From NCBI GenBank assembly GCA_019096065.1, contig JAGUCH010000004.1, forward strand, positions 7,564,001 through 7,628,000: 64,000 nt of DNA, written 5' to 3'. The position numbers and the translations under genes were made by a program. Below are positions 1 to 64,000 of the stretch, piece after piece. Under the pieces are notes generated by a model. That model did not search any database. It was not told the origin of the DNA and worked only from the letters and a program-made list of their open reading frames with translations. Every line of letters starts with the position of its first letter. Position 1 is the first letter of the stretch. The DNA comes from Paracyclopina nana (Eukaryota; Arthropoda; Copepoda; Cyclopoida; Cyclopettidae).

Positions 1-2978
1 ACAGCAACAGCTTTCCACACTAAACTGAAGAGATCTCCCTTATGTGCACAGTGAGCTCTTGCTGAGCGCCTAAGTAAAAGAACAACCTCCTTTGGCAGCA
101 CACTGGATACACACTGACCTTCAAAGCCCACCTTTTCTCCTGCTGTACTCTGCATGTTTGGAAAGCATCAAAATACAGACAGTTCCCTTTCCTGACCCTT
201 ACATAACATAATGGATAGTTAATAGCTTTCAGGAATGAAAGAGGATTAAATGAAGTGGAAAGGGAGAAAAACCTCTGTAATTGACCACCAGGAGACATAA
301 ATGTACCTTTCACTACTGCAAAAAATGGTGTATTGGAAAAGTATTTTTCTACTGCAGCAAGCAATGCATTTATGGTGAGTGGATCTTTAGCACCTTCAAT
401 ACTTCATATTATTGGACTGTTTTTGACAGATGGGTGAGCATTCTTGCTTATATGGGGAAGAAAGGGGGCTTTGAGTAATTTATGCACACATATACTATGC
501 TGGATAGGCATTACCAAATATACCACCACTTACTTTGCTCAGCTTCTGGTATCCAAAGTTGTTACCTAACTGCTAGAAGTGTTGAATGTTATAGCATGGA
601 GGTATTTTATGCAGGCACCAACTTTTAACAAGTTCAAATTTGTTGCTCTTTGCCATCTAGGATTTGGTCTGCTATGCAATATGTGCTGCTCATTTGCTTT
701 TTGCATTTCATCGCAGGAAAATTGTACAAGCCTTGACGACATTTGAGGCTTTGACGCAAGAAACACTTTTATGGCACAACATTTTTTTCAAGTCAAACAT
801 AAATCTAATGAGACTTGATTGCTATCTCTCAAATTTACTTTCAGTTGGCCAAACTGAAATGATTGTAAAGCGAATAAAGTTTCCTAACAGAAATTTTTTG
901 TAGTTGAGCACCTGAAAGAACTTGGTAGTTTTGAGCCATACAGATGGTTTTTGCAAGGCTTTTCCATATTGCATACTAAAGCCATAGAGGCATAATGTAA
1001 AACCATATTACTGGCCTAGCTATATTTGATTATACAAAAAAGTTGCACCACCAAAAAACTGTGATTGAAATCAAGGCTAGGAAGGAAAGCCTTGATACTC
1101 AATGCAGTAAAAAAAGCAATCATATGTTCAAGTCAGTTGTAAAAAATTATCATAAAATTAATTCTTTTAAACAATTAAAATGTACTTTTAAGGCAATGTG
1201 AGTTATTTTAGGAAGGATTTCAAGAAGGAAAAGAGAGAAAGAAACTGAATGCAGCAAAATTTTGCAGTGAGCAATTATTTTTTATGGCAACCCACAGCAT
1301 AGAAGAAGAAGTAGCTGAGGCACAAAAAAATGATGCAAAGACACAAAATTGGCTATGACAATGACAAATGCTGAGTTTACATCAGCAAATTACTTCTCCC
1401 ATCTTTTTTTTTTGCTGACAATGTATATACTATCTTGAGATGCATTAGCCAAGAATGATAATCCCCACCTCCAACTGAGGAAAGCAAGCAAAAAAGACCA
1501 TTTTTCAAGCCACATGCACTGTCCAATCTTTCACATTATTACTAGTATTTGACCAGAATCAACAAGCTGCTTGCCTGGATAATTGTCAATTATGCACCAT
1601 ATTATTTATTATTAATCAATCTTTAAGTATGTTTGCTCACTGCTTTTTGTCTTTGATGGACAACACTTTTGCTTCAGAGTACTTTAGCTTCAGGATTTGA
1701 AGATTTACACTTGTTTTTCAAAAACAAGCTTGGTAAGAGAAATACCTTTTATCCAACATTTTAATGGATCTACTTCTTGAATTTTAGCAGAAGAGTTCAT
1801 TTTTAATACAAAAAATTATGCTAAAATTGGATTAAATCTCAAGAAAGTCCTAAAAGGATTTTTGTCATGGCAAAAACAAAGGGCTGAAGAAGTGTTTTAA
1901 ACTAGCTTAATTAAGTGGTTGTTTCATCTACATTTGATGATATTTTGATGCAGGAAAGTCTTGTAATGAATAAAGACATGCTTAAAAACACTTATCTATA
2001 CTAAGCATTTTTTTATAAAATAATCTTATCAAACATGACAGAAATGAGATTTGTTCATGATCTATAAATTTTGTTTTCAGTCACCAAAAATAAAATTGAC
2101 TTCCAAAAAAAAAAAAAAAAAAAAAAATATTTCCCTTGACTGACTTGATGAACACTGCATTACCTATTAGTGCATCTTTGTTTAATCAAGTAATTGATGC
2201 TCTCCACCTTTCTTCTACTACACAAAGAAAGCGGTTTCCTTAGCCTTTTTTCTTTCTACCCTTTGAACATTTGTTTGCATCTTCCTTCCCCACAACAAAC
2301 TGATTTCCACCTCTGTGCACATTTTGCTTCCAGCCCAAGAAATCTCTCCATCATTGGAAAAGTTCTTCCCTGATGATTGAAGAAGCCTACTTTCATTAAT
2401 AGTAGGCACTAGGAGAATAATTTAGTTTTGAGCCAACATAAACATGAGGAAAATTCCCTCAGAATGTCTAATTTGCATTACTTCAATGTCAAGAGTACTT
2501 TGGTACTAAAATACACCCACTTTTCTTTATGTTGCTTGAGGTTATTTATTATGGAACTGCATCAAGTCTGATGTCAAGGTAAAAAGACCAAAACCAAGGA
2601 ATCTTCTTACATTAGGTAATTACAATCACTTAACTGTATTTTTAGCAAATGATTATCGTAGCACTTTCCTTTATCAATGAAGCTTTTCTAATGCTACATT
2701 TTCATTAAAACATAAAATAAAATTAAGAGAAAATTCAACTAAATACCAAAAATCACAAGAAATCCCAAGAAATCTTAATTGAAATTTTAATTGAAATTTT
2801 AATAACTGGACGAGGGCTTATTTTGAGTTGAGTTTTATAGAATGAAAACCAACTTTCACTGGATTCCGGATGTTGCGCGCAGTTCACTAGCGGAACATTC
2901 TCAAATGAGAGTCACGCAACCTATGCTGCAAAAGCACGACACAGAATATCAGAGAATCTGGCAAAAGTTTAACGTGAC

Positions 2979-3056
2979 CATAGAGTTGGAGTCCTTGTCA
3001 TTGTAATCCTGGTTTTTGCGTGGGTCCATCATCTTGTTCACAATGTTGTCCGACAT
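2979..3056 (-). CDS. Possible short first coding exon, unknown
   Basis: The minus strand has an ATG followed by 26 codons beginning MSDNIVNKMMDPRK and rich in Asp, Asn and Lys, ending at a GT. A CAG acceptor with a pyrimidine-rich lead follows about 55 bp later, and the next frame stops after 12 codons. The composition looks coding and the intron size matches other short introns here. No family is recognised and no promoter or poly(A) signal supports it, so it could be chance or a piece of a longer gene. Confidence 0.27.
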
Positions 3057-6000
3057 TTTGCCAATCACCTTTTTTTCTGGTAGGTTTTTTTTCAACAAAA
3101 TTCAGAGTTCATAGCATATTCCAACTACCTTTAGTTTGGGCTCTAAAAATCCTAATAAAGTTGGATTTTAGCAGAGACAGACTCTAATATTTGATAAATG
3201 GCAAAAGTCGACTTTTTTTGCATCAGACTCAATGACAAAAAGTGGGTTTCCCAACTTTTGACAATCCATTGAATGATAAAGCATTACATGGGGAAACTGC
3301 CATATATTACTATGAAAACGGAAACATCTGCAACAAATCACAGCCTAGAGAATGATGAAAAAAAGAAGAAGGGATGAAGATTACAGCCAAGAAGAAAAAA
3401 GATCAAAGTAGCAGATAAAAGCTTTCCAATTTTGCAAGTCATAAAAATGATGACACTTTTGATCTTCTTCTCTCTAAACAAATTGGACAGATTTTGGCCC
3501 TAATCCCAAACTTTATTAATTGGCTCTTAGCAAGGGAAAAGATGGTCAATTATCATCCTTCTTTGGCCAATTTATTTTTCAATTTTGAAAATGGCTAAAT
3601 TCAATTGGGTTTTCAGCGAAAGTTTTATTGGTAATTCTCATGGAGGAAAAGTTCATGCTGCTTTGGATACTTTGGAGGAAAGTTCGGTTCTGCTCTGCTG
3701 TACTAAAGCGAGAAGAAACCCAATATATTTGAGACATTTCCATTCTTTTACAACCCTTGTAGCAGGGGAAAGTAGCTTGACCAGAAGCTTTTTCATACAG
3801 GAATGTTAGAAAAACCAAATTACTACATTGCCCAGCTCTATGTATTGAGCTGTATTCTTACTACAGGAAATACTTATTTACAAATTGCCTTATGTACTTA
3901 AAAATTTGTGAAACACTACTTTTATAGTATTTTTTTTCTATTTTTTGTGCCTAAAGATGACGAAATAATAATTATCATACTTTGATTTAAATACAGATGA
4001 ATACTTCTTGCAGGAAAAATACAACTTTCCAGCTTTAGCAAAAAATTGGGAAATACGAATTACAAAAAAACAATAAAAAAGCATGTGTTGAAGCGAAATA
4101 GAAACCTTGCATTGTATTGACATTTAAATAATTTTAAGGTATTGATGCTAAAAAAGTAATCACCAACTTGATTAGCTGTATCCCAAGTGCAATACAAATA
4201 CAATAACAAGATCTACTTCAATACAATCATAAATCAATTGTAAATCGTTCAACTAATGTAAAAAGTTACTTTCTTAGGAAGAAAAATTGCCAGTGAGTCC
4301 AGATTTCCCAAAAGTGTAGCTGTGCTGATTTTGAGCCTAACTAACCAAATGTAATACCAAATGTATTGAGTTTCTCCCAAGAGACATCTCCATTAAACCT
4401 TTCCTTTTTAGGTCCAAAAATGAAGGAGGCAAAATTAGCTTCTCATTTGGAATGGCAAAGCATGCATTCACACCCAAATACATGAGAGTGAGAAGAAAGT
4501 ACATAAATTACCCTGTGGTTTGCCAAATAACCAATAGCCCCATTAATTATGATGAAGCCCAAACTAGATAATCTTGTGGCTTGTCAAGAACCAAAAAAAA
4601 GTTTTCCTCTATTGTAGTTTCCCTCATTATTTCGCCACTGGCATCACAAAATGGTATGTTGTACCAAAAATACTGCCATGGCCAAAACAAAGAAAGTTAA
4701 CTTTGCAGAGATAACCAAGAGATTTGGCAAAGCTCCACAGCACAGAGTAGAAAGAAGCATTATTTGCTTGTGAAAAACAGCCTAAATCTAGCTGAAGTTG
4801 AGCATAAGCAAAATACAGTAAGATAAATGTACTGGTACATTTTAGAGGAATGTTCTCATAAGACAACTTTTTTGATATATGATACCAAAATACAGCTGGT
4901 AAAATAAAGTGGGCTTGAACATTACTTCAATTTAGCAAATGTATTCATTGAACTTGAATTAATAACATTTTACCTCACCTAATAACATCAAATATTAAAA
5001 TACAGAATGGCAATCTAGGTATAGATTCAAATACAATTTACATAAAGTATTCAAGATAGGTAAAGTAAATGTAATAGTTTAAAAAGTCCTTCACTAGGTA
5101 AAAAGCCAAATTAAGCCTTACCACTTCTGAGCTGAATACAGTTTCAAGCTGGAATATGCTATGAAAATGAGGCTGTATCTTACAAGTTGGAATATTCTGG
5201 TGTATACAAATATGTAATGTATTATTATACCAGAGGCTTGACGTAAACTAACTGAGGGTTCTCTAAACGGATCCTGTTGCTGCTAAAGCGCCTCCTTTTT
5301 GAGCCTCGAGGAGACGGATCTGTACTGAGACAGGCTCGACTCCAACATGAAAGCGAGGCATTGCTGCTGACGTGGCTCTCTTCTACTTTTCAACTTTGCC
5401 ATTTTATATTTGGAGCGGAGTTAACTAAGATCCCGTTCATGTGCAAAGTTGCTTTTCCGAAAGTAAAAAATTGTCATAAGGCAACGGAGTTTTGCCAACG
5501 AAACACTTCAGAAGGGCTTCTCAACTAGTTTAACCAGGAATCGAGTCTACAAATTTAGGGCAAAATTCTGAAAAACTTTGATTATTTCAGCTGCGTCTGA
5601 AGTATGTAATAACTCTGTAATTTTTGAGTTGGTTCATATAAATTTGTGTGATACATATAGCAGAAGTAACCAGTTTGGCACTGAAGTTGAAATAAACTTT
5701 GAGTGTTTTCTTTTCAATAGTCTTAAAATTGACGCGTTTTTTCCCAAAGTATTAGCATCAGCAGAAATTTACTTTTGTGTTTGTCAGATAAGATATTTTT
5801 TCTCCTTTCCGTAAGGTTTCAAAGCATAGAGGGCAAAAGGTCAGTTGAAAATTGCTATTTGCAATTAAACATTTTTTTAAAGCCAAAAAGTGCTTTTTTT
5901 GCCATAAAAATGGCCAATAAAAATTATCAGCAAATTTGAATTAAATTAAGTTAATTTTCTGTTAGTGACTTTTTAAAAGCATTAAGTTTTATATAAATAA

Positions 6001-7324
6001 CCTAACGTGATACATTTCAAGCTGCTTGAAATAACCCAAGGCAAAAAAGTGGACATCTATTGCTAGCAAAAATGTGATTAGAAAAGCCAGACAAGTTGGA
6101 GTCCAGCTTTGGAAGTGCATGACATTCCAGGGCAGTAGCCTCGAAAAGCGAGGCCGCTATTGCAGCAGCAGCCTCAGCAGCCTCTGGAGATCAAACGAAA
6201 TTCATTAAGGCACTTTTCAAATGTGGGCAATGTTTGATGAAAATGCAAATGTAGCCATGAATTATGAAGTACAGGAATACAGGCAAAATACATTCGATCC
6301 TTCTAAAGGAGGTAAATCCACATTGCCAAAAAGCTTTCAAGAAACGACAGATCGAATGAGATCTCAATCTGGAGAAAATGGGCAAATTGACAAATGGGTA
6401 ATTTAGGCAGAAATCCCATGGGATATTTTCGATCCATCACTAATGAAAAAGGGGCCATGGAAATAGAGAAGAGAGCAAGAAGGTGAGAGAAAACGCATTT
6501 CGGGTGGTATAACGGAAACGAGCGCTCTCATATACTAGTATACCACTATGCCATATAGGTATATATGGGGTAAGTTGCTGGTAATTCCTGACAGATGGCC
6601 AAATACATCAATTTACTCAATAATGAGCCAGGCCCATTACAGTTCAAAAAAGAAAGATATACCCATCTCTCACATCATAACCAGAGTATACCACTTGCTG
6701 GGTATATTTAAGCTCCTGATGGTATACATATGGAAAGTTAGAAAGCGCATGGAGTATACCAGTTTACCAGCTCTTGAGCTCGGCAAAAATAATGCGAAAC
6801 TTGTTGGGAAACTGCATGCAACAAACCCTCATCAAGGTAACAGCAAAGCATACCATTAATATAACTATAACCCATTACACTTGGTGCTCTTTTAACCAGT
6901 TTTCCATTTGCCATAAAAGCTGAGAGGGAAGTGGTATACCAAATTATTAGAATAATGGTATATAATTTAGTAAAGAGGAAAAGACGCCTGGAGGCAAGTT
7001 TGGTAGTACAGCTCATCATCTATTTTTGGTATCTATTGACACAAACAAGAAAAAGCTCTTAAAAACCATACCAATGGTTATACTTTATGGCTTTCATCCT
7101 CATGGCAATCATCAATCTAGCAAGGAGCTCATCCATGACTCTACTACCAGCTTTCCACCAAACCACAAAACCGAGTGTTGTACAGCAGTAGTAATAAATA
7201 CCAGTTTAGTAGTAACCTAATTACACACGCCTGTATGTGTATCCATTTGTAGCTACACACTTGTAGCTTACAGATGATGCTCTGAACTTTTCTTCTCAAG
7301 TATGATGATAATGCAACCAAAATG

Positions 7325-7650
7325 CTGGAAAGTGATTTTCGCGGGCGTAATTCAGTTTTCTAGCCACTGTTTAGTTTGATTATTTCAGGGATGTAAAGCA
7401 ACTTTAAATCCTCATGGGTAAAGTTACTTTCCGCTCCCAATTGAAACTTCTTAGCATTTGAAAATAACTTCCAAGCAAACTGAAATGCAGTAAAGTCATT
7501 TTCATGGGCGTAATCCAGTTTTCTAGCTATTGTTTAGACTAATTGTTTCAGGGATGGAAAGCAACATTATGTCCTCATGGGTAAAGTTAGTTCACGCTCC
7601 CCTTAGGGAACTTCACTTGAAAATAACTTCCCAGCAAATGTAATAGCAAA
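7325..7650. repeat. Two-unit tandem duplication, about 164 bp
   Basis: The block starting near 7333 (TTTTCGCGGGCGTAAT) recurs near 7497 (TTTTCATGGGCGTAAT). The rest of each unit aligns, including TTTCAGGGATG and TCCTCATGGGTAAAGTTA. The copies have diverged at many positions and have no coding potential. Confidence 0.75.
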
Positions 7651-7905
7651 ATAGTCCCATCAATAACACACTGTTTTACCACGTATTTAGTGTATTATCA
7701 GTGGGACATTGGTATTTAGTGAGTCACTCGAATAAACAACAGGGTTGATAAAGCAGCTGAGTTTGACCTTACAAGTGCCAGTGACCATAGCAATCAAGCG
7801 TACTTTCATTCAGGTTCTCCACTTTACAGTCCTCTCCTTTCAGCTGTTTTATATCCCTGCTTTCAAGTCCCTCACCAGGCACAAATAAATATTGCAAATT
7901 CCTAC

Positions 7906-10900
7906 CTTCTTTGTCTTCTCTCCATTGCCATTGGTGATTGAAGAAGCAGACATGGTTGATGAGCATGTACTCGAAGCTGTGGAAGCATTCGAGTTGGACC
8001 CTTTCAAAGCTGGCTTTGAAGGCTGCAATGAAGGCCGAGAATAGCCCATGAGCTGGAGCAAGGCCTCGGCCGCGGCCCTTTTGGCCAATTTCTTATTTGG
8101 TCCACTTCCTTGAGCGCTTTGACCCGCGGCACTGACCTGGAAAGAAGCATATCATATGCACATCTCATTACAGCTGCCAATGTATGTATTTCATGACTCA
8201 GCTCGAAAGTGATGAGACCGATTGAATTTTGCTGCTTAGATCATATACACACAGATTCCATCATCTTTTCAGAAGGATTTGCACACAAATCCGCTTTACT
8301 CTAACCAAATTCAAAGCCCGGATACATATTTTGTACGCAGAGGGAAAATATTTATTGAGGGAGCAAAATACATCTGAATACATTATGCCAATTATTAGAC
8401 TTTTTTAAAAGGATACATAAGTGTATTTTTATTTTTGTCGTAACTATTTTTTCTTGCTTAAAGTTGTTCAATTGCACTTTCATCATTCTTTCAAGATTAC
8501 AATACAAGTTGTACTTTTCAATATGCAGATGTATCCGGATACTTTTTGGCTGGAAAAATACATCTCATGTGAAATTCAAACTAGAAATAGTATCCAAAAG
8601 CATTAGTATCAAAAGAATACATTTCAATTAGTTGAGCAGCTCTCTCATGCGGATACATAGATGTATCCGAATACTTTTTCTGCCTGTAAGCTCTTCCAAG
8701 AGTGAGTGTATCCAAAAAAGGAGGTGAAAATAGATGGGTCAGACAGCTCCAACTGACAGATAGACTAAGATTTAACTTGAGAACTACTCCAGTACGAAAA
8801 AGGAAGGAAAGTATTCTCCCCAACATTGTAATAAGGCCTTGAAAACGTATTTTTTCCTTCAAAAATCAACTGGAACAACTGATAATCTATTTTTCATGTT
8901 TTTATGGACTTTTCCCTTCTCTTAATGCTTACATTTCCCATCTACAATTTGAGGGTTATTCCTTCCTCCTCTCAAAGCTACCGGAGATTTAATTTTCTTC
9001 TCTTGCATACGTGAGTGTATTTTACATTTGCATTTGTATTGAAAATGCTTCTAAATCTCTCTCTCTCCTCGAGAAGCTCTCGAGTTAGAGGGAAGGTCGA
9101 TTCAGCTGAACAAATATGGAAATGATGTAGCTGTTTTACCTCAAAAACTAACTTTCCACAATATTTGCCTAGGAATAAAAACTAAGCTGATTTCAATTTT
9201 GGCGAGCTCAATACAATCATCTGATTTTGATGTGAGTGAGCTGATTTTAATAGTGGTCAGCTGATTTCATTTACATTTCAATTTCAGCGAAGTGACCTCA
9301 ATTTGAGTAAGTTAGGTCATTTTTTGACACTAGACTTCAATTTTTATAAACTGATTTCAATTTTTTTGACTTATCAATCAAATGCATCAAAAGAAATCTT
9401 GCTGCAAAAAGGTAGCAACAATCAGTTTCTTTCCCAAGGTGGTCAGTTTAAAAGCTGAAAGGGCCTAAAAATGACCAAGTACTTTTTGTGGACTGTTTGT
9501 GGCTGCAGAGTTGCCATAATTTATAGGGCTCTTCTACACATCTGGAAATTGAAGTGTCACTAGTTTTTTGCCAGAGCTAGCATCCTCTTTTCTCTCAGAG
9601 GATGTTCTTGCATCATTTTTCAATGCCAGATAAATTTCTGGACCTACTTTAAGGGATCCTTGGGGAGAGTTAACCAAAATATGTCAGCATTTGATGCAGA
9701 TGAAAGCAGTGCTTTCTTTTTTCTGTATTGTCAGCCAATCTAATTCAGCAGCATCAAAAGCACAGTAAGCATAGTTTGCACACCTCTTCCACTTTTGAGT
9801 GTTTTTGCAGTTACAACACCAAAAAGTACTCATGTTTTATTTGCTTAGCAAGATCAAAGGACAAAAAGGCAAAAAGGAAGCATTTTCCAACTTTGGGCAA
9901 ATAAAAGCCACTGACTGAATCAAAATTCTCAGATGCAAAGTAATTACACATTGTAATAAATAGCCACATTAGCCTTGACATGATTTACCTGTAAAAGGCC
10001 TGAGAGAGCCATAAATTGAAAGCTTTTCAGAGTAACCAAGCCATTAATTTTGCTGAAAATTGCACAAACAAAATACTGGCAAGTCTTACTATTTTGCATG
10101 ACATGAAAAAAGTTGGTGATTTCCTCAGGGAAAAAAGTGTGTAACCAAAGTGGAATTTTTGGGGGTTGGCCAATCCATCAAGACTTGGCTTGGGCTTTTG
10201 GCAGCATTTCAATCAATTTCATTTTTGCTCCTTAAGTGATCCAGTGTGCTTGAATATGCAGTCCAATTGGCAGCAGTTGAAGTATCATGAAAACTGAGCT
10301 CCCCTTGAGACTGCTATTATTGGTAGCTTTGCTGTGACAAACTACTCATTGTGGCCTTGTGCATGACTGCTACTAGTGTCATGCACAGGACCACACAATG
10401 TAATAATGGATCCACAATATTCTTCTTTCACAGTTGGTGGCCAACCTCAGTGCAGGCAACAGTGATCCATCACAAGGTAAAAGGTTACATGATTAGGGTG
10501 TTCATCTACTGCTATAGTCATTCAAAAATCTTGATGCAAAGCAATTTGAGCCTCCTTGATGCAAATTCAGTTTGGGCAAATGAAAGTGTACTTTTAAGAG
10601 CACAATCAAGATGCATTTGTTTAGGAAAGATTATGATCAATACTACAAATAAGCTAAACTATAAAGTAGTTGACCACCACACTAGTATTGACAACTGAGA
10701 ATGCCTACATCAAGGACTCTTGCAGATACACTCAGCCAACTGTAAGGAATACAGCCATTATTTCTGGTAAGAATTCATGCCTGTAATATATGGCAATTCA
10801 CCTTCCTCCTCATTTACCTAGATCCTTGAGGCCATTTTCCACCTAAATTAATTCCTTTGACAGCAAAAGCCTCATCATAGGGCTCTTTTTGGTCCAATAA

Positions 10901-13900
10901 TTTTACTGCCACACCAACTATTGGCTAAACATTCCCCACTGCTCTACTGATATCTAAAAAGGGGTTAGAGTGCAAGAAATAGAATGGTAATAACAGAGCA
11001 ATAAAACCTTCCATATATAGCATTCTCAGAATGGAGTGGAAGAAAAGCCTTCTTCTTTTAGCCTAATAATGGGAAGATTAGTGCAAGTTAGTCCCACAGT
11101 GTCTTGGCCTCCAAATGAGCCCAAAAGACCACAAAGTGGGGCCCAGAGGAGTCTGATGAAAAGGAGGCTGAAATTAGAGGCCAAAAGAAGATTTGTTTCC
11201 AGCCACTTGTGGGGCATTCCTGGGCCTGCTTCTAAGATGGATTACCAAGTTTTGAGGTAGTACAACAACCAAATACAACACTGAGACCACTTAGCACTTT
11301 ATTAGAAAGACTGTTGCAAGCCCTTTCAGCTGCCACACTAACTATTGTTATGGCCTCAAAGATGGATGAGACCCAGCCATGCAATCATAAATACAACCCT
11401 TATTACTGTTACACATTTAAAATTTGCCAATACATTTTCTCAGTTGCTGTATTTTCCTAGCTGAACAGCTGAGCCTATTCAGCTGCAGCAGGAGAAAGAC
11501 AGGATATTTATCTTGCTCTACAACAACACCAACTAGTCTAAGGCCCCAATTTGCATTCTAAAAGCATTGGATGCAAATTAGTAAGCCAGATAGCAACTTT
11601 TTACTCTTCTTTATGTAATGCAACTGTATTTTCCTTAATGGACTAAATCTTACTTTTAAGAGTCAGAAAGTTGAGGCTATTAAGAGAGAGTTCTCTCTTT
11701 TTTTCGGGCCAAAGTGGATGTGAAAAAAGTTTCTCCCTCAGGTCATGGCAAAGCCCTCAGAAGAGTTGTTCAGGTGAAGAGCCAGAGTTGAACCCCTTCA
11801 TCATCCTGGATGAGTATGACATAGCTGCCAACATGGACAGGTGCTGCAATAACTCTTTTGGAAGGACTGCCAGACAATTTGTATGGCATACAGGCATGCA
11901 TGGCCTTAAATATTTGGTATTTTGTCGCAAACACCTTGGGGAGAGGATGTTATGGGCAATTGTCAGCCTCCTGGCTGCCATTACTGCCCTCTATTTGGCC
12001 TCCATGGCTTGGATACACTTTCACCAAGAGCCTACCATTATTCACCTCTCAAAGGCAAGCAAAAATTCATTAATTTTGTATTAGGAATTCTGTGGGCTAT
12101 CAACAACAAGAATTTCCTTTCTTGCTTGATTTCAGTTTTGCAAACTGAAAACTTAGTGAATTGATTATGAATACAAAATGCTCAATAAAGCCTCTTTAGC
12201 TTGATATTAGATTTGACTTAAGTGCTTTGCTATAAAAGTAATCTCAAGCTATCCTACAGCAACAATTCTCAAATGGCTTGTAGTTGCTTGCTAAAGCTAA
12301 TTATGCTAGTTTTTATGATCCTATGATAATTTTCCTTGCTGCAACCAAATATGGGAATTAGCCTTTTATGGTAATGTGCTTTTTCATTCAGCTTAATGCA
12401 GCTACACCAACTAGCTAACTAATGGTGTGAGCAGTATTTTCAGACCTTCTAAAATGATGGGGATTTGAAACAGCTTCGTTTCAAAAGATTTATCCATTGA
12501 AAAAGGCCAACTGCTACTTTTTCTGGCTCTTTCAATATTAAAGCCATTCATCTGGTTTCTCTGAGATATACATAAAAGGAAATAGTTCATGCAAATCCCA
12601 AGAGAATGAGGCTTGGATTTTTATTTCATAGGTTGGCCTTCAAGCTCAAGAATTGGCCTTTCCAGACATCACTGTGTGCAGCCAACCACTAAATTCACTA
12701 TCAAACCTTTCCCTGGCCGATCAGGCCCGCATAGAAAAACTATTGAGCCCCATGAAGACCATTCCTCACATGTGGGATGTGTGGCTGGACTTTATCAACC
12801 CTTTGACACAGCCAACAGCCTTTAATTTATTCGAAAACAACTTTGCAAAGTCCTCAGTGAAGGCCCTACTGCAGCAAATTATAATTGAGGCCGTTTTGGC
12901 AGTGGCGCCATCTTGTGAGGAATCTATACAATTCCTTGAAGGTAAGCCAACGGAGGAACAAACTATTTTGTTAGATGGCGCTTTTCAAGCCAATATTTTG
13001 GGCTAAAGTGAGTTTGTGAAACTTGTCACATCATAGAACAGCAATATCAAATGTGTGAAAGAGCCAAGATGATAAAAAATGCTAGAATTTACAATAAAAT
13101 AGCGTTTAGATTTTCTCTAGTTGTCAATACTTAAAAGTATTTAAAAATTGTTTATTTTGGATTGTATCGTACTTTTGAAGTTTTAATCTAAATTACATCC
13201 AAAGACCTACATAACGAATTTGTAATCACCTCTGCTGTGCAGCTATGTCAAATAAACTAGGCAAAGTTGCCAGCTGAGATGGTTCAGTGAGTTAAAGTAT
13301 TTTATATACTGTAATACGATTTCCTCGTGTTATAATTCAGTTTACCGATCCGACTCAGCTCTTTTATATCACAGTTCTTTCTAAGCAATTTGGGGGATAT
13401 TAAATACTTAACAGCCCTTGAATCAAATTTGAGGGATTTTAAGTAATTTTATATACTGTAATACGATTTCCTCGTGTTATAATTCAGTTTACCGATCCGA
13501 CTCAGCTCTTTTATATCACAGTTCTTTCTAGGCAATTTGGGGGATATTAAATTCTCAACGGCCCTGGAATCAAATTCGAGGGATTTTAAGTAGTTTAATG
13601 CCCCTCACATTCCATGGAACTAATCAAAATTCCAAAGTTAGAAAAAAGAGAGAATCATCCAAGATTTGAACCTCAAACAGTTGGATTATCATTCCAATGC
13701 TCTAACCACTGAGCTATGGAAACACCATGAAAATTGCATGCTTATAGGACTTAAACATAATTTAAGCCAGATAAAGAAACTAAAAAAATCAAGGCATGAC
13801 TGGGGTTTGAACCCTAGACTGCGAGATCAAGAGCCAAGCGCTCTAACCACTATGCCATAGGTACAACTCACAAGCAATGTATTTTTAAAATCTCTTTTAT

Positions 13901-16900
13901 TGCTCTCAAACCACTGGATGCTAGCTGACAAGAGCCAGTGATACATAGCATAAAAACCGAGCAGCATTTTCTAGGGCATGGGGCAGCCCGGTAACTTCAT
14001 TAAAACACTCGAATATCGTATTACAGTATATAAAATTGTATATTTCGAGCTGGGGCACATAAAGTAGGGTCATTAAATAGCTGACCTCGGAATTTAAAAT
14101 GGAAAAACACTCGTACAATTACAGCCCTCGCAGGCTCGGGCCAGTAAAGCTGTACTCGAGTTTTCCCATTTTAAAATCCTCGCTCAGCTATTTAATGACC
14201 CTACTTTATGTGCCCCAGCTCGAAATAAATAACTATAATGCCCCTCATATTCCATGGAAGTAATGCAAATTCCAAAGAAGTTGGAAAAAAGAGAGGATCA
14301 TCCAGATTCGAACCTCAGACAGTTGGATTAGCATCCCAATTATCTTTATTCAGCAGTCTAGGGTTCAAACCCTAGTCATTCCTCAACTTTTTTTTCTTTA
14401 TCTGGCTTAAGTTATCCTTAACTCCTGTACATAGCATGCAATTTTCATGATGTTTCCATAGCTCAGTGGTTAGAGTATTGGAATGCTGATCCGACTTTCT
14501 GAGGTTTAAATTTAGGATGACCCTCTCTTTTTCCATCTTATTTGGAATTTGGATTACTTCAATCGAATCTGAGGGGCATTAAATTACTTAAAATCCCTCA
14601 AATTCGATTCCAGGGCCATTAAGTATTTAATTTCCCCCAAATTGCTGAGAAAGAACTGTGATATAAAAGAGCTGAGTCGGATCGGTAAACTGAATTATAA
14701 CACGAGCAAATCGTATTACAGTATATAAAATTGTATATTCCGAGCTGGGGCACGTAAAATTGGGTCATTAAATAGCTGACCTCGGATTTAAAAATGGAAA
14801 AACACTCGTACAATTACAGCCCTCGCAGGCTCGGGCTAGTAAAGCTGTACTCGAGTTTTCCCATTTTAAAATCCTCGCTCAGCTATTTAATGACCCTACT
14901 TTACGTGCCCCAGCTCGAAATAAATAACTATGAAATGACGCCACTCACTAAAAATAATCAAGTGTCCAACAACTACAACTTGTCAGCCTACTTTTGATAG
15001 GAATGACATCAACACTCAATGCAATCAGAGGAATTGAAACTCATTCCTCGTGACAAATAGAGGTGATGCACACACACAGACAGACAAAACTGCATCAGCA
15101 GCAAGTTTGGCACTAAATGCATCACTTTTGAAATTTCCTTGGGAAAATTATTGGCATCTGACCTTTATAGCCTTCAACAACAATTCCTATGCACACAGAA
15201 GCGTGCTTAAGCTAGACTGAGCACGAAAAGGCCATAATTTATATGCCTTCATGCTAGCATCAACATTGCATTATTATTATGCCTCTCCTAGAGGTCTAAA
15301 TCTGATAAGAAAGGATATGCACTAATCTAGATAAAGATAATTAGTTCAGGCAATGCCCGCCACTTCATTAGATGGCGCCACCGCTAAGTGTTTCAAGATT
15401 ATTAAGGGACTGAATTTTTTTCTGCAGTTTTTGGCCTTTTTAAAGAGCAACCGACTAAATACTTTAAAGCTAATTTGAAGCGCCATCTAGGTTGGCAACT
15501 TAGCCTAGTTTATTTGACGTAGCTGCCCAGCATTGGTGTACTCAAATTCGCTACTTAGGTCTTTCGATGAAATAAAGCGAAAAACTTCACGAATATGACA
15601 AAATATATAACCAAAACAATCATCTGGGCAAACACAAGTTATCATATTTTGATTTTTTGTCATTTTTAAAAATTATTTGATGCCGAGATCGAAATAGATC
15701 CCCTTTCACTCAATCAAAATTGCTGCTGATGTCACGAAATGAGACTTTCAAAACTCAGAATTCCCCAAAATATTTGCTTGTAAAGCGCCATCTTACAAAA
15801 TAGTTTGTGACACCAATGACCAAAATGCTATTAGGCAAGTTGCCGATCTCTGGTATCTAGGCATCTAGCCATATCCCTTTACTTATTTACTCACTTATAA
15901 TAGTGGAAGTACCATAGTACACATTTTCCCTGAGACGGGCCGTGAAAAACAGGGGATCAATACATGGCAAGACTTTTTCCTAGTGAGCTCACTCATGCAT
16001 AAGAGTGAACCTCCCATTCACATTAAAAATGCAATCATCCAGTGTACCAACTGCAGCTAAGTAGAAGTGTTTTCTCCCACAGAATAATGCTTATCTTATT
16101 AGGTATTTCCTAGGAGCTTTTTTTTATAGCTCACCCTTTAAAGCAGGAAAATTTGATAAAATGGATCATGAGTGAAATGTACATTAAAAAATCCTAGTGA
16201 ATTAAGGGGGAAATCTCTGGGAAATCTTAATACACTGAATTTTTCATATTGTGATGAGATTGTAGTACACTGAGATGACAAGTGAGCTAAGAAGAAATCT
16301 CAGCAAACTCAGAAGGAATCTAATTATGAAAACTGAGAAGAAGTACTAGAAACTGACAAGAAATCGTAGTAAACTAATAGAAAATCTTAGCAAGCTAGAT
16401 GGCAATTTTAGCAAAGTGAAAGCTCACATCTAAACTGAGCTCCAATATGACATCAGTGGTTTCAAAAAAGCCTTAAATTATCAGAACACAAATAAGTCTT
16501 TAAACACATCCATTCAGGTAATTTTGTCCAACCTCAGCAAAATCTTAGATTAAAAGTACACACTTGGAAGGAGGTAGCACAAAATTCCAAAAAGCAAGGG
16601 AAGTGGGAAGTTTGCATAATTCTGGCTAAATAGTACACATTCTATAGAGAAGCAAGGGATGTGCACTGTGCCAAAAAAGCCAGTAGTAGCAGTAGTTGTG
16701 CAAAGAGTTAAACCTACACAAAAGATGCACTTAAGCAAAGAGAGTAATCCAGAGAAGAAGAAAAAAACTTTCTTTTTATCATCCTTGCTTGTTAGAAAAA
16801 GAAAGTCTTTGGGTTTGCTACCAGCACTATTAGAAAGCTCAATTACTGCTCTTTTTTCAAGTAAAACAAGAAGTTCCTCTAATTGTCCCTAGAGACACTA

Positions 16901-19900
16901 AATGGAGGGAAAGTTAAAAAGAGTGAAATCAAGCCCCAAAAAAACCTTCAACATTTGCAGGTTTTCCACACTGTGATGGCCAAGGAGGCAACAGCAAATG
17001 CTGTCAACAAGCCCAAGTAATTTTGAGTGACTTGGGCATTTGCTACACAATAAGCCCTAAAGATATTGCATCAAGGTAAGGACTGCTCCTATAAAAGAGA
17101 GTCCATTAATGAATTAAATAATTCCAGGCAGCCACCTCAGAATAAACATGGCCTTATTGGTCAACAAAAAGGCCTTGGGCATTATATGGCCAAAGCCAAA
17201 AAGGACCTGGAGATCAACATGACTTTGACTGGAGCAACTAGTGGATTTGTGGGATTGCCCACACTTAATAGCACCCTATGGAAAAATGTTCAATTATGCT
17301 CCAGTAGTTGGGAAGATGTGAAGGATGCAAATGTGCTTTGCAGATCCTTGGGTCATTTTGGAGGGGGACAAAGGTAAACAACAATAATAATAGTTTAACA
17401 AGTTTTGTTGGCACTTCCAATCATGGCTTCCCTTTCACAAGAAATTGGAAAGTCAGTGGAAAGTCAACTCCTGATGCCTTTTGTGTTTTGATCATGTCAA
17501 CAAGCAAAATGATCATTATCAGTTTGATTTCAGCTTTTAACACACAAAGCATACTAGCAATAACAATTAAGTCTGATAAGTTTTTAATAATCTGGTAAAA
17601 AAGTATACTTACCGAGAGAACTTGAATAAAAGGTGCATAAAATAATACAACAATGAACTATGATGGTTACAAGTAGATAAGCATAATAAAAGTGCTGCTG
17701 TGTGATAAACTAGTCATGCTCTCTGAAAAGAATATCCCTTTTTCCCAACCTTACATCTCCCAGGATTCTCATATATAAACCCTTCTAAATGCTCTTTGAA
17801 CATGATACAGCAGGAAAAAATACCACCAGGCATTTCACAAACTTTTTTGGGTGGCCAGCATAAGTAGAGGTAGCTGGGTCAATATTTGCTTAAACTTCAG
17901 ACTCATTACTGCTTTCCCATTATGCAGCTACAGCAATGTAGTGCCTTATTTGCAGCCTCTACCCCCAAGAGGGTCTAGCAGCAGGCAGCTCATTAGATCT
18001 GGAAGTTGGCAACTTGCTAGGCAAAAAGCTCAACTGCCAGGGGACAGAACATCATTTCCTAGACTGCCCCTCCAATTTCCATGGCATCAGTGGGACAACC
18101 TTGAGCCAATGCACAACCTCAACCCAGGTGCTTTTGTTGTGTAATCCTGCAGCTCTACTTTCCTCCTCATCTTCTCATCAAATCACCACCACACTCAAAG
18201 GAAACCCATACATTATGATTGATGTGGAGGTGAGCATTTATTGGAAACTGACGCCGTCTGGCAAAAGTTGAAACCCACAGTTGTTTGTTCTCACAGGATG
18301 ACCAAAGAGGCTATTTTTGTGATGATAATAGCTCTTTTGGGGAAGCAGAGGCCAAAGTCTTTTGTAGAATGCTGGGATGGCCAACAGGGAAAAAACTGGG
18401 AACCAAAACTCCAATAGGGAGCAGAAGGCTGGCCCCAAATAGGGTCATCTCAAGTGTTGCATGCAAAGGAGATGAATTGCACATTTCAGATTGTGACAAC
18501 ACTGTCATTTCAAAGGTACAACTAAAATTTCTTCACCCCACAAGTTTTTGCTAGAAGAAAATAATGTAAATTGGCTAGCAGCAAAAAAATCCTCTTTTCC
18601 ACTCAAGTGTGACACTTTGGTTGACCTGGAATGTGGCCCAGGATTTCCCCTGACTTTAAGGCTGGAAAATCCAATCCAGGAAGACTTGGCTTCAGTCTCA
18701 GCCTTTGGCCACCCAGTGGTAGATACAACTGGGACCGTGGGTTACATTTGCAACACACACATTGGCCCAGCAGTGCCTAATGTCATGTGCAAAATGCTGG
18801 GATTTCACCATGGAAGAATTCTCGATGGCCTTACTTTTGACCAACCCAAACACTCAGATACACTTGTGTATGTCTTTGACAAAATTGACTGTCAGGGAGA
18901 TGAAGCATCTGTGTTTGAGTGCTACCTGGGACCATGGCTTCTAGGGTAACTAATGAAAAAGCTAATCAAAACAAAATGAACAAAAAATTGAACAAGCCCA
19001 AGTCTATCTAGGCCCAATGCACAACATTTTTCTTGCAAATTAACTAAAAATTAAACCCGAAGACTCAGACACAATCAGCTTTTCATTCAGATTTATGAGC
19101 GTGTTGCACAAATTCTTGCAATATGTTTGAGCTGAAATTAAATAACCATCAATCATGATAAGAAAGAGGCTTTCCTTAGCCAGAATATATGCAATAAAAT
19201 ATCAATAGCTCTTGGACATAGCAGCTGAGTTAAAAAATGTTAAACCAATGCATAACATGTATTTTGGTATGCAGTGTGCCAAACAGAAGATGCAACCAAA
19301 CCCTTACAATTGCTTGCTCAGAGAGCTCTACAGGGCTGGACCTTTCCCCAGTGCTACTGAAAATGAATGAGAATGACCAACTGTTCAAGCCTTCATCGCC
19401 AGAAAAGTGTGGATTAGCAGCCCTGAAAACAGGTCAAAGCATGACCTACACACCTTTCTGTAAATCCAGCCAAGCTTTTGGCTTTGATGATGATGAAGCC
19501 TTTGGATTATGCAAATCACTTGGGTTTCCTTGTGGCATGGAAAGTAGGCAGCCCCAAATAAACATATCATCAACATTTGATAACTTGGGGTAAGCAGAAA
19601 AATAATCTTGATTTATGAGTTGTCCCCCCAACTTTTTCTTACAGTAATACTCCTAGAGCAAAACTTTTGTTCTTTTCCCTTTTTGTGAGGATCTACTACA
19701 TGGCATTACTGTTGTACATCTTGGTGAAAGCTGTGCTAGAATCACAATTTTTTCCCTTTTTCTTCCAACCTAAGCTACCATACCATGGCTGTAGTAAAAG
19801 CTCCTGGAGCTCAGACTTTGACTTACATTTCATTGAGTGAGAGTGCAGGTTTTTTTGCAATCACAAAAAGGGGGCTTTCATGATGATCATGCAGAACAGC

Positions 19901-22900
19901 AGTAATTTTCCCTGAAATTGATGTGTGTGAGGTAGTGGAGAAAAAGGAACTTTTTTCACTAGCAGCAAGATGTTGAGTAAGTAGTAGTAAAATACATAGT
20001 TCCTTCTGTCTCCTGTAAAGTAATTGGAAAGCCTCAAAGTACAAGAGCAGAGTAGGAGGGGGGAAATTGAGGTGGTACACATTCTGCTTTTATTTCCCCC
20101 AGATCTGGACTGAAAAGAGGAGTTTTTGTGAGCCTTAAATGTGGCAATAGCAGCACTTGTGATTCATTTGAGCTCCAGCTGACAACCAAATGTGATTCTC
20201 AAGATGCATGGGTGGTCAGTTGTGTGGACTCTTCTGACCAAGAAGACTATGAAGCATGCCAACTTTTGCATGAGAAGCAAGATGCTAATCAAGAGACTGA
20301 TAAAGTCACTCTCCTCATAGAGACTGGCCAAGAGAAGTCAGTGCAAATCACATTAGGCCAAGGCATTCAGAGCTTGACTCTAAATGGCCACAGTGAAAAC
20401 ACAGTGGATTTGACAGTGACAGGAAGTGCCATTGAAACAAGAGGGAGAGCCTTGGACTTTTGCTACCAGCAGCACAAAGATTTGCTGCAATGCCATGCTG
20501 AATGCCAGGCCAACTTCCAGCTCCAACTTTGTGGATGTTTGCCTTGGTTTCACTCCAGGTAGGTTGATGGATCCAACTTCACTCTTATGCCATATAGCTA
20601 GGCTCTTGCTTTCTTAATAATTCATAGCAGTCATCTCAGCACTTTTATTTAATATACTCTTCCTCCAACTTGACACTACTTTTATGGGCTCTAAAAATAC
20701 ATTTATATCTAGCCTTGAAGGGCGTCTTATTGAGACATTAACCTTGACAAATCAAGTATCAAAACCATTGACACTTGATTGTCATCCTTCAGTTTGGTTT
20801 TCAGTCTCAAATACTGACACTAAAAAGCAAATGCAAAAATTTTCTAAGCTGCAAGATTTTCAAGTGCTTTTTCAAATATGTTCAAAGTTGGCAAAGTGAA
20901 ATTGGCACAAAAAATTCAATATCATCCATTCTCACACTTCTTAGCATGAGAATGGATATTCATTTAGGCATGGGAAATCATCAATATGTTTGTATATCTA
21001 TTTATCACTTAACCTTGTGATGGAGGTAGAAGAAAAAAAAGAGAACCTAACCTAAATGTGATGACGTCAGCCCACTTTATCCCTGCCAAGGCTCATCACT
21101 ATCAAAGCCATCACCACAACACACACACAACTTAAAGGCCTGCTCTCTCTTGTCTTAGCAAGTGAAATATTGCCTTGTTGTTGTTATACTAACACACTTT
21201 AAAAAAGGATATTTTGTGTGTTTTCTTTTCATCTTCTTCCTGGTCTTGCAGTAATTCTTTTTTGCCTTACTTTCACAGAGTCCTGCTTTACAAGATCAAA
21301 GAGGAAGACAATATTTGCATTGGCCAAATGAGGAACAAGTGCTACAAAGACTTGAAGGCTGCTGCCAGCATGGCTTGTGAAAACTTTTCGCTGGCTCTTA
21401 GCCTTGCTCAGAAGAAAGGCTACTCAATGCCATCTGCAGTTAGAGAAAGTGCAGCAGTAGCTAGGAGCCTCTGTGAAAAGTGCATATCTATGAAGTTGCC
21501 CTGCAATGGCCTCATTGATTATCACTTCAATTCTCTGGATAGAATTGACTCTGAAGGACCCCAACTTTCTCTGGCATTGATGCAGATTGCCAAATTGGCC
21601 CCTAGTTCACAGCAAGCCATGGAAGATCTTGTGGAAACACTGAAGAATCACAATACTTCAACCAAAGTCAAGCTGAACATTTCTCTGGACAGGAAGTCTT
21701 CAGTGATGTATCAAAGAAGTCTGGTCATTCAGTATGAATTGCTACTCGGTTGCATTGGTGGCATCCTAGCCATTTTCAATGGATTCAGTTTCATTGTCAT
21801 CATTGAATTCATCTATTTTTTCACAGTGAGATGGTATGAAGACAAGAAAAGCCCTTTGCTCCATCCAAGCAAAAATAAGGCCCTGTTTCAGTTTGACCCA
21901 AAATTGCCAAGATCTAACAGTGATCCAGACCTAAAGTGAGCTCTTTAAGATTATTTAAAGAATTCATTATTCAAATCATCAATTTAAATTCCAGGACTCT
22001 CAAGGATAAAAGAAGAGAAGAAATGCAGAATCCCATTAAAATAGACAAAGCTGTTGTTGACATTACCAATGAGATGTCCAAGGTGATTCCTAGCCCCAAA
22101 AAGCCAGAAGCTAACCAAGGCAAGTCTATTTTGTCGAAGAAATCCTCGACACCTTCTTCGAAATCATCGAAGAAAGTCAACATATCAACAAGACCCAAAT
22201 CTAGTTCAGTTGCAAGGAAGAAATAAAAAAGAAGGCTGACCTGCATGACAAATTCCCTCCTTCTTGGCATCCCCCTTTCCGCAATGAGTGTGTAGACTGG
22301 CTCCTTTTGCTTCCTGGCTTGCTGGATCTGGATCAACCTGGAGATGGGGTTGATGCTTTGACCATAATCCGGATTGGCCTTTTGATCCAACTTGATGAGG
22401 TTCTTGCTCTTCTTTTTGGCCACTGTGCTGGATGATCCAGATGAGGATTGGTTCGAAGACTTCTTCTTGGGCTGAGGCTGACAACTGGCCAAGGGTGGCA
22501 GTTCTCGCAGCTTCTCGAGCATCATTTCTGCAGCCCTTGTCTTTGAAGTCTTCTTCCCATTTCCTTCTCCCTCAGTGACAAAGTCACCAACCATGCACCT
22601 AAAAAGACATGAAAATACAATTACATTTATGTACTCATTTGACATATCTAAGTTGTGATTCAACCTTGTGAGGAAGGTTCGCATGTGCGGAGGACCAGTT
22701 TCACGAGCAACTTCAAACTTCACCGTCATGTTTCGCTTGAGAGCATTTTCATGAACCAAACTGATGGGTGATTTCAGCTCAGAGTAGATTTGATCAGCCA
22801 AGTTTTGCTGCTCATGTTTGCTTGAAGCAGCGGCAGCAGCTGACACCTTGGGAGCTTTAGCTGGTATTGTTGCTGACAAATGTGTTGCTGCCATGGTTGA

Positions 22901-24903
22901 AGAAGAAGCAGACGAAGAAGATGTCGAAGAGGGTGAAGTCATCACTGACGACTTGGGAACAAAGGGAACTGAAGCTGGATTCAGATTAGACTTGATCATA
23001 GGTGTGGATCCTGATGATGTTGGTGGCGCAGCTGAGGTCATCACGGTTGAGGTGGTTGGAGAAGATCGACTTGGCATTGGAATTTCCTTGAAAGAACCAT
23101 ACGTCACTTTAAGTCATAATTTGATTCAGCCAAGAGTGTACGTACCTTTAATTTGAGTAATGCATTTGTTGCTGCTGAATGTTTGGCAGCTTGAGCAGAA
23201 GATCCTTCACCCGTGACCTCAACAGAGCCAACTGTGAGACGCACTCGAAAAACTGGACTCGTTCCGGAAGGACCTTTAAACTGTTGGTGATACCTTTGGT
23301 TGTACATTCCCCGATAGTTGAGTGCATTGGCTCCAGAGGCAATTTGCTGCCCCTGAGGCCTCACTGTGTCCAAAAAGGTGTACACAGTGGGTTCTCCACG
23401 TTTCATGGCCAAAGCGTTCAATTCCACCGTGGGAGTAACATTGGCTGAAAAAGTCATCAATGAAGCCAGGCTTTACTGCACAGGAGAGAATCAAAACATT
23501 GGCGAGAACAAGTTAGCTCAGTATTCCTTCAATGTACTTTGGTGGAAGCCATTGTGCATCGGGTCTACTATTAAGTCATGCATAATTCCAGCAGAGTACA
23601 CCAATGATCAAACTTGATGTCACAAATGTTTTGATTCTCCCATGTGCAGACATAGGTGCCAATGTCATTACTATTTTTGACTAGCCGGCTCTTGGGCGGT
23701 GGATGCTTCAGACTGGTCTTTTCCAGAGCAATTGCTGCAGCTGCATGTTGGGCCTTCTTGATCGAAGGTCCAGATGCGTTGAACTCCTCAACATCTCCCA
23801 ACTTGAGACACACCGTGAATGTCTTTTTGTGAGCTGGTCCCGACTCATCGGTCAACCTGTACTGGTGCTGGATCTTGTTGTAACGAGCAAGCTCATTGAT
23901 CAAGCACATGGGAGTTTTCTCTGAGAAGAAAATTGATAACATTGAAAAATTACTGCTGCTGATGATGATCAATTTTGTATCTTGTTCACCTTTGGCAGGA
24001 CCCGAGGAGTCCTCAACTTGAGTTGTAGAAGTGATGGTGGTCGTGGCTGGATTAGCATTGGTACTTGTCATGACCAAAGATCCAGGAGCTGCTACGGTGT
24101 AGGCCATCAAAGGCTGAGGGCCAAGATTGACGTTCAATCCAGAATTGGGAGCAATGGCAGCAGTCACCTTATCAGGAGGTGCCTTTCGCTTGCTTACGAT
24201 GGCCTTGTTCAAAGGCTGCTGCTGTTGATCAGAAGCTTGCAATTGCTTCTTGTTCACTGGAGGTGGTTTTGGGGCTCGAGGTTTGAATTGTTGATGCTGA
24301 GGCAACTGCTGCTGTCCACCATGGTGATGATGTTGGTGGTGGTGATGGTGCCCATGATGATGAGACATGGGTGGTGGAGGTCCAGCATGATGCTGGTGAT
24401 GTTGGTGGATTTCTGAGTTTCCGTTGATTGATCGAGTGATTCTGCAACAAGAGAGTGTTCACTCTAAGCTTATCGAAAGCGATCAATGTCGAAAAACACA
24501 TGTTCAAAGTTGTCGTTAGAAACAAGACCAAGCAAGGTTGGGGAGTGATTACCATCAAATGAGAGGTAATCAAGCAGAGGAGTTTCCCATGATGAGATAC
24601 TTACGGAGGCTGGTGATGAATGACATGCTGTATGTGCATGTGGGGGCCTCCAGGGGGCGGGGCCATTTGCGGGGCGTGGCTATTCATCACTCCCCCAGTG
24701 GGAATGGGCGGGGGCATGGACAGCATGACAGGTGGGGGTGGCATGGGAATGCCATGATGATGATGGGCCATTCGGGCCCCTCCTCCCGCCATGCCCTGAG
24801 GGGGCGGAGGGGGCGGGGCCGAGTTGGTGGAGGAGGAGCTTGACACCACCGGAAGTCGATGAAGATGTGGCACTGGCGCCGCCATGGTGTGATGGAGTGG
24901 CAT
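7906..24903 (-). CDS. Staufen, double-stranded RNA-binding protein (3' end outside window)
   Basis: Cytoplasmic RNA-transport and localisation protein. Seven coding exons join in phase: 24903-24605, 24441-23990, 23920-23672, 23444-23146, 23086-22665, 22598-22241 and 8136-7906, giving 770 codons with the last exon ending at a donor. Four dsRBDs follow the fly order. dsRBD1 starts [14 protein letters not shown]. dsRBD2 starts [19 protein letters not shown] and is interrupted by a loop, as in fly Staufen. dsRBD3 starts [14 protein letters not shown] and ends with a [15 protein letters not shown] helix. dsRBD4 is split over the 14.1 kb intron, REFVMQ joining [20 protein letters not shown]. The N-terminus is low complexity, rich in Pro, Gln and His ([14 protein letters not shown]). 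dsRBD5 is not visible. I chose the ATG at 24903; one at 24885 in the same frame has a better context. The long intron encloses the channel gene on the other strand. Confidence 0.95.
8137..11029. other. Intron sequence between Staufen and the channel
   Basis: This is Staufen intron and the upstream flank of the nested channel gene. It holds repeated GTATCCGAATACTTTT-like and GATACATA motifs at 8400-8690 and a degenerate run of TGATTTCAATTTT units at 9185-9370. I see no convincing coding exon. The true first exon and promoter of the channel should lie here, because the first channel exon I recognise starts at an acceptor. Confidence 0.5.
11030..22226 (+). CDS. DEG/ENaC (pickpocket-like) channel with SRCR-like repeats in its extracellular region
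   Basis: Amiloride-sensitive-type sodium channel subunit of the plasma membrane. Twelve exons join in phase: 11030-11256, 11742-12054, 12632-12941, 16961-17075, 17128-17373, 17956-18229, 18297-18515, 18608-18945, 19275-19589, 20103-20558, 21279-21935 and 21995-22226, about 1,233 residues; the start codon is probably in an unseen upstream exon. Order: cytosolic N-terminus with the HG gating motif (MHGLKYLV), TM1 ([20 protein letters not shown]), the [10 protein letters not shown] motif after TM1, LGICYTI, then SRCR-like repeats ([10 protein letters not shown] with [24 protein letters not shown] with [21 protein letters not shown] with [13 protein letters not shown]; a weaker one with [13 protein letters not shown]), then the cysteine thumb (CGCLPWF) and TM2 with a G-x-S filter (NGFSF). 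The tail is Lys/Ser-rich. The intron after 12054 uses a GC donor. The split at 18515-18608 is my least certain junction. Confidence 0.85.
13655..13733 (-). repeat. tRNA-like module (anticodon position GAT) in copy A
   Basis: The minus strand reads an A box (TAGCTCAGTGGTTAGAGC), a 5-bp anticodon stem TTGGA/TCCAA around loop ATGATAA, and a B box (GAGGTTCAAATC). The acceptor stem pairs only partly, so it is tRNA-derived rather than a working tRNA gene. The same module in the other copies has GCT at the anticodon position. Confidence 0.65.
13796..13865 (-). repeat. tRNA-like module (anticodon position CTT, Lys-like) in copy A
   Basis: The minus strand has A-box-like GGCATAGTGGTTAGAGC, loop CTCTTGA and a perfect T-arm with B box (TAGGGTTCAAACCCCA). 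The anticodon stem is mismatched here, but pairs well in the 50.7 kb copy. Probably a tRNA-Lys-derived module. Confidence 0.65.
14044..14225. repeat. Foldback palindrome A
   Basis: Starts TTCGAGCTGGGGCACATAAA and ends with its inverse (ATGTGCCCCAGCTCGAA). The arms include GGTCATTAAATAGCTGA. The loop contains CCCTCGCAGGCTCGGG. It abuts the end of tRNA element copy A with only about 10 bases between (AATTGTATA), the same junction as in the other two copies. Confidence 0.85.
14236..14735. mobile_element. tRNA-bearing terminal-repeat element, copy B (rearranged)
   Basis: It shares the body and the ATCGTATTACAGTATATAAA end with copies A and C. On its left half the minus-strand GCT-type module (about 14305-14345) breaks off and joins the 3' half of the Lys-type module read on the plus strand (about 14352-14383), so the copy has an internal inversion or template switch. 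A complete GCT-type module follows at 14451-14522 on the plus strand. Confidence 0.65.
14740..14919. repeat. Foldback palindrome B
   Basis: A second, nearly identical copy of the 14.04-14.22 kb palindrome (CCGAGCTGGGGCACGTAAAA to ACGTGCCCCAGCTCGAA). It adjoins the end of element copy B with the same spacer. Confidence 0.85.
15368..15494. repeat. Short inverted-repeat element
   Basis: TTAGATGGCGCCACC at the left and GCGCCATCTAGG at the right are inverted. The inner bases TTTCAAG and TTTGAAG also pair. The TAGATGGCGC core matches the ends of the large surrounding transposon, so this may be an internally deleted relative that inserted into it or a rearranged piece of it. Confidence 0.55.
15816..16960. 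other. Rest of channel intron, with degenerate tandem repeat
   Basis: Between about 16200 and 16430 units of roughly 20-25 bases related to AAATCTTAGCAAACTGAGA recur with heavy divergence. The remainder is AT-rich intron with no gene signal until the acceptor at 16960. Confidence 0.5.
17374..21278 (+). other. Longer introns of the channel gene
   Basis: Introns at 17374-17955, 18946-19274, 19590-20102 and 20559-21278 exceed 300 bases. I see no nested gene, tRNA or clear repeat in them. Several acceptors lie behind decoy AG sites, for example at 17930 and 21251. I chose the site that keeps the frame. Confidence 0.5.
22222..22227 (+). terminator. Poly(A) signal overlapping the channel stop codon
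   Basis: AATAAA at 22222-22227 includes the TAA stop at 22224-22226. Cleavage 10-30 bases further on would lie at about 22240-22260, inside the antisense Staufen exon that ends at 22241. It is the only close signal I see, but a later one could be used. Confidence 0.5.
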
Positions 24904-25560
24904 GATTTCTCTTAACAAGATATTGGAACACACACCTGAAATTTGGCACATATGCACTGAAGGAAATCATCATGCGGTTTTTGCAACAGCAGCAGGCACA
25001 GTTCATAATTAGAAAATGTGTCTGTCTCACAATGGGCCATAACGGGGGAAAATTCACATGAGAGCCGAACTTTCTCAATTCGCAAGCCACCAATAGGTCC
25101 AAGCAAAAAAATCTTTGACCTGAATGTCATGCCTCAACATGGAGTATTTGGGCGCAATGATGGACTCCTCAGAAAGGCTGATTATTCGAGTTTGGCATGA
25201 AAATTAAGAAGAGCTGGAAAAATCGCGCTCACTCAGCAGGAAAATAAACAAATGGGACTGAGAATGCGGCCCTAATTGAACGTTGATTAAAAAGTTCGTC
25301 AAATGACGCGCGGTCAAACGGAATGTAAACAAAGGAGCTTACCGTTCAATTCCGAGCTGCGAGTGGATGCTCAGCACAGCAAGTGGCTGAATTTCAGCAT
25401 TGTTGGTGTGACATATGGATGGGATCTGCCTGTTGCTCAATCACTTCACATGGTTTCAGGCCGATAAGTGCGGCCAAGGCTGGCTTCCCTCGGCGAGCGG
25501 TGCGGATCGAAGGATGTCAAAGCGGAGGCGAGGTCGGACGGGTTAATTTTGCGGAGAAAA
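24904..25560 (-). promoter_or_regulatory. Staufen 5' leader exons and CpG-rich start region
   Basis: An acceptor just above 24935 gives a short untranslated stretch before the ATG. A donor at 25341-25342 suggests an untranslated first exon from 25343 upward. From about 25270 to 25760 CpG dinucleotides are much denser than in the AT-rich surroundings, as at a broad promoter. No TATA box stands out. The start site itself is inferred. Confidence 0.45.
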
Positions 25561-26792
25561 CAATGGATGCTGAGTCAATGTTGCCGAGTGTGCATGGCCA
25601 CCCATATGTCTCGATACAGTTAGATGACGGCTCCACAATAGCAGCAGCCCAACGAGCGAACAGCCAACGTGCAGGCAGACGCGAGCCAAGGCCGGCAAGG
25701 CAGGGAAGGCCAGGTGCTGAAATAGAACACACAACATTCCATGGAGCTTCCTGTGAGGTGGAGCTGCTTGGACCTTTTTGTGAAACCGCAGTCCTGGATT
25801 TTTGAACTGGAGATGATCATCATGTTTCATAACGAGGAAAGGTACGTTTGCTCTTATGATCTGTGCGTCAGCTTGGAAATTGCCTCTTCTCTTTTTCTCT
25901 TCTGAAAACTGTGATGGCTGTCATTTTTCATCAACATCTAAAAAAGTACTCTCCTAGTTTTTATGGGAGCTTATAGTGATATTCCATTGGAATGCTTCAT
26001 GTGCAAATCAAGCATTGCAAAGTAGGTTCACTTTTATGAGAAAATAATTAGCTTTGGAGTGGAATGGAGAATTGGAAATGTGGTCACATTTAAATTAGTC
26101 AAGCGAAGCCAATCAGGTCAGTAGGCCTCGGTCAAAGATGGTATCTCCCAGTCGAGTACATGCTTTGACAACCAAATTCAAAGCACTCAAACTTCATTTA
26201 CTGCCATTTTAGCTCTTTCAAATTGAGCCTAAAACTGATTGTGAGAGGAAAATGGCAGTTGTGGAGCATATTCACATGGCATTAAATCTATGGTCAGCTC
26301 CACCTTTTGACTCCACCTTGATGCCTCTGTGCGTGTAGTGTAAGTTGACTAAAATCACGGGCAAGCTTGGCTCTTTGCCGTGGATCCAAGGCGGCACAAA
26401 TGTCATCGTTTTCACAACCTGAGAAACATGCCAAAGGCGAAATTTAAATGGAACCAAAAAATTCCTCGGTTACAAACATGAAATCAGCTGATAATTATAA
26501 GTAGGCCAACAAGCAACAGGGCAATCATCCATCATCTGCTCTTATCTCAAGTCTTTTTTTTTGCATCAATTTTCTCCAAGCACAAATTTAGCTCAAGAAA
26601 GGTTGAGCGCGTTGTAATGGCGCTGAAAGTTCCGCGGAACTTTACCTTGTTTACTATTACAACTCCTCTAGAGAATGAGCGCGCCAAAAGCCAGAGAACA
26701 AAGAAAAAACCGCGAAAACCTCATTAACACAGCGAAGAACAATTGATGACTACTTCAAGTTTATTACACCCACAACTTCTTCTGATCATTCA
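25561..26792. other. Region between Staufen and the 79-residue gene
   Basis: CpG density stays high to about 25.8 kb. A plus-strand segment ending ATGTTTCATAACGAGGAAAG at a good donor (near 25842) may be the first exon of an unknown plus-strand transcript. On the minus strand a CAG acceptor near 26420 opens a 48-codon frame (VVKTMTFVPPWIHGKEPSL..) that stops at 26272. It could be a terminal exon, but I cannot tie it to a gene. Confidence 0.35.
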
Positions 26793-27288
26793 TTACTTTT
26801 TGGCTTTGGCTTTCTTCTTGTGCAGCTCTCGATTTTCCTCAGCTTTAGATACACTATAATCCCCTTGGGAATAGTAAAAGTCTTTGTAAAAATCGCCATC
26901 AAATCCCAGATCTTCATTGGAAGATGAAGTCGGCTCTGGAGCTTGACAGGGTGACCAATTTATGAGTGTCATTGCAGTGGTTTTGCTAAATTAAGCTTCT
27001 GCTTACAAAATACCTTAAAGAAGAGAAATATTCTGGCTAAAGTTAAGCCAATTAAAACAGCAGCTTTACATGGTGTACTATTGTAAGTTTTTTCTTGATA
27101 AGGTTTCATTTTTTTGGAGAAAGTACTTTAAAGTCTTTGAAAAGTTGGCTTTTGTAAAAAGTACTTTATCTTTGGTATGGCTTCATAAAGTAATCACCCT
27201 GTGCAATTTGCTCTTCTTCAGTGCTTTTATTCTTGGTGAGGACTTGGCACACCAAAGTAGCCAATTTTGCTTTGTCTGTAGCAGACAT
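26793..27288 (-). CDS. Small Lys-rich protein of unknown family, 79 residues
   Basis: Exon 1 (27288-27198) starts MSATDKAKLATLVCQVLTKN. Exon 2 (26941-26793) contains FDGDFYKDFYYSQGDYS and ends ELHKKKAKAKK then stop. Both join in phase 1 at standard splice sites. It has no signal peptide and no membrane segment. The middle is acidic and aromatic, the tail strongly basic, which would suit a small nuclear or RNA-associated adaptor; that is a guess. A minus-strand AATAAA lies about 30 bases after the stop (26764-26759). I do not recognise the family. The exon 1 to exon 2 join is inferred from phase only. Confidence 0.6.
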
Positions 27289-28262
27289 TCTTGACAGGTG
27301 TTTTAATATTGCCACTGTGTGTCAAACTGATAAAAGCTTCTTCCCTTGGGAGTTTCTTCTGGAAAATGAAGATTTGCTAGGAGAAAAGAGATTATTAACT
27401 TACCCTTGTCATGTGACAGATTAAGCTTTCATCACGAACTCCAAAGTTAGTCAAAAGTCCAAATTAACAATTTAAGAACATGCTGTGAGTTTTTTCACCT
27501 TCTTTCCCTATTTCATTTACAATATTTTATGTATTATTTGGCAATTATTGAGTTCATAATAGGAAATCATTGACAGTTACATAAGGTAGCTATCTTATAG
27601 GTACAGAAGTAGTTCGATTTCGGGTCTCATCTGGATGAAAAAGAAGTGAGTACACATATCATGGTGTAGCATTCCTTTTGTAATGTGAATCATCCACTTA
27701 TTACATAGATGTAGTACATGACTTCCATCTTATGGGTATAATGAATAAATGAGCTTGGCACAACTTTTTACTTTATAATATTTATTCATTATAATGCAAT
27801 ATTATGTTCTGTGGGGTTAATTGTGCCATAGTTTTATATGTTAATTTTTTAGTTACTTATTACTTTTATGAACTTAAAATTAGTCATTTTTTGGCTATAA
27901 ACTTTAAATAGATATCAAAAAGCCAAGTAATGAGACTCCGTTGCCTTCTTTCAATTTTATTTTCCATTCCCAAAAATGAGATAATATTCACTGAGGGAAC
28001 TCATTTTAGCTGTCTCGCCATTGCAAAAGCTAGACTGTCTCAAATTCAGTGTTTATGAATGTCTTGTTATCTTTTTTTCAAAATTACTTCCATCCTTTAC
28101 TTACATTTAAAATGATTACACATTTTTTGGCATATCAACAACATCAAAGAAAATATCAAAATAATGAGACTCTAGTGTCTTCCTTCATTTTTTTTCAGTT
28201 GCCAAAACTGAACTCAAATAATGGAGGAAAACAATTATCTTCAAATTGAACAATATGTTGCT
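27289..28262. other. Intergenic, nothing recognised
   Basis: AT-rich sequence between the small Lys-rich gene and the 3' end of the coiled-coil gene. No coding, RNA or repeat signal that I can support. Confidence 0.5.
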
Positions 28263-30228
28263 TTAGTTGCCCTCAGAGTCAGCTGTGTCATTGGTATTTG
28301 ATGCTGGCTTGTACTCTTTGACTTCATCACTGATGCCATTCATGGCCTCACTGAGCCCAGTCTTGACCTGGTTGAACTCTTGCACCACCAGACTCAGTTG
28401 GCCCAGCATGTAGTTCAAGTTGGAGTCCACATCAACCATCCTGTCAGTCAAGCCAGTCACAGTGCCCTCCATGGTGCCCAGGTTTTTACTGGTGTTGTTC
28501 ACATACCCCTCAGTTTGGGACTTGACCTTCTCCAGGATGCTTATGGAGTTGGACACTTGGCCATACATGATGCCCATCTGCCTCCAGACTTGGCCAATTT
28601 CCTTCTCCACCTTGCTAGTCAAGTTGGCCAGAGCTTCAGTTTGGTTGGACAAAATGGTGCTGGCAATGTGCTCAAATTGGCTCTGCAACTTGTCATTCAT
28701 GGACTCACTTTTGGCAAGCTCATTCATCTTGAACACAATTTGCTGCACTCCAAATTCCAGCTTTTTCCTGGTGTCCATCACTGAGTCAGCTGTGTCAATC
28801 ATCACCTTCTCCAAACTTGTTAGACCTTTCAGATCTTTCTGTGATAGCTCAAAGATAAGAGTATTTTGACATGTGTATTAATAAAGTATCTTACACTCAT
28901 TTCAGTGTATCCATCATTGACTCTTTCAAAGAGGCTCTCAGCCATGTTTCCAGATTCAACCAGAATGTCCTTCAGCTCCTTCGATGTCTCCTTGATATGA
29001 CTTTCAGTGGCCTTCAAAGCCTGTGCATAAAATCATGCTGACATTATATAACACATTTTCAAATTATTTAAGAAAGTTCATGATTTTGCGACATTTTAGG
29101 CTTTCTTGCAAAGAGCAATTTTTTGAACAAGTATTTCTTTGAAAACAAATCTGCCATTAATGAGCTCTTACTCTGGCAAAGGTTCTGTTTCGGAAGTCTG
29201 GCCTAACAAAGTTCATGATTTTACTACATTTTTTTTCACCAAGTATTTCTTTGAAAACAAATCTGCAATTAATGAGACTTGCTCGTCATCTCTCAATTTG
29301 GTGCTCAGTGTCCCAAACTGAAAATGATGTTAATTGCAATATCCTTCTTCACCACAAGATTTTCATGACTTTTCTGAATGCTTACACTGGCAAAGGTTCT
29401 GTTTTGGAAGTCTGGATCAGAGTTGTCCACCAGGAAATACTCCACTTTTTCAAAATTGTCCTAGGAAAATTTCATTAGTGATTTAATTGCAATTTTTACA
29501 AGATCTCACTTTGGAGGCTTTGGCCAAGTCATCAACTGCAGATTTGGTGTTTTCAATGTACGTTGGCAAAAGTGTCAAGATGTCAAACGATTCTTTGGCC
29601 AAAGTGGTCAAAGCTTCATCAGATTGACCACCACCAGTTCCTGATCTCCTTCCAGCTTGTCTCATATGTCTATCAAGTTGGTCCATTTTGGAGTACATCC
29701 TCAGCAAAAATGTGGAGATGTTGTCAATTTTCTTGTCAATTGAGGCAGTGCCTCCTTGAGTGTTAATAGTTTGCAATATCTACTCATAAAATAGGTAATT
29801 AATTTATAATGAATATGCATAATTACATTTTTACTTTTTCATTCATTTCCATTTGGTCTTCACCATGTTTTGCCATTTTCTTGTTGCCATCTCGAATGAC
29901 ATTGAGCAACTGCAAAATGGCATCACGAATATCCAAATTCCTGCAACAATTAATTGTTATAACTTAAAAAACTCATTGATTTATGATAAAAATCACATAC
30001 GTCACTCCTCGATCTGCGTCTCTTTTGGGCCTGTAATGGTCAATTTCATGGACGAAATCCATCAGGATTTTCTCTGCTTGCTCGATTTCCCTATAGAAAA
30101 TAAGAATAATGACAATAATGATTGTTAAATTATTTTGATACTTACATGCCATTTTCGATCTCTGCTCCATAAGACAATTGTGCAAAATTTGCCCAAATAA
30201 ATAGTAAAGCCTTGAAAGTAGGCCACAT
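28263..30228 (-). CDS. Secreted coiled-coil protein, 441 residues
   Basis: Seven exons join in phase and are complete: 30228-30146, 30090-30001, 29940-29835, 29779-29510, 29460-29386, 29020-28895 and 28838-28263. The protein opens with a signal peptide (MWPTFKALLFIWANFAQLSY) and is then almost all heptad-rich helix, with a short Gly/Arg-rich break (RRSGTGGGQ) and several N-glycosylation sequons (NQT, NLT, NNTS). There are very few cysteines. No enzymatic motif is seen. It resembles long secreted helical proteins of arthropods with no known function; it could be an extracellular scaffold or a haemolymph protein. It is divergently placed to another coiled-coil gene about 1.2 kb away. Confidence 0.85.
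29077..29415. repeat. Partial tandem duplication around an exon of the coiled-coil gene
   Basis: The stretch GTATTTCTTTGAAAACAAATCTGC followed by TTAATGAG occurs twice (about 29130 and 29240). The exon-edge sequence GGCAAAGGTTCTGTTT appears at 29176 and 29391; only the second is a complete exon with both splice sites. The first looks like a decayed exon copy. Confidence 0.6.
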
Positions 30229-31411
30229 GTTTAGGCTAACTGAAGCTTGGCCTTAAACTACATTTGAGCTCAAAGCTCAAAAAGTTGGCATTTTGCCAAG
30301 CAAAAAAATAGAGTAAGAGGTAGCAAAGAAATAGATGCCCAAAGTCAGCATCCATCTTTCATGCTTGGCTATTTTGGACAAAGCAGCACCTTCATTAAAT
30401 ATGATTTGCATTTTTTCTTTTGCATTTTTCCCCTTCATTTTTTGAAAAACTTTTCCTTTTCAGCTGCCATCTTGAATAAAACGTGTGTACACTTTCAGAA
30501 GGGAAAGTCAAAAGTGATAAATGAAACTTTTCCACCTATAAACAATTTAATGCACATTTTTGGAGTTGACACCACTCCATCAATACTTAATTCAAGCATC
30601 GCACAGTGGACTATCGCACATTTTGACGCGCATTAAAAACTTTCATTTCAAAAAATAATACATATTTTAAGCTCTTCTACTACTTTAGATAACACACATT
30701 TTTTGTCAAGAAAAATTGAAAAATCCACTTTGCTTTTAAGAGTAATTCTCGAAAAATGTCAAAAAATATTTGTTTTTAATGATTTTTTTAAAAATGGCAA
30801 AATCATCGATTGTGTTGAAGAAAATGTGGGAAAGGCTCAATTTTGAGCATCATTACATGGAGTTTCACATCGTTTTACTTTTATGACAGACAATGTCAAG
30901 GTTAAGACATTTATAGCGCACACATGCATAATAAATCATCGGTTTTGGTGCCGCGCGCCCCACAGTGGGGAATTTTTGTGCCACAAGTAATTGGCTCAAA
31001 AAAAGCCATGTGAAAAGAAACTATTCACATGTTTTCATCATAATATGGTGCACAATGGATTATTATTTGCTCACAGTGCAGCATAATACTTTAATGGATG
31101 TATGGGCTCAATCATTGGGAATTCTCGAGAAAATGAGCAAGTTATTGTACTTCTCAGAGACGAATTGCACTACAGGACACAGTGGAATATTCCTTGCATT
31201 TGGCGCGCATAAAAAATATCCTTCAAAATCATTATTTCAAATATTTATGTATATGCTATTAGGGCTTTTTAGGATTTTAAGAAAATGCGGGCATATGAGG
31301 GAATTCCGCCCGAAAAATCCACTGTGGCAATTCAAATGTGTCATCTCCTTTTGATATTGCACAATTGTCTTTCATTCTTTGCCATGAGCTCAGCTAATCA
31401 AGTTGAGCATT
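30229..31411. other. Divergent intergenic region with CACAGTGG-type repeat ends
   Basis: The shared upstream region of two head-to-head coiled-coil genes. CACAGTGG occurs at 30602, 30961 and 31178, and the inverse CCACTGTG at 31319-31326. Those at 30602 and 31178 are followed about 25 bases later by GACGCGCAT or GGCGCGCAT, as in the MITEs at 48.6 and 53.3 kb. I could not pair them with matching 5-bp duplications, so they are probably old, rearranged relatives. Confidence 0.45.
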
Positions 31412-34403
31412 ATGCAAGAAGAGTCTTCTTCACTTTTATTGCTACGTCTGCTGATTTTCCTCGGTTTTTTCGGATCACCCTCTAATTCATCATCTTTAGA
31501 TCAAAGTAAGTAGAAAACGTTTTCAAGAGTTCAGTCTGACCCATAAAAAACCAAACTCTGCTTAAAAGTGAAGTCTGTTACTTAAAAAACCAAACTCTGT
31601 TGAAAAAATGGAGTCTGACTCATAAAAAACCCAACTCTGTTTAAAAATGCAGTCTGATTCTTAAAAAACTAAACTCTGCTTAAAAGTGAAGTCTGATTCT
31701 TAAAAAACCAGACTCTTAGACTGACTGTTAAAAAATGGAGTCTGAATCATAAAAAACCAACTTTGACAATTTTTGAAATGCAATTTGAGGTCTGATGAGT
31801 TTTGATGGTTTCTTTTATGAATCACACTCTACCAAAGAAGAGAATGAGTGCTTTATTCAGGCCCAGTTGCTATTGTTGTTTTCATCAAGCCATGAATAAC
31901 TTTGCTTTGATGTTGGCTTGCTTTTTCTGATGGCAAAACACATTAGAGCACGTGACCAACATACATAAAGATGCTACTTCTGTGATAGTCTTGCCTAACC
32001 TTAAGAAGCCATTTTCCTCTTCTCTGCAGCTGAAATTTTTTTGAAAATATGAACATCTTTTACCTTTTAACCCAAAAGTAATAAATGGGAAAGTTTTACA
32101 TCTGTGAATTTGATTAAACTTTTTGGCAATTTTTGAAGTTTTTATGCAAAAAAAGGTTTCCCCAATTTTTAATTGCCAAGTTTTGTTTCAAGGCTAATTT
32201 TTGGTAGATTTGTGATGTATAATTAAGCATGAAAAACTTGATTTTCAATATTACTCTAAAAATGTTTTTTAATGATTATTAATTAGCTTTTTAAGCTGTC
32301 AAATTCAGCATTCTCAGAGTCAGTTCAAACGATTTTATTTTGACTTTTATTTGAACTAGCTTTTCAAGTGCACTTTTTGCTTGCTAATGATCAACAAAAT
32401 GTGCTACTCAATCAATTTCCCCATGCTTGAACTAAACTGCTAATGCTGATTGAGTTTAAAGACTTGCTGAAATGACATTTCTCTGCCTGAATCTAAGCTA
32501 ACCTCAACACATCTTTCAGCTCATGCTCTAGAAAAAAAATTATACTACACAAGTCCCAAAGAAGGCTGGCTTCCCCTGACAAAAGGCAGTGATTACTACT
32601 TTGAAACCACTCCAAATTACTATGAAGATTACTACTACTACAATGAAATCTTTGACGATGAAGACTCATCCAAAAAACCATTTGTTCTGCCCAAAAAAGA
32701 GGAGATTCTGCCACAGAAAATTAGCCAGCCAAAAATAGATTTGCCTCCAAAGGCTCAAGAAAGGCAAACTTTGCCCCTTTTGGGTCTTCCTTTAGGCAAC
32801 TTTGGAGTAAGTAATACAAAAAATTATTCTTAACAAAGCTTAATAAATATTTTCTTTGGCTAAATGAATGCTATTTTAACAATTTCTCTTTAGCATAAAA
32901 GTAGTATGAAAAAATCATATTTAATTCAAATCAAGATAAGTTAAAGCATTTTTATTTTCAGCTCATTCTTGGTTCAGTGTTTGTGGCCTCTGTGGGTGTG
33001 ACTGGCTTGGCCTATTTGGATACAATTACCAAAATTGATGACAAGCAAAAGCAACTGGAAGCCATTAATCAGCTGATTGCTCAGCAAGAACTGACCATAA
33101 CTGAGTTGTCATCCACTGTGTCAAAAACTGCCTCTTCCTTGGCATCCATTGAGGTAGTTATCACCAAGTAAAATTAGTAATTCATACTTGCACAATGTAG
33201 TGAAAAGTGACTCTTTTTATAATTGATAGCGTGCAAGTTATGACGTCAAAGTTGGATATTGGCCTTTCTTTTTATTATAGGTTTACACTGAAAAAGTGCT
33301 CATGCCTCATTTGGCAGCTTTTTGGCCAAATCAGTCATTCGTTTTTAAACAATTTTGAAATTATGTTTAACAATTCAAATTGTTAAACATAATTTCAGTA
33401 GGTTCAAGCACAGTTTATTCTCAGCGCTCGCTTTGCTCGGTCTAGAAATGTTTTACTAGGGCGTATATTTTTAAAAATCCTTCCTGATTAAGCTGTTTTT
33501 GGTGAACATGTTTGATCTAAAAAAAAGTGCTAAAAATCAATATTTTCATTTCAAGGCCAAAGTGACAAGTGTTGAGAGTCAGCTAGGAGCTCAAACCACT
33601 GACATAGCCTTGCTGAAAACAAGGCTGACTGATGTTGAAACCAAGCAAGCAGCCACAGATATGAAGACTGCTTCATTGGAGACCACATTAACCAGTCTCT
33701 CCATGGCTCTGGATGATCAGGTAATAAATAAACAAAGGCTGCCAGTGGCCTTTAAAGGCCTTTGAAAGGCCATTTAATCACCCTTGGAGAAGCATCTAAT
33801 GGCTTTCCTGTCCACTTTAGCAGTATACATGCTATAAATACTGGCAATACGTGATGATGTTGGCCTTCAAAGGACAGCAAAAAGGCTCACTCCAATAGGT
33901 TTTTGTGGCCTAATTAGGCCCACAAGGCTTGACTTTCATTTGTATCCAGTTTTTATATTTCGGTTGCCTAGCTGCCAAATAAGCTGATCCAAGATTGCTT
34001 CCAAATGGAGCATGAATATTGATTGGCTGATCCATTTTCTTCTTCGATTCCACAGAGTACCAAAGTAACAGCACTGCAAACGGATGTGGAGGGCCTGAAG
34101 GCCACAGTAATGACTTTGGAATCCATACCTGCAACCTTGACTGCTCTGACGGAAAGAGTAACCACACTTGAAATGGCTGCAGGAAATGCTGCTCTCACTC
34201 AGATCCAAATGGACGTCCAAAGTCTGCAAACATCTGTCACTGCACTGCAAACGCTTCCTGCCAATGTTGCAACTCTACAAACCACAGTCACTTCCAATTG
34301 TAACAAAATCAAAGAAGTCACTGATGTCACCGGAACTCCAGGCACTGACAACGATGCCATTTTAACCAGTATTCTAGCCATAACGTCTCCCATGTGCGCA
34401 TAA
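31412..34403 (+). CDS. Coiled-coil protein with signal peptide and possible membrane segment, 361 residues
   Basis: Five exons join in phase and are complete: 31412-31505, 32520-32806, 32962-33153, 33556-33720 and 34056-34403. The start (MQEESSSLLLLRLLIFLGFF) is a signal peptide; an ATG at 31382 lies in another frame and gives no good protein. Exon 2 encodes a Tyr-rich acidic part (DYYFETTPNYYEDYYYYNE) and a Lys/Pro-rich part. Exon 3 begins with a hydrophobic stretch (LILGSVFVASVGVTGLAYL) that may cross the membrane. The rest is a long heptad region rich in Thr, Ala and Leu, and the protein ends near two cysteines. Function unknown. The layout suggests an anchored or secreted fibrous protein. 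Intron 1 holds a minisatellite. Confidence 0.82.
31527..31765. repeat. Minisatellite, about 42-bp unit
   Basis: Five to six units built from GAGTCTGACTCATAAAAAAC and CAAACTCTGCTTAAAA, with base changes between copies. Lies in intron 1 of the plus-strand coiled-coil gene; the rest of that intron (to 32519) holds nothing else I recognise. Confidence 0.8.
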
Positions 34404-36364
34404 AATATCATATATCCTAATTAGTCATTATTATTGGCAAATGAAAAGTTAATTATGATATTGACGTATTTTTTGTGGGAACAAGAGAAAGTCAGACTTA
34501 AACAATATGACACTTATATAATATCAAAGATTTCTGAAAAGTACGACAATGACTTCCTCATTATTTTATCTAAGATATGTTAACAAATTTAACCGTCAAA
34601 AATATGAATACAGACTCTAGGGCATACTTGGAAGTCAATTGACCACATTCTAACTTGAACTGTTTCATTGGAAATGACGACAGGAAATACTGCATTCACT
34701 CAGGGCCAAATGGACATCCAAAGCCTGTAAATATCTGCTACTGCTCTGTGAACACTTTTTGCCAACATTGCAACTTTGCAAACTTGTGTCACTTCCAATT
34801 GGGCTTTGCTTACGGAGGCTCTGTTAGTAATGATTTTTGCCGCTAGGAGGAGCTAATGATAGCCCAGCTAACAGCAGCGTAGGCTAAGCGGGCTGAAAAT
34901 TGAATTTCGATCTGTTTCTGTTTGCACCTGCTCCGCTACAAGCCTCAATTTAAAAAAATTGAACCTCCGATCAATTTTTAAAGTCACAAAGATTTGGTAT
35001 ATTTCAACTAATTTGCAAATATTTTAGTCTTTTAACTTTTTAAAAGTAAGATTTAATCCAGTTTTGTTGCCATTTTATAGGCACAGTGAGTAATAATTGT
35101 GTACTTTGCAGGACAATTTGCCCAAGAAAAGCAAGCTTAATCCACAGAGTAGCTTTCTGGAAAAGGCAGAAAATCTCTCGTTTCTTGACAAGAACGCCAA
35201 ATATTTCGTTTTTAAAAGTCAAAAAGCCAAATGATAACGGTTATGCGACGAACTAGTTGAAAGGACACTGAAAGTGAAAAAGAATCGGAGGTTACTCCTA
35301 ATGCCACAAAATTTGATAAGACAAAAATTGAAGAGACCAAATTTAAAATCATAATAAAAAGGTTAAGAAGTAGATGAAAGTCAACTTTTGGGACATGACA
35401 GACTTTTCAACATTAATGAGACAGTTTGATGTGAAATGTAAAAAGTTAATTACCCTTCATCAGCTTGATTAGCTTAATAAGGTCAACCTTGTGAAACCAA
35501 TTTTTCCCATAATTAAAGCTACTGAATCAAAAATGGTGAATCTAAACCGGTACTAAGCACAACTTTACAAAATATGAAGACTTTTGAGAGTACTCTGCAA
35601 TTTACAAAAATAGTATTAACATTATCAAACACTATATTTGCCAAGTGTTGTTTTGAAACAGGATTTTCTTTTATTTACATTAAAATATATAGTGCAGCAG
35701 TACAACTAGCAAAGGCATCATAAACAGCTTACAAGATTACATAACATTTTCAGTGAGCATGCAAATTCAATTATTGTTTTGGTGTAAGTATTGATTTTGT
35801 TATGCTCCTCAAAGCTAACAGAACAGATTCTGATCATGATAAAATCAATGAAGCTTCTTCAACCAGGATGCATATGGAGTTGGTAATTTCCTGACAAAAG
35901 ATCTCTCTCTTTTATGGCAAAAGCAGAACCTCATTAAACATAGCTCTCAAGTGAATCAACATACAATTGCTCCTTTTTTTCATTAAGAAAGCACCAAGAT
36001 GCTACCAAATTAATTTACCACCATTGCTACCTATTCACAAAAGATACCACTCTTTTTCATAATAGAAATTCAATTAGGCAAGTAGTACAACCCTAAAGGG
36101 AGTATCATCATTATAACTAGCTATTGAGAGATCAATAGAAATGGTGAAAAAAAGCTGGCTATTGTGGTACTTAATACGAAATGCAAAGAGAGAAAGCTGG
36201 CTTTCTAAATTTGCTTCAACGGCGACTACTTCTACGGTGAGCAGAAAAAGGCCTCAGTCGCGTTTGGATCTCCTATTTGCCCACACATCAAAGTAAGCCC
36301 AAAAATCCAGACTTTAACTCCAGCTCAAAACTAAGTTCAATCTTTTGGCTTTTTCTAGCAAAAA
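34404..36364. other. Intergenic and 5' leader of the GPCR
   Basis: Apart from the decayed exon copy I see no gene. A donor at 36293 and an acceptor ending at 36358 define a 66-bp intron in the 5' untranslated leader, just before the GPCR ATG at 36365, so an untranslated exon ends at 36292. CpG is slightly enriched at 36210-36270. Confidence 0.5.
34670..34801 (+). pseudogene. Decayed copy of part of the last coiled-coil exon
   Basis: 132 bases align without gaps over most of their length with 34169-34300 in exon 5 (shared GGAAATACTGC/GGAAATGCTGC, CACTCAG, CCAAATGGAC.TCCAAAG, CACTTCCAATT). The copy is out of frame and has stops, so it is a dead segmental duplicate lying about 270 bases after the gene. 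Confidence 0.8.
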
Positions 36365-39300
36365 ATGGCTGAATTGTTGCTCATGAGGGACAATGAGACA
36401 ATCCTGCTGTCAGATGTTGAAACCACTGCTGGACCAATGACCGGAAATGGATCTGCCTCAACCAGTTTTGACTGGACCAGACTCATGTTTTTCAACAACA
36501 ACACTGAGTCTGTCACCTCTCATTATGCAGTCATCTTTGATCCAGCTGAGCAAGGATTGCTCATTGGCCTGTACATCATGATCCTCCTCCTTGGACTCAT
36601 CTTCAATGGAGCCATCATTTGGGTTATCATAGGTGAGAAACTATTACAAGATATTCTTTAATTTTGGAAGATATTTTGGGCAGAAAAAAATTGACAATTT
36701 AGAGCTTTATGGCCAAGCTACCTAAGTTTTTAGCTTCAATTACAGAAATGCTATTATCAACATCAAATTATAGAAATTGTGAATGACTTTCAAAACTGCA
36801 ATGGCTATAATATCAAGAGGAAAAAGTATGAAATACTTTGATGTTGGTGAAAAGTATGAATAAAAGCTTCTTATCCATGAAATGCCATGAAAGACCTTTC
36901 ACTCTTTTAAAGTGGATTTTTCATTGAAAAAGTCCAAACATGGCATTTCTAGTATGATCTTCTGAGAGGCTTAAACATACAAGAAGAGAAAGCAAAGAAA
37001 TGCATACAAATTGAGTTTGGTGCTCTCTGGTATATCAGAAAAATAGTACACAAGTAATTTGATTTTTCTACTTAATCAAGCTCACACAGTATTCACATAG
37101 CTACAATCACACATGAGTAGAATGTGGGATAATGATGTGGGAATCAGATTGATTTTATCGCTCAGGATAAATATTTTTTCTATTTAGGTCGAGCCAATAA
37201 TCGCAATCCAAGGAACATGTATACTGTCAATTTGGCCATTTCTGGAATAATGGTAGGAGTATTTTGTGTTCCCACCACAATGGTTCAAATCTTGTATGGC
37301 GGTTGGTGGCATTTCGGTCTCTTTGCATGCAAGCTGGTGCCAGCTATCCAAGGTACTACAATTTTCACACTCAATCAAGTATTTTTGACCAGGGGTGTCA
37401 ACCAAGGTTTAGCAAAAAGGTGCAAAAAATTGCACAAAGGTTCCATATTTGCCATCAACATGGTGTATCCAAGTGCTAGCTATTTGGTGGCAAATATGTG
37501 GCAATTTTAACACTTATTTCACATATCTAACAGCTTGGTATGTCCTACTAGCCAATTACAGAAAGTAAACACACAAGAAAATTGCAATACTTACTGCAGC
37601 ACTCAAGGGTCTAATTCTGTGAACCTGACAAGCACAAATTGTGTATCAAAAGTATTGGCATTTGCAGCTAAGACCTACCTGGCTGTTGGGCTTCTCAAAG
37701 AATTTTTTGTCGACAAGCCCAATATATTGAAAAGCACGAATCTTGGCTACAGTAGCTAATACTATCTTTGGTCTTGTTTTTGCACATAAATAGAGCCTTA
37801 AAATGCATAACAGCTTAAATAGCAAATAAGCTTGGTAAGGCCAGGATTTCACACCAAACAACACACATTTCAGGCACTTTAAAATAAACACTTATTTTCT
37901 CTTTTAGGAGCAAACATTTTGGTATCTGCATTTACCATCACAGTCATAGCCATTGATCGATGGCGATCAGTGACCAATACAAATCCAGTTGACAGCCTCT
38001 CCTACAAGCAAGTGGCTATTGTAATCGTATCAATATGGACAATATCATTTGCAGGCAAGTTCCATTTTTGCAATGCTGCCAGAAGTCTTGAACCTTAACA
38101 TCATCGAGCCTTCAGCTTTCCCCAGCAAGATAATATTTTGACACCAAATTGTAAAATTTCACAATGAGGCAAGAAATTGGTTTTTGCACAAAAGTGTCAG
38201 TTTTCTAACCCCTGATGACAATTTCTGAAGAAAGTGAGACTTTCTTGGGAAATAAGGGAGCATGCCTCTTACATTTAAATCAGGATTTGTTCTAAAGCAA
38301 TTTGATAGGTACATTATTACAAAAAAAGATCCAGAGAGTTGGTCCATCTCATTAGAAAGTCAAATGGCTCCCAGGGGAGTTGACTTTGTAAGCCTCAAAG
38401 TCATGCAAATCTAAATTCCAATTTCCTAATTGGAAGCATTGAAAACATTCACAAATTTTCTCCATTGCTGCAGCAACATTTCCCTTAAAAAGAACCAAAG
38501 CCTAGTTGACAGCTACAGCTAGCCATCGTGATACTGAAAGAAAGAAAAAGTGAGAGCCTCTTTCTATCGATGTCAGAGATTGTAGTAGCCTCCATATATA
38601 CAGAAAGAATTTAGCAGAATTGCCTTCTACTCTTATCTATGTCAAAAGAGACATGAGCAGATGTGAAAGTTTGCAAAAAGGTGAGAATGAAAGAGCCTTC
38701 CTTCACTGAATGAATGGGAATCTACTTAGCATAGCATTAACAATTTACTCAGCCAGGTGACAAGTTTTAATCACACCTTGGCTATAAATCTAGCACCAAA
38801 TGAAATGCTGGAATTTTCATTTTAGTGATGACTCCTCTGTTCATTTACCAAGAAATTCGAAGAGTTGAGGTGAGTGGACATTTGATCAGCCTGATGTGCT
38901 CAGAAAACTTCCCAAATGAAAACAAAAGACTCTGGAACTACTCTTTCACATTGATGATTTTGGTGATCCAGTATGTCATGCCACTTGTGGTTTTGCCAAT
39001 TGTCCACACCAAGATCTTGATATTCCTGAGGTAATCATTTGTTAGCAAATATTATTTTTTCCCGTTTTCAATAATCTCCCTTTTTTATATCTCTCAGGAA
39101 AAATTCTGGTTTTCAAAATGACGCCAGAAGAAAGGAACGAGAAATGAAAAGAAACAGAAGAATGACGTTGATCCTGTCTTGCATTGGCATCATTTTTGCT
39201 GTATCCTGGCTACCATATCATCTTTATCTCATTCTAACTGACATCTTCATCATGTTCCAGGTAAAAATAGCATTTTGACCAAATTACCAATCTGCCATTT

Positions 39301-40117
39301 TGCCATTCCTGAATTTTTCTCTTTTTGCTTGCCCTCAACTCCTGTTAAGGAGGTAATTAACACCTTTTCAATGGTGAATTTTTGCTTTTTTATAGGATGT
39401 GCAGAAAAGGTACTACTTGGCATTAGGAATATGCCACTGTGTAGCCATGACATCCATCTTTACCAATCCTCTCATGTATGGATGGTTCAATACAAGCTTG
39501 AGATCTGAATTGGAGTCTCTTCTACCCAAATGCTGCCAAGATTGTTTGCATCAAAGCAGGTAAAGCAGTTGCTAAATAGCTTTATGTAGAATGTCTCTAG
39601 GGTGACTTGACAAATGGAAATTAGTAAAAGGAGAAGAAGCACTTAGCTTTCACTATGCAAGCCCTTTGAAATGCAAGAATTTACCATGCCTTACTTAAGC
39701 AAGCATTAAGAAAGCTTTACTAGATAATCCTTGAGAAAAGTTACAAGAGCAGCCTTTTTTTACAAGCCATGAGCAGCATAAATACTCCTTTGAGTGCCAT
39801 TTGCAGCCAAAGAGTACTTCCAAGTTAATAATTGATTTTTCTTCTCTCCTCTCCATAGGAGAACAGGAGATCCCAAGGGAAGATCTGCACTCTCTAACAA
39901 GGGAATGTCTCCCTCCACCATATCAAAGGTGAAAGCCCACAACATTGTGGAAATGAGACCAATGTTAGGCTCTGGCAATGGCAGCATCAAGGCAGTGGCC
40001 AAAGAGGTCAAAACTCCAAATTTGATTCCAAGAAGAGAGCAACAGGAGCCACCTCCAAGCATCATGGCTGACACTAGTAAAATGACCAGGAATTGTGAAA
40101 ACAAGAGATGGGTGTGA
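36365..40117 (+). CDS. Neuropeptide F/Y-type G-protein-coupled receptor, 456 residues
   Basis: Rhodopsin-family receptor of the plasma membrane. Seven exons join in phase: 36365-36632, 37188-37352, 37908-38054, 38826-39030, 39098-39260, 39396-39559 and 39859-40117. The N-terminus has several glycosylation sequons. TM1 contains GLIFNGAIIWVI. Before TM3 is WHFGLFACKLVPAIQG, the W-x-FG/Cys pattern of NPY-like receptors. The DRY motif reads DRW (IAIDRWRSV). ECL2 (PLFIYQEIR, then a Cys) and TM5 (QYVMPLVVLP) fit NPF receptors. TM6 has SWLPYH in place of CWxP, and TM7 has NPLMYGWFN, the NPxxYGW form of NPF and related receptors. The basic ICL3 is short. The intron after 38054 uses a GC donor. NPF receptor is the best guess; a RYamide or other NPY-like receptor is possible. 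Confidence 0.9.
36633..38825 (+). other. Introns 1-3 of the GPCR gene
   Basis: Introns at 36633-37187, 37353-37907 and 38055-38825 are over 300 bases each. Their short open frames have no receptor or other domain character. Nothing further recognised. Confidence 0.5.
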
Positions 40118-40182
40118 GCTGTATATCTCAAAGAGTAACTTAAGCTATATATCATATATATCTGTGTTAATTGGAGTGTATT

Positions 40183-40188
40183 AATAAA
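40183..40188 (+). terminator. Poly(A) signal of the GPCR gene
   Basis: AATAAA 66 bases after the stop codon of the receptor, in an AT-rich trailer. Confidence 0.6.
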
Positions 40189-41478
40189 TGTATCTAAAGA
40201 ATTAATATGGTAAGCTCCTCTCTGAGCTTTTTTTAAATTAGACAAGTCACTCAGAAAAAGTGTGTTAAAAGCCTTGTAGATGAGTGGGAGGAGCCAAAGA
40301 TGTGACCTTTACCAATTCTGGTCAATTTCAGAGTTGACATTTAGGAAGGCCAAAAATGGGGAATAGAACATCAATTCAAGAGCTTTCTACGCATCCACTT
40401 ACATGCATCAAGCCTCAAAATCTCTCATATCTAACTATATTGAGAAACTACTGAGTGGATCTAGAGTGGCATGGATATATTCTTCCAGTTATGTAGGTTT
40501 TTAGGTAGAAGATTAACATACAGCATGGTTCACTGATATTGCACACTACTAACGAAAATCGGCCAAATCGATAAACCGATCATAGAATTTTAGGGCAAAC
40601 AATTAGCTGTTGCTACTGACGCATTTTCAAGCGGACACAAAGAGTTGCGCGCTCGCTAATCAGGCCTTGGGTCACAACAGATGGAAAGAAATAGTTCCTC
40701 GAGTGAGCTAGCTAGCCCTTCTCAGCCTTTCAGAATAACAAGGCTGCTAGCTTAAGATTTTGTTCAAACCTTTTGTGAGGCTTTCATTAGATTTTGAAGA
40801 CAACATTCAGATTCATTGTAAAAAGGTTTTTTTATTATTCAAAGAATAAAGGAGGTTTGTTTTCATTTCAAAAGCTCCTCAAGTGAGACAGCCACAGCTG
40901 GGAGAACCTTACTTTGCTAAAAAAATCAACACAGAATTCAGATACTTGAACAGTGCATCAACCAACTAAAGCTATATTTCATATTTGCAGTGATGTCAAC
41001 AATTGGAGTCTAAGTACACAATTCAAAACAAAATAAAGTCAAGGTGCATGGGTTCAATTGAGACACCAAGCATCCTCTATTCTTCATAATAATTAAGGAA
41101 TGATGGCGTCTGTTACGTAGTTCAGTCAGCGCACCTTAGCGTGAAAAGCCGCGCACAGGGCCAGTGACGCTTTATTTCGCCCGGTTTGATTTTTCCGTCA
41201 AATAGATGCTGCAACAATGGCGCTCCAAAATAATAGCAAACTTTGACTTTTCGGCCTCCCATAACTTCCAAGGTTGCAAATAGTAGCAGCTAAATTCAAC
41301 TTGAATTAAGTATTTGGGCGTCAGAGACTCATAAGCCATGAATTTTGGTGATCCATGCTGATCCAAGAAAGTACAGCATATTTTGTTTTAATTTTGTTCT
41401 AGAACCTGTACAGCTTTTTTGGGGCAAAACAAGCTCTTATAATGATACCAGCTCTTTAGCCATGACTAGAATGACCAA
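40189..41478. other. Intergenic, nothing recognised
   Basis: AT-rich, with a short GC-richer patch at 41105-41240. No gene, RNA or transposon end that I can support. Confidence 0.45.
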
Positions 41479-42293
41479 GTACTTGTCTTCTTGAACATCC
41501 TGGTGCCTAAGTACAACCTGAAAAACAAAATCATGGCAAGGGCTGGGTCCACATGGGTCAATCCACTTTTTGGCCCTGTATCTGTTAATCCTAGCTACAC
41601 AAAACAATTTTATTGTCAGCAGCTAAACCAACTCTTCAAAAAGGATGCAAAAAAACAAATCAATTTAGTGGTCATTGCAAAAATCCTTTGGTTAAGATGA
41701 ACTTCCTTCACCGTGGTCGTGAACATTGGGTACTTGTCTTCTTGAACATCCTGGAGCTGAGGCAGGCCTGGAATAGAAAATGAACTCAAAATTGGCTCAA
41801 TTTTGAAGGGACATATCCTCCTTACTTATTATAATTGAAGTTAGCGCTTCAGCCTGGTCTTGAACGTCAGGTACTTGTCTTCTTGAACATCCTGGAGCTG
41901 AGGCAGGCCTGGAATAGAAAATGAACTCAAAATTGGCTCAATTTTGAAGGGACATATCCTCCTTACTTATTATAATTGAAGTTAGTGCTTCAGCCTGGTC
42001 TTGAACGTCAGGTACTTGTCTTCTTGAACATCCTGGAGCTGAGGCAGGCCTGGAATAGAAAATGAACTCAAAATTGGCTCAATTTTGAAGGGACATATCC
42101 TCCTTACTTATTATAATTGAAGTTAGTGCTTCAGCCTGGTCTTGAACGTCAGGTACTTGTCTTCTTGAACATCCTGGAGCTGAGGCAGGCCTGGAATAGA
42201 AAATGAACTCAAAATTGGCTCAATTTTGAAGGGAGATATCCTCCTTACTTATTTTAATTGAAGTTAGTGCTTCAGCCTGGTCATGAACGTCGG
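41479..42293. repeat. Tandem array I, 141-bp units
   Basis: Four almost identical 141-bp units begin at 41730, 41871, 42012 and 42153 (GTACTTGTCTTCTTGAACAT). An isolated fragment of the unit lies at 41479. Read on the minus strand each unit has an acceptor (TATTCCAG) and a donor (ATAAGTAAGG) around an 83-base segment. 83 is not a multiple of three, so the units cannot all be used in one frame. The very high similarity points to recent amplification. Confidence 0.9.
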
Positions 42294-43092
42294 GTACAGG
42301 TGTCTGGAGAATCTGTCTGGAGAGGCTCTTAGTTCAGCTTGACTTCCATTACCTAGTAAAGACGAAAGTTGCACTTTGGTCTTCTTGAACAAGCCAGGGT
42401 AGGAATGACAGGTACCTGGAGATGGAGACTCTTCTGTTGATTCTGTCAAGAGACCTGAAAAAGAAAAGTTAGTTAAAAAACGGACTCCCTTTGCTAACTT
42501 TCATTTGCATTACCTAATAAAGACGAAAGTTGCACTTTGGTCATCTTGAACAAGCCAGGGTAGGAAAGACAGGTATCTGGAGATGGAGACTCTTCTGTTG
42601 ATTCTGTCAAGAGACCTGAAAGAAAATACTTAGTTAATAATGGACTCTTAGTTAAGCTTGACTTCCATTACCTAATAAAGACGAAAGTTGCACTTTGGTC
42701 TTCTTGAACAAGCCAGGGTAGGAATGACAGGTACCTGGAGATGGAGACTCTTCTGTTGATTCTGTCAAGAGACCTGAAAGAGAAAAGTTAGTTAAAAAAC
42801 GGACTCCCTTTGCTAACTTTCATTTGCATTACCTAATAAAGACGAAAGTTGCACTTTGGTCATCTTGAACAAGCCAGGGTAGGAAAGACAGGTATCTGGA
42901 GATGGAGACTCTTCTGTTGATTCTGTCAAGAGACCTGAAAGAAAATACTTAGTTAAAAATGGGCTCTTCGTTCAGCTTGACTTCCATTACCTAATAAAGA
43001 CGAAAATTGCACTTTGGTCTTCTTGAACAAGCCAGGGTAGGAATGACAGGTGTCTGGAGACGGAGACTCTTCTATTGATTCTGTTAAGAGAC
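42264..43092 (-). CDS. Candidate gene made of repeated 102-bp exons
   Basis: On the minus strand five segments of exactly 102 bases (43092-42991, 42934-42833, 42773-42672, 42615-42514, 42454-42353) each lie between a CAG acceptor and a GTAATG donor, separated by introns of 56 or 59 bases. All are phase 1 at both ends and open, encoding variants of LLTESTEESPSPGTCHSYP followed by GLFKKTKVQLSSLL. Splicing any number of them keeps the frame. The frame of the last unit stops at 42264 (FMTRLKH). A possible first exon is MCATVASFWKR near 43300. Function unknown; the repeat is rich in Ser/Thr with one Cys. Whether it is transcribed cannot be told from sequence. Confidence 0.45.
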
Positions 43093-43270
43093 CTGAAACA
43101 GAAGACTTAGTCAAAAAACGGACACTTGTCTAACCCTCACTTGAATTACCTAATAAAGACGAAAGTTGCACTTTGGTCTTCTTGAACAAACCAGAGTTGG
43201 AAATGGAGACACTTCCTTCTTGAACAAGCCAGGGTAGGAAAGATAGGTGTCTGGAGACTCAATATTTGTC
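42351..43270. repeat. Tandem array II, 158/161-bp units
   Basis: Units start at 42351, 42512, 42670, 42831, 42989 and 43148 (ACCTAATAAAGACGAAAGTT). Spacing alternates 161, 158, 161, 158, 159, a dimeric higher-order pattern. The sixth unit is changed in its second half. Unit core CTTCTTGAACAAGCCAGG is related to CTTCTTGAACATCCTGG of array I, so the arrays share an ancestor. Confidence 0.9.
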
Positions 43271-45776
43271 TTACCTTTTCCAAAATGAAGCTACAGTGGC
43301 ACACATTTTTTGTTTGTAGTGAACACACACAAGATGGCTGACTGAGTGGTATACAGAAGAAATTTACTTATAGCTCAAATAATTGAAAAAAGAGCCAAAT
43401 TAAGTGCTGTCAGAATCGGAAACTAAAAAAGCCAAAATAATAACACTCCTGACGAGATTGCACGCGCCAGCATCCCTAGCTAGATCGGCTGATCAGCAAT
43501 GCGTCATGATTCCTCCGCCGCGCTGCTCTGGTCATGTTTTAACGCGCTACTTTTTGCACGAGAAGTGTCAACACTCATTGACGCACTCAATCGAGCTCGA
43601 CCTAGCCATTTTCATAATTACGTGTGGCGCCATCTTACGAATTCAGCTTTTTGTGTGCAATATCAGAGGACCATGCTGTAGTTATTCCATTGAAGCATGG
43701 TTTCTTCATGCCAGACAGCAGGAAGAAAAAGGCCAACAACCACTCACAACATAATCAAGTCTCCCTCTAAATTGCCTTATTCATTCCTCTTGCTTAGATT
43801 CATGTGAGAAAAATACAGACTTACCTCAGAAAAGTGGATTTGATTGCTTAAGTTCTTAGGTGTTTTTCAACCCCTTGGGTATGCAGCTGACTTGTTTTGG
43901 AAATGAGTCTTCTTAATTTGCCTTAGATATGAAAGTATTCGGCCAGAAAGTTTCAAAAAATGCCATATTATTGCAAAATAGCCACGAACCATATGTGTAC
44001 CTCCTATCGCTCAAAATGTAAACAAAACAAAATTGCGTTGGTCAGCTGGTGCAAAATGGAAGTTTTGAGAATGCATTGACCGAATTGGGCCCTCTGAACT
44101 AGAATCAGCCAGAAAAATAATGTGAGTAGAATTGTGCTGAACTTTGTAAAAGGTCGTACTTCATTATTTGGTTAATGAAATCATATTATATTAAGATATT
44201 TGTGAAATATTAGTTGATATTGCGCAATGGTTTTGATTTTAGGCTCATTCATGATTTCCATGGCTATTTTAGCTGAAAGTGTGCGTTATTCATGGCTTGT
44301 TTTTCACCTCCTTTAGCAGTTGGCTTGAAGTAAAAGTGAGTTAATTTGCCTACATTTTCCATATTTGATCCTCTCAACCAGTTGTAGAGTTGTTTTTTAC
44401 TTGAAGCCAAAATTCAGATAATTAAGTGTTTTTCATGAAAATTGCTGAAAAAGAAAAGTTTGGTAGTTGTTGTGGCAAAATGCCCTAATGACTCTCTTTC
44501 AATTCCAACTGCGGCTGTAACCTCTGGGTTAAGAGTGAGAATCTGAAAACTCCAAAGACAGCAAATGGCCAGTGTTTTTTATGGAACTTATATAGCTCCT
44601 TTTTAAAAGAAGTAAAAATACGCTTTGTTACCTTTAATGACTACCCAGCTTATTTAAAATAAATTCTACATATTACCAAGCTTCTTCAGTCTTGAGGTTA
44701 TTTTTGTAAGTGTGAAGGTTATGCATGAAGGTTGGCCTAACAATCTTGGTAGAGTTGCAGTTTCTTAGCTACAAAAGGGAAATCTTAACCCCAACGGATC
44801 ATTCGTTCTCACTGAAACTGTTATGTAAGAATTTGCATTAAATTGTAAATTCATGCTGCGTTTTTGTGGAAATAGGTTTTTTGTTTTTGCCAGATGATGT
44901 ATGCAAATCTAGTAGCAAAGAATTGATGCTCATAAACCATCCTATGTTTTAATTTCAGCTTCAAATACTGAAATTAAATAATATATACAGCCTAGCAAAG
45001 TCTTGTGTCTAGATTTCTGCAATAAATTGCTTTTACTTTGGATAACTTTAAATAGGCATGAATGATTGCTTTTCTGAAGAACAAGTCTCTTTTTAAGCCT
45101 AATTAGCCTTGAAATGATAAATACATTGAATGATATGTATTAGGGCTCAGATCTAAGCTTCTCTTTACTCCAAATTATGGGAATAAGTGGAGTTCATCAC
45201 CATTTTCTTTTGAAATAAATAAGTACATGGTTTTTTGGAGAAAATAAGCCCCAGGTGTCAATGCAAGTTTGTTTCATGTAAATGGAATAGATTTTTCACA
45301 AATACAATAACCATTTCATATTCAGGATTTTTTTATTTATTAGGAATTTTGCAATCTACTTCATGGATATATGATCAAAATCTTGAGTTTGTTAGCATCT
45401 ATGAAGATGAATGCTATAATAACTAAGAAAAAAAATAGCCTTTCTGACAATGTTGCATGCTGTTTTTTCTTATGAAAAGGAAATGGCTTACAACTTGTAG
45501 CCTTACACTTAATACAAGTTGTATAAATGGTTTTTCTCTTCTGACCTTCAAATTACAGAGCTACAAACATTAGCAGCAACTAGCCCAAAGGAAACTTTTA
45601 GTGTTGCCCATTAGGCCTAAAAGCCACTTAAAAAGTTTTTTCTCCCTCAATTCCTTTTATACCACAGCAATTACATAAAAGAATGTATTTCTAGAGAATA
45701 TCCCAAAAACCTTACTTGGATTAATCAAAATATGTATTCGTTGAAAAAATTACAGTGCTCTTATGTAATTAAAGGC
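43271..45776. other. Intergenic between repeat array and phosphatase
   Basis: A CpG-richer patch at 43435-43640 may be a promoter for the repeat gene on the minus strand. From 43.7 to 45.8 kb the sequence is AT-rich with no supported gene, RNA or transposon end. Confidence 0.4.
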
Positions 45777-48169
45777 TCAATTGGTTGCTGCAGTTGTTGA
45801 ACTTCTTTGTCTCAGATTTGCTTCTTCAGCTTGATGATGAGTGTAAGATACATATTCAGCTGTATTTTCTGTATTTGAAGATGATGTTCCCTCTGATTCA
45901 GACATTTCATCATAAGGTTTTAAATTGAAATTTTGTGCCTGCCAAACTGCCTGTAATTCAAATTTTAAAATGAATAAGATTTTTAAAGTATTATGTATTT
46001 GAGAGAAGAATTACTGCGATGTATCCAGAAATGGCTCCAATGATGACACCAGCCAAAACATCCCACCAGTGATGTCTTTTGTCAGAAATTCTTGACATTG
46101 AGCAAAGCAAAGCAAAAAATATGAAAGCCATTGCTAGCAAGTGTTTCCACAAATGAGAATAGGAAGTCTGTATTCTCCTCTGGATGTAAATCTGTAAGAT
46201 ACATATTTTAAGTAGTATTTCAAAATTCAAGTTTACATAACATTCTGCTCATGTGGATGCATGAAGAGTCACATTTTTGAATGCAGAAAGAGGAGCTTTT
46301 TAAAAGTTACTTCCAACTCATTCATGCTTGAATACTTCTAACTTCAATGTTACGCTCATGTGCTGCAAAATTGTATTTTACACATGATCAGTGTCTTGAA
46401 AACTCTGAGAAGAAATTGGAAGAAGGCAACCAAATAACACTAATTTGTCATTCACTTTGGAAATACATCACTTGGCAATTGTATCTCATGACAAAAACAT
46501 CCTTTTATAAAGCAGTATTTTGGACTAGCAAATACACTTAGGTAGATGAACTTTGGCTTGAAAGGAACTTACAACCATGAATACAGCAGCAAATGTGGAC
46601 AATTGTGCATGACCTGAAGGGAAACTTTTCATTGCATCGGATACAGCTCGAGGCACTCCATTTCGAGCTGTATTGTTTTGGCTACACTCTATTCTCCAGT
46701 AAGGCACAAATCTGAAATGGAGAAGTGGGATTTGTGGCCATCTAACAGCAACAAAAAAAAACAGCTTTTCAAGCTTGGAACTGAAAAAATACAAAGGCCT
46801 TATCTAAGAGATTATTCTGCCAAAAAGTAATGCATTTTCCAGCTCTATTTTAGGGTGAGCACACCTCAAATGGTGTGCATTTGCTGTGCATCATCAGTGA
46901 AGCCTCGCCAGTGCACTAAAAGCTTATTATGAAAGCTATTACGCAGAAAGAGTGGAAAGTTTTCTTTAAAATCACTTTTATCAAAGTACCAACCCAAGCC
47001 AACTTTCCTTAATAAGGAAAACAGTCATCTTTTGGGCCAATAGACTTTTTTTCAATAGGAGGAAAATTTGGAAAGTAACTTGAGTTTTATAGAGTACTTT
47101 ACTAATTTTCAATGTGTTATTAAAAAAAGAAGCAATTTGATGCAGTGGAAAATCTTGACATAAGCAAGCGTATTCTCTTTTAACTCAATTTCACTATTGG
47201 AAACTGAAAGCAAAACTAATCAATTGCCATCAATTCTCATCATTGTGCAGTTTGATTTGAGTACATCATTTCACCAAAAAAATTTATGCTTACGTCAAAA
47301 AATTAGAATACATTGCTTACTCATTTTTGTCAGTACAATTCAAATTGATGGGCTGGCAGGTCTCCATGAAGTGTGGTCTTGGTTCAGCCACCAAACTTTT
47401 GAGCATTTCATTTAGCAAGGCCGAAAAAAGGATGCCCGAGGCCAAGATGGAGGAGTAACTTTTAGTGACCTTCCAGGCCAATTTGGCATTGGATTGTCCC
47501 AAGCCAACTTGATGATTGTTGTGTCCATCCACTGATGGCGAAACGCGACAAGAAATATGAATCAGTTCTGTGAGGAAAATCTGAAATAGAAGGCTTTATC
47601 AAAGTCATGTGGTGTTCTTCTATGCGATTAGTACAACTTGCATGCTTAAAGATTTACTGTTTTTCTGACTCAAGAATGTTTTATAATCAAACTGCACATT
47701 GATGACTCTTGATGGTCAGGAATTTGTTTCGAGTTCAGTGACATTGAGTGAAAATGTAGTTGACTTGCTTACGTCATGATTTTGCTGTTATTAATTGAGA
47801 CTTACCACTAAAATGGGTGGCAGAAAAATGCCCAGAAATAAGTACCTTGTTGGTACTGTATCTCCTTGGAATTTGAAATTAATACTGGCATCATTGCAAT
47901 AAATTCCACTGTAAGGACATGGCGGAATGACTCCATAAGCTGACAAGGCAATCAGGCCTAAAACTGCAAAAATCCGAGACATTACAAGCTTCATCAGCTG
48001 ACTTGACTTGATAATAATGCAATTTGTACACAATGGCCTTGATAAGAGAAATTAGAAATGTTGCATAATTACCAAAGGCCAAAATGAGTAAGTCTAACGG
48101 CCAAGTTTGCCATTTCTTCTTTGGCCTTGCTCCACAATTGAGGTTTTCACAAGGAAAATGAATCTCCAT
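45777..48169 (-). CDS. Lipid phosphate phosphatase (PLPP/wunen type), 334 residues
   Basis: Integral membrane enzyme that removes phosphate from lysophosphatidate, phosphatidate and similar lipids on the outer or lumenal face. Six exons join in phase: 48169-48073, 47963-47806, 47580-47321, 46711-46573, 46191-46015 and 45950-45777. All three motifs of the PAP2 family are present: C1 KSLVAEPRP, C2 SFPSGHAQLS with the phosphate-binding PSGH, and C3 SRISDKRHHWWDV with the nucleophile-helping His and Asp. Six hydrophobic segments are visible, in the expected places. The loop before C2 has an N-glycosylation site (NNT). The tail is Ser/Thr/Glu-rich and polar. Length is normal for the family. In flies wunen proteins steer germ cells; the role here is not known. 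Confidence 0.94.
46192..47320 (-). other. Introns 3 and 4 of the phosphatase gene
   Basis: Introns 46192-46572 and 46712-47320 are AT-rich with no nested gene or clear repeat. Confidence 0.5.
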
Positions 48170-48616
48170 TTTTTGATAAAGTAATTTGACTTAAATTCAC
48201 TCTGTTTTGTTCTTGCCTTAAGACTTAAGAAGAAAGACTGTCTGTAGGCTTGCTTATTCTGACAAAGAGTTTCTTTTTTATGATTTTTTTGCTGCTTCTA
48301 CATTTTGGCAGGTTCACAGGTGATTTTTGTTGACACTGCTTCAGTTGCAAGTCAGCTGATATTCAAACTTTGGGCGCTATTCTGAAGCAACAACAAAGAG
48401 GCTGAGACAACTTTAATCAGTTGATAATAGGAGCCTTGTCTTTGTTTGAAAATACTTTTGACGATTTCTTATTTTATCTGCAAATCCCAGGTATCCTACT
48501 CAAGTGGACTTAGGCACCCTCCACATATTCATTAATGCAAGATAAAAAATTAGGCATTCATTATGCTATAAAGGAACTAATTATGATAAGAGGTCAGCTT
48601 GATTAAAAGGCTGTTG
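48170..48616. other. Upstream of the phosphatase
   Basis: Probable promoter and 5' leader of the minus-strand phosphatase gene. No motif stands out; bordered on the right by a MITE. Confidence 0.4.
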
Positions 48617-49072
48617 CACGGTGGTTCAAAAAGCCATTTTCACGCTCATGTGAAATTCCGCCAAATCGCCAAATTCTCATTTTGACGCCAATTTTCAGAT
48701 TCTTTTTGGGAGAGCTTCTTAGCCATGAAAATAGCTCAAATTAGTGAAAAATGACAGAAAAGAGTTGAAATTCATCTTTAAAATGAAAATTTGTTTGAAA
48801 AAGTTTCCATGAGGAAAAACAGTAGAACAGCAAATTTTGCCTACTTTCAGGATTCTATAACTTTCCTTTGACATTGAATGACATTTAGATATTATTGCTA
48901 TCATGATAATCAGACCCCATTTAATGATTATTCATCAAAATTGGCTGCGGAAATGTGCGGAATTGGGAGCTCTGAAAGTCAATTTTTAGCTTAGAGCCCT
49001 ATGAAAATTGACTTCGACGATTTCGCGAGTTTTTTCCCCGTGCGCGTCTAGAAGGGATTTTGAACCACTGTG
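48617..49072. mobile_element. Transib/RAG-like MITE, copy 1 (456 bp)
   Basis: Left end CACGGTGGTTCAAAAAGCC, right end inverse CACAGTGGTTCAAAATCCC. TGTTG stands directly on both sides (48612-48616 and 49073-49077), a perfect 5-bp target-site duplication. The inner end has a GC-rich motif (ACGCTCATG / GACGCGCACGG). No transposase frame. Transib is the animal superfamily that combines CAC-starting ends with 5-bp duplications. Confidence 0.8.
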
Positions 49073-49477
49073 TGTTGTATTTTTTTCTATATCCTCAACT
49101 ACATACATTTATCAATCACTTTATGTATTTGTTGTGTCATCTTTGGCTTTGGTAGCCCAGTAGATAACACATTTATCTTACTGAATAATTTTGTTTTTAG
49201 GTGTTCTATCTTAATGAAGTAGCTTATATGCTACAGCCTTTTGACAGCAGAAACATTGACCAATAATATCTTGAAGACTTGTTAATACTGTATAATCTGA
49301 GAAATCATAGGCAATTTGATATGAAAAAGAGCCTCACTGAATAAATAATGCTGTTTTTGCCTTTACTTGAAGCACATCATTATTCCCTATATATGTGAGC
49401 AGGTAGTAAATAATAAATCAAGAAAAACAGCTGGCAAAGACTCTACTGGGGATTTATTGCAACTTTTTTTCACAGGA
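49073..49477. other. Gap between MITE and TTC36
   Basis: AT-rich; a tRNA-like fragment near 49150 is too weak to call. The 3' untranslated part of TTC36 should reach into this stretch. Nothing else seen. Confidence 0.4.
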
Positions 49478-51858
49478 CTATCCACATTTTGTGTCAGAGG
49501 GAGCAAAGGGGTCTTCCACTTGCTCACTACCCTTCTCAAGGGCTGAAAATACATTTTTGAGCATTTGATTGCACATAGCAGCATAAGGGTTCATGGAGGC
49601 CAATGCAGATTTGGCAAAACTGGAGCCTAATTGGCTGGCAGCCTCAAAATCCTTTTTGGCTTCTTCCTCTCTTCCCTCCAGCCTGTGCACCATTGCTGTA
49701 AAAATAAGGAAGTGATCAGAAAAGCCAAGAAACAAAAGTTTGTGTTAGCCATAGGTTAATTATCATTGTGATGTAAGTCCACAGGGAATAGATATATACT
49801 AATGATTAGCCCATTCAATATTAAGCCTGTCATGACATAACTCTTATCTGGAATTCTGCACCATTTCTCTAAAAGTTGTTAAGTAAAATGAATATTTGAC
49901 ATCTTTGGGCTGCATGTCAGAAAATACAATTTTTGACAATGCTATGTCAACAAACAAAATGACTAAGGGATATGAGACTTGATTGTAAACTTCCTGTTCT
50001 ATTTTCAGAAGCTACCACTTAAATAAAACTCTGAAGGCAATTAGTTATTACTTAATTTTTTTTGAAAGAGAGAAATAGAATAATATAATACTTTTCTGCA
50101 TTCAAGTCTGAAGGCATTTTCAAAGTTTTCGCGACATTTTATTTCATGTTATCAAGAACAACTTTTTGGCTGTGCAATATTTGCTTATCAAATTATTGAG
50201 CCTTGATTGTAAGCTTTCAAAATTCTATTTCGGGGTGCCAAAACTGAAATGCATGAGAACTTAAACTGAGGTCAAGTTTTACTTTAAAGAAGTATAATTT
50301 GTCTATTGGCAGATAATAGCTGAATTTTACATCATGCATTTTAATAAAATGAGCCATTTTATGCATTATCATTATAGTTATTTTTTTCGAGCTGGGGCAC
50401 GTAAAGTAGGGTCATTAAATAGCTGAGCGAGGATTTAAAAATCCAAGGTCAGCTATTTAATGACCCGATTTTACGTGCCCCAGCTCAAAATATACAATTT
50501 TATATTCTGTAATACGATTTTTGAGTGTTTTAATGAAGTTACCGGGCTGCCCCGTGCCCTAGAAAACACTGCTCGGTTTTTAGTTGCTCTGTAAATATCA
50601 CTGGCTCTCATGAGCTAGCATCCCATGGTTTGGGAGCAATGAAATATACTTTTAAAAACCTTATTTTCCAAAGGTGCTCCTATGGCACAATTGTTAGAGC
50701 GCTTGGCTCTTGATTAAGGAGTCTAGGGTTCAAACCCCAGTCATTCCTCATTTTTTTTTTAATCTCTATTTTGCTTAAATTATGGTTAAGTCTTATACAT
50801 AGCATGCAATTTTCATGATGTTTCCATAGCTCAGTGGTTAGAGTATTGGAATGCTGATTCAACAGTCTGAGGTTCAAACCTAGGATGATCCTCTCTTTTT
50901 TCTAACTTCTTTGGAATTTGGATCAGTTCCATGGAATTTGAGGGCATTGAATTACTTAAAATCCCTCAAATTTGATTCCAGGACCATTAAGTATTTAATA
51001 GCCCCCAAATTGCTTAGAAAGAACTGTGATATAAAAGAGCTGAGTCGGATCGGTAAACTGAATTATAACACGAGGAAATCGTATTACAGTATATAAAAAG
51101 AGCAATTTTTTGACCATGTTTTGTTTGCAATGTCAGCTTGCATAGGGCTTTTGCCAAACTTTTCAAAAGTACCTGGGAAAAAAGGAGAAACACATTTGAA
51201 ACTGACCTCTTTGGCAGTATGCCTGACAGGCTGACCTTCCTTGTCCCTTGCTATTTTCTATGGCCTTATTAAGGTCATCCATGGCTGATTTGATGTCAGA
51301 ATTGAGCCTGTGAACTTGAGCCCTGTTATTGTAACATGAGGTCCTCTCAGGGGTCAAAGTCAGAGCCTTGTTCAAGAGGGCCAAAGCATTGGCCAGATTC
51401 CCAGCCTCAGCCTCTTCAATGGCCTCTCTTTCGAGGCCTCGAGAGTCCCTGTAAGTAAAAACCCATTGCTTTCCTCAAAAACAACTCTATACTAAAGAAT
51501 TCCATTGAAAAATTGTATTTTTCTGCTCTTTTCCCCCAATATAGAAAAAAACCATACAGCTTTCCAGCCAAATTCTCACATTTCTATTAAAGGCTTATTG
51601 GCCTTTGATGGGAGAATTCATAATTTCTTTTGTACTTTGCTTAAGCTGGATTACATACTCCCCCTAAGAAATCAAGCTTTATTCACTTCCATGACAATAA
51701 AGAAGTCAATTTTTTCACCTGTATTCTTGTGTGTCCTTTTCATCAGTATCTTTCAAGGTAACTGGAATGGATTCCTCATCATCAAACACAGCCTCACCAA
51801 CTGGCAACAATGGATTTATCACAGCATTCAAAATCTCCCTGTCCCTTTTGGTGGCCAT
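49478..51858 (-). CDS. Tetratricopeptide repeat protein 36
   Basis: Small three-TPR co-chaperone-type protein (binds Hsp70 in mammals and protects HPD, the tyrosine-degradation enzyme, from turnover). Three exons join in phase: 51858-51719, 51448-51207 and 49695-49478, 199 residues (human about 189). The N-terminus carries the family signature AVINPLLPVGEAVFDDEE. TPRs run from EREAIEEAEAGNLANALALL through TPERTSCYNNRAQVHRLNSD to the repeat REEEAKKDFEAASQLG. The C-terminal ASMNPYAAMCNQML matches the conserved NPYAALCN end. Intron 2 carries the tRNA-bearing element. Confidence 0.95.
50676..50748 (+). repeat. tRNA-Lys(CTT)-like module in copy C
   Basis: A box TATGGCACAATTGTTAGAGC, anticodon stem CTTGG/TTAAG (two G-T pairs) around loop CTCTTGA, and a perfect T arm with B box (TAGGGTTCAAACCCCA). 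The acceptor stem is weak and no CCA-adding context or terminator T-run follows directly, so it is tRNA-derived. Confidence 0.65.
50820..50892 (+). repeat. tRNA-like module (anticodon position GCT) in copy C
   Basis: A box TAGCTCAGTGGTTAGAG, stem TTGGA/TTCAA around loop ATGCTGA, and B box GAGGTTCAAACC. Followed by TCTCTTTTTTCT, which could end polymerase III transcription. Confidence 0.65.
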
Positions 51859-52261
51859 TTTGAATGGAACTAAAGGTTTTGCTACCTGTAGCAATGGTTG
51901 ACCAAGCTACCAGCAAAACCTGATTTCTTGTTTTTTTCTGATTGTCATCTTGCCATGACATTGGTAGATTACTTCTTGCCCTTTAAAACTTTTTTCCTTT
52001 TCCCTTTTTTTGGAGGCCAAAAAGATGAGGAAGAAAAGTGGCTAAAATGGGCTACTTTAATGCTGCTTTTTCCCCTCCACATATAAAGCCTCTTATGTAA
52101 TGCACTTTTACTTAATATGGAAAATGTCTTTCATCACCTTTAGAAAAAATTCTGCCAAAAGTACAACGTCCACTTTATTTGTAGATGTTAAAAACAAACA
52201 AGGAACCTACTTCAATAATGGACTTTTAAGTAATCCCTTTTATATGATGGAAAGCAATTTT
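51859..52261. other. Upstream of TTC36
   Basis: AT-rich probable 5' flank of TTC36; no motif or gene recognised. Confidence 0.4.
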
Positions 52262-52734
52262 CGCATGTATAATTCAGTTTACCAATTCGTCTGAGTTCAT
52301 ATAACTACACATATATAAAAGCTCTGACGCTTTACTTTATCAAGTGACACACATTATAAAGTATTTTACTAACTGTAACCGGTTTTACTCGCGAGTAAAT
52401 TCACTTTGCCGATCGTGTCAGCTTTTTGCAAACCCTGTGACGTCACAACATGGCATTTCGGCAAGTTCATTTCGCTTGGAAAATCGGTCACAGTTAATAA
52501 AATTTGATCCGGCTTGGTTTCATTTACTCACCTAGGGGAATTTTTACGTTAACTTCTCAGTCCCGAAAAGCAGCATGTTCCCATATGGGGATCGAACCCT
52601 TAACATCAAGATCAGGAGTCCAGCGCTCTATTGACTGAGCTACCAATACAGTTAGAAAAAGTTGTTGTTAGAATTCTTTTTTATTCTTCTTCTAAGCTGA
52701 GCTAAGCTTAATAGAGGAGTAGAGTCTCTATCAT
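52262..52734. repeat. Diverged relatives of the tRNA-bearing element family
   Basis: TATAATTCAGTTTACC at 52268 and ACTGTAACCGGTTTTACTCG then TTTGCCGATCGTGTCAGCT at 52370-52430 match the left end of the tRNA-bearing elements with many changes. A tRNA-like module lies at 52578-52650 on the minus strand: A box TGGTAGCTCAGTCAATAGAG, loop CTCCTGA (anticodon position CCT, Arg-like), and B box GGGTTCGATCCCC. Confidence 0.5.
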
Positions 52735-53079
52735 GTAGCAGGAACACGGGTAGACGGGCGTGCTCGCAGATGCGCAGCGGGCGCGACGTCCCGGTGAAGC
52801 TAATTGTACAGAATCAGTTAATAAACGGACGCACTCGAGTAAACACCTCGACTAGTTTTCTTAGTAGCACGTTCTTCCATCGCTACCCGCGGGCACGCGT
52901 GTCACCCTCGGGGGGTCTATACGAACCTCCAACAAGTTGGCTCGGTGCTGAGGACAACTCCCCGAGTTTCTCGACACCTTGCTCCCAAGAACGCTGCTAG
53001 AGGTAAAAGAGGACCATAGAGCAATACAACAACAACAGGAACAAAGGAACAATGGCGGCGACAACGCCCTAGTAGCAGG
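52735..53079. mobile_element. GC-rich 329-bp insertion between 8-bp direct repeats
   Basis: GTAGCAGG occurs at 52735-52742 and 53072-53079. Between them the sequence is far richer in GC and CpG than both flanks and contains AATAAA near 52820. No inverted ends or coding frame. It may be a small transposon with an 8-bp duplication or a retroelement fragment; the 8-bp repeat could be chance. Confidence 0.35.
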
Positions 53080-53270
53080 GTGACCAGAACATTTGAAAAT
53101 CTTCCAAAAAAAGCCACATTTGGTTATCTTTGAAGGAAAAGACTAAAAGTAGCCACAATTGTAGTAAACAAAGCAAAAAAAAAAAAAAAAATAGCCACTT
53201 AGCTATAAATAGCCACACCTGGTCATCCTGTCTAGTGTGAAAAGCCACTACACATGCGTTCACTCCAGAG

Positions 53271-53730
53271 CACAGTGGGTTTGTTTGCTGATTTCATTTC
53301 ACGCACACGGAAAAAGTCGCAAAATCAACATAGCACCTTTTTCTTATTAGCGGTAAGCTAAAAATATGCCATCCTGGCAACCAGGAGAGCAAGTAAGAGC
53401 AGCCAATTCTTCAATTTATGCTATAAGCTTGACTTCCTCGACTTGGTCACTCAATTGGAGTCATTTGGAATAAAAGTTATGGGAGAGCCAATTTCTGCTC
53501 AAATTGTGCAAAATTGCTGTTCTGCATAATTCGTCAAAATCAACTTTTGCCCAAAAATTATGAGTTCTTTACCAAATTTAAACCTTTATCTGTCAATTAA
53601 CATTAATTTGTGCTCTTTAGGTAGCCTAGAAGTCCTACAAATTGGAAGCTAAAAATGGGTGCTAAAATCGGAAATCTGTGATTTGACGTAATTTCTTGTG
53701 CGCGTGAAATCGGCTTTTTGATCCACTGTG
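53271..53730. mobile_element. Transib/RAG-like MITE, copy 2 (460 bp)
   Basis: Left end CACAGTGGGTTTGTTTGC, right end inverse CACAGTGGATCAAAAAGCCG. CAGAG flanks it directly on both sides (53266-53270 and 53731-53735). Its right end matches the left end of the 48.6 kb copy (CACRGTGGWTCAAAAAGCC), so the two belong to one family in opposite orientations. No coding frame. Confidence 0.82.
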
Positions 53731-53735
53731 CAGAG

Positions 53736-55329
53736 GCAAAAAGTATTTTCCCCACTTTTCCACTAAAAGCACAACCTGATGCACTACTCTATGGTGGTGC
53801 CATTTACCATGATAAATTCAAAATCAGCTTTTACAATGTGAAAAGTATGGCTGAAAGTATGCCAAGATACCCCATCTCTGGGTTGAGGCCGGGGCGCACC
53901 ACTATTGAGAGAGGTAGCACAACCCCCGGGTCACCAGAGATGTAGTAACAGTAGGAATCGCGTCACTCTAGCAGAAAAACGCGAATACGAGACACCAATG
54001 AACCACCCGCAAATAAGGGACAGCAATATGGTTAAAGACCGCCTGAACGGGCGTGGCAAGAAGGCCACACCCCAGGCAATTATCAAAGCCACCAGCAACG
54101 CGACAGCGAGTCGTTGCTTGCGCCAGTCGAGTGCCCTCGTCTGGAGAGCAGAAAGTACAATATCCACCCCAGGTCGAGGCCGGGCGCGCCCCTTGAGGTC
54201 GTATGCCCGGGTCACTTGGAGGTGTTGTGGCAGTAGGCATCGCGACACTTTAGCAGAAAATCGCGAATACGCTGCCAGCCGGCTATCGTACGCCGAGCAA
54301 GCTTGTCCTCGGCTGAGGCCGCCACAGAGAATGGCGAGCATCACCAGGAGAGCACAGGCCCTCAGGCAGCAAGATCGCTGTACACCTGAGTCGCCAGAAC
54401 CACCTCGCTTGTCCTCGGCTGAGGCTGCGCCACAGAGAATGGCGGGCATCACCAGGAGAGCACGGGCCCTCAGGCAGCAAGATCGCTGGACACCTGAGTC
54501 GCCATCACAGCCTCGCCCTTGCAACAAGGCCACCATTGAAGCCTTGGCAGGGAGGCCGCGTTACTTTGCAGAAAAACGCGCATTTGTCAGAACGATTCAT
54601 GTTAATGATTGCATTAAGATCAATAAACAACAACTAACTACACGCTCCCAAATACTGCGCGCGCGCAGTCAAAAAGAAATCAGGCCACGACTATCGATTA
54701 CCCCCGAGAAGTATACCTCGGGAAGCCGTCAGGCGGACCCCAGCGGCGGGCCGCCAGGCGAAGGCCGGAAAAGGCTTGGCTCTTGAGGATCGGTCAAGGA
54801 TCACTGAGCAATGTACTAATAGGGAAGTTAATCCCTTGACCCGTAGATGGGTCGGCTCAACTGCTTATCGCTAATCCGCTCACGGTCACTTTCGAGATTT
54901 GATATTGTCAGGCACAAAATATGGCCATAAATGGTCACTCTGAGACCTAGCATTGTGTTGCGCAAATACGGTCGCAAACAGACCAAGCTGCTGGCCTCTT
55001 TATGGCCAAATTCCCAAGGTTACTCTTAGTAACAAGGGAGATCGACTGCTGTTTGCAGCTGCAAGAAGTTGTAAACTAAATCTCGCATCCTGTCGCTAAT
55101 GAAGCTCCGCTAATAGCCAAATAGCTAAAATTGGCCGTCTAAATCTCCGGTCATAAACCAGATCGCGTAAACAATCTCGAGAGTGTCAGAGGGGCCAGAA
55201 ATCCCCTGCTGGCCGTGAGAGCAGCCGTTGCACTGATCCAATGACACTAAAAAGAGTGATAAGATTGGAGGGGTTGTGTGCAGCTCTCTGGGGTCTCCCA
55301 AGGCTACCACACCCACTCTTGCTTCTTCA
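53736..55329. other. GC-rich region with tandem duplications, before the Ty3/gypsy element
   Basis: GC and CpG rise sharply from about 53.88 kb. A 107-bp block (54301-54395) is repeated at 54407-54504 (CACAGAGAATGGCG, AGCAAGATCGCTG). A looser repeat around GCAGAAAAACGCG occurs near 53970, 54250 and 54570. An open plus-strand frame at 53905-54786 is Arg-rich and repeat-driven, not a convincing protein. AATAAA at 54651 could belong to a lost 5' LTR, but I found no LTR pair. Confidence 0.4.
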
Positions 55330-58300
55330 TTAACTATGCTACGTTACTTTTGAGCTCTAGATATCAGCCTTCGCCGCTGCACTCCTCCTCTGCAAACAAG
55401 GCCCCCGACTTACCACCCAGCGGCGGTGCTTTCAAGGCCCACAGCAGCAATTGTGGAGGATCTAGATGCGCAGGGGGCTCTGGGCTGCTCGCCTCAGGAA
55501 GGCTCCTGGCCGGGGCCCCGAGAACGCGGCTGCTGTTCCCGCCGATATGCAAGTAATGATGCTTCCGCTCATGCAAGGGCTCAAGGCCCAGCGCCAGGCC
55601 GACCTCCATACCCAAAAACAGGGAGTAGAGCTGCTCTGGCTGGAGGCTGGGACCTGCCATTTGGAAGCCAAGGCAGCAGCTGTCCAATCTTGGCAGAAAT
55701 GCAAGCTAGGAAGTTTGAGGACACTGAGGCCGATAAGTGGCTCACATCCCACCTACCTGTCGAGGCTACCTTCTTGGGGTTGCAAGCAACAAAGGCGACC
55801 AAGAATATGGAAACCAAGCACGCCTTGGTAGGCATGGCACTGCAAACGGTCAATGAGGTTGACCTCTACGCCTTGACAATGAGGCTTTCACCTTCATACA
55901 CCTGCTAGACGTGTAAGCCATGGTTACCTCATCTCAGGCGGCTCACATTGTGCTGGAAACCGCCCAGCAGTGGTCTGACCAGGCCATCCCTCAGTGGCAT
56001 GCCGCCTGTGGAGCATCCTTGTGAGGGCCAGGCCCTAACTCGCCCTGGACCTCGTACGCATCTTGTCATTAAGATGTACAGGAAGGACGTAGTGGCGGGC
56101 ATCTTGGGGCACAAGTTGCCACCATGGTTGAGGCCCTAGAGGCGGCTTGCCAGGCAGAGTATTTGTTGTCCATTGGGCTGGGCAAAGGCCAAGTCTCCGC
56201 TATGCTCTTGTCTGATGCCGACACCAAAATTATCTGCTACTACTGAAAGAGGAAGGGTCATTGGTAAGCCGAATGCCGGGCCCTTGACCGGGACGAGCCC
56301 AACAAACACTACAACCCCAAAACCAACAAATGGTACCGGGCTGAGAGCCAGCAGCAACAACGGTCCTCGGCATGCAAGAGCGCTCCATCTCAAATATTGT
56401 ATTGAGGGTGACCGCAAGCCAGGACTCAGCCTCAGACCACCAACAACCAGCAACCCCAGGGTCAACGAGATTTGTGAAGCAAGGCCCAAGGGCGAGGCAG
56501 AGCCCACGTGGGCCACGCTGGCAGGAAACAACTGACCCGGTTGTAGAGGGTTCTGACCGAGCCTCTCTAATATCCCTCCTGCTAGCTGCCCTTGATCACA
56601 TCACCGAACATAAACAATTTTACAGCACGGGTACCTGTGCGTATTGGCTGGATCAAGACCCGTGCCCTAGTTGACAGCGGCCATAGCTGGCATACCTGCA
56701 TTTCTGAGGCCTTAGCCCAATGCTTTGGGGTCCTGCCACACAACCTATGGCCCCTCTGCGACATGACCGTGGTGGGCACTGCCCACAAGCGGCACCGGCC
56801 GCAAGTGTTGGGAGAGCTCGGACAGCCCCTGAGAGTCCAGATCGGAAAGCACCCTCATATGTTCTCTATCCGGCCCACGGTAGTACACAGCCGTCCATAG
56901 ACTTCAACATGTGTGGGCCTTTCCAGAGCCATCATCACATCAATAAGCTTCATTCTCAAGGTGCCCTCCAGATCCATGCCAAGTACCTCCCGATTGTCGG
57001 AGCCTTGCACGACGCTGCTGACACCCCAACCATGGAATCTGCCATCCATGTGACATGACCCACTACGGTCCCACGGTGCACCGCGGTCCTGGTTGCAGCC
57101 GTCGCGACCCAGTGGCCCCATGGGAAGGCCAAGTAAGCAGCGCCCGAAGCTGAGGCCAGTTGCTGAGGAGACCCAGCTGGCTCCTTGGCCATGCGTAGTG
57201 GGTCAGCCAGCCGCAGGAGGACACCTGATGGTGAATTGTCAAACAAGCTGGATTACTCTCTGCAGGTGAAAGGAGGTGTTTGCTACGGCACCCTCCGGGA
57301 GTATGTGCCTCCGGCCGTCGGCCCTACAAGGGTCCAGAGCCGCAAGTACAAGCTATCCACCCCGACGGGACGTGGAGGGCCAGCCCTACAAGGGACCACC
57401 TCCCGATGCTGGCCCGCAAGAGAAAATTGAGTTTGCCATACGGGCCTACAAGCTGGAAGAAAACGACCTCATCCGGAGGGACCCTGGGCAGTTGAAGGCC
57501 GCTGCCTCACTCCTCACTGCGTATCTAGGGGCCTTATCCTTCGACGGTCGTTCTGGCCAGACCAAGCTGGTAGAACACGCCATCGACCTCAAGCCTGTAA
57601 CCAGGCCAATCAATATTCATCTACGCCAATCAATCCCAGCATGGAAGCCTCTTTAAAGGAGAAGACCCAAAAGGGGTTGGACAAGAGGTCGTCACCCCAA
57701 CCTCCTTTCTGTGGTCCACCCCACAAGTCCACATCCGGAAAAAGGGACGGGAGCCTCCTGCCGTGCCTGGATTATCGCGAGCTCAACAAGGCCACTGTTG
57801 CCGAATCCAACCCGATCGAGGATGTTCGGGATAATCTGAGCCAATTGGCCGCTCTACCGTCTTCTCCACCCTGGACGCTGTCAAGCCCTTCAATGTGGTG
57901 CCCATCCAGCCTGGGGACATGGAGGAGACCACCTTCTCAATCAGAGATGGCTCCCACCCTTTTCTGAAGATGCCATGTGGGCTCACCAATGCCCCCAAGA
58001 CTTACAGCCGGCTCTAATGCCTAGTACTAGAGGGAGTGTCATGGGAGATGTAGCTCTTCCAAACTTGGACGATTGCCTGGTCTACTCCCCTGACTTTTAG
58101 TCACACCTTCACAACCTGCGGGTCGTGCTGCAAGACCACCAAAAGGCCGGCCTACTGCTTGAGCTGTCCAAGTGCCACGTGTTCCAGACCCAAGTAAGCT
58201 ATTCGGGGCATGTTGTCACGCCCAAGGGACTGGAGGTCGTGCCAGCCTACGTCGACCTGATCTGCAAATGGCCCTTGCCAACACCCGCAAGCTATTGAAA

Positions 58301-60236
58301 GTGTTCATGGGCAAGGCCAACTACTATCAGGCTTGCATCGAGAAGTACCAGCATGTCACCGCCCATCTGAGTGTCAAGCTCTTGAGGGATAATGGCACAG
58401 CAGCTATGCACACCTACCCGCCTACTCAAGAGTATCGAGAAGCCTTTGGGGAGAATATACGACGCCTTGTGTCGGCCCTGGTGCTGGCTTGCCCTGACTT
58501 CGTGTCACCTAACATGTTCATCTTGGACACTGGTTTCTAGCAGGAGAACGGAGCTGTGGGGGCTTTGCTGTTGCAAGTTCAAGGCAGCAAGGAAAGAGTC
58601 ATCCTTTATGGGGCTAGGAAGCTGATCCCCCCACCAGCATGCTAGCCAGATTGCTCGGTACCATCTCCAATTAGGACTTCGAAATGGTGCATTGAACCGG
58701 CACCAAACACAGCAATGCAGATTCCCTGAGCCAGGCCCCGCCCTTGATCGGGCCAGCAATCACCCCAGCTCAGAGGTCTCCAACGATGACTTCTTCAGAG
58801 TAGCAAACCTAAGCTCATCCCCACAAAGCCAGAACTGTGGGCGGAGGCCCAGGAAGAAGACGATGACCTTGTCACCTTGCGTAAACTAGCGCAGCTGCGA
58901 CAAACCCCATTGCGAGCCCTTGGAAGCCGCTTCAGCCCGCGATAGGGTCCTACTAGATTAGTTTGACAGCTCACCTCTGGATCAGCAAAGGGCATTGCAG
59001 CTCCAAGGCACCAAGGCCGATTCATTTTCCTGGCTGGTCGTGCCAAGCAAATGGGAAGAAGCCAGCCTGCTGCATAATCACGAGACCACCGGGCGCCAAG
59101 GAAGGAAACCCTGTTACACAGGACAGCCCAGCACTTTTATTACTTTTATTTCCCATGGATGGCAAAGAGAGCTGATGAGGTTGTCTAGTCACGATCGCTC
59201 TGCCGACAACAGAACTGGCGATTCCAGCCTTGATTATATGAGACCCTTCAAGATCTCCAGTCAGCATCATTCACAAAAATGCATGTGTAATGTGTGGATA
59301 GAGGCTTTTCCATGCAAGTTCTGGTTGCCAGAATGGCTGCACACCGGTTAAGGCACGCATTTCAAGACCCATCTAATGAAACAGGTGTGGTGTGCGCTGC
59401 TCTGGGTTTCAAGGCCACAACCACAATGTCCTGCGAACCTCGGAGCATTCTGGTGGAGCGACATCATCGAAACCTCAAAGAACTCATTCATAAGATGATC
59501 ACAGGGCACTACGCCCAATGGGCAGAGTGGTGCCCTTCACCCTGGTGGTCCTGCCCACTACAAGCATTACCGAAAATCGGTCAACTGGTCTGGCCCCATA
59601 TAAGATAGTGTTGAACGGCAGCCTACCACCAACTCAGACCTCATCTTTGGGGATTCCCAGCGAGCAAGCAACGGAAACAGGTTGATGCCAAACATCTGCT
59701 AAGCGCATCCAACTAGCGTATGAATAAGCCCCCACAAAACATCTCTGCATCTATTGAGAAACAGCCACATGCTTATCACAGGGACAAACAGGCTTTCACC
59801 CCACGACAAAGGCCCTGGACTATTGAGAAACAATCAACAAACTCACTACCACCAAATTTGCAGTTGAAAAACCTTCTGCACCTCCCAAGGACAACATGGA
59901 CTTCGACATGATAGACATAAGTCTAAGAGTACCTAAAAACAGCGATAAAAGTGGAAACTGCACCAATGGAGGAGTTGCCCATTCTTTCGAGTCTGCAATG
60001 GCGCCCACTAACCCGGGAATACAGGTTCCCTCATACCAGAGACGACCCAATACCACAGTTCAATCAGGACCCCACGATACTTGAGTATGATGTCCTTGAG
60101 TTCCCAGCTAACTCAATGACAACAAAAACAACACCATGCAAGATGACAAGACCATTAACGCCACAAACAATGCAGATAAGTGTTTAATAAGTAATCGGGA
60201 CATATTGGTGCTCCCTCAACACGAAGTTTGGGGGGG
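55330..60236 (+). mobile_element. Ty3/gypsy LTR retrotransposon fossil
   Basis: Plus-strand remains in normal order: gag with a zinc-knuckle relic (about 56.2 kb), aspartic protease (about 56.65-56.75 kb), reverse transcriptase (about 57.7-58.25 kb), RNase H (about 58.5-58.65 kb) and integrase (about 59.0-59.6 kb). The RT-RNase H-integrase order and RT character place it in Ty3/gypsy (Metaviridae). The reading frame is broken in ten or more places, so it is an old, dead copy. A G-run (about 60228-60235) directly before TG could be the polypurine tract. No matching 5' LTR was found, so age cannot be taken from LTR divergence. Confidence 0.8.
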
Positions 60237-60995
60237 TGCATCGCATCACCACAAAACAAAATGTTTTTATGTTGAACTCATGTACAAAACTTCAGTATTT
60301 TGGTCGCACAAGTTACAGTTTTACATAACACTCACACTCTACTCTCTCTCTCTTACAGTCTGAGTTACTAACTATCACAATAGTCTAGCCAACAGTACCA
60401 AATATGAACGCTAACCATGCCCATGCCAATGTGGTGCAACGCTTCTTTTCTGCTGCTGGCCCTCTTCATGTATGGCTACTGGGTCCTCCTCAATGAGGTG
60501 GCACTGGAAGCCATCCTCCAAGGTCAAATCATTGGCAGGTAGAAGCGCAGACCTGTATAAGCCTGAGGCTAAAGCGGCCTTGTTCACAACCTACGACTGC
60601 GCACACCCCGATGCAATCCACGAGGCCATCAATCTAAGTCAGCCGGAGCTTGTGACTAGGTGTGGGTACGAGAGAGCATCAGTTACGGCAGTCAGATGAC
60701 GGACGTCAACAAGCCCTACTTGGTGTTCCCGTGGATTCATCCGTGGCAAGGAGCGGCTACGATGGGCTTACTGACGTAAGCGGTACATGACGACATATAA
60801 AAGGACTGTATAATTAATTATGTGATTTGAAATATAGAGTAGATAAAACAAAGTATAACGTGGTGTGATAAGAATGAGAGTTTTTGGGCAAGTGAGTATT
60901 TTATTGAGTAGAGTTCGCAGCACACAATATACTGAGAGACAAGAGCAATGTCAGCCGGGCGGAGCGGAGCCAAAGGCGGAGCACGGGTAGCAACA
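60237..60995 (+). mobile_element. Possible 3' LTR or 3' end region of an LTR element
   Basis: Begins TGCATCGC after a G-run and ends GTAGCAACA. TATAAAAGG at 60796 would suit an LTR promoter. A pyrimidine-rich tract ending in CAG (about 60359), followed by a short hydrophobic frame, is reminiscent of spliced envelope genes in some arthropod elements, but the remnant is short and broken. Ownership is unclear: it could end the Ty3/gypsy fossil on the plus strand or, read on the minus strand, be the LTR following the knuckle-protein frame. Confidence 0.3.
60900..60905 (-). terminator. Poly(A) signal after the knuckle-protein frame
   Basis: AATAAA on the minus strand about 140 bases after the stop at 61044, with TACTCACTTG beyond. 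Confidence 0.5.
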
Positions 60996-61043
60996 AACCC
61001 CCCTCACCACAAGCGGCAGACTTTTGGTCTTCTAATTCTTGTC

Positions 61044-64000
61044 TCATCGGTTGAAGCAGGAAAGATGGGATTGGCCATTTTTGCGCCCTGGGAGTGCCGA
61101 GCAATCGGCCGACAGCAGAAAGTTGCCGTGGGTTCCCTTGCGGAAGAAGAAGCTGACGCCTTTGATCAATGAAATGCCCTTGACATGGAAGGGGGCGAGC
61201 GCGTTAAAGTCTTCTCGCATACGCATAAAGGGGAACAAGAAATGGTCATAAGCGTTATGACCATAAGCTCCGCAGCGCGAACATCTTTTCATGAACTTCG
61301 GGCAGACTGCGAACGTGTGCTCGTCAGATTGACAGGGCGGCCAGATACATCGCACCGCCGTGGTTTGGCAGGGGGCGCTAACGCCACGGGGAGTAGGCTC
61401 AGCATACTCATGACCTTGTGAGCCGCAGCGGGAGCACCGATGGCCGTGAGCTCCTCCAGTCTCAAAGAGGACGTCAATTTGACCCTCAACAGTGATCTCG
61501 TCATACTCGCGGCCGCTCATCAAATCTTGAATGTTGCTTTTCAGCGCCGGGGTGATTGCGGTCAGATCCACGGGATAAAATTTGTGCCCAGGGTGCAACT
61601 GCTGACGCAGATCCTCTTCTTTAACGAGCCCCAGGGGCCGCTTGGCAACGGCGTAGAACGCCGGGCCCGGTCGGCCCTGTCCACGCATGAAATCATCCCT
61701 GCCAAATGGTCGCACCTCCGTCTCAGTCTTGTTGACGCTGGGTTGGATGAGCTCTTGATTGCGCACCTGATCAGCCAGAAAGTGGCAATAACGTAAAACG
61801 TCAGATTCAGGTTCACAGCGCAAGCTATCCATCACCGCCACCGCTTCCTTGACTACAAAGATCAGCGGGAGCACCGTCTCGTAGAACAAAAAGAGCACCA
61901 TTACTGAGTCCCAGTGATCCATGTGGATGGAATAGTCGGCCTTGGTGATATTTACCACGATTTTGCCCTCGATTTCTTCAAACAAAGGCGTCGTTGAAGG
62001 CTGACGCCACTGCTCTCGTCGGCGCTTCTTATCCTGCGGGCGATAGGCTTCGAAGAGGCAGGGCAAATTCATTTGCTCCGCGACAAAGGTGGGGCCGGAG
62101 CGAAGGCGGGTGATTTCTTGCTGAGGCTGCGGAAAAGCGAACAGCGCCATATTGGAGGCGTTGCAGGCTGAAGCCAGGGCGATGTTGATAGCAGCCAGCG
62201 CCTTCTTGTCCTTGAGTGCGTTAAATTGGCAGTCCCGCACATAGGAGCGAGCCAACAACGCCTTGATGCGGTCCGGAACATGGGCGCCCTTGATCGACTC
62301 TCCAGGCCCTCCATAATTCACCTGGATCATCAAGGTGACTCCATTCAAGCCTGCAATTGACATTACCGTAAAAGCTTCTGGAGGCGGTACATCAGCCTTG
62401 AATCCGTTTCGACGGTAGGCCGCCAAGGTCCAGCCGGCCAACTTGATAGAAATGACGCTCTTCTCCTCGATCCCGCGGAAGAACTCGTCGTTGGCGAGCC
62501 TCTTCTCGATGCGAGGCCATTCGGTGTCTTCGTACAGATATACAATGTTGCGTCTTCCATCTCGCACTCTCAGGTCGAACGGGCCCTCGCGGGCCTGGCA
62601 GTCCACCTTGGCCAACCTCAACGGGTACCAATCGAAGCATTCTTTAGCCACTCTTCCGTGCCACACCTCGTCGGCCGGCAGCCGCTCGGCCGGCATGTTG
62701 CTGAAGCAAAGATCTTCCAGGCATCGCTCTTCACCCTCAAATTTGAGGTCATTTTGCAGCAGCTTGACAATGGTGAAGCAGGCAGGCGGGACGTGCTCCA
62801 GAACTTCCGGAGCTTCGGGAGGTTGGGTGATGACCTTCGACGGCACGCCCAGCGTATTTACGGCCACTTGGAATGACACATGAGTGTGCTCGGGATTGGC
62901 CTTGCGAGGTCGCCCAAACACGGCCTCCTCGGCATCCAAGAGCCAGCCTCGAATCGGAGCATTGGACGGCATGGGAAAACATCCCATGAAGTCCTTGATG
63001 GCGGCCAGCTCATGGTCGTTTTGCAGCTCCTGCTCCGAGATGGAGGCGTGGCGGACGGCTGCAAGGGCGGCGAAGATGGCGCGATAAGCAAGCAGAGACT
63101 TACGAGCGGCACTGACGGTGGATTCGGTGATGTGCCTGAGGTTTTGGTGTCGAGAAAGACTGAGCTGGGCTGCATATTTGGTGAACAGCTCCACGTGGTT
63201 GACCAGCATGGCGGACTCGGCCGGGATTCCCCGGGCCATGGCTCCCATTCGAGCGGCGTCGTTCATGAGGCCTTTTATACGGCCGGAGTGGATGGCGGCC
63301 TCCGAGCGCTGATCCGTCGGAAGGCGAGCTCCGAAATCCTGCTGACTCCCGATGATGGCCACCTTCGGGTTGTTATATTTGATGGCCACCACATGATCGT
63401 CCATTTTCAGCAGCTCTTCTATAAAATAGACCTCGGAGAACTTGTTGGCCTTACCAAACTTGGCAGCCACGGCTGCCCATTCCTCGGTGCGGGTGTTATT
63501 GGCGGTGTCGGCGTCTAGGAAGTAATCTTCCTCATACTCCCGCGGCCTGGCTTCGTCCGTCATCAATTCCCATGAGGCAGGCGTGAATCCGTACAACTTG
63601 CGCAACCTCGGGTCATCCCGACGCAACACCGACGGTTTGACGGGTTCGATGCGGCGATACGACTCGTCTCTGACGGCGGCGGCCTCCACAAGAGCCCTCT
63701 CTCGAGCTCGCAACAGGTTTTCGCCGGGCTCAAAGTCATCGTCCGAGTTGTACGCCCGGATGAGGCCCGCGTCTCTTCGGATCTTGGCCGCCGCGTCCTG
63801 GGCTCGGCGATAAGGTCGGCTGTCGCCATCGTCCTGCGCGGTGGCCCGGTGAGCAGTGGTTCGCGTCTTCCTATCGTAAATAGCAGCTGAAGCCGCAATC
63901 TGAACCCTGTTTGGAGAATAATTAAGCTGACGCCTTTTCGCCCCAGTGCGTAAATACCTTCTTCCCGTGCGACTGGAAGCGCCGCTCACGGAGGCTGAAG
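61044..64000 (-). CDS. Gag-like or transposon-encoded protein with Cys/His knuckles (right end outside window)
   Basis: A single uninterrupted frame of at least 980 codons, open to the window edge, GC-rich and unlike host exons. The N-terminal part is basic (RTGRRYLRTGAKRRQ); the middle is mixed helix/strand with no motif I recognise. The C-terminus has three nucleic-acid-knuckle-like motifs: CSRCGSQGH, C-x4-C-x4-H-x4-C (CIWPPCQSDEHTFAVC) and CSRCGAYGHNAYDH. No protease, polymerase, integrase or endonuclease follows before a purine tract (TGAGGGGGGTT), a TGTTGC start and a poly(A) signal. That fits a gag-only, non-autonomous LTR element that looks whole in what is visible; a domesticated host gene or a last exon is possible. 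A CAG near 63905 could be an acceptor. Confidence 0.6.
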   Translation of the reverse strand, partial: SASVSGASSRTGRRYLRTGAKRRQLNYSPNRVQIAASAAIYDRKTRTTAHRATAQDDGDSRPYRRAQDAAAKIRRDAGLIRAYNSDDDFEPGENLLRARERALVEAAAVRDESYRRIEPVKPSVLRRDDPRLRKLYGFTPASWELMTDEARPREYEEDYFLDADTANNTRTEEWAAVAAKFGKANKFSEVYFIEELLKMDDHVVAIKYNNPKVAIIGSQQDFGARLPTDQRSEAAIHSGRIKGLMNDAARMGAMARGIPAESAMLVNHVELFTKYAAQLSLSRHQNLRHITESTVSAARKSLLAYRAIFAALAAVRHASISEQELQNDHELAAIKDFMGCFPMPSNAPIRGWLLDAEEAVFGRPRKANPEHTHVSFQVAVNTLGVPSKVITQPPEAPEVLEHVPPACFTIVKLLQNDLKFEGEERCLEDLCFSNMPAERLPADEVWHGRVAKECFDWYPLRLAKVDCQAREGPFDLRVRDGRRNIVYLYEDTEWPRIEKRLANDEFFRGIEEKSVISIKLAGWTLAAYRRNGFKADVPPPEAFTVMSIAGLNGVTLMIQVNYGGPGESIKGAHVPDRIKALLARSYVRDCQFNALKDKKALAAINIALASACNASNMALFAFPQPQQEITRLRSGPTFVAEQMNLPCLFEAYRPQDKKRRREQWRQPSTTPLFEEIEGKIVVNITKADYSIHMDHWDSVMVLFLFYETVLPLIFVVKEAVAVMDSLRCEPESDVLRYCHFLADQVRNQELIQPSVNKTETEVRPFGRDDFMRGQGRPGPAFYAVAKRPLGLVKEEDLRQQLHPGHKFYPVDLTAITPALKSNIQDLMSGREYDEITVEGQIDVLFETGGAHGHRCSRCGSQGHEYAEPTPRGVSAPCQTTAVRCIWPPCQSDEHTFAVCPKFMKRCSRCGAYGHNAYDHFLFPFMRMREDFNALAPFHVKGISLIKGVSFFFRKGTHGNFLLSADCSALPGRKNGQSHLSCFNR

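Follow-up and report, generated by a model that had tools for sequence, protein, structure and literature searches.

The question raised by this locus of the copepod Paracyclopina nana is whether a DEG/ENaC channel can carry SRCR repeats inside its ectodomain, encoded by one gene, or whether neighbouring genes have been read as one. Within the window (the whole stretch of 64,000 nucleotides that was analysed), the gene model comprises 12 exons at 11069-22226 of the forward strand (Table 1), whose 1220 codons contain no internal stop and whose intron phases are consistent, as claimed in the first-pass annotation, which had described a frame kept over twelve exons. Ten of the introns are of the GT-AG type and one is of the GC-AG type. 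The previously proposed span of 11030 to 22226 is correct at its end but has to be shortened at its beginning, since the reading frame opened by the ATG at 11031 reaches a stop after 11 codons; the in-frame start is at 11069. In a six-frame test of codon usage the frame of the model scores best in all exons except exon 12, which encodes the cytoplasmic tail (11 of 12). Exon 1, with a predicted start codon, contains no domain and has the weakest domain support of all exons. Intron 3 extends over about 4 kb and is filled with repeats, while an AATAAA hexamer at 22222-22227 overlaps the stop codon. On the opposite strand, dsRBD matches of a putative Staufen gene flank a predicted 14.1-kb intron enclosing the channel gene, the far half-motif scoring 19.7 bits, which is below the cut-off of 23.

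Table 1. Predicted features of the channel gene and of the antisense intron enclosing it (positions within the window).
Feature	Position	Strand	Content and support
Exon 1	11069..11256	+	Cytoplasmic N-terminus, aa 1-62; open frame, GT donor, codon usage best of 6 frames
Exon 2	11742..12054	+	HG motif and TM1 (about 11944-12012); GC donor; Pfam ASC from aa 111
Exon 3	12632..12941	+	FPDITVC, finger start; Pfam, PDB match
Exon 4	16961..17075	+	Finger end, LGICYTI (palm strand); Pfam, PDB match
Exon 5	17128..17373	+	Linker after LGICYTI, first half of SRCR1; Pfam
Exon 6	17956..18229	+	Second half of SRCR1, SRCR2 start; Pfam
Exon 7	18297..18515	+	Bulk of SRCR2; Pfam; own-genome PF00530 match at 18300-18512
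Exon 8	18608..18945	+	SRCR2 end, most of SRCR3; own-genome PF00530 match at 18725-18937
Exon 9	19275..19589	+	SRCR3 end, first half of SRCR4
Exon 10	20103..20558	+	SRCR4 end, pre-thumb channel stretch, CGCLPWF thumb start
Exon 11	21279..21935	+	Thumb, palm, TM2 (about 21736-21825) with GFS filter; Pfam ASC profile 298-455
Exon 12	21995..22226	+	Cytoplasmic tail, basic, serine-rich; stop
SRCR1	17219..18151	+	aa 340-456; 6 Cys; split by intron 5; 34.6 bits alone (cut-off 26.1)
SRCR2	18191..18640	+	aa 470-566; 6 Cys; 35.7 bits alone (cut-off 26.1)
SRCR3	18656..19323	+	aa 572-684; 6 Cys; 35.4 bits alone (cut-off 26.1)
SRCR4	19339..20232	+	aa 690-816; divergent; 8 Cys; above 2000 shuffles
Predicted Staufen intron	8137..22240	-	14104 nt; encloses the entire channel gene in antisense; donor and acceptor in phase

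Both ends of the translation are those of a DEG/ENaC channel. Pfam assigns the ASC family (PF00858) with 123.6 bits (E 1.4e-35, cut-off 23.6) in two non-overlapping pieces of the profile which lie in the right order around the SRCR block, so that the arrangement looked for in the spliced translation, PF00858 flanking PF00530, is indeed present. The landmarks previously reported from inspection are all found, namely HG (aa 116-117), FPDITVC (177-183), LGICYTI (295-301), CGCLPWF (916-922) and, within TM2, the GxS filter in the form of GFS (1093-1095). The region around LGICYTI is one which we take to be formed by the finger and a palm strand. Positions 210-297 of the ASC profile are unmatched in the model. 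A profile of ten sister-channel segments, applied to locate the insert more precisely, matched aa 895-924 only; the part of the channel that links SRCR4 to the thumb (aa 817-890) was not recognised by it, so that palm and ball are possibly altered. These two gaps would suit a genuine fused gene whose product does not conduct and instead serves as a display scaffold or regulatory subunit, with the SRCR repeats mounted on a channel-derived anchor. We regard such a loss of conduction as unlikely, since TM1, the HG and FPDITVC motifs, the thumb cysteines, the glycines and the glutamate of TM2 and the GFS filter, and with it the pore signature, are all kept and Pfam covers profile positions 298-455.

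Between the LGICYTI strand and the thumb, where about four SRCR-like cysteine repeats had been noticed, Pfam recognises SRCR (PF00530) with 78.9 bits (E 3.9e-22, cut-off 26.1) in three stretches. The first three repeats exceed the cut-off even individually, whereas the fourth, scored alone, matches no Pfam family. Yet, against a profile built solely from eight other SRCR stretches of the same genome, SRCR4 reaches 11.9 bits and thereby surpasses all of 2000 shuffled versions of itself (best 9.6 bits). SRCR domains fall into group A with six cysteines and group B with eight, in conserved order, and the counts of 6, 6, 6 and 8 deduced from the translation agree with this expectation. Among the four repeats a CDD following the first cysteine, presumably part of the SRCR cation site, occurs in SRCR2 only. 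Exon 8, folded alone and without an alignment, gave a poor model (mean pLDDT 41.9).

The reading against which the single gene has to be weighed is an artefact of exon picking, by which a broken channel gene and that of an SRCR protein, two or three neighbours in all, were joined into one. Every splice join of the model is predicted from the sequence, the 4-kb intron 3 is rich in repeats and the frame of exon 12 is not the best one in the codon test, all of which would fit such an artefact. However, the end of SRCR4 and the CGCLPWF motif of the thumb are contained in a single uninterrupted open reading frame (20071-20562, exon 10), intron 4, which precedes exon 5, measures 52 nt only, and one frame is held by the phases across 11 introns; moreover, each half of the channel would be useless alone. 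A set of separate genes is, in consequence, highly improbable. From the Pfam assignments, the frame, the phases, the codon usage and the exon shared by SRCR4 and thumb, the one-gene architecture, a DEG/ENaC channel with SRCR repeats inside its ectodomain, is very probably real. The predicted protein would be a pickpocket-like DEG/ENaC sodium-channel subunit, in which an array of four SRCR domains is inserted after the LGICYTI palm strand and ahead of the cysteine thumb.

For both channel halves the best PDB match is the pickpocket structure 9pzn, with E values of 2.7e-7 for the N-terminal and 2.2e-4 for the C-terminal half, the latter match being weak (0.13 for its best single stretch). With pickpocket channels such as insect PPK26, the protein represented by 9pzn, the model shares the HG motif, TM1, FPxxTVC, the GxC palm strand, the cysteine thumb with CGC and a TM2 with the GxS filter. 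The PPK26 chain, however, comprises 597 residues compared to 1220 in the model and is not among the matches listed for the SRCR block. The latter finds LOXL2 (5.5e-6), MARCO (0.0011) and SCARA5 (0.0018), all others lying above 0.02, and has the SRCR signature and cysteine order in common with these proteins as well as with MAC-2 binding protein and DMBT1. To our knowledge, these five are receptors, enzymes or secreted proteins, and none is a channel subunit. Among the matches listed in the literature searched, no DEG/ENaC channel with SRCR domains was found. The nearest precedent appears to be EGAS ("EGF plus ASC") of C. elegans, which likewise combines a DEG/ENaC channel with a second type of extracellular module, there EGF instead of SRCR; the study in question reports no current significantly different from controls. 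Pfam lists no EGF family in the full protein studied here at E values up to 10.

A second SRCR channel was sought in the genome and not found. Two of the 20 SRCR matches in the genome fall within the window; the remaining 18 are all more than 10 kb away from any ASC match on the list compiled for this genome. That list is a minimum, since 93 of 463 candidates were scored, and the present gene itself is absent from it. Likewise, tblastn of the model against 32 loci yielded partial channel or SRCR matches but none with both. Scanning 16 stretches near eight SRCR loci for motifs gave 18 matches, four of them SRCR, and one believable TM2, which is located in L020, about 5 kb from SRCR matches and on the opposite strand. 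In a large protein set no relative was obtained for the full-length model at E 0.001 (7967 candidates), nor at E 10 for aa 480-690 (350 candidates) or aa 100-310 (764 candidates); as this set may hold few animal proteins, these results are weak evidence of rarity.

The sister channels of the same genome do carry modules of another kind. LNR/Notch modules exceed the cut-off in at least four of 15 sister channel loci (L005, L008, L038 and L039). In the DEG/ENaC channels of L005 and L008 they follow the GxCxxFN motif in the ectodomain, as the SRCR repeats do in the present gene. The modules of these sisters precede the GLT(I/L)LL strand, while in the present gene a possible remnant of this strand precedes SRCR1. 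The ectodomain hence seems to tolerate insertions, and the LNR-bearing sisters point to a region generally open to inserts, not to an isolated chance event. Tentatively, and with less than even odds, the part of DEG/ENaC channels that follows the GxCYTF palm strand may in this lineage represent a slot for recognition or force modules: SRCR repeats in the present gene, LNR arrays in sister clusters and possibly lectin-like domains, noticed by eye, in others. C-type lectin domains in the L002 and L003 stretches were seen in that way only, and Pfam lists no lectin family there at E values up to 1.

How might the array act on the channel? By analogy with its relatives the subunit would assemble as a trimer, which would place up to twelve SRCR domains above the palm and the beta-ball. 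The array may bind a partner outside the cell, be it a protein of the matrix or cuticle, another protein on a cell surface, or a ligand of polyanionic or microbial nature. Binding to the array, or tension on it, would shift the adjacent palm strand and thereby bias the pore. Such a pickpocket-like subunit with a partner-binding, pore-biasing array is the best overall explanation, and we give it somewhat better than even chances. The weak C-terminal match to 9pzn, the unrecognised channel part before the thumb, the CDD confined to SRCR2, the poor model of exon 8 and the lack of relatives in the protein set searched weigh against it. That the array serves for binding or tethering and is coupled to gating has, in our estimate, an even chance. 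Provided that it does so, its partner would with a little less than even odds be soluble or microbial, as opposed to a fixed anchor. A purely mechanical role, in which the array is tethered to cuticle or matrix and a pull opens the pore as in other DEG/ENaC mechanosensors, is conceivable but doubtful. The DEG/ENaC family includes touch channels. In Notch, LNRs are force-sensitive covers, and with LNR modules present in the same ectodomain part of the sister channels, a tether or force sensor is no less likely than the binding of, or gating by, polyanions or microbial ligands proposed in the first-pass annotation. LNR and SRCR are, however, different folds for which a shared role is not required.

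DEG/ENaC pores underlie touch, acid sensing, salt taste and peptide-gated currents, and how events at the ectodomain reach their gate has long been asked. A channel that naturally bears a foldable array for binding at its palm would offer a direct test bed for this coupling. If the slot reading is true, the lineage would possess a repertoire of channels in which exchangeable sensors outside the cell determine the gating, a class of receptor channels undescribed in the literature searched. Should the array bind polyanions or microbes, pattern recognition and ion flow would be united in one polypeptide.

Both the DEG/ENaC gene at 11030-22226, whose ectodomain the first-pass annotation had claimed to carry SRCR-like repeats, and its single frame over twelve exons are borne out by rebuilding the gene from raw sequence, with exon borders set by splice signals and frame. 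The predicted protein comprises 1220 aa encoded by 12 exons of the forward strand without any internal stop; ten introns have GT-AG borders, and intron 2 has GC-AG. A codon-usage score comparing all six frames, for which nine long open frames from this genome served as training set (DEG/ENaC or SRCR genes among them), ranks the model frame first in 11 of the 12 exons, the sole exception being the tail exon 12. The stop codon overlaps an AATAAA at 22222-22227, and no further AATAAA or ATTAAA is found on the forward strand wholly within 22227-23000. Within intron 3, direct and inverted repeats combine into a composite (13161-15604) with arms of up to 192 nt which are 92% complementary. ARAGORN finds no tRNA in the window. 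Within 52000-64000, where G+C rises to 0.48-0.54, the ORF at 57431-57967 reads LDYRELNKATV, which we take to resemble a retroelement reverse transcriptase motif; Pfam lists nothing for this ORF at E 0.01.

Coordinates of the channel gene, the surrounding Staufen-like gene and the LNR-bearing sister channels
Feature	Position	Strand	Evidence
Exon 1	11069-11256	+	splice signals, frame
Exon 2	11742-12054	+	splice signals, frame
Exon 3	12632-12941	+	splice signals, frame
Exon 4, holds LGICYTI	16961-17075	+	splice signals, frame
Exon 5, begins SRCR1	17128-17373	+	splice signals, frame
Exon 6	17956-18229	+	splice signals, frame
Exon 7, genome-search SRCR match	18297-18515	+	splice signals, frame
Exon 8, genome-search SRCR match	18608-18945	+	splice signals, frame
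Exon 9	19275-19589	+	splice signals, frame
Exon 10	20103-20558	+	splice signals, frame
Exon 11	21279-21935	+	splice signals, frame
Exon 12, tail	21995-22226	+	splice signals, frame
dsRNA-binding motif	23571-24458	-	2.4e-12, over cut-off
dsRNA-binding motif	23104-23472	-	3.7e-8, over cut-off
dsRNA-binding motif	22241-23113	-	6.1e-12, over cut-off
Half dsRNA-binding motif, profile 44-65	7906-8136	-	0.0013, 19.7 bits, below cut-off 23
L005, L008, L038, L039	C4:9.0-9.2 Mb and C8:6.04-6.06 Mb		DEG/ENaC with LNR in ectodomain

As judged from its translation, the predicted protein is a DEG/ENaC subunit with SRCR repeats. In Pfam the full-length protein scores over the cut-off for ASC (PF00858; 1.4e-35, two stretches) and for SRCR (PF00530; 3.9e-22, three stretches), the channel family flanking the SRCR family as the first-pass annotation had proposed; the third listing, PHD_like (0.14), falls far below its own cut-off. 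The best ASC stretch aligns aa 111-329 with profile positions 3-209, and the C-terminal 360 aa, scored alone, cover positions 298-455. About four SRCR-like repeats had been suggested. Scored separately, SRCR1, SRCR2 and SRCR3 reach 34.6, 35.7 and 35.4 bits (cut-off 26.1), whereas SRCR4 matches no Pfam family at E up to 10. With an SRCR profile made from stretches elsewhere in this genome (8 of 18, the remaining 10 being short or stop-containing), SRCR4 attains 11.9 bits, compared to 9.6 for the best of 2000 same-letter shuffles, and 15.9 bits versus 10.2 (best of 2000) once the profile also includes SRCR1-3. Each of the first three repeats contains six cysteines, SRCR4 eight. The best PDB matches of the SRCR block are LOXL2 (5.5e-6), MARCO (0.0011) and SCARA5 (0.0018), while pickpocket chains (9pzn) are the closest solved match to both channel halves (N-terminal 2.7e-7; C-terminal 2.2e-4 as a whole, 0.13 for the best single stretch). 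Exon 8 folded alone without alignment yields a mean pLDDT of 41.9. Searches with the full length, aa 480-690 and aa 100-310 found no relatives in a large protein set which may hold few animal proteins.

If two neighbouring genes rather than one channel gene were present, two half channels would be left over. Moreover, the exon starting SRCR1 begins only 52 nt beyond that holding LGICYTI, and a single open frame (20071-20562) contains the end of SRCR4 (FVSLKC...) together with the start of the thumb without splicing. This shared frame is the strongest genomic argument for a single predicted gene, yet, since SRCR4 is a divergent repeat, it can carry no more weight than the shuffle test does. Within the one-gene model the array follows LGICYTI (aa 295-301), which is a palm strand in solved relatives, and precedes the thumb. 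Since the first ASC match in Pfam runs on to aa 329, a strand equivalent to GLTILL of other channels may precede SRCR1. By eye, aa 817-890, after SRCR4, resemble the remaining strands; a profile of ten sister-channel segments matches the protein only at aa 895-924, and we therefore claim the position no finer than between LGICYTI and thumb.

The entire channel gene lies antisense within a predicted intron of 14,104 nt (8137-22240) of a Staufen-like gene which surrounds it on the reverse strand (7906-24458), the channel stop being 14 nt from a Staufen exon. The GT donor of the exon which ends at 22241 is in phase with the AG acceptor of the exon which begins at 8136; by eye, the join of these exons completes a dsRBD (REFVMQ / ...).

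The genome (92 Mb, ten contigs) contains a large DEG/ENaC family with tandem clusters. Scoring 93 of 463 candidates yielded at least 122 ASC matches, counted exon by exon; the channel gene is absent from them. All 27 SRCR candidates were scored, giving 20 matches, two of which are exons 7 and 8; none of the other 18 lies within 10 kb of any of these at least 122 ASC matches. At about 5891 on the reverse strand of L020, a locus of this genome, a DEG/ENaC TM2-like stretch, GGTLGLLLGLSFMSFLDAMMW, occurs about 5 kb from SRCR matches on the opposite strand. L023-L024 (contig C2:2421149-2426217, forward strand) possibly encodes a mosaic membrane protein with a TM-like stretch, one scored SRCR (more by eye) and three scored LNRs (many by eye); no channel motif was seen there.

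Unexpectedly, LNR/Notch modules occur in other DEG/ENaC genes of the same genome. Four consecutive open frames that follow GFCCSFN in L008 each match LNR, at 17.4, 19.6, 24.1 and 16.2 bits, one of them over the Pfam cut-off of 21.2 bits; in L005, two of three frames exceed it (21.8, 20.6 and 22.3 bits), and a fourth with an LNR-like start has no LNR listing in Pfam. In L038 and L039, the frames that hold the GLTLLL strand also contain LNR-like stretches, located before it. A genome-wide search gave at least 38 LNR matches (150 of 437 candidates scored); among them, three matches over the cut-off fall within L038 and L039, and another lies in the C4 channel cluster, at C4:9081050. At least four of the 15 ASC loci with frames read, a non-random sample, carry LNR. 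In two further DEG/ENaC loci, L002 and L003 (C9:3.85 Mb), the finger region resembles by eye the end of a C-type lectin (YCVKAW...C...YLCY); Pfam lists no lectin family for them.

The first-pass annotation knew of no DEG/ENaC with scavenger-receptor domains, and the papers listed from the literature searched, which covers few subscription journals, likewise describe none (ENaC, degenerin, pickpocket or ASIC) with SRCR, nor any DEG/ENaC with an LNR or Notch repeat. Neither SRCR nor scavenger occurs in PMC10507113. The EGAS channels of C. elegans (EGF plus ASC) are named in PMC10424705, and egas-1 is listed as an ion channel gene in PMC6868747; DEG/ENaC proteins with a second module are thus already known. 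Within the literature searched, SRCR and LNR as such modules appear to be new.

DEG/ENaC subunits assemble as trimers, in which palm and beta-ball transmit changes in the ectodomain to the pore. Rooted near the palm, the array would give each channel as many as twelve SRCR domains, and binding to it, or pulling on it, could be passed on to the palm. The CDD after the first cysteine, which we take to be part of the cation site in ligand-binding SRCR domains, is kept only in SRCR2, and GDE after a later cysteine in SRCR2 and SRCR3. Because sister channels carry LNR modules, a role of the SRCR array in force sensing or tethering would be as likely as one in soluble-ligand recognition.
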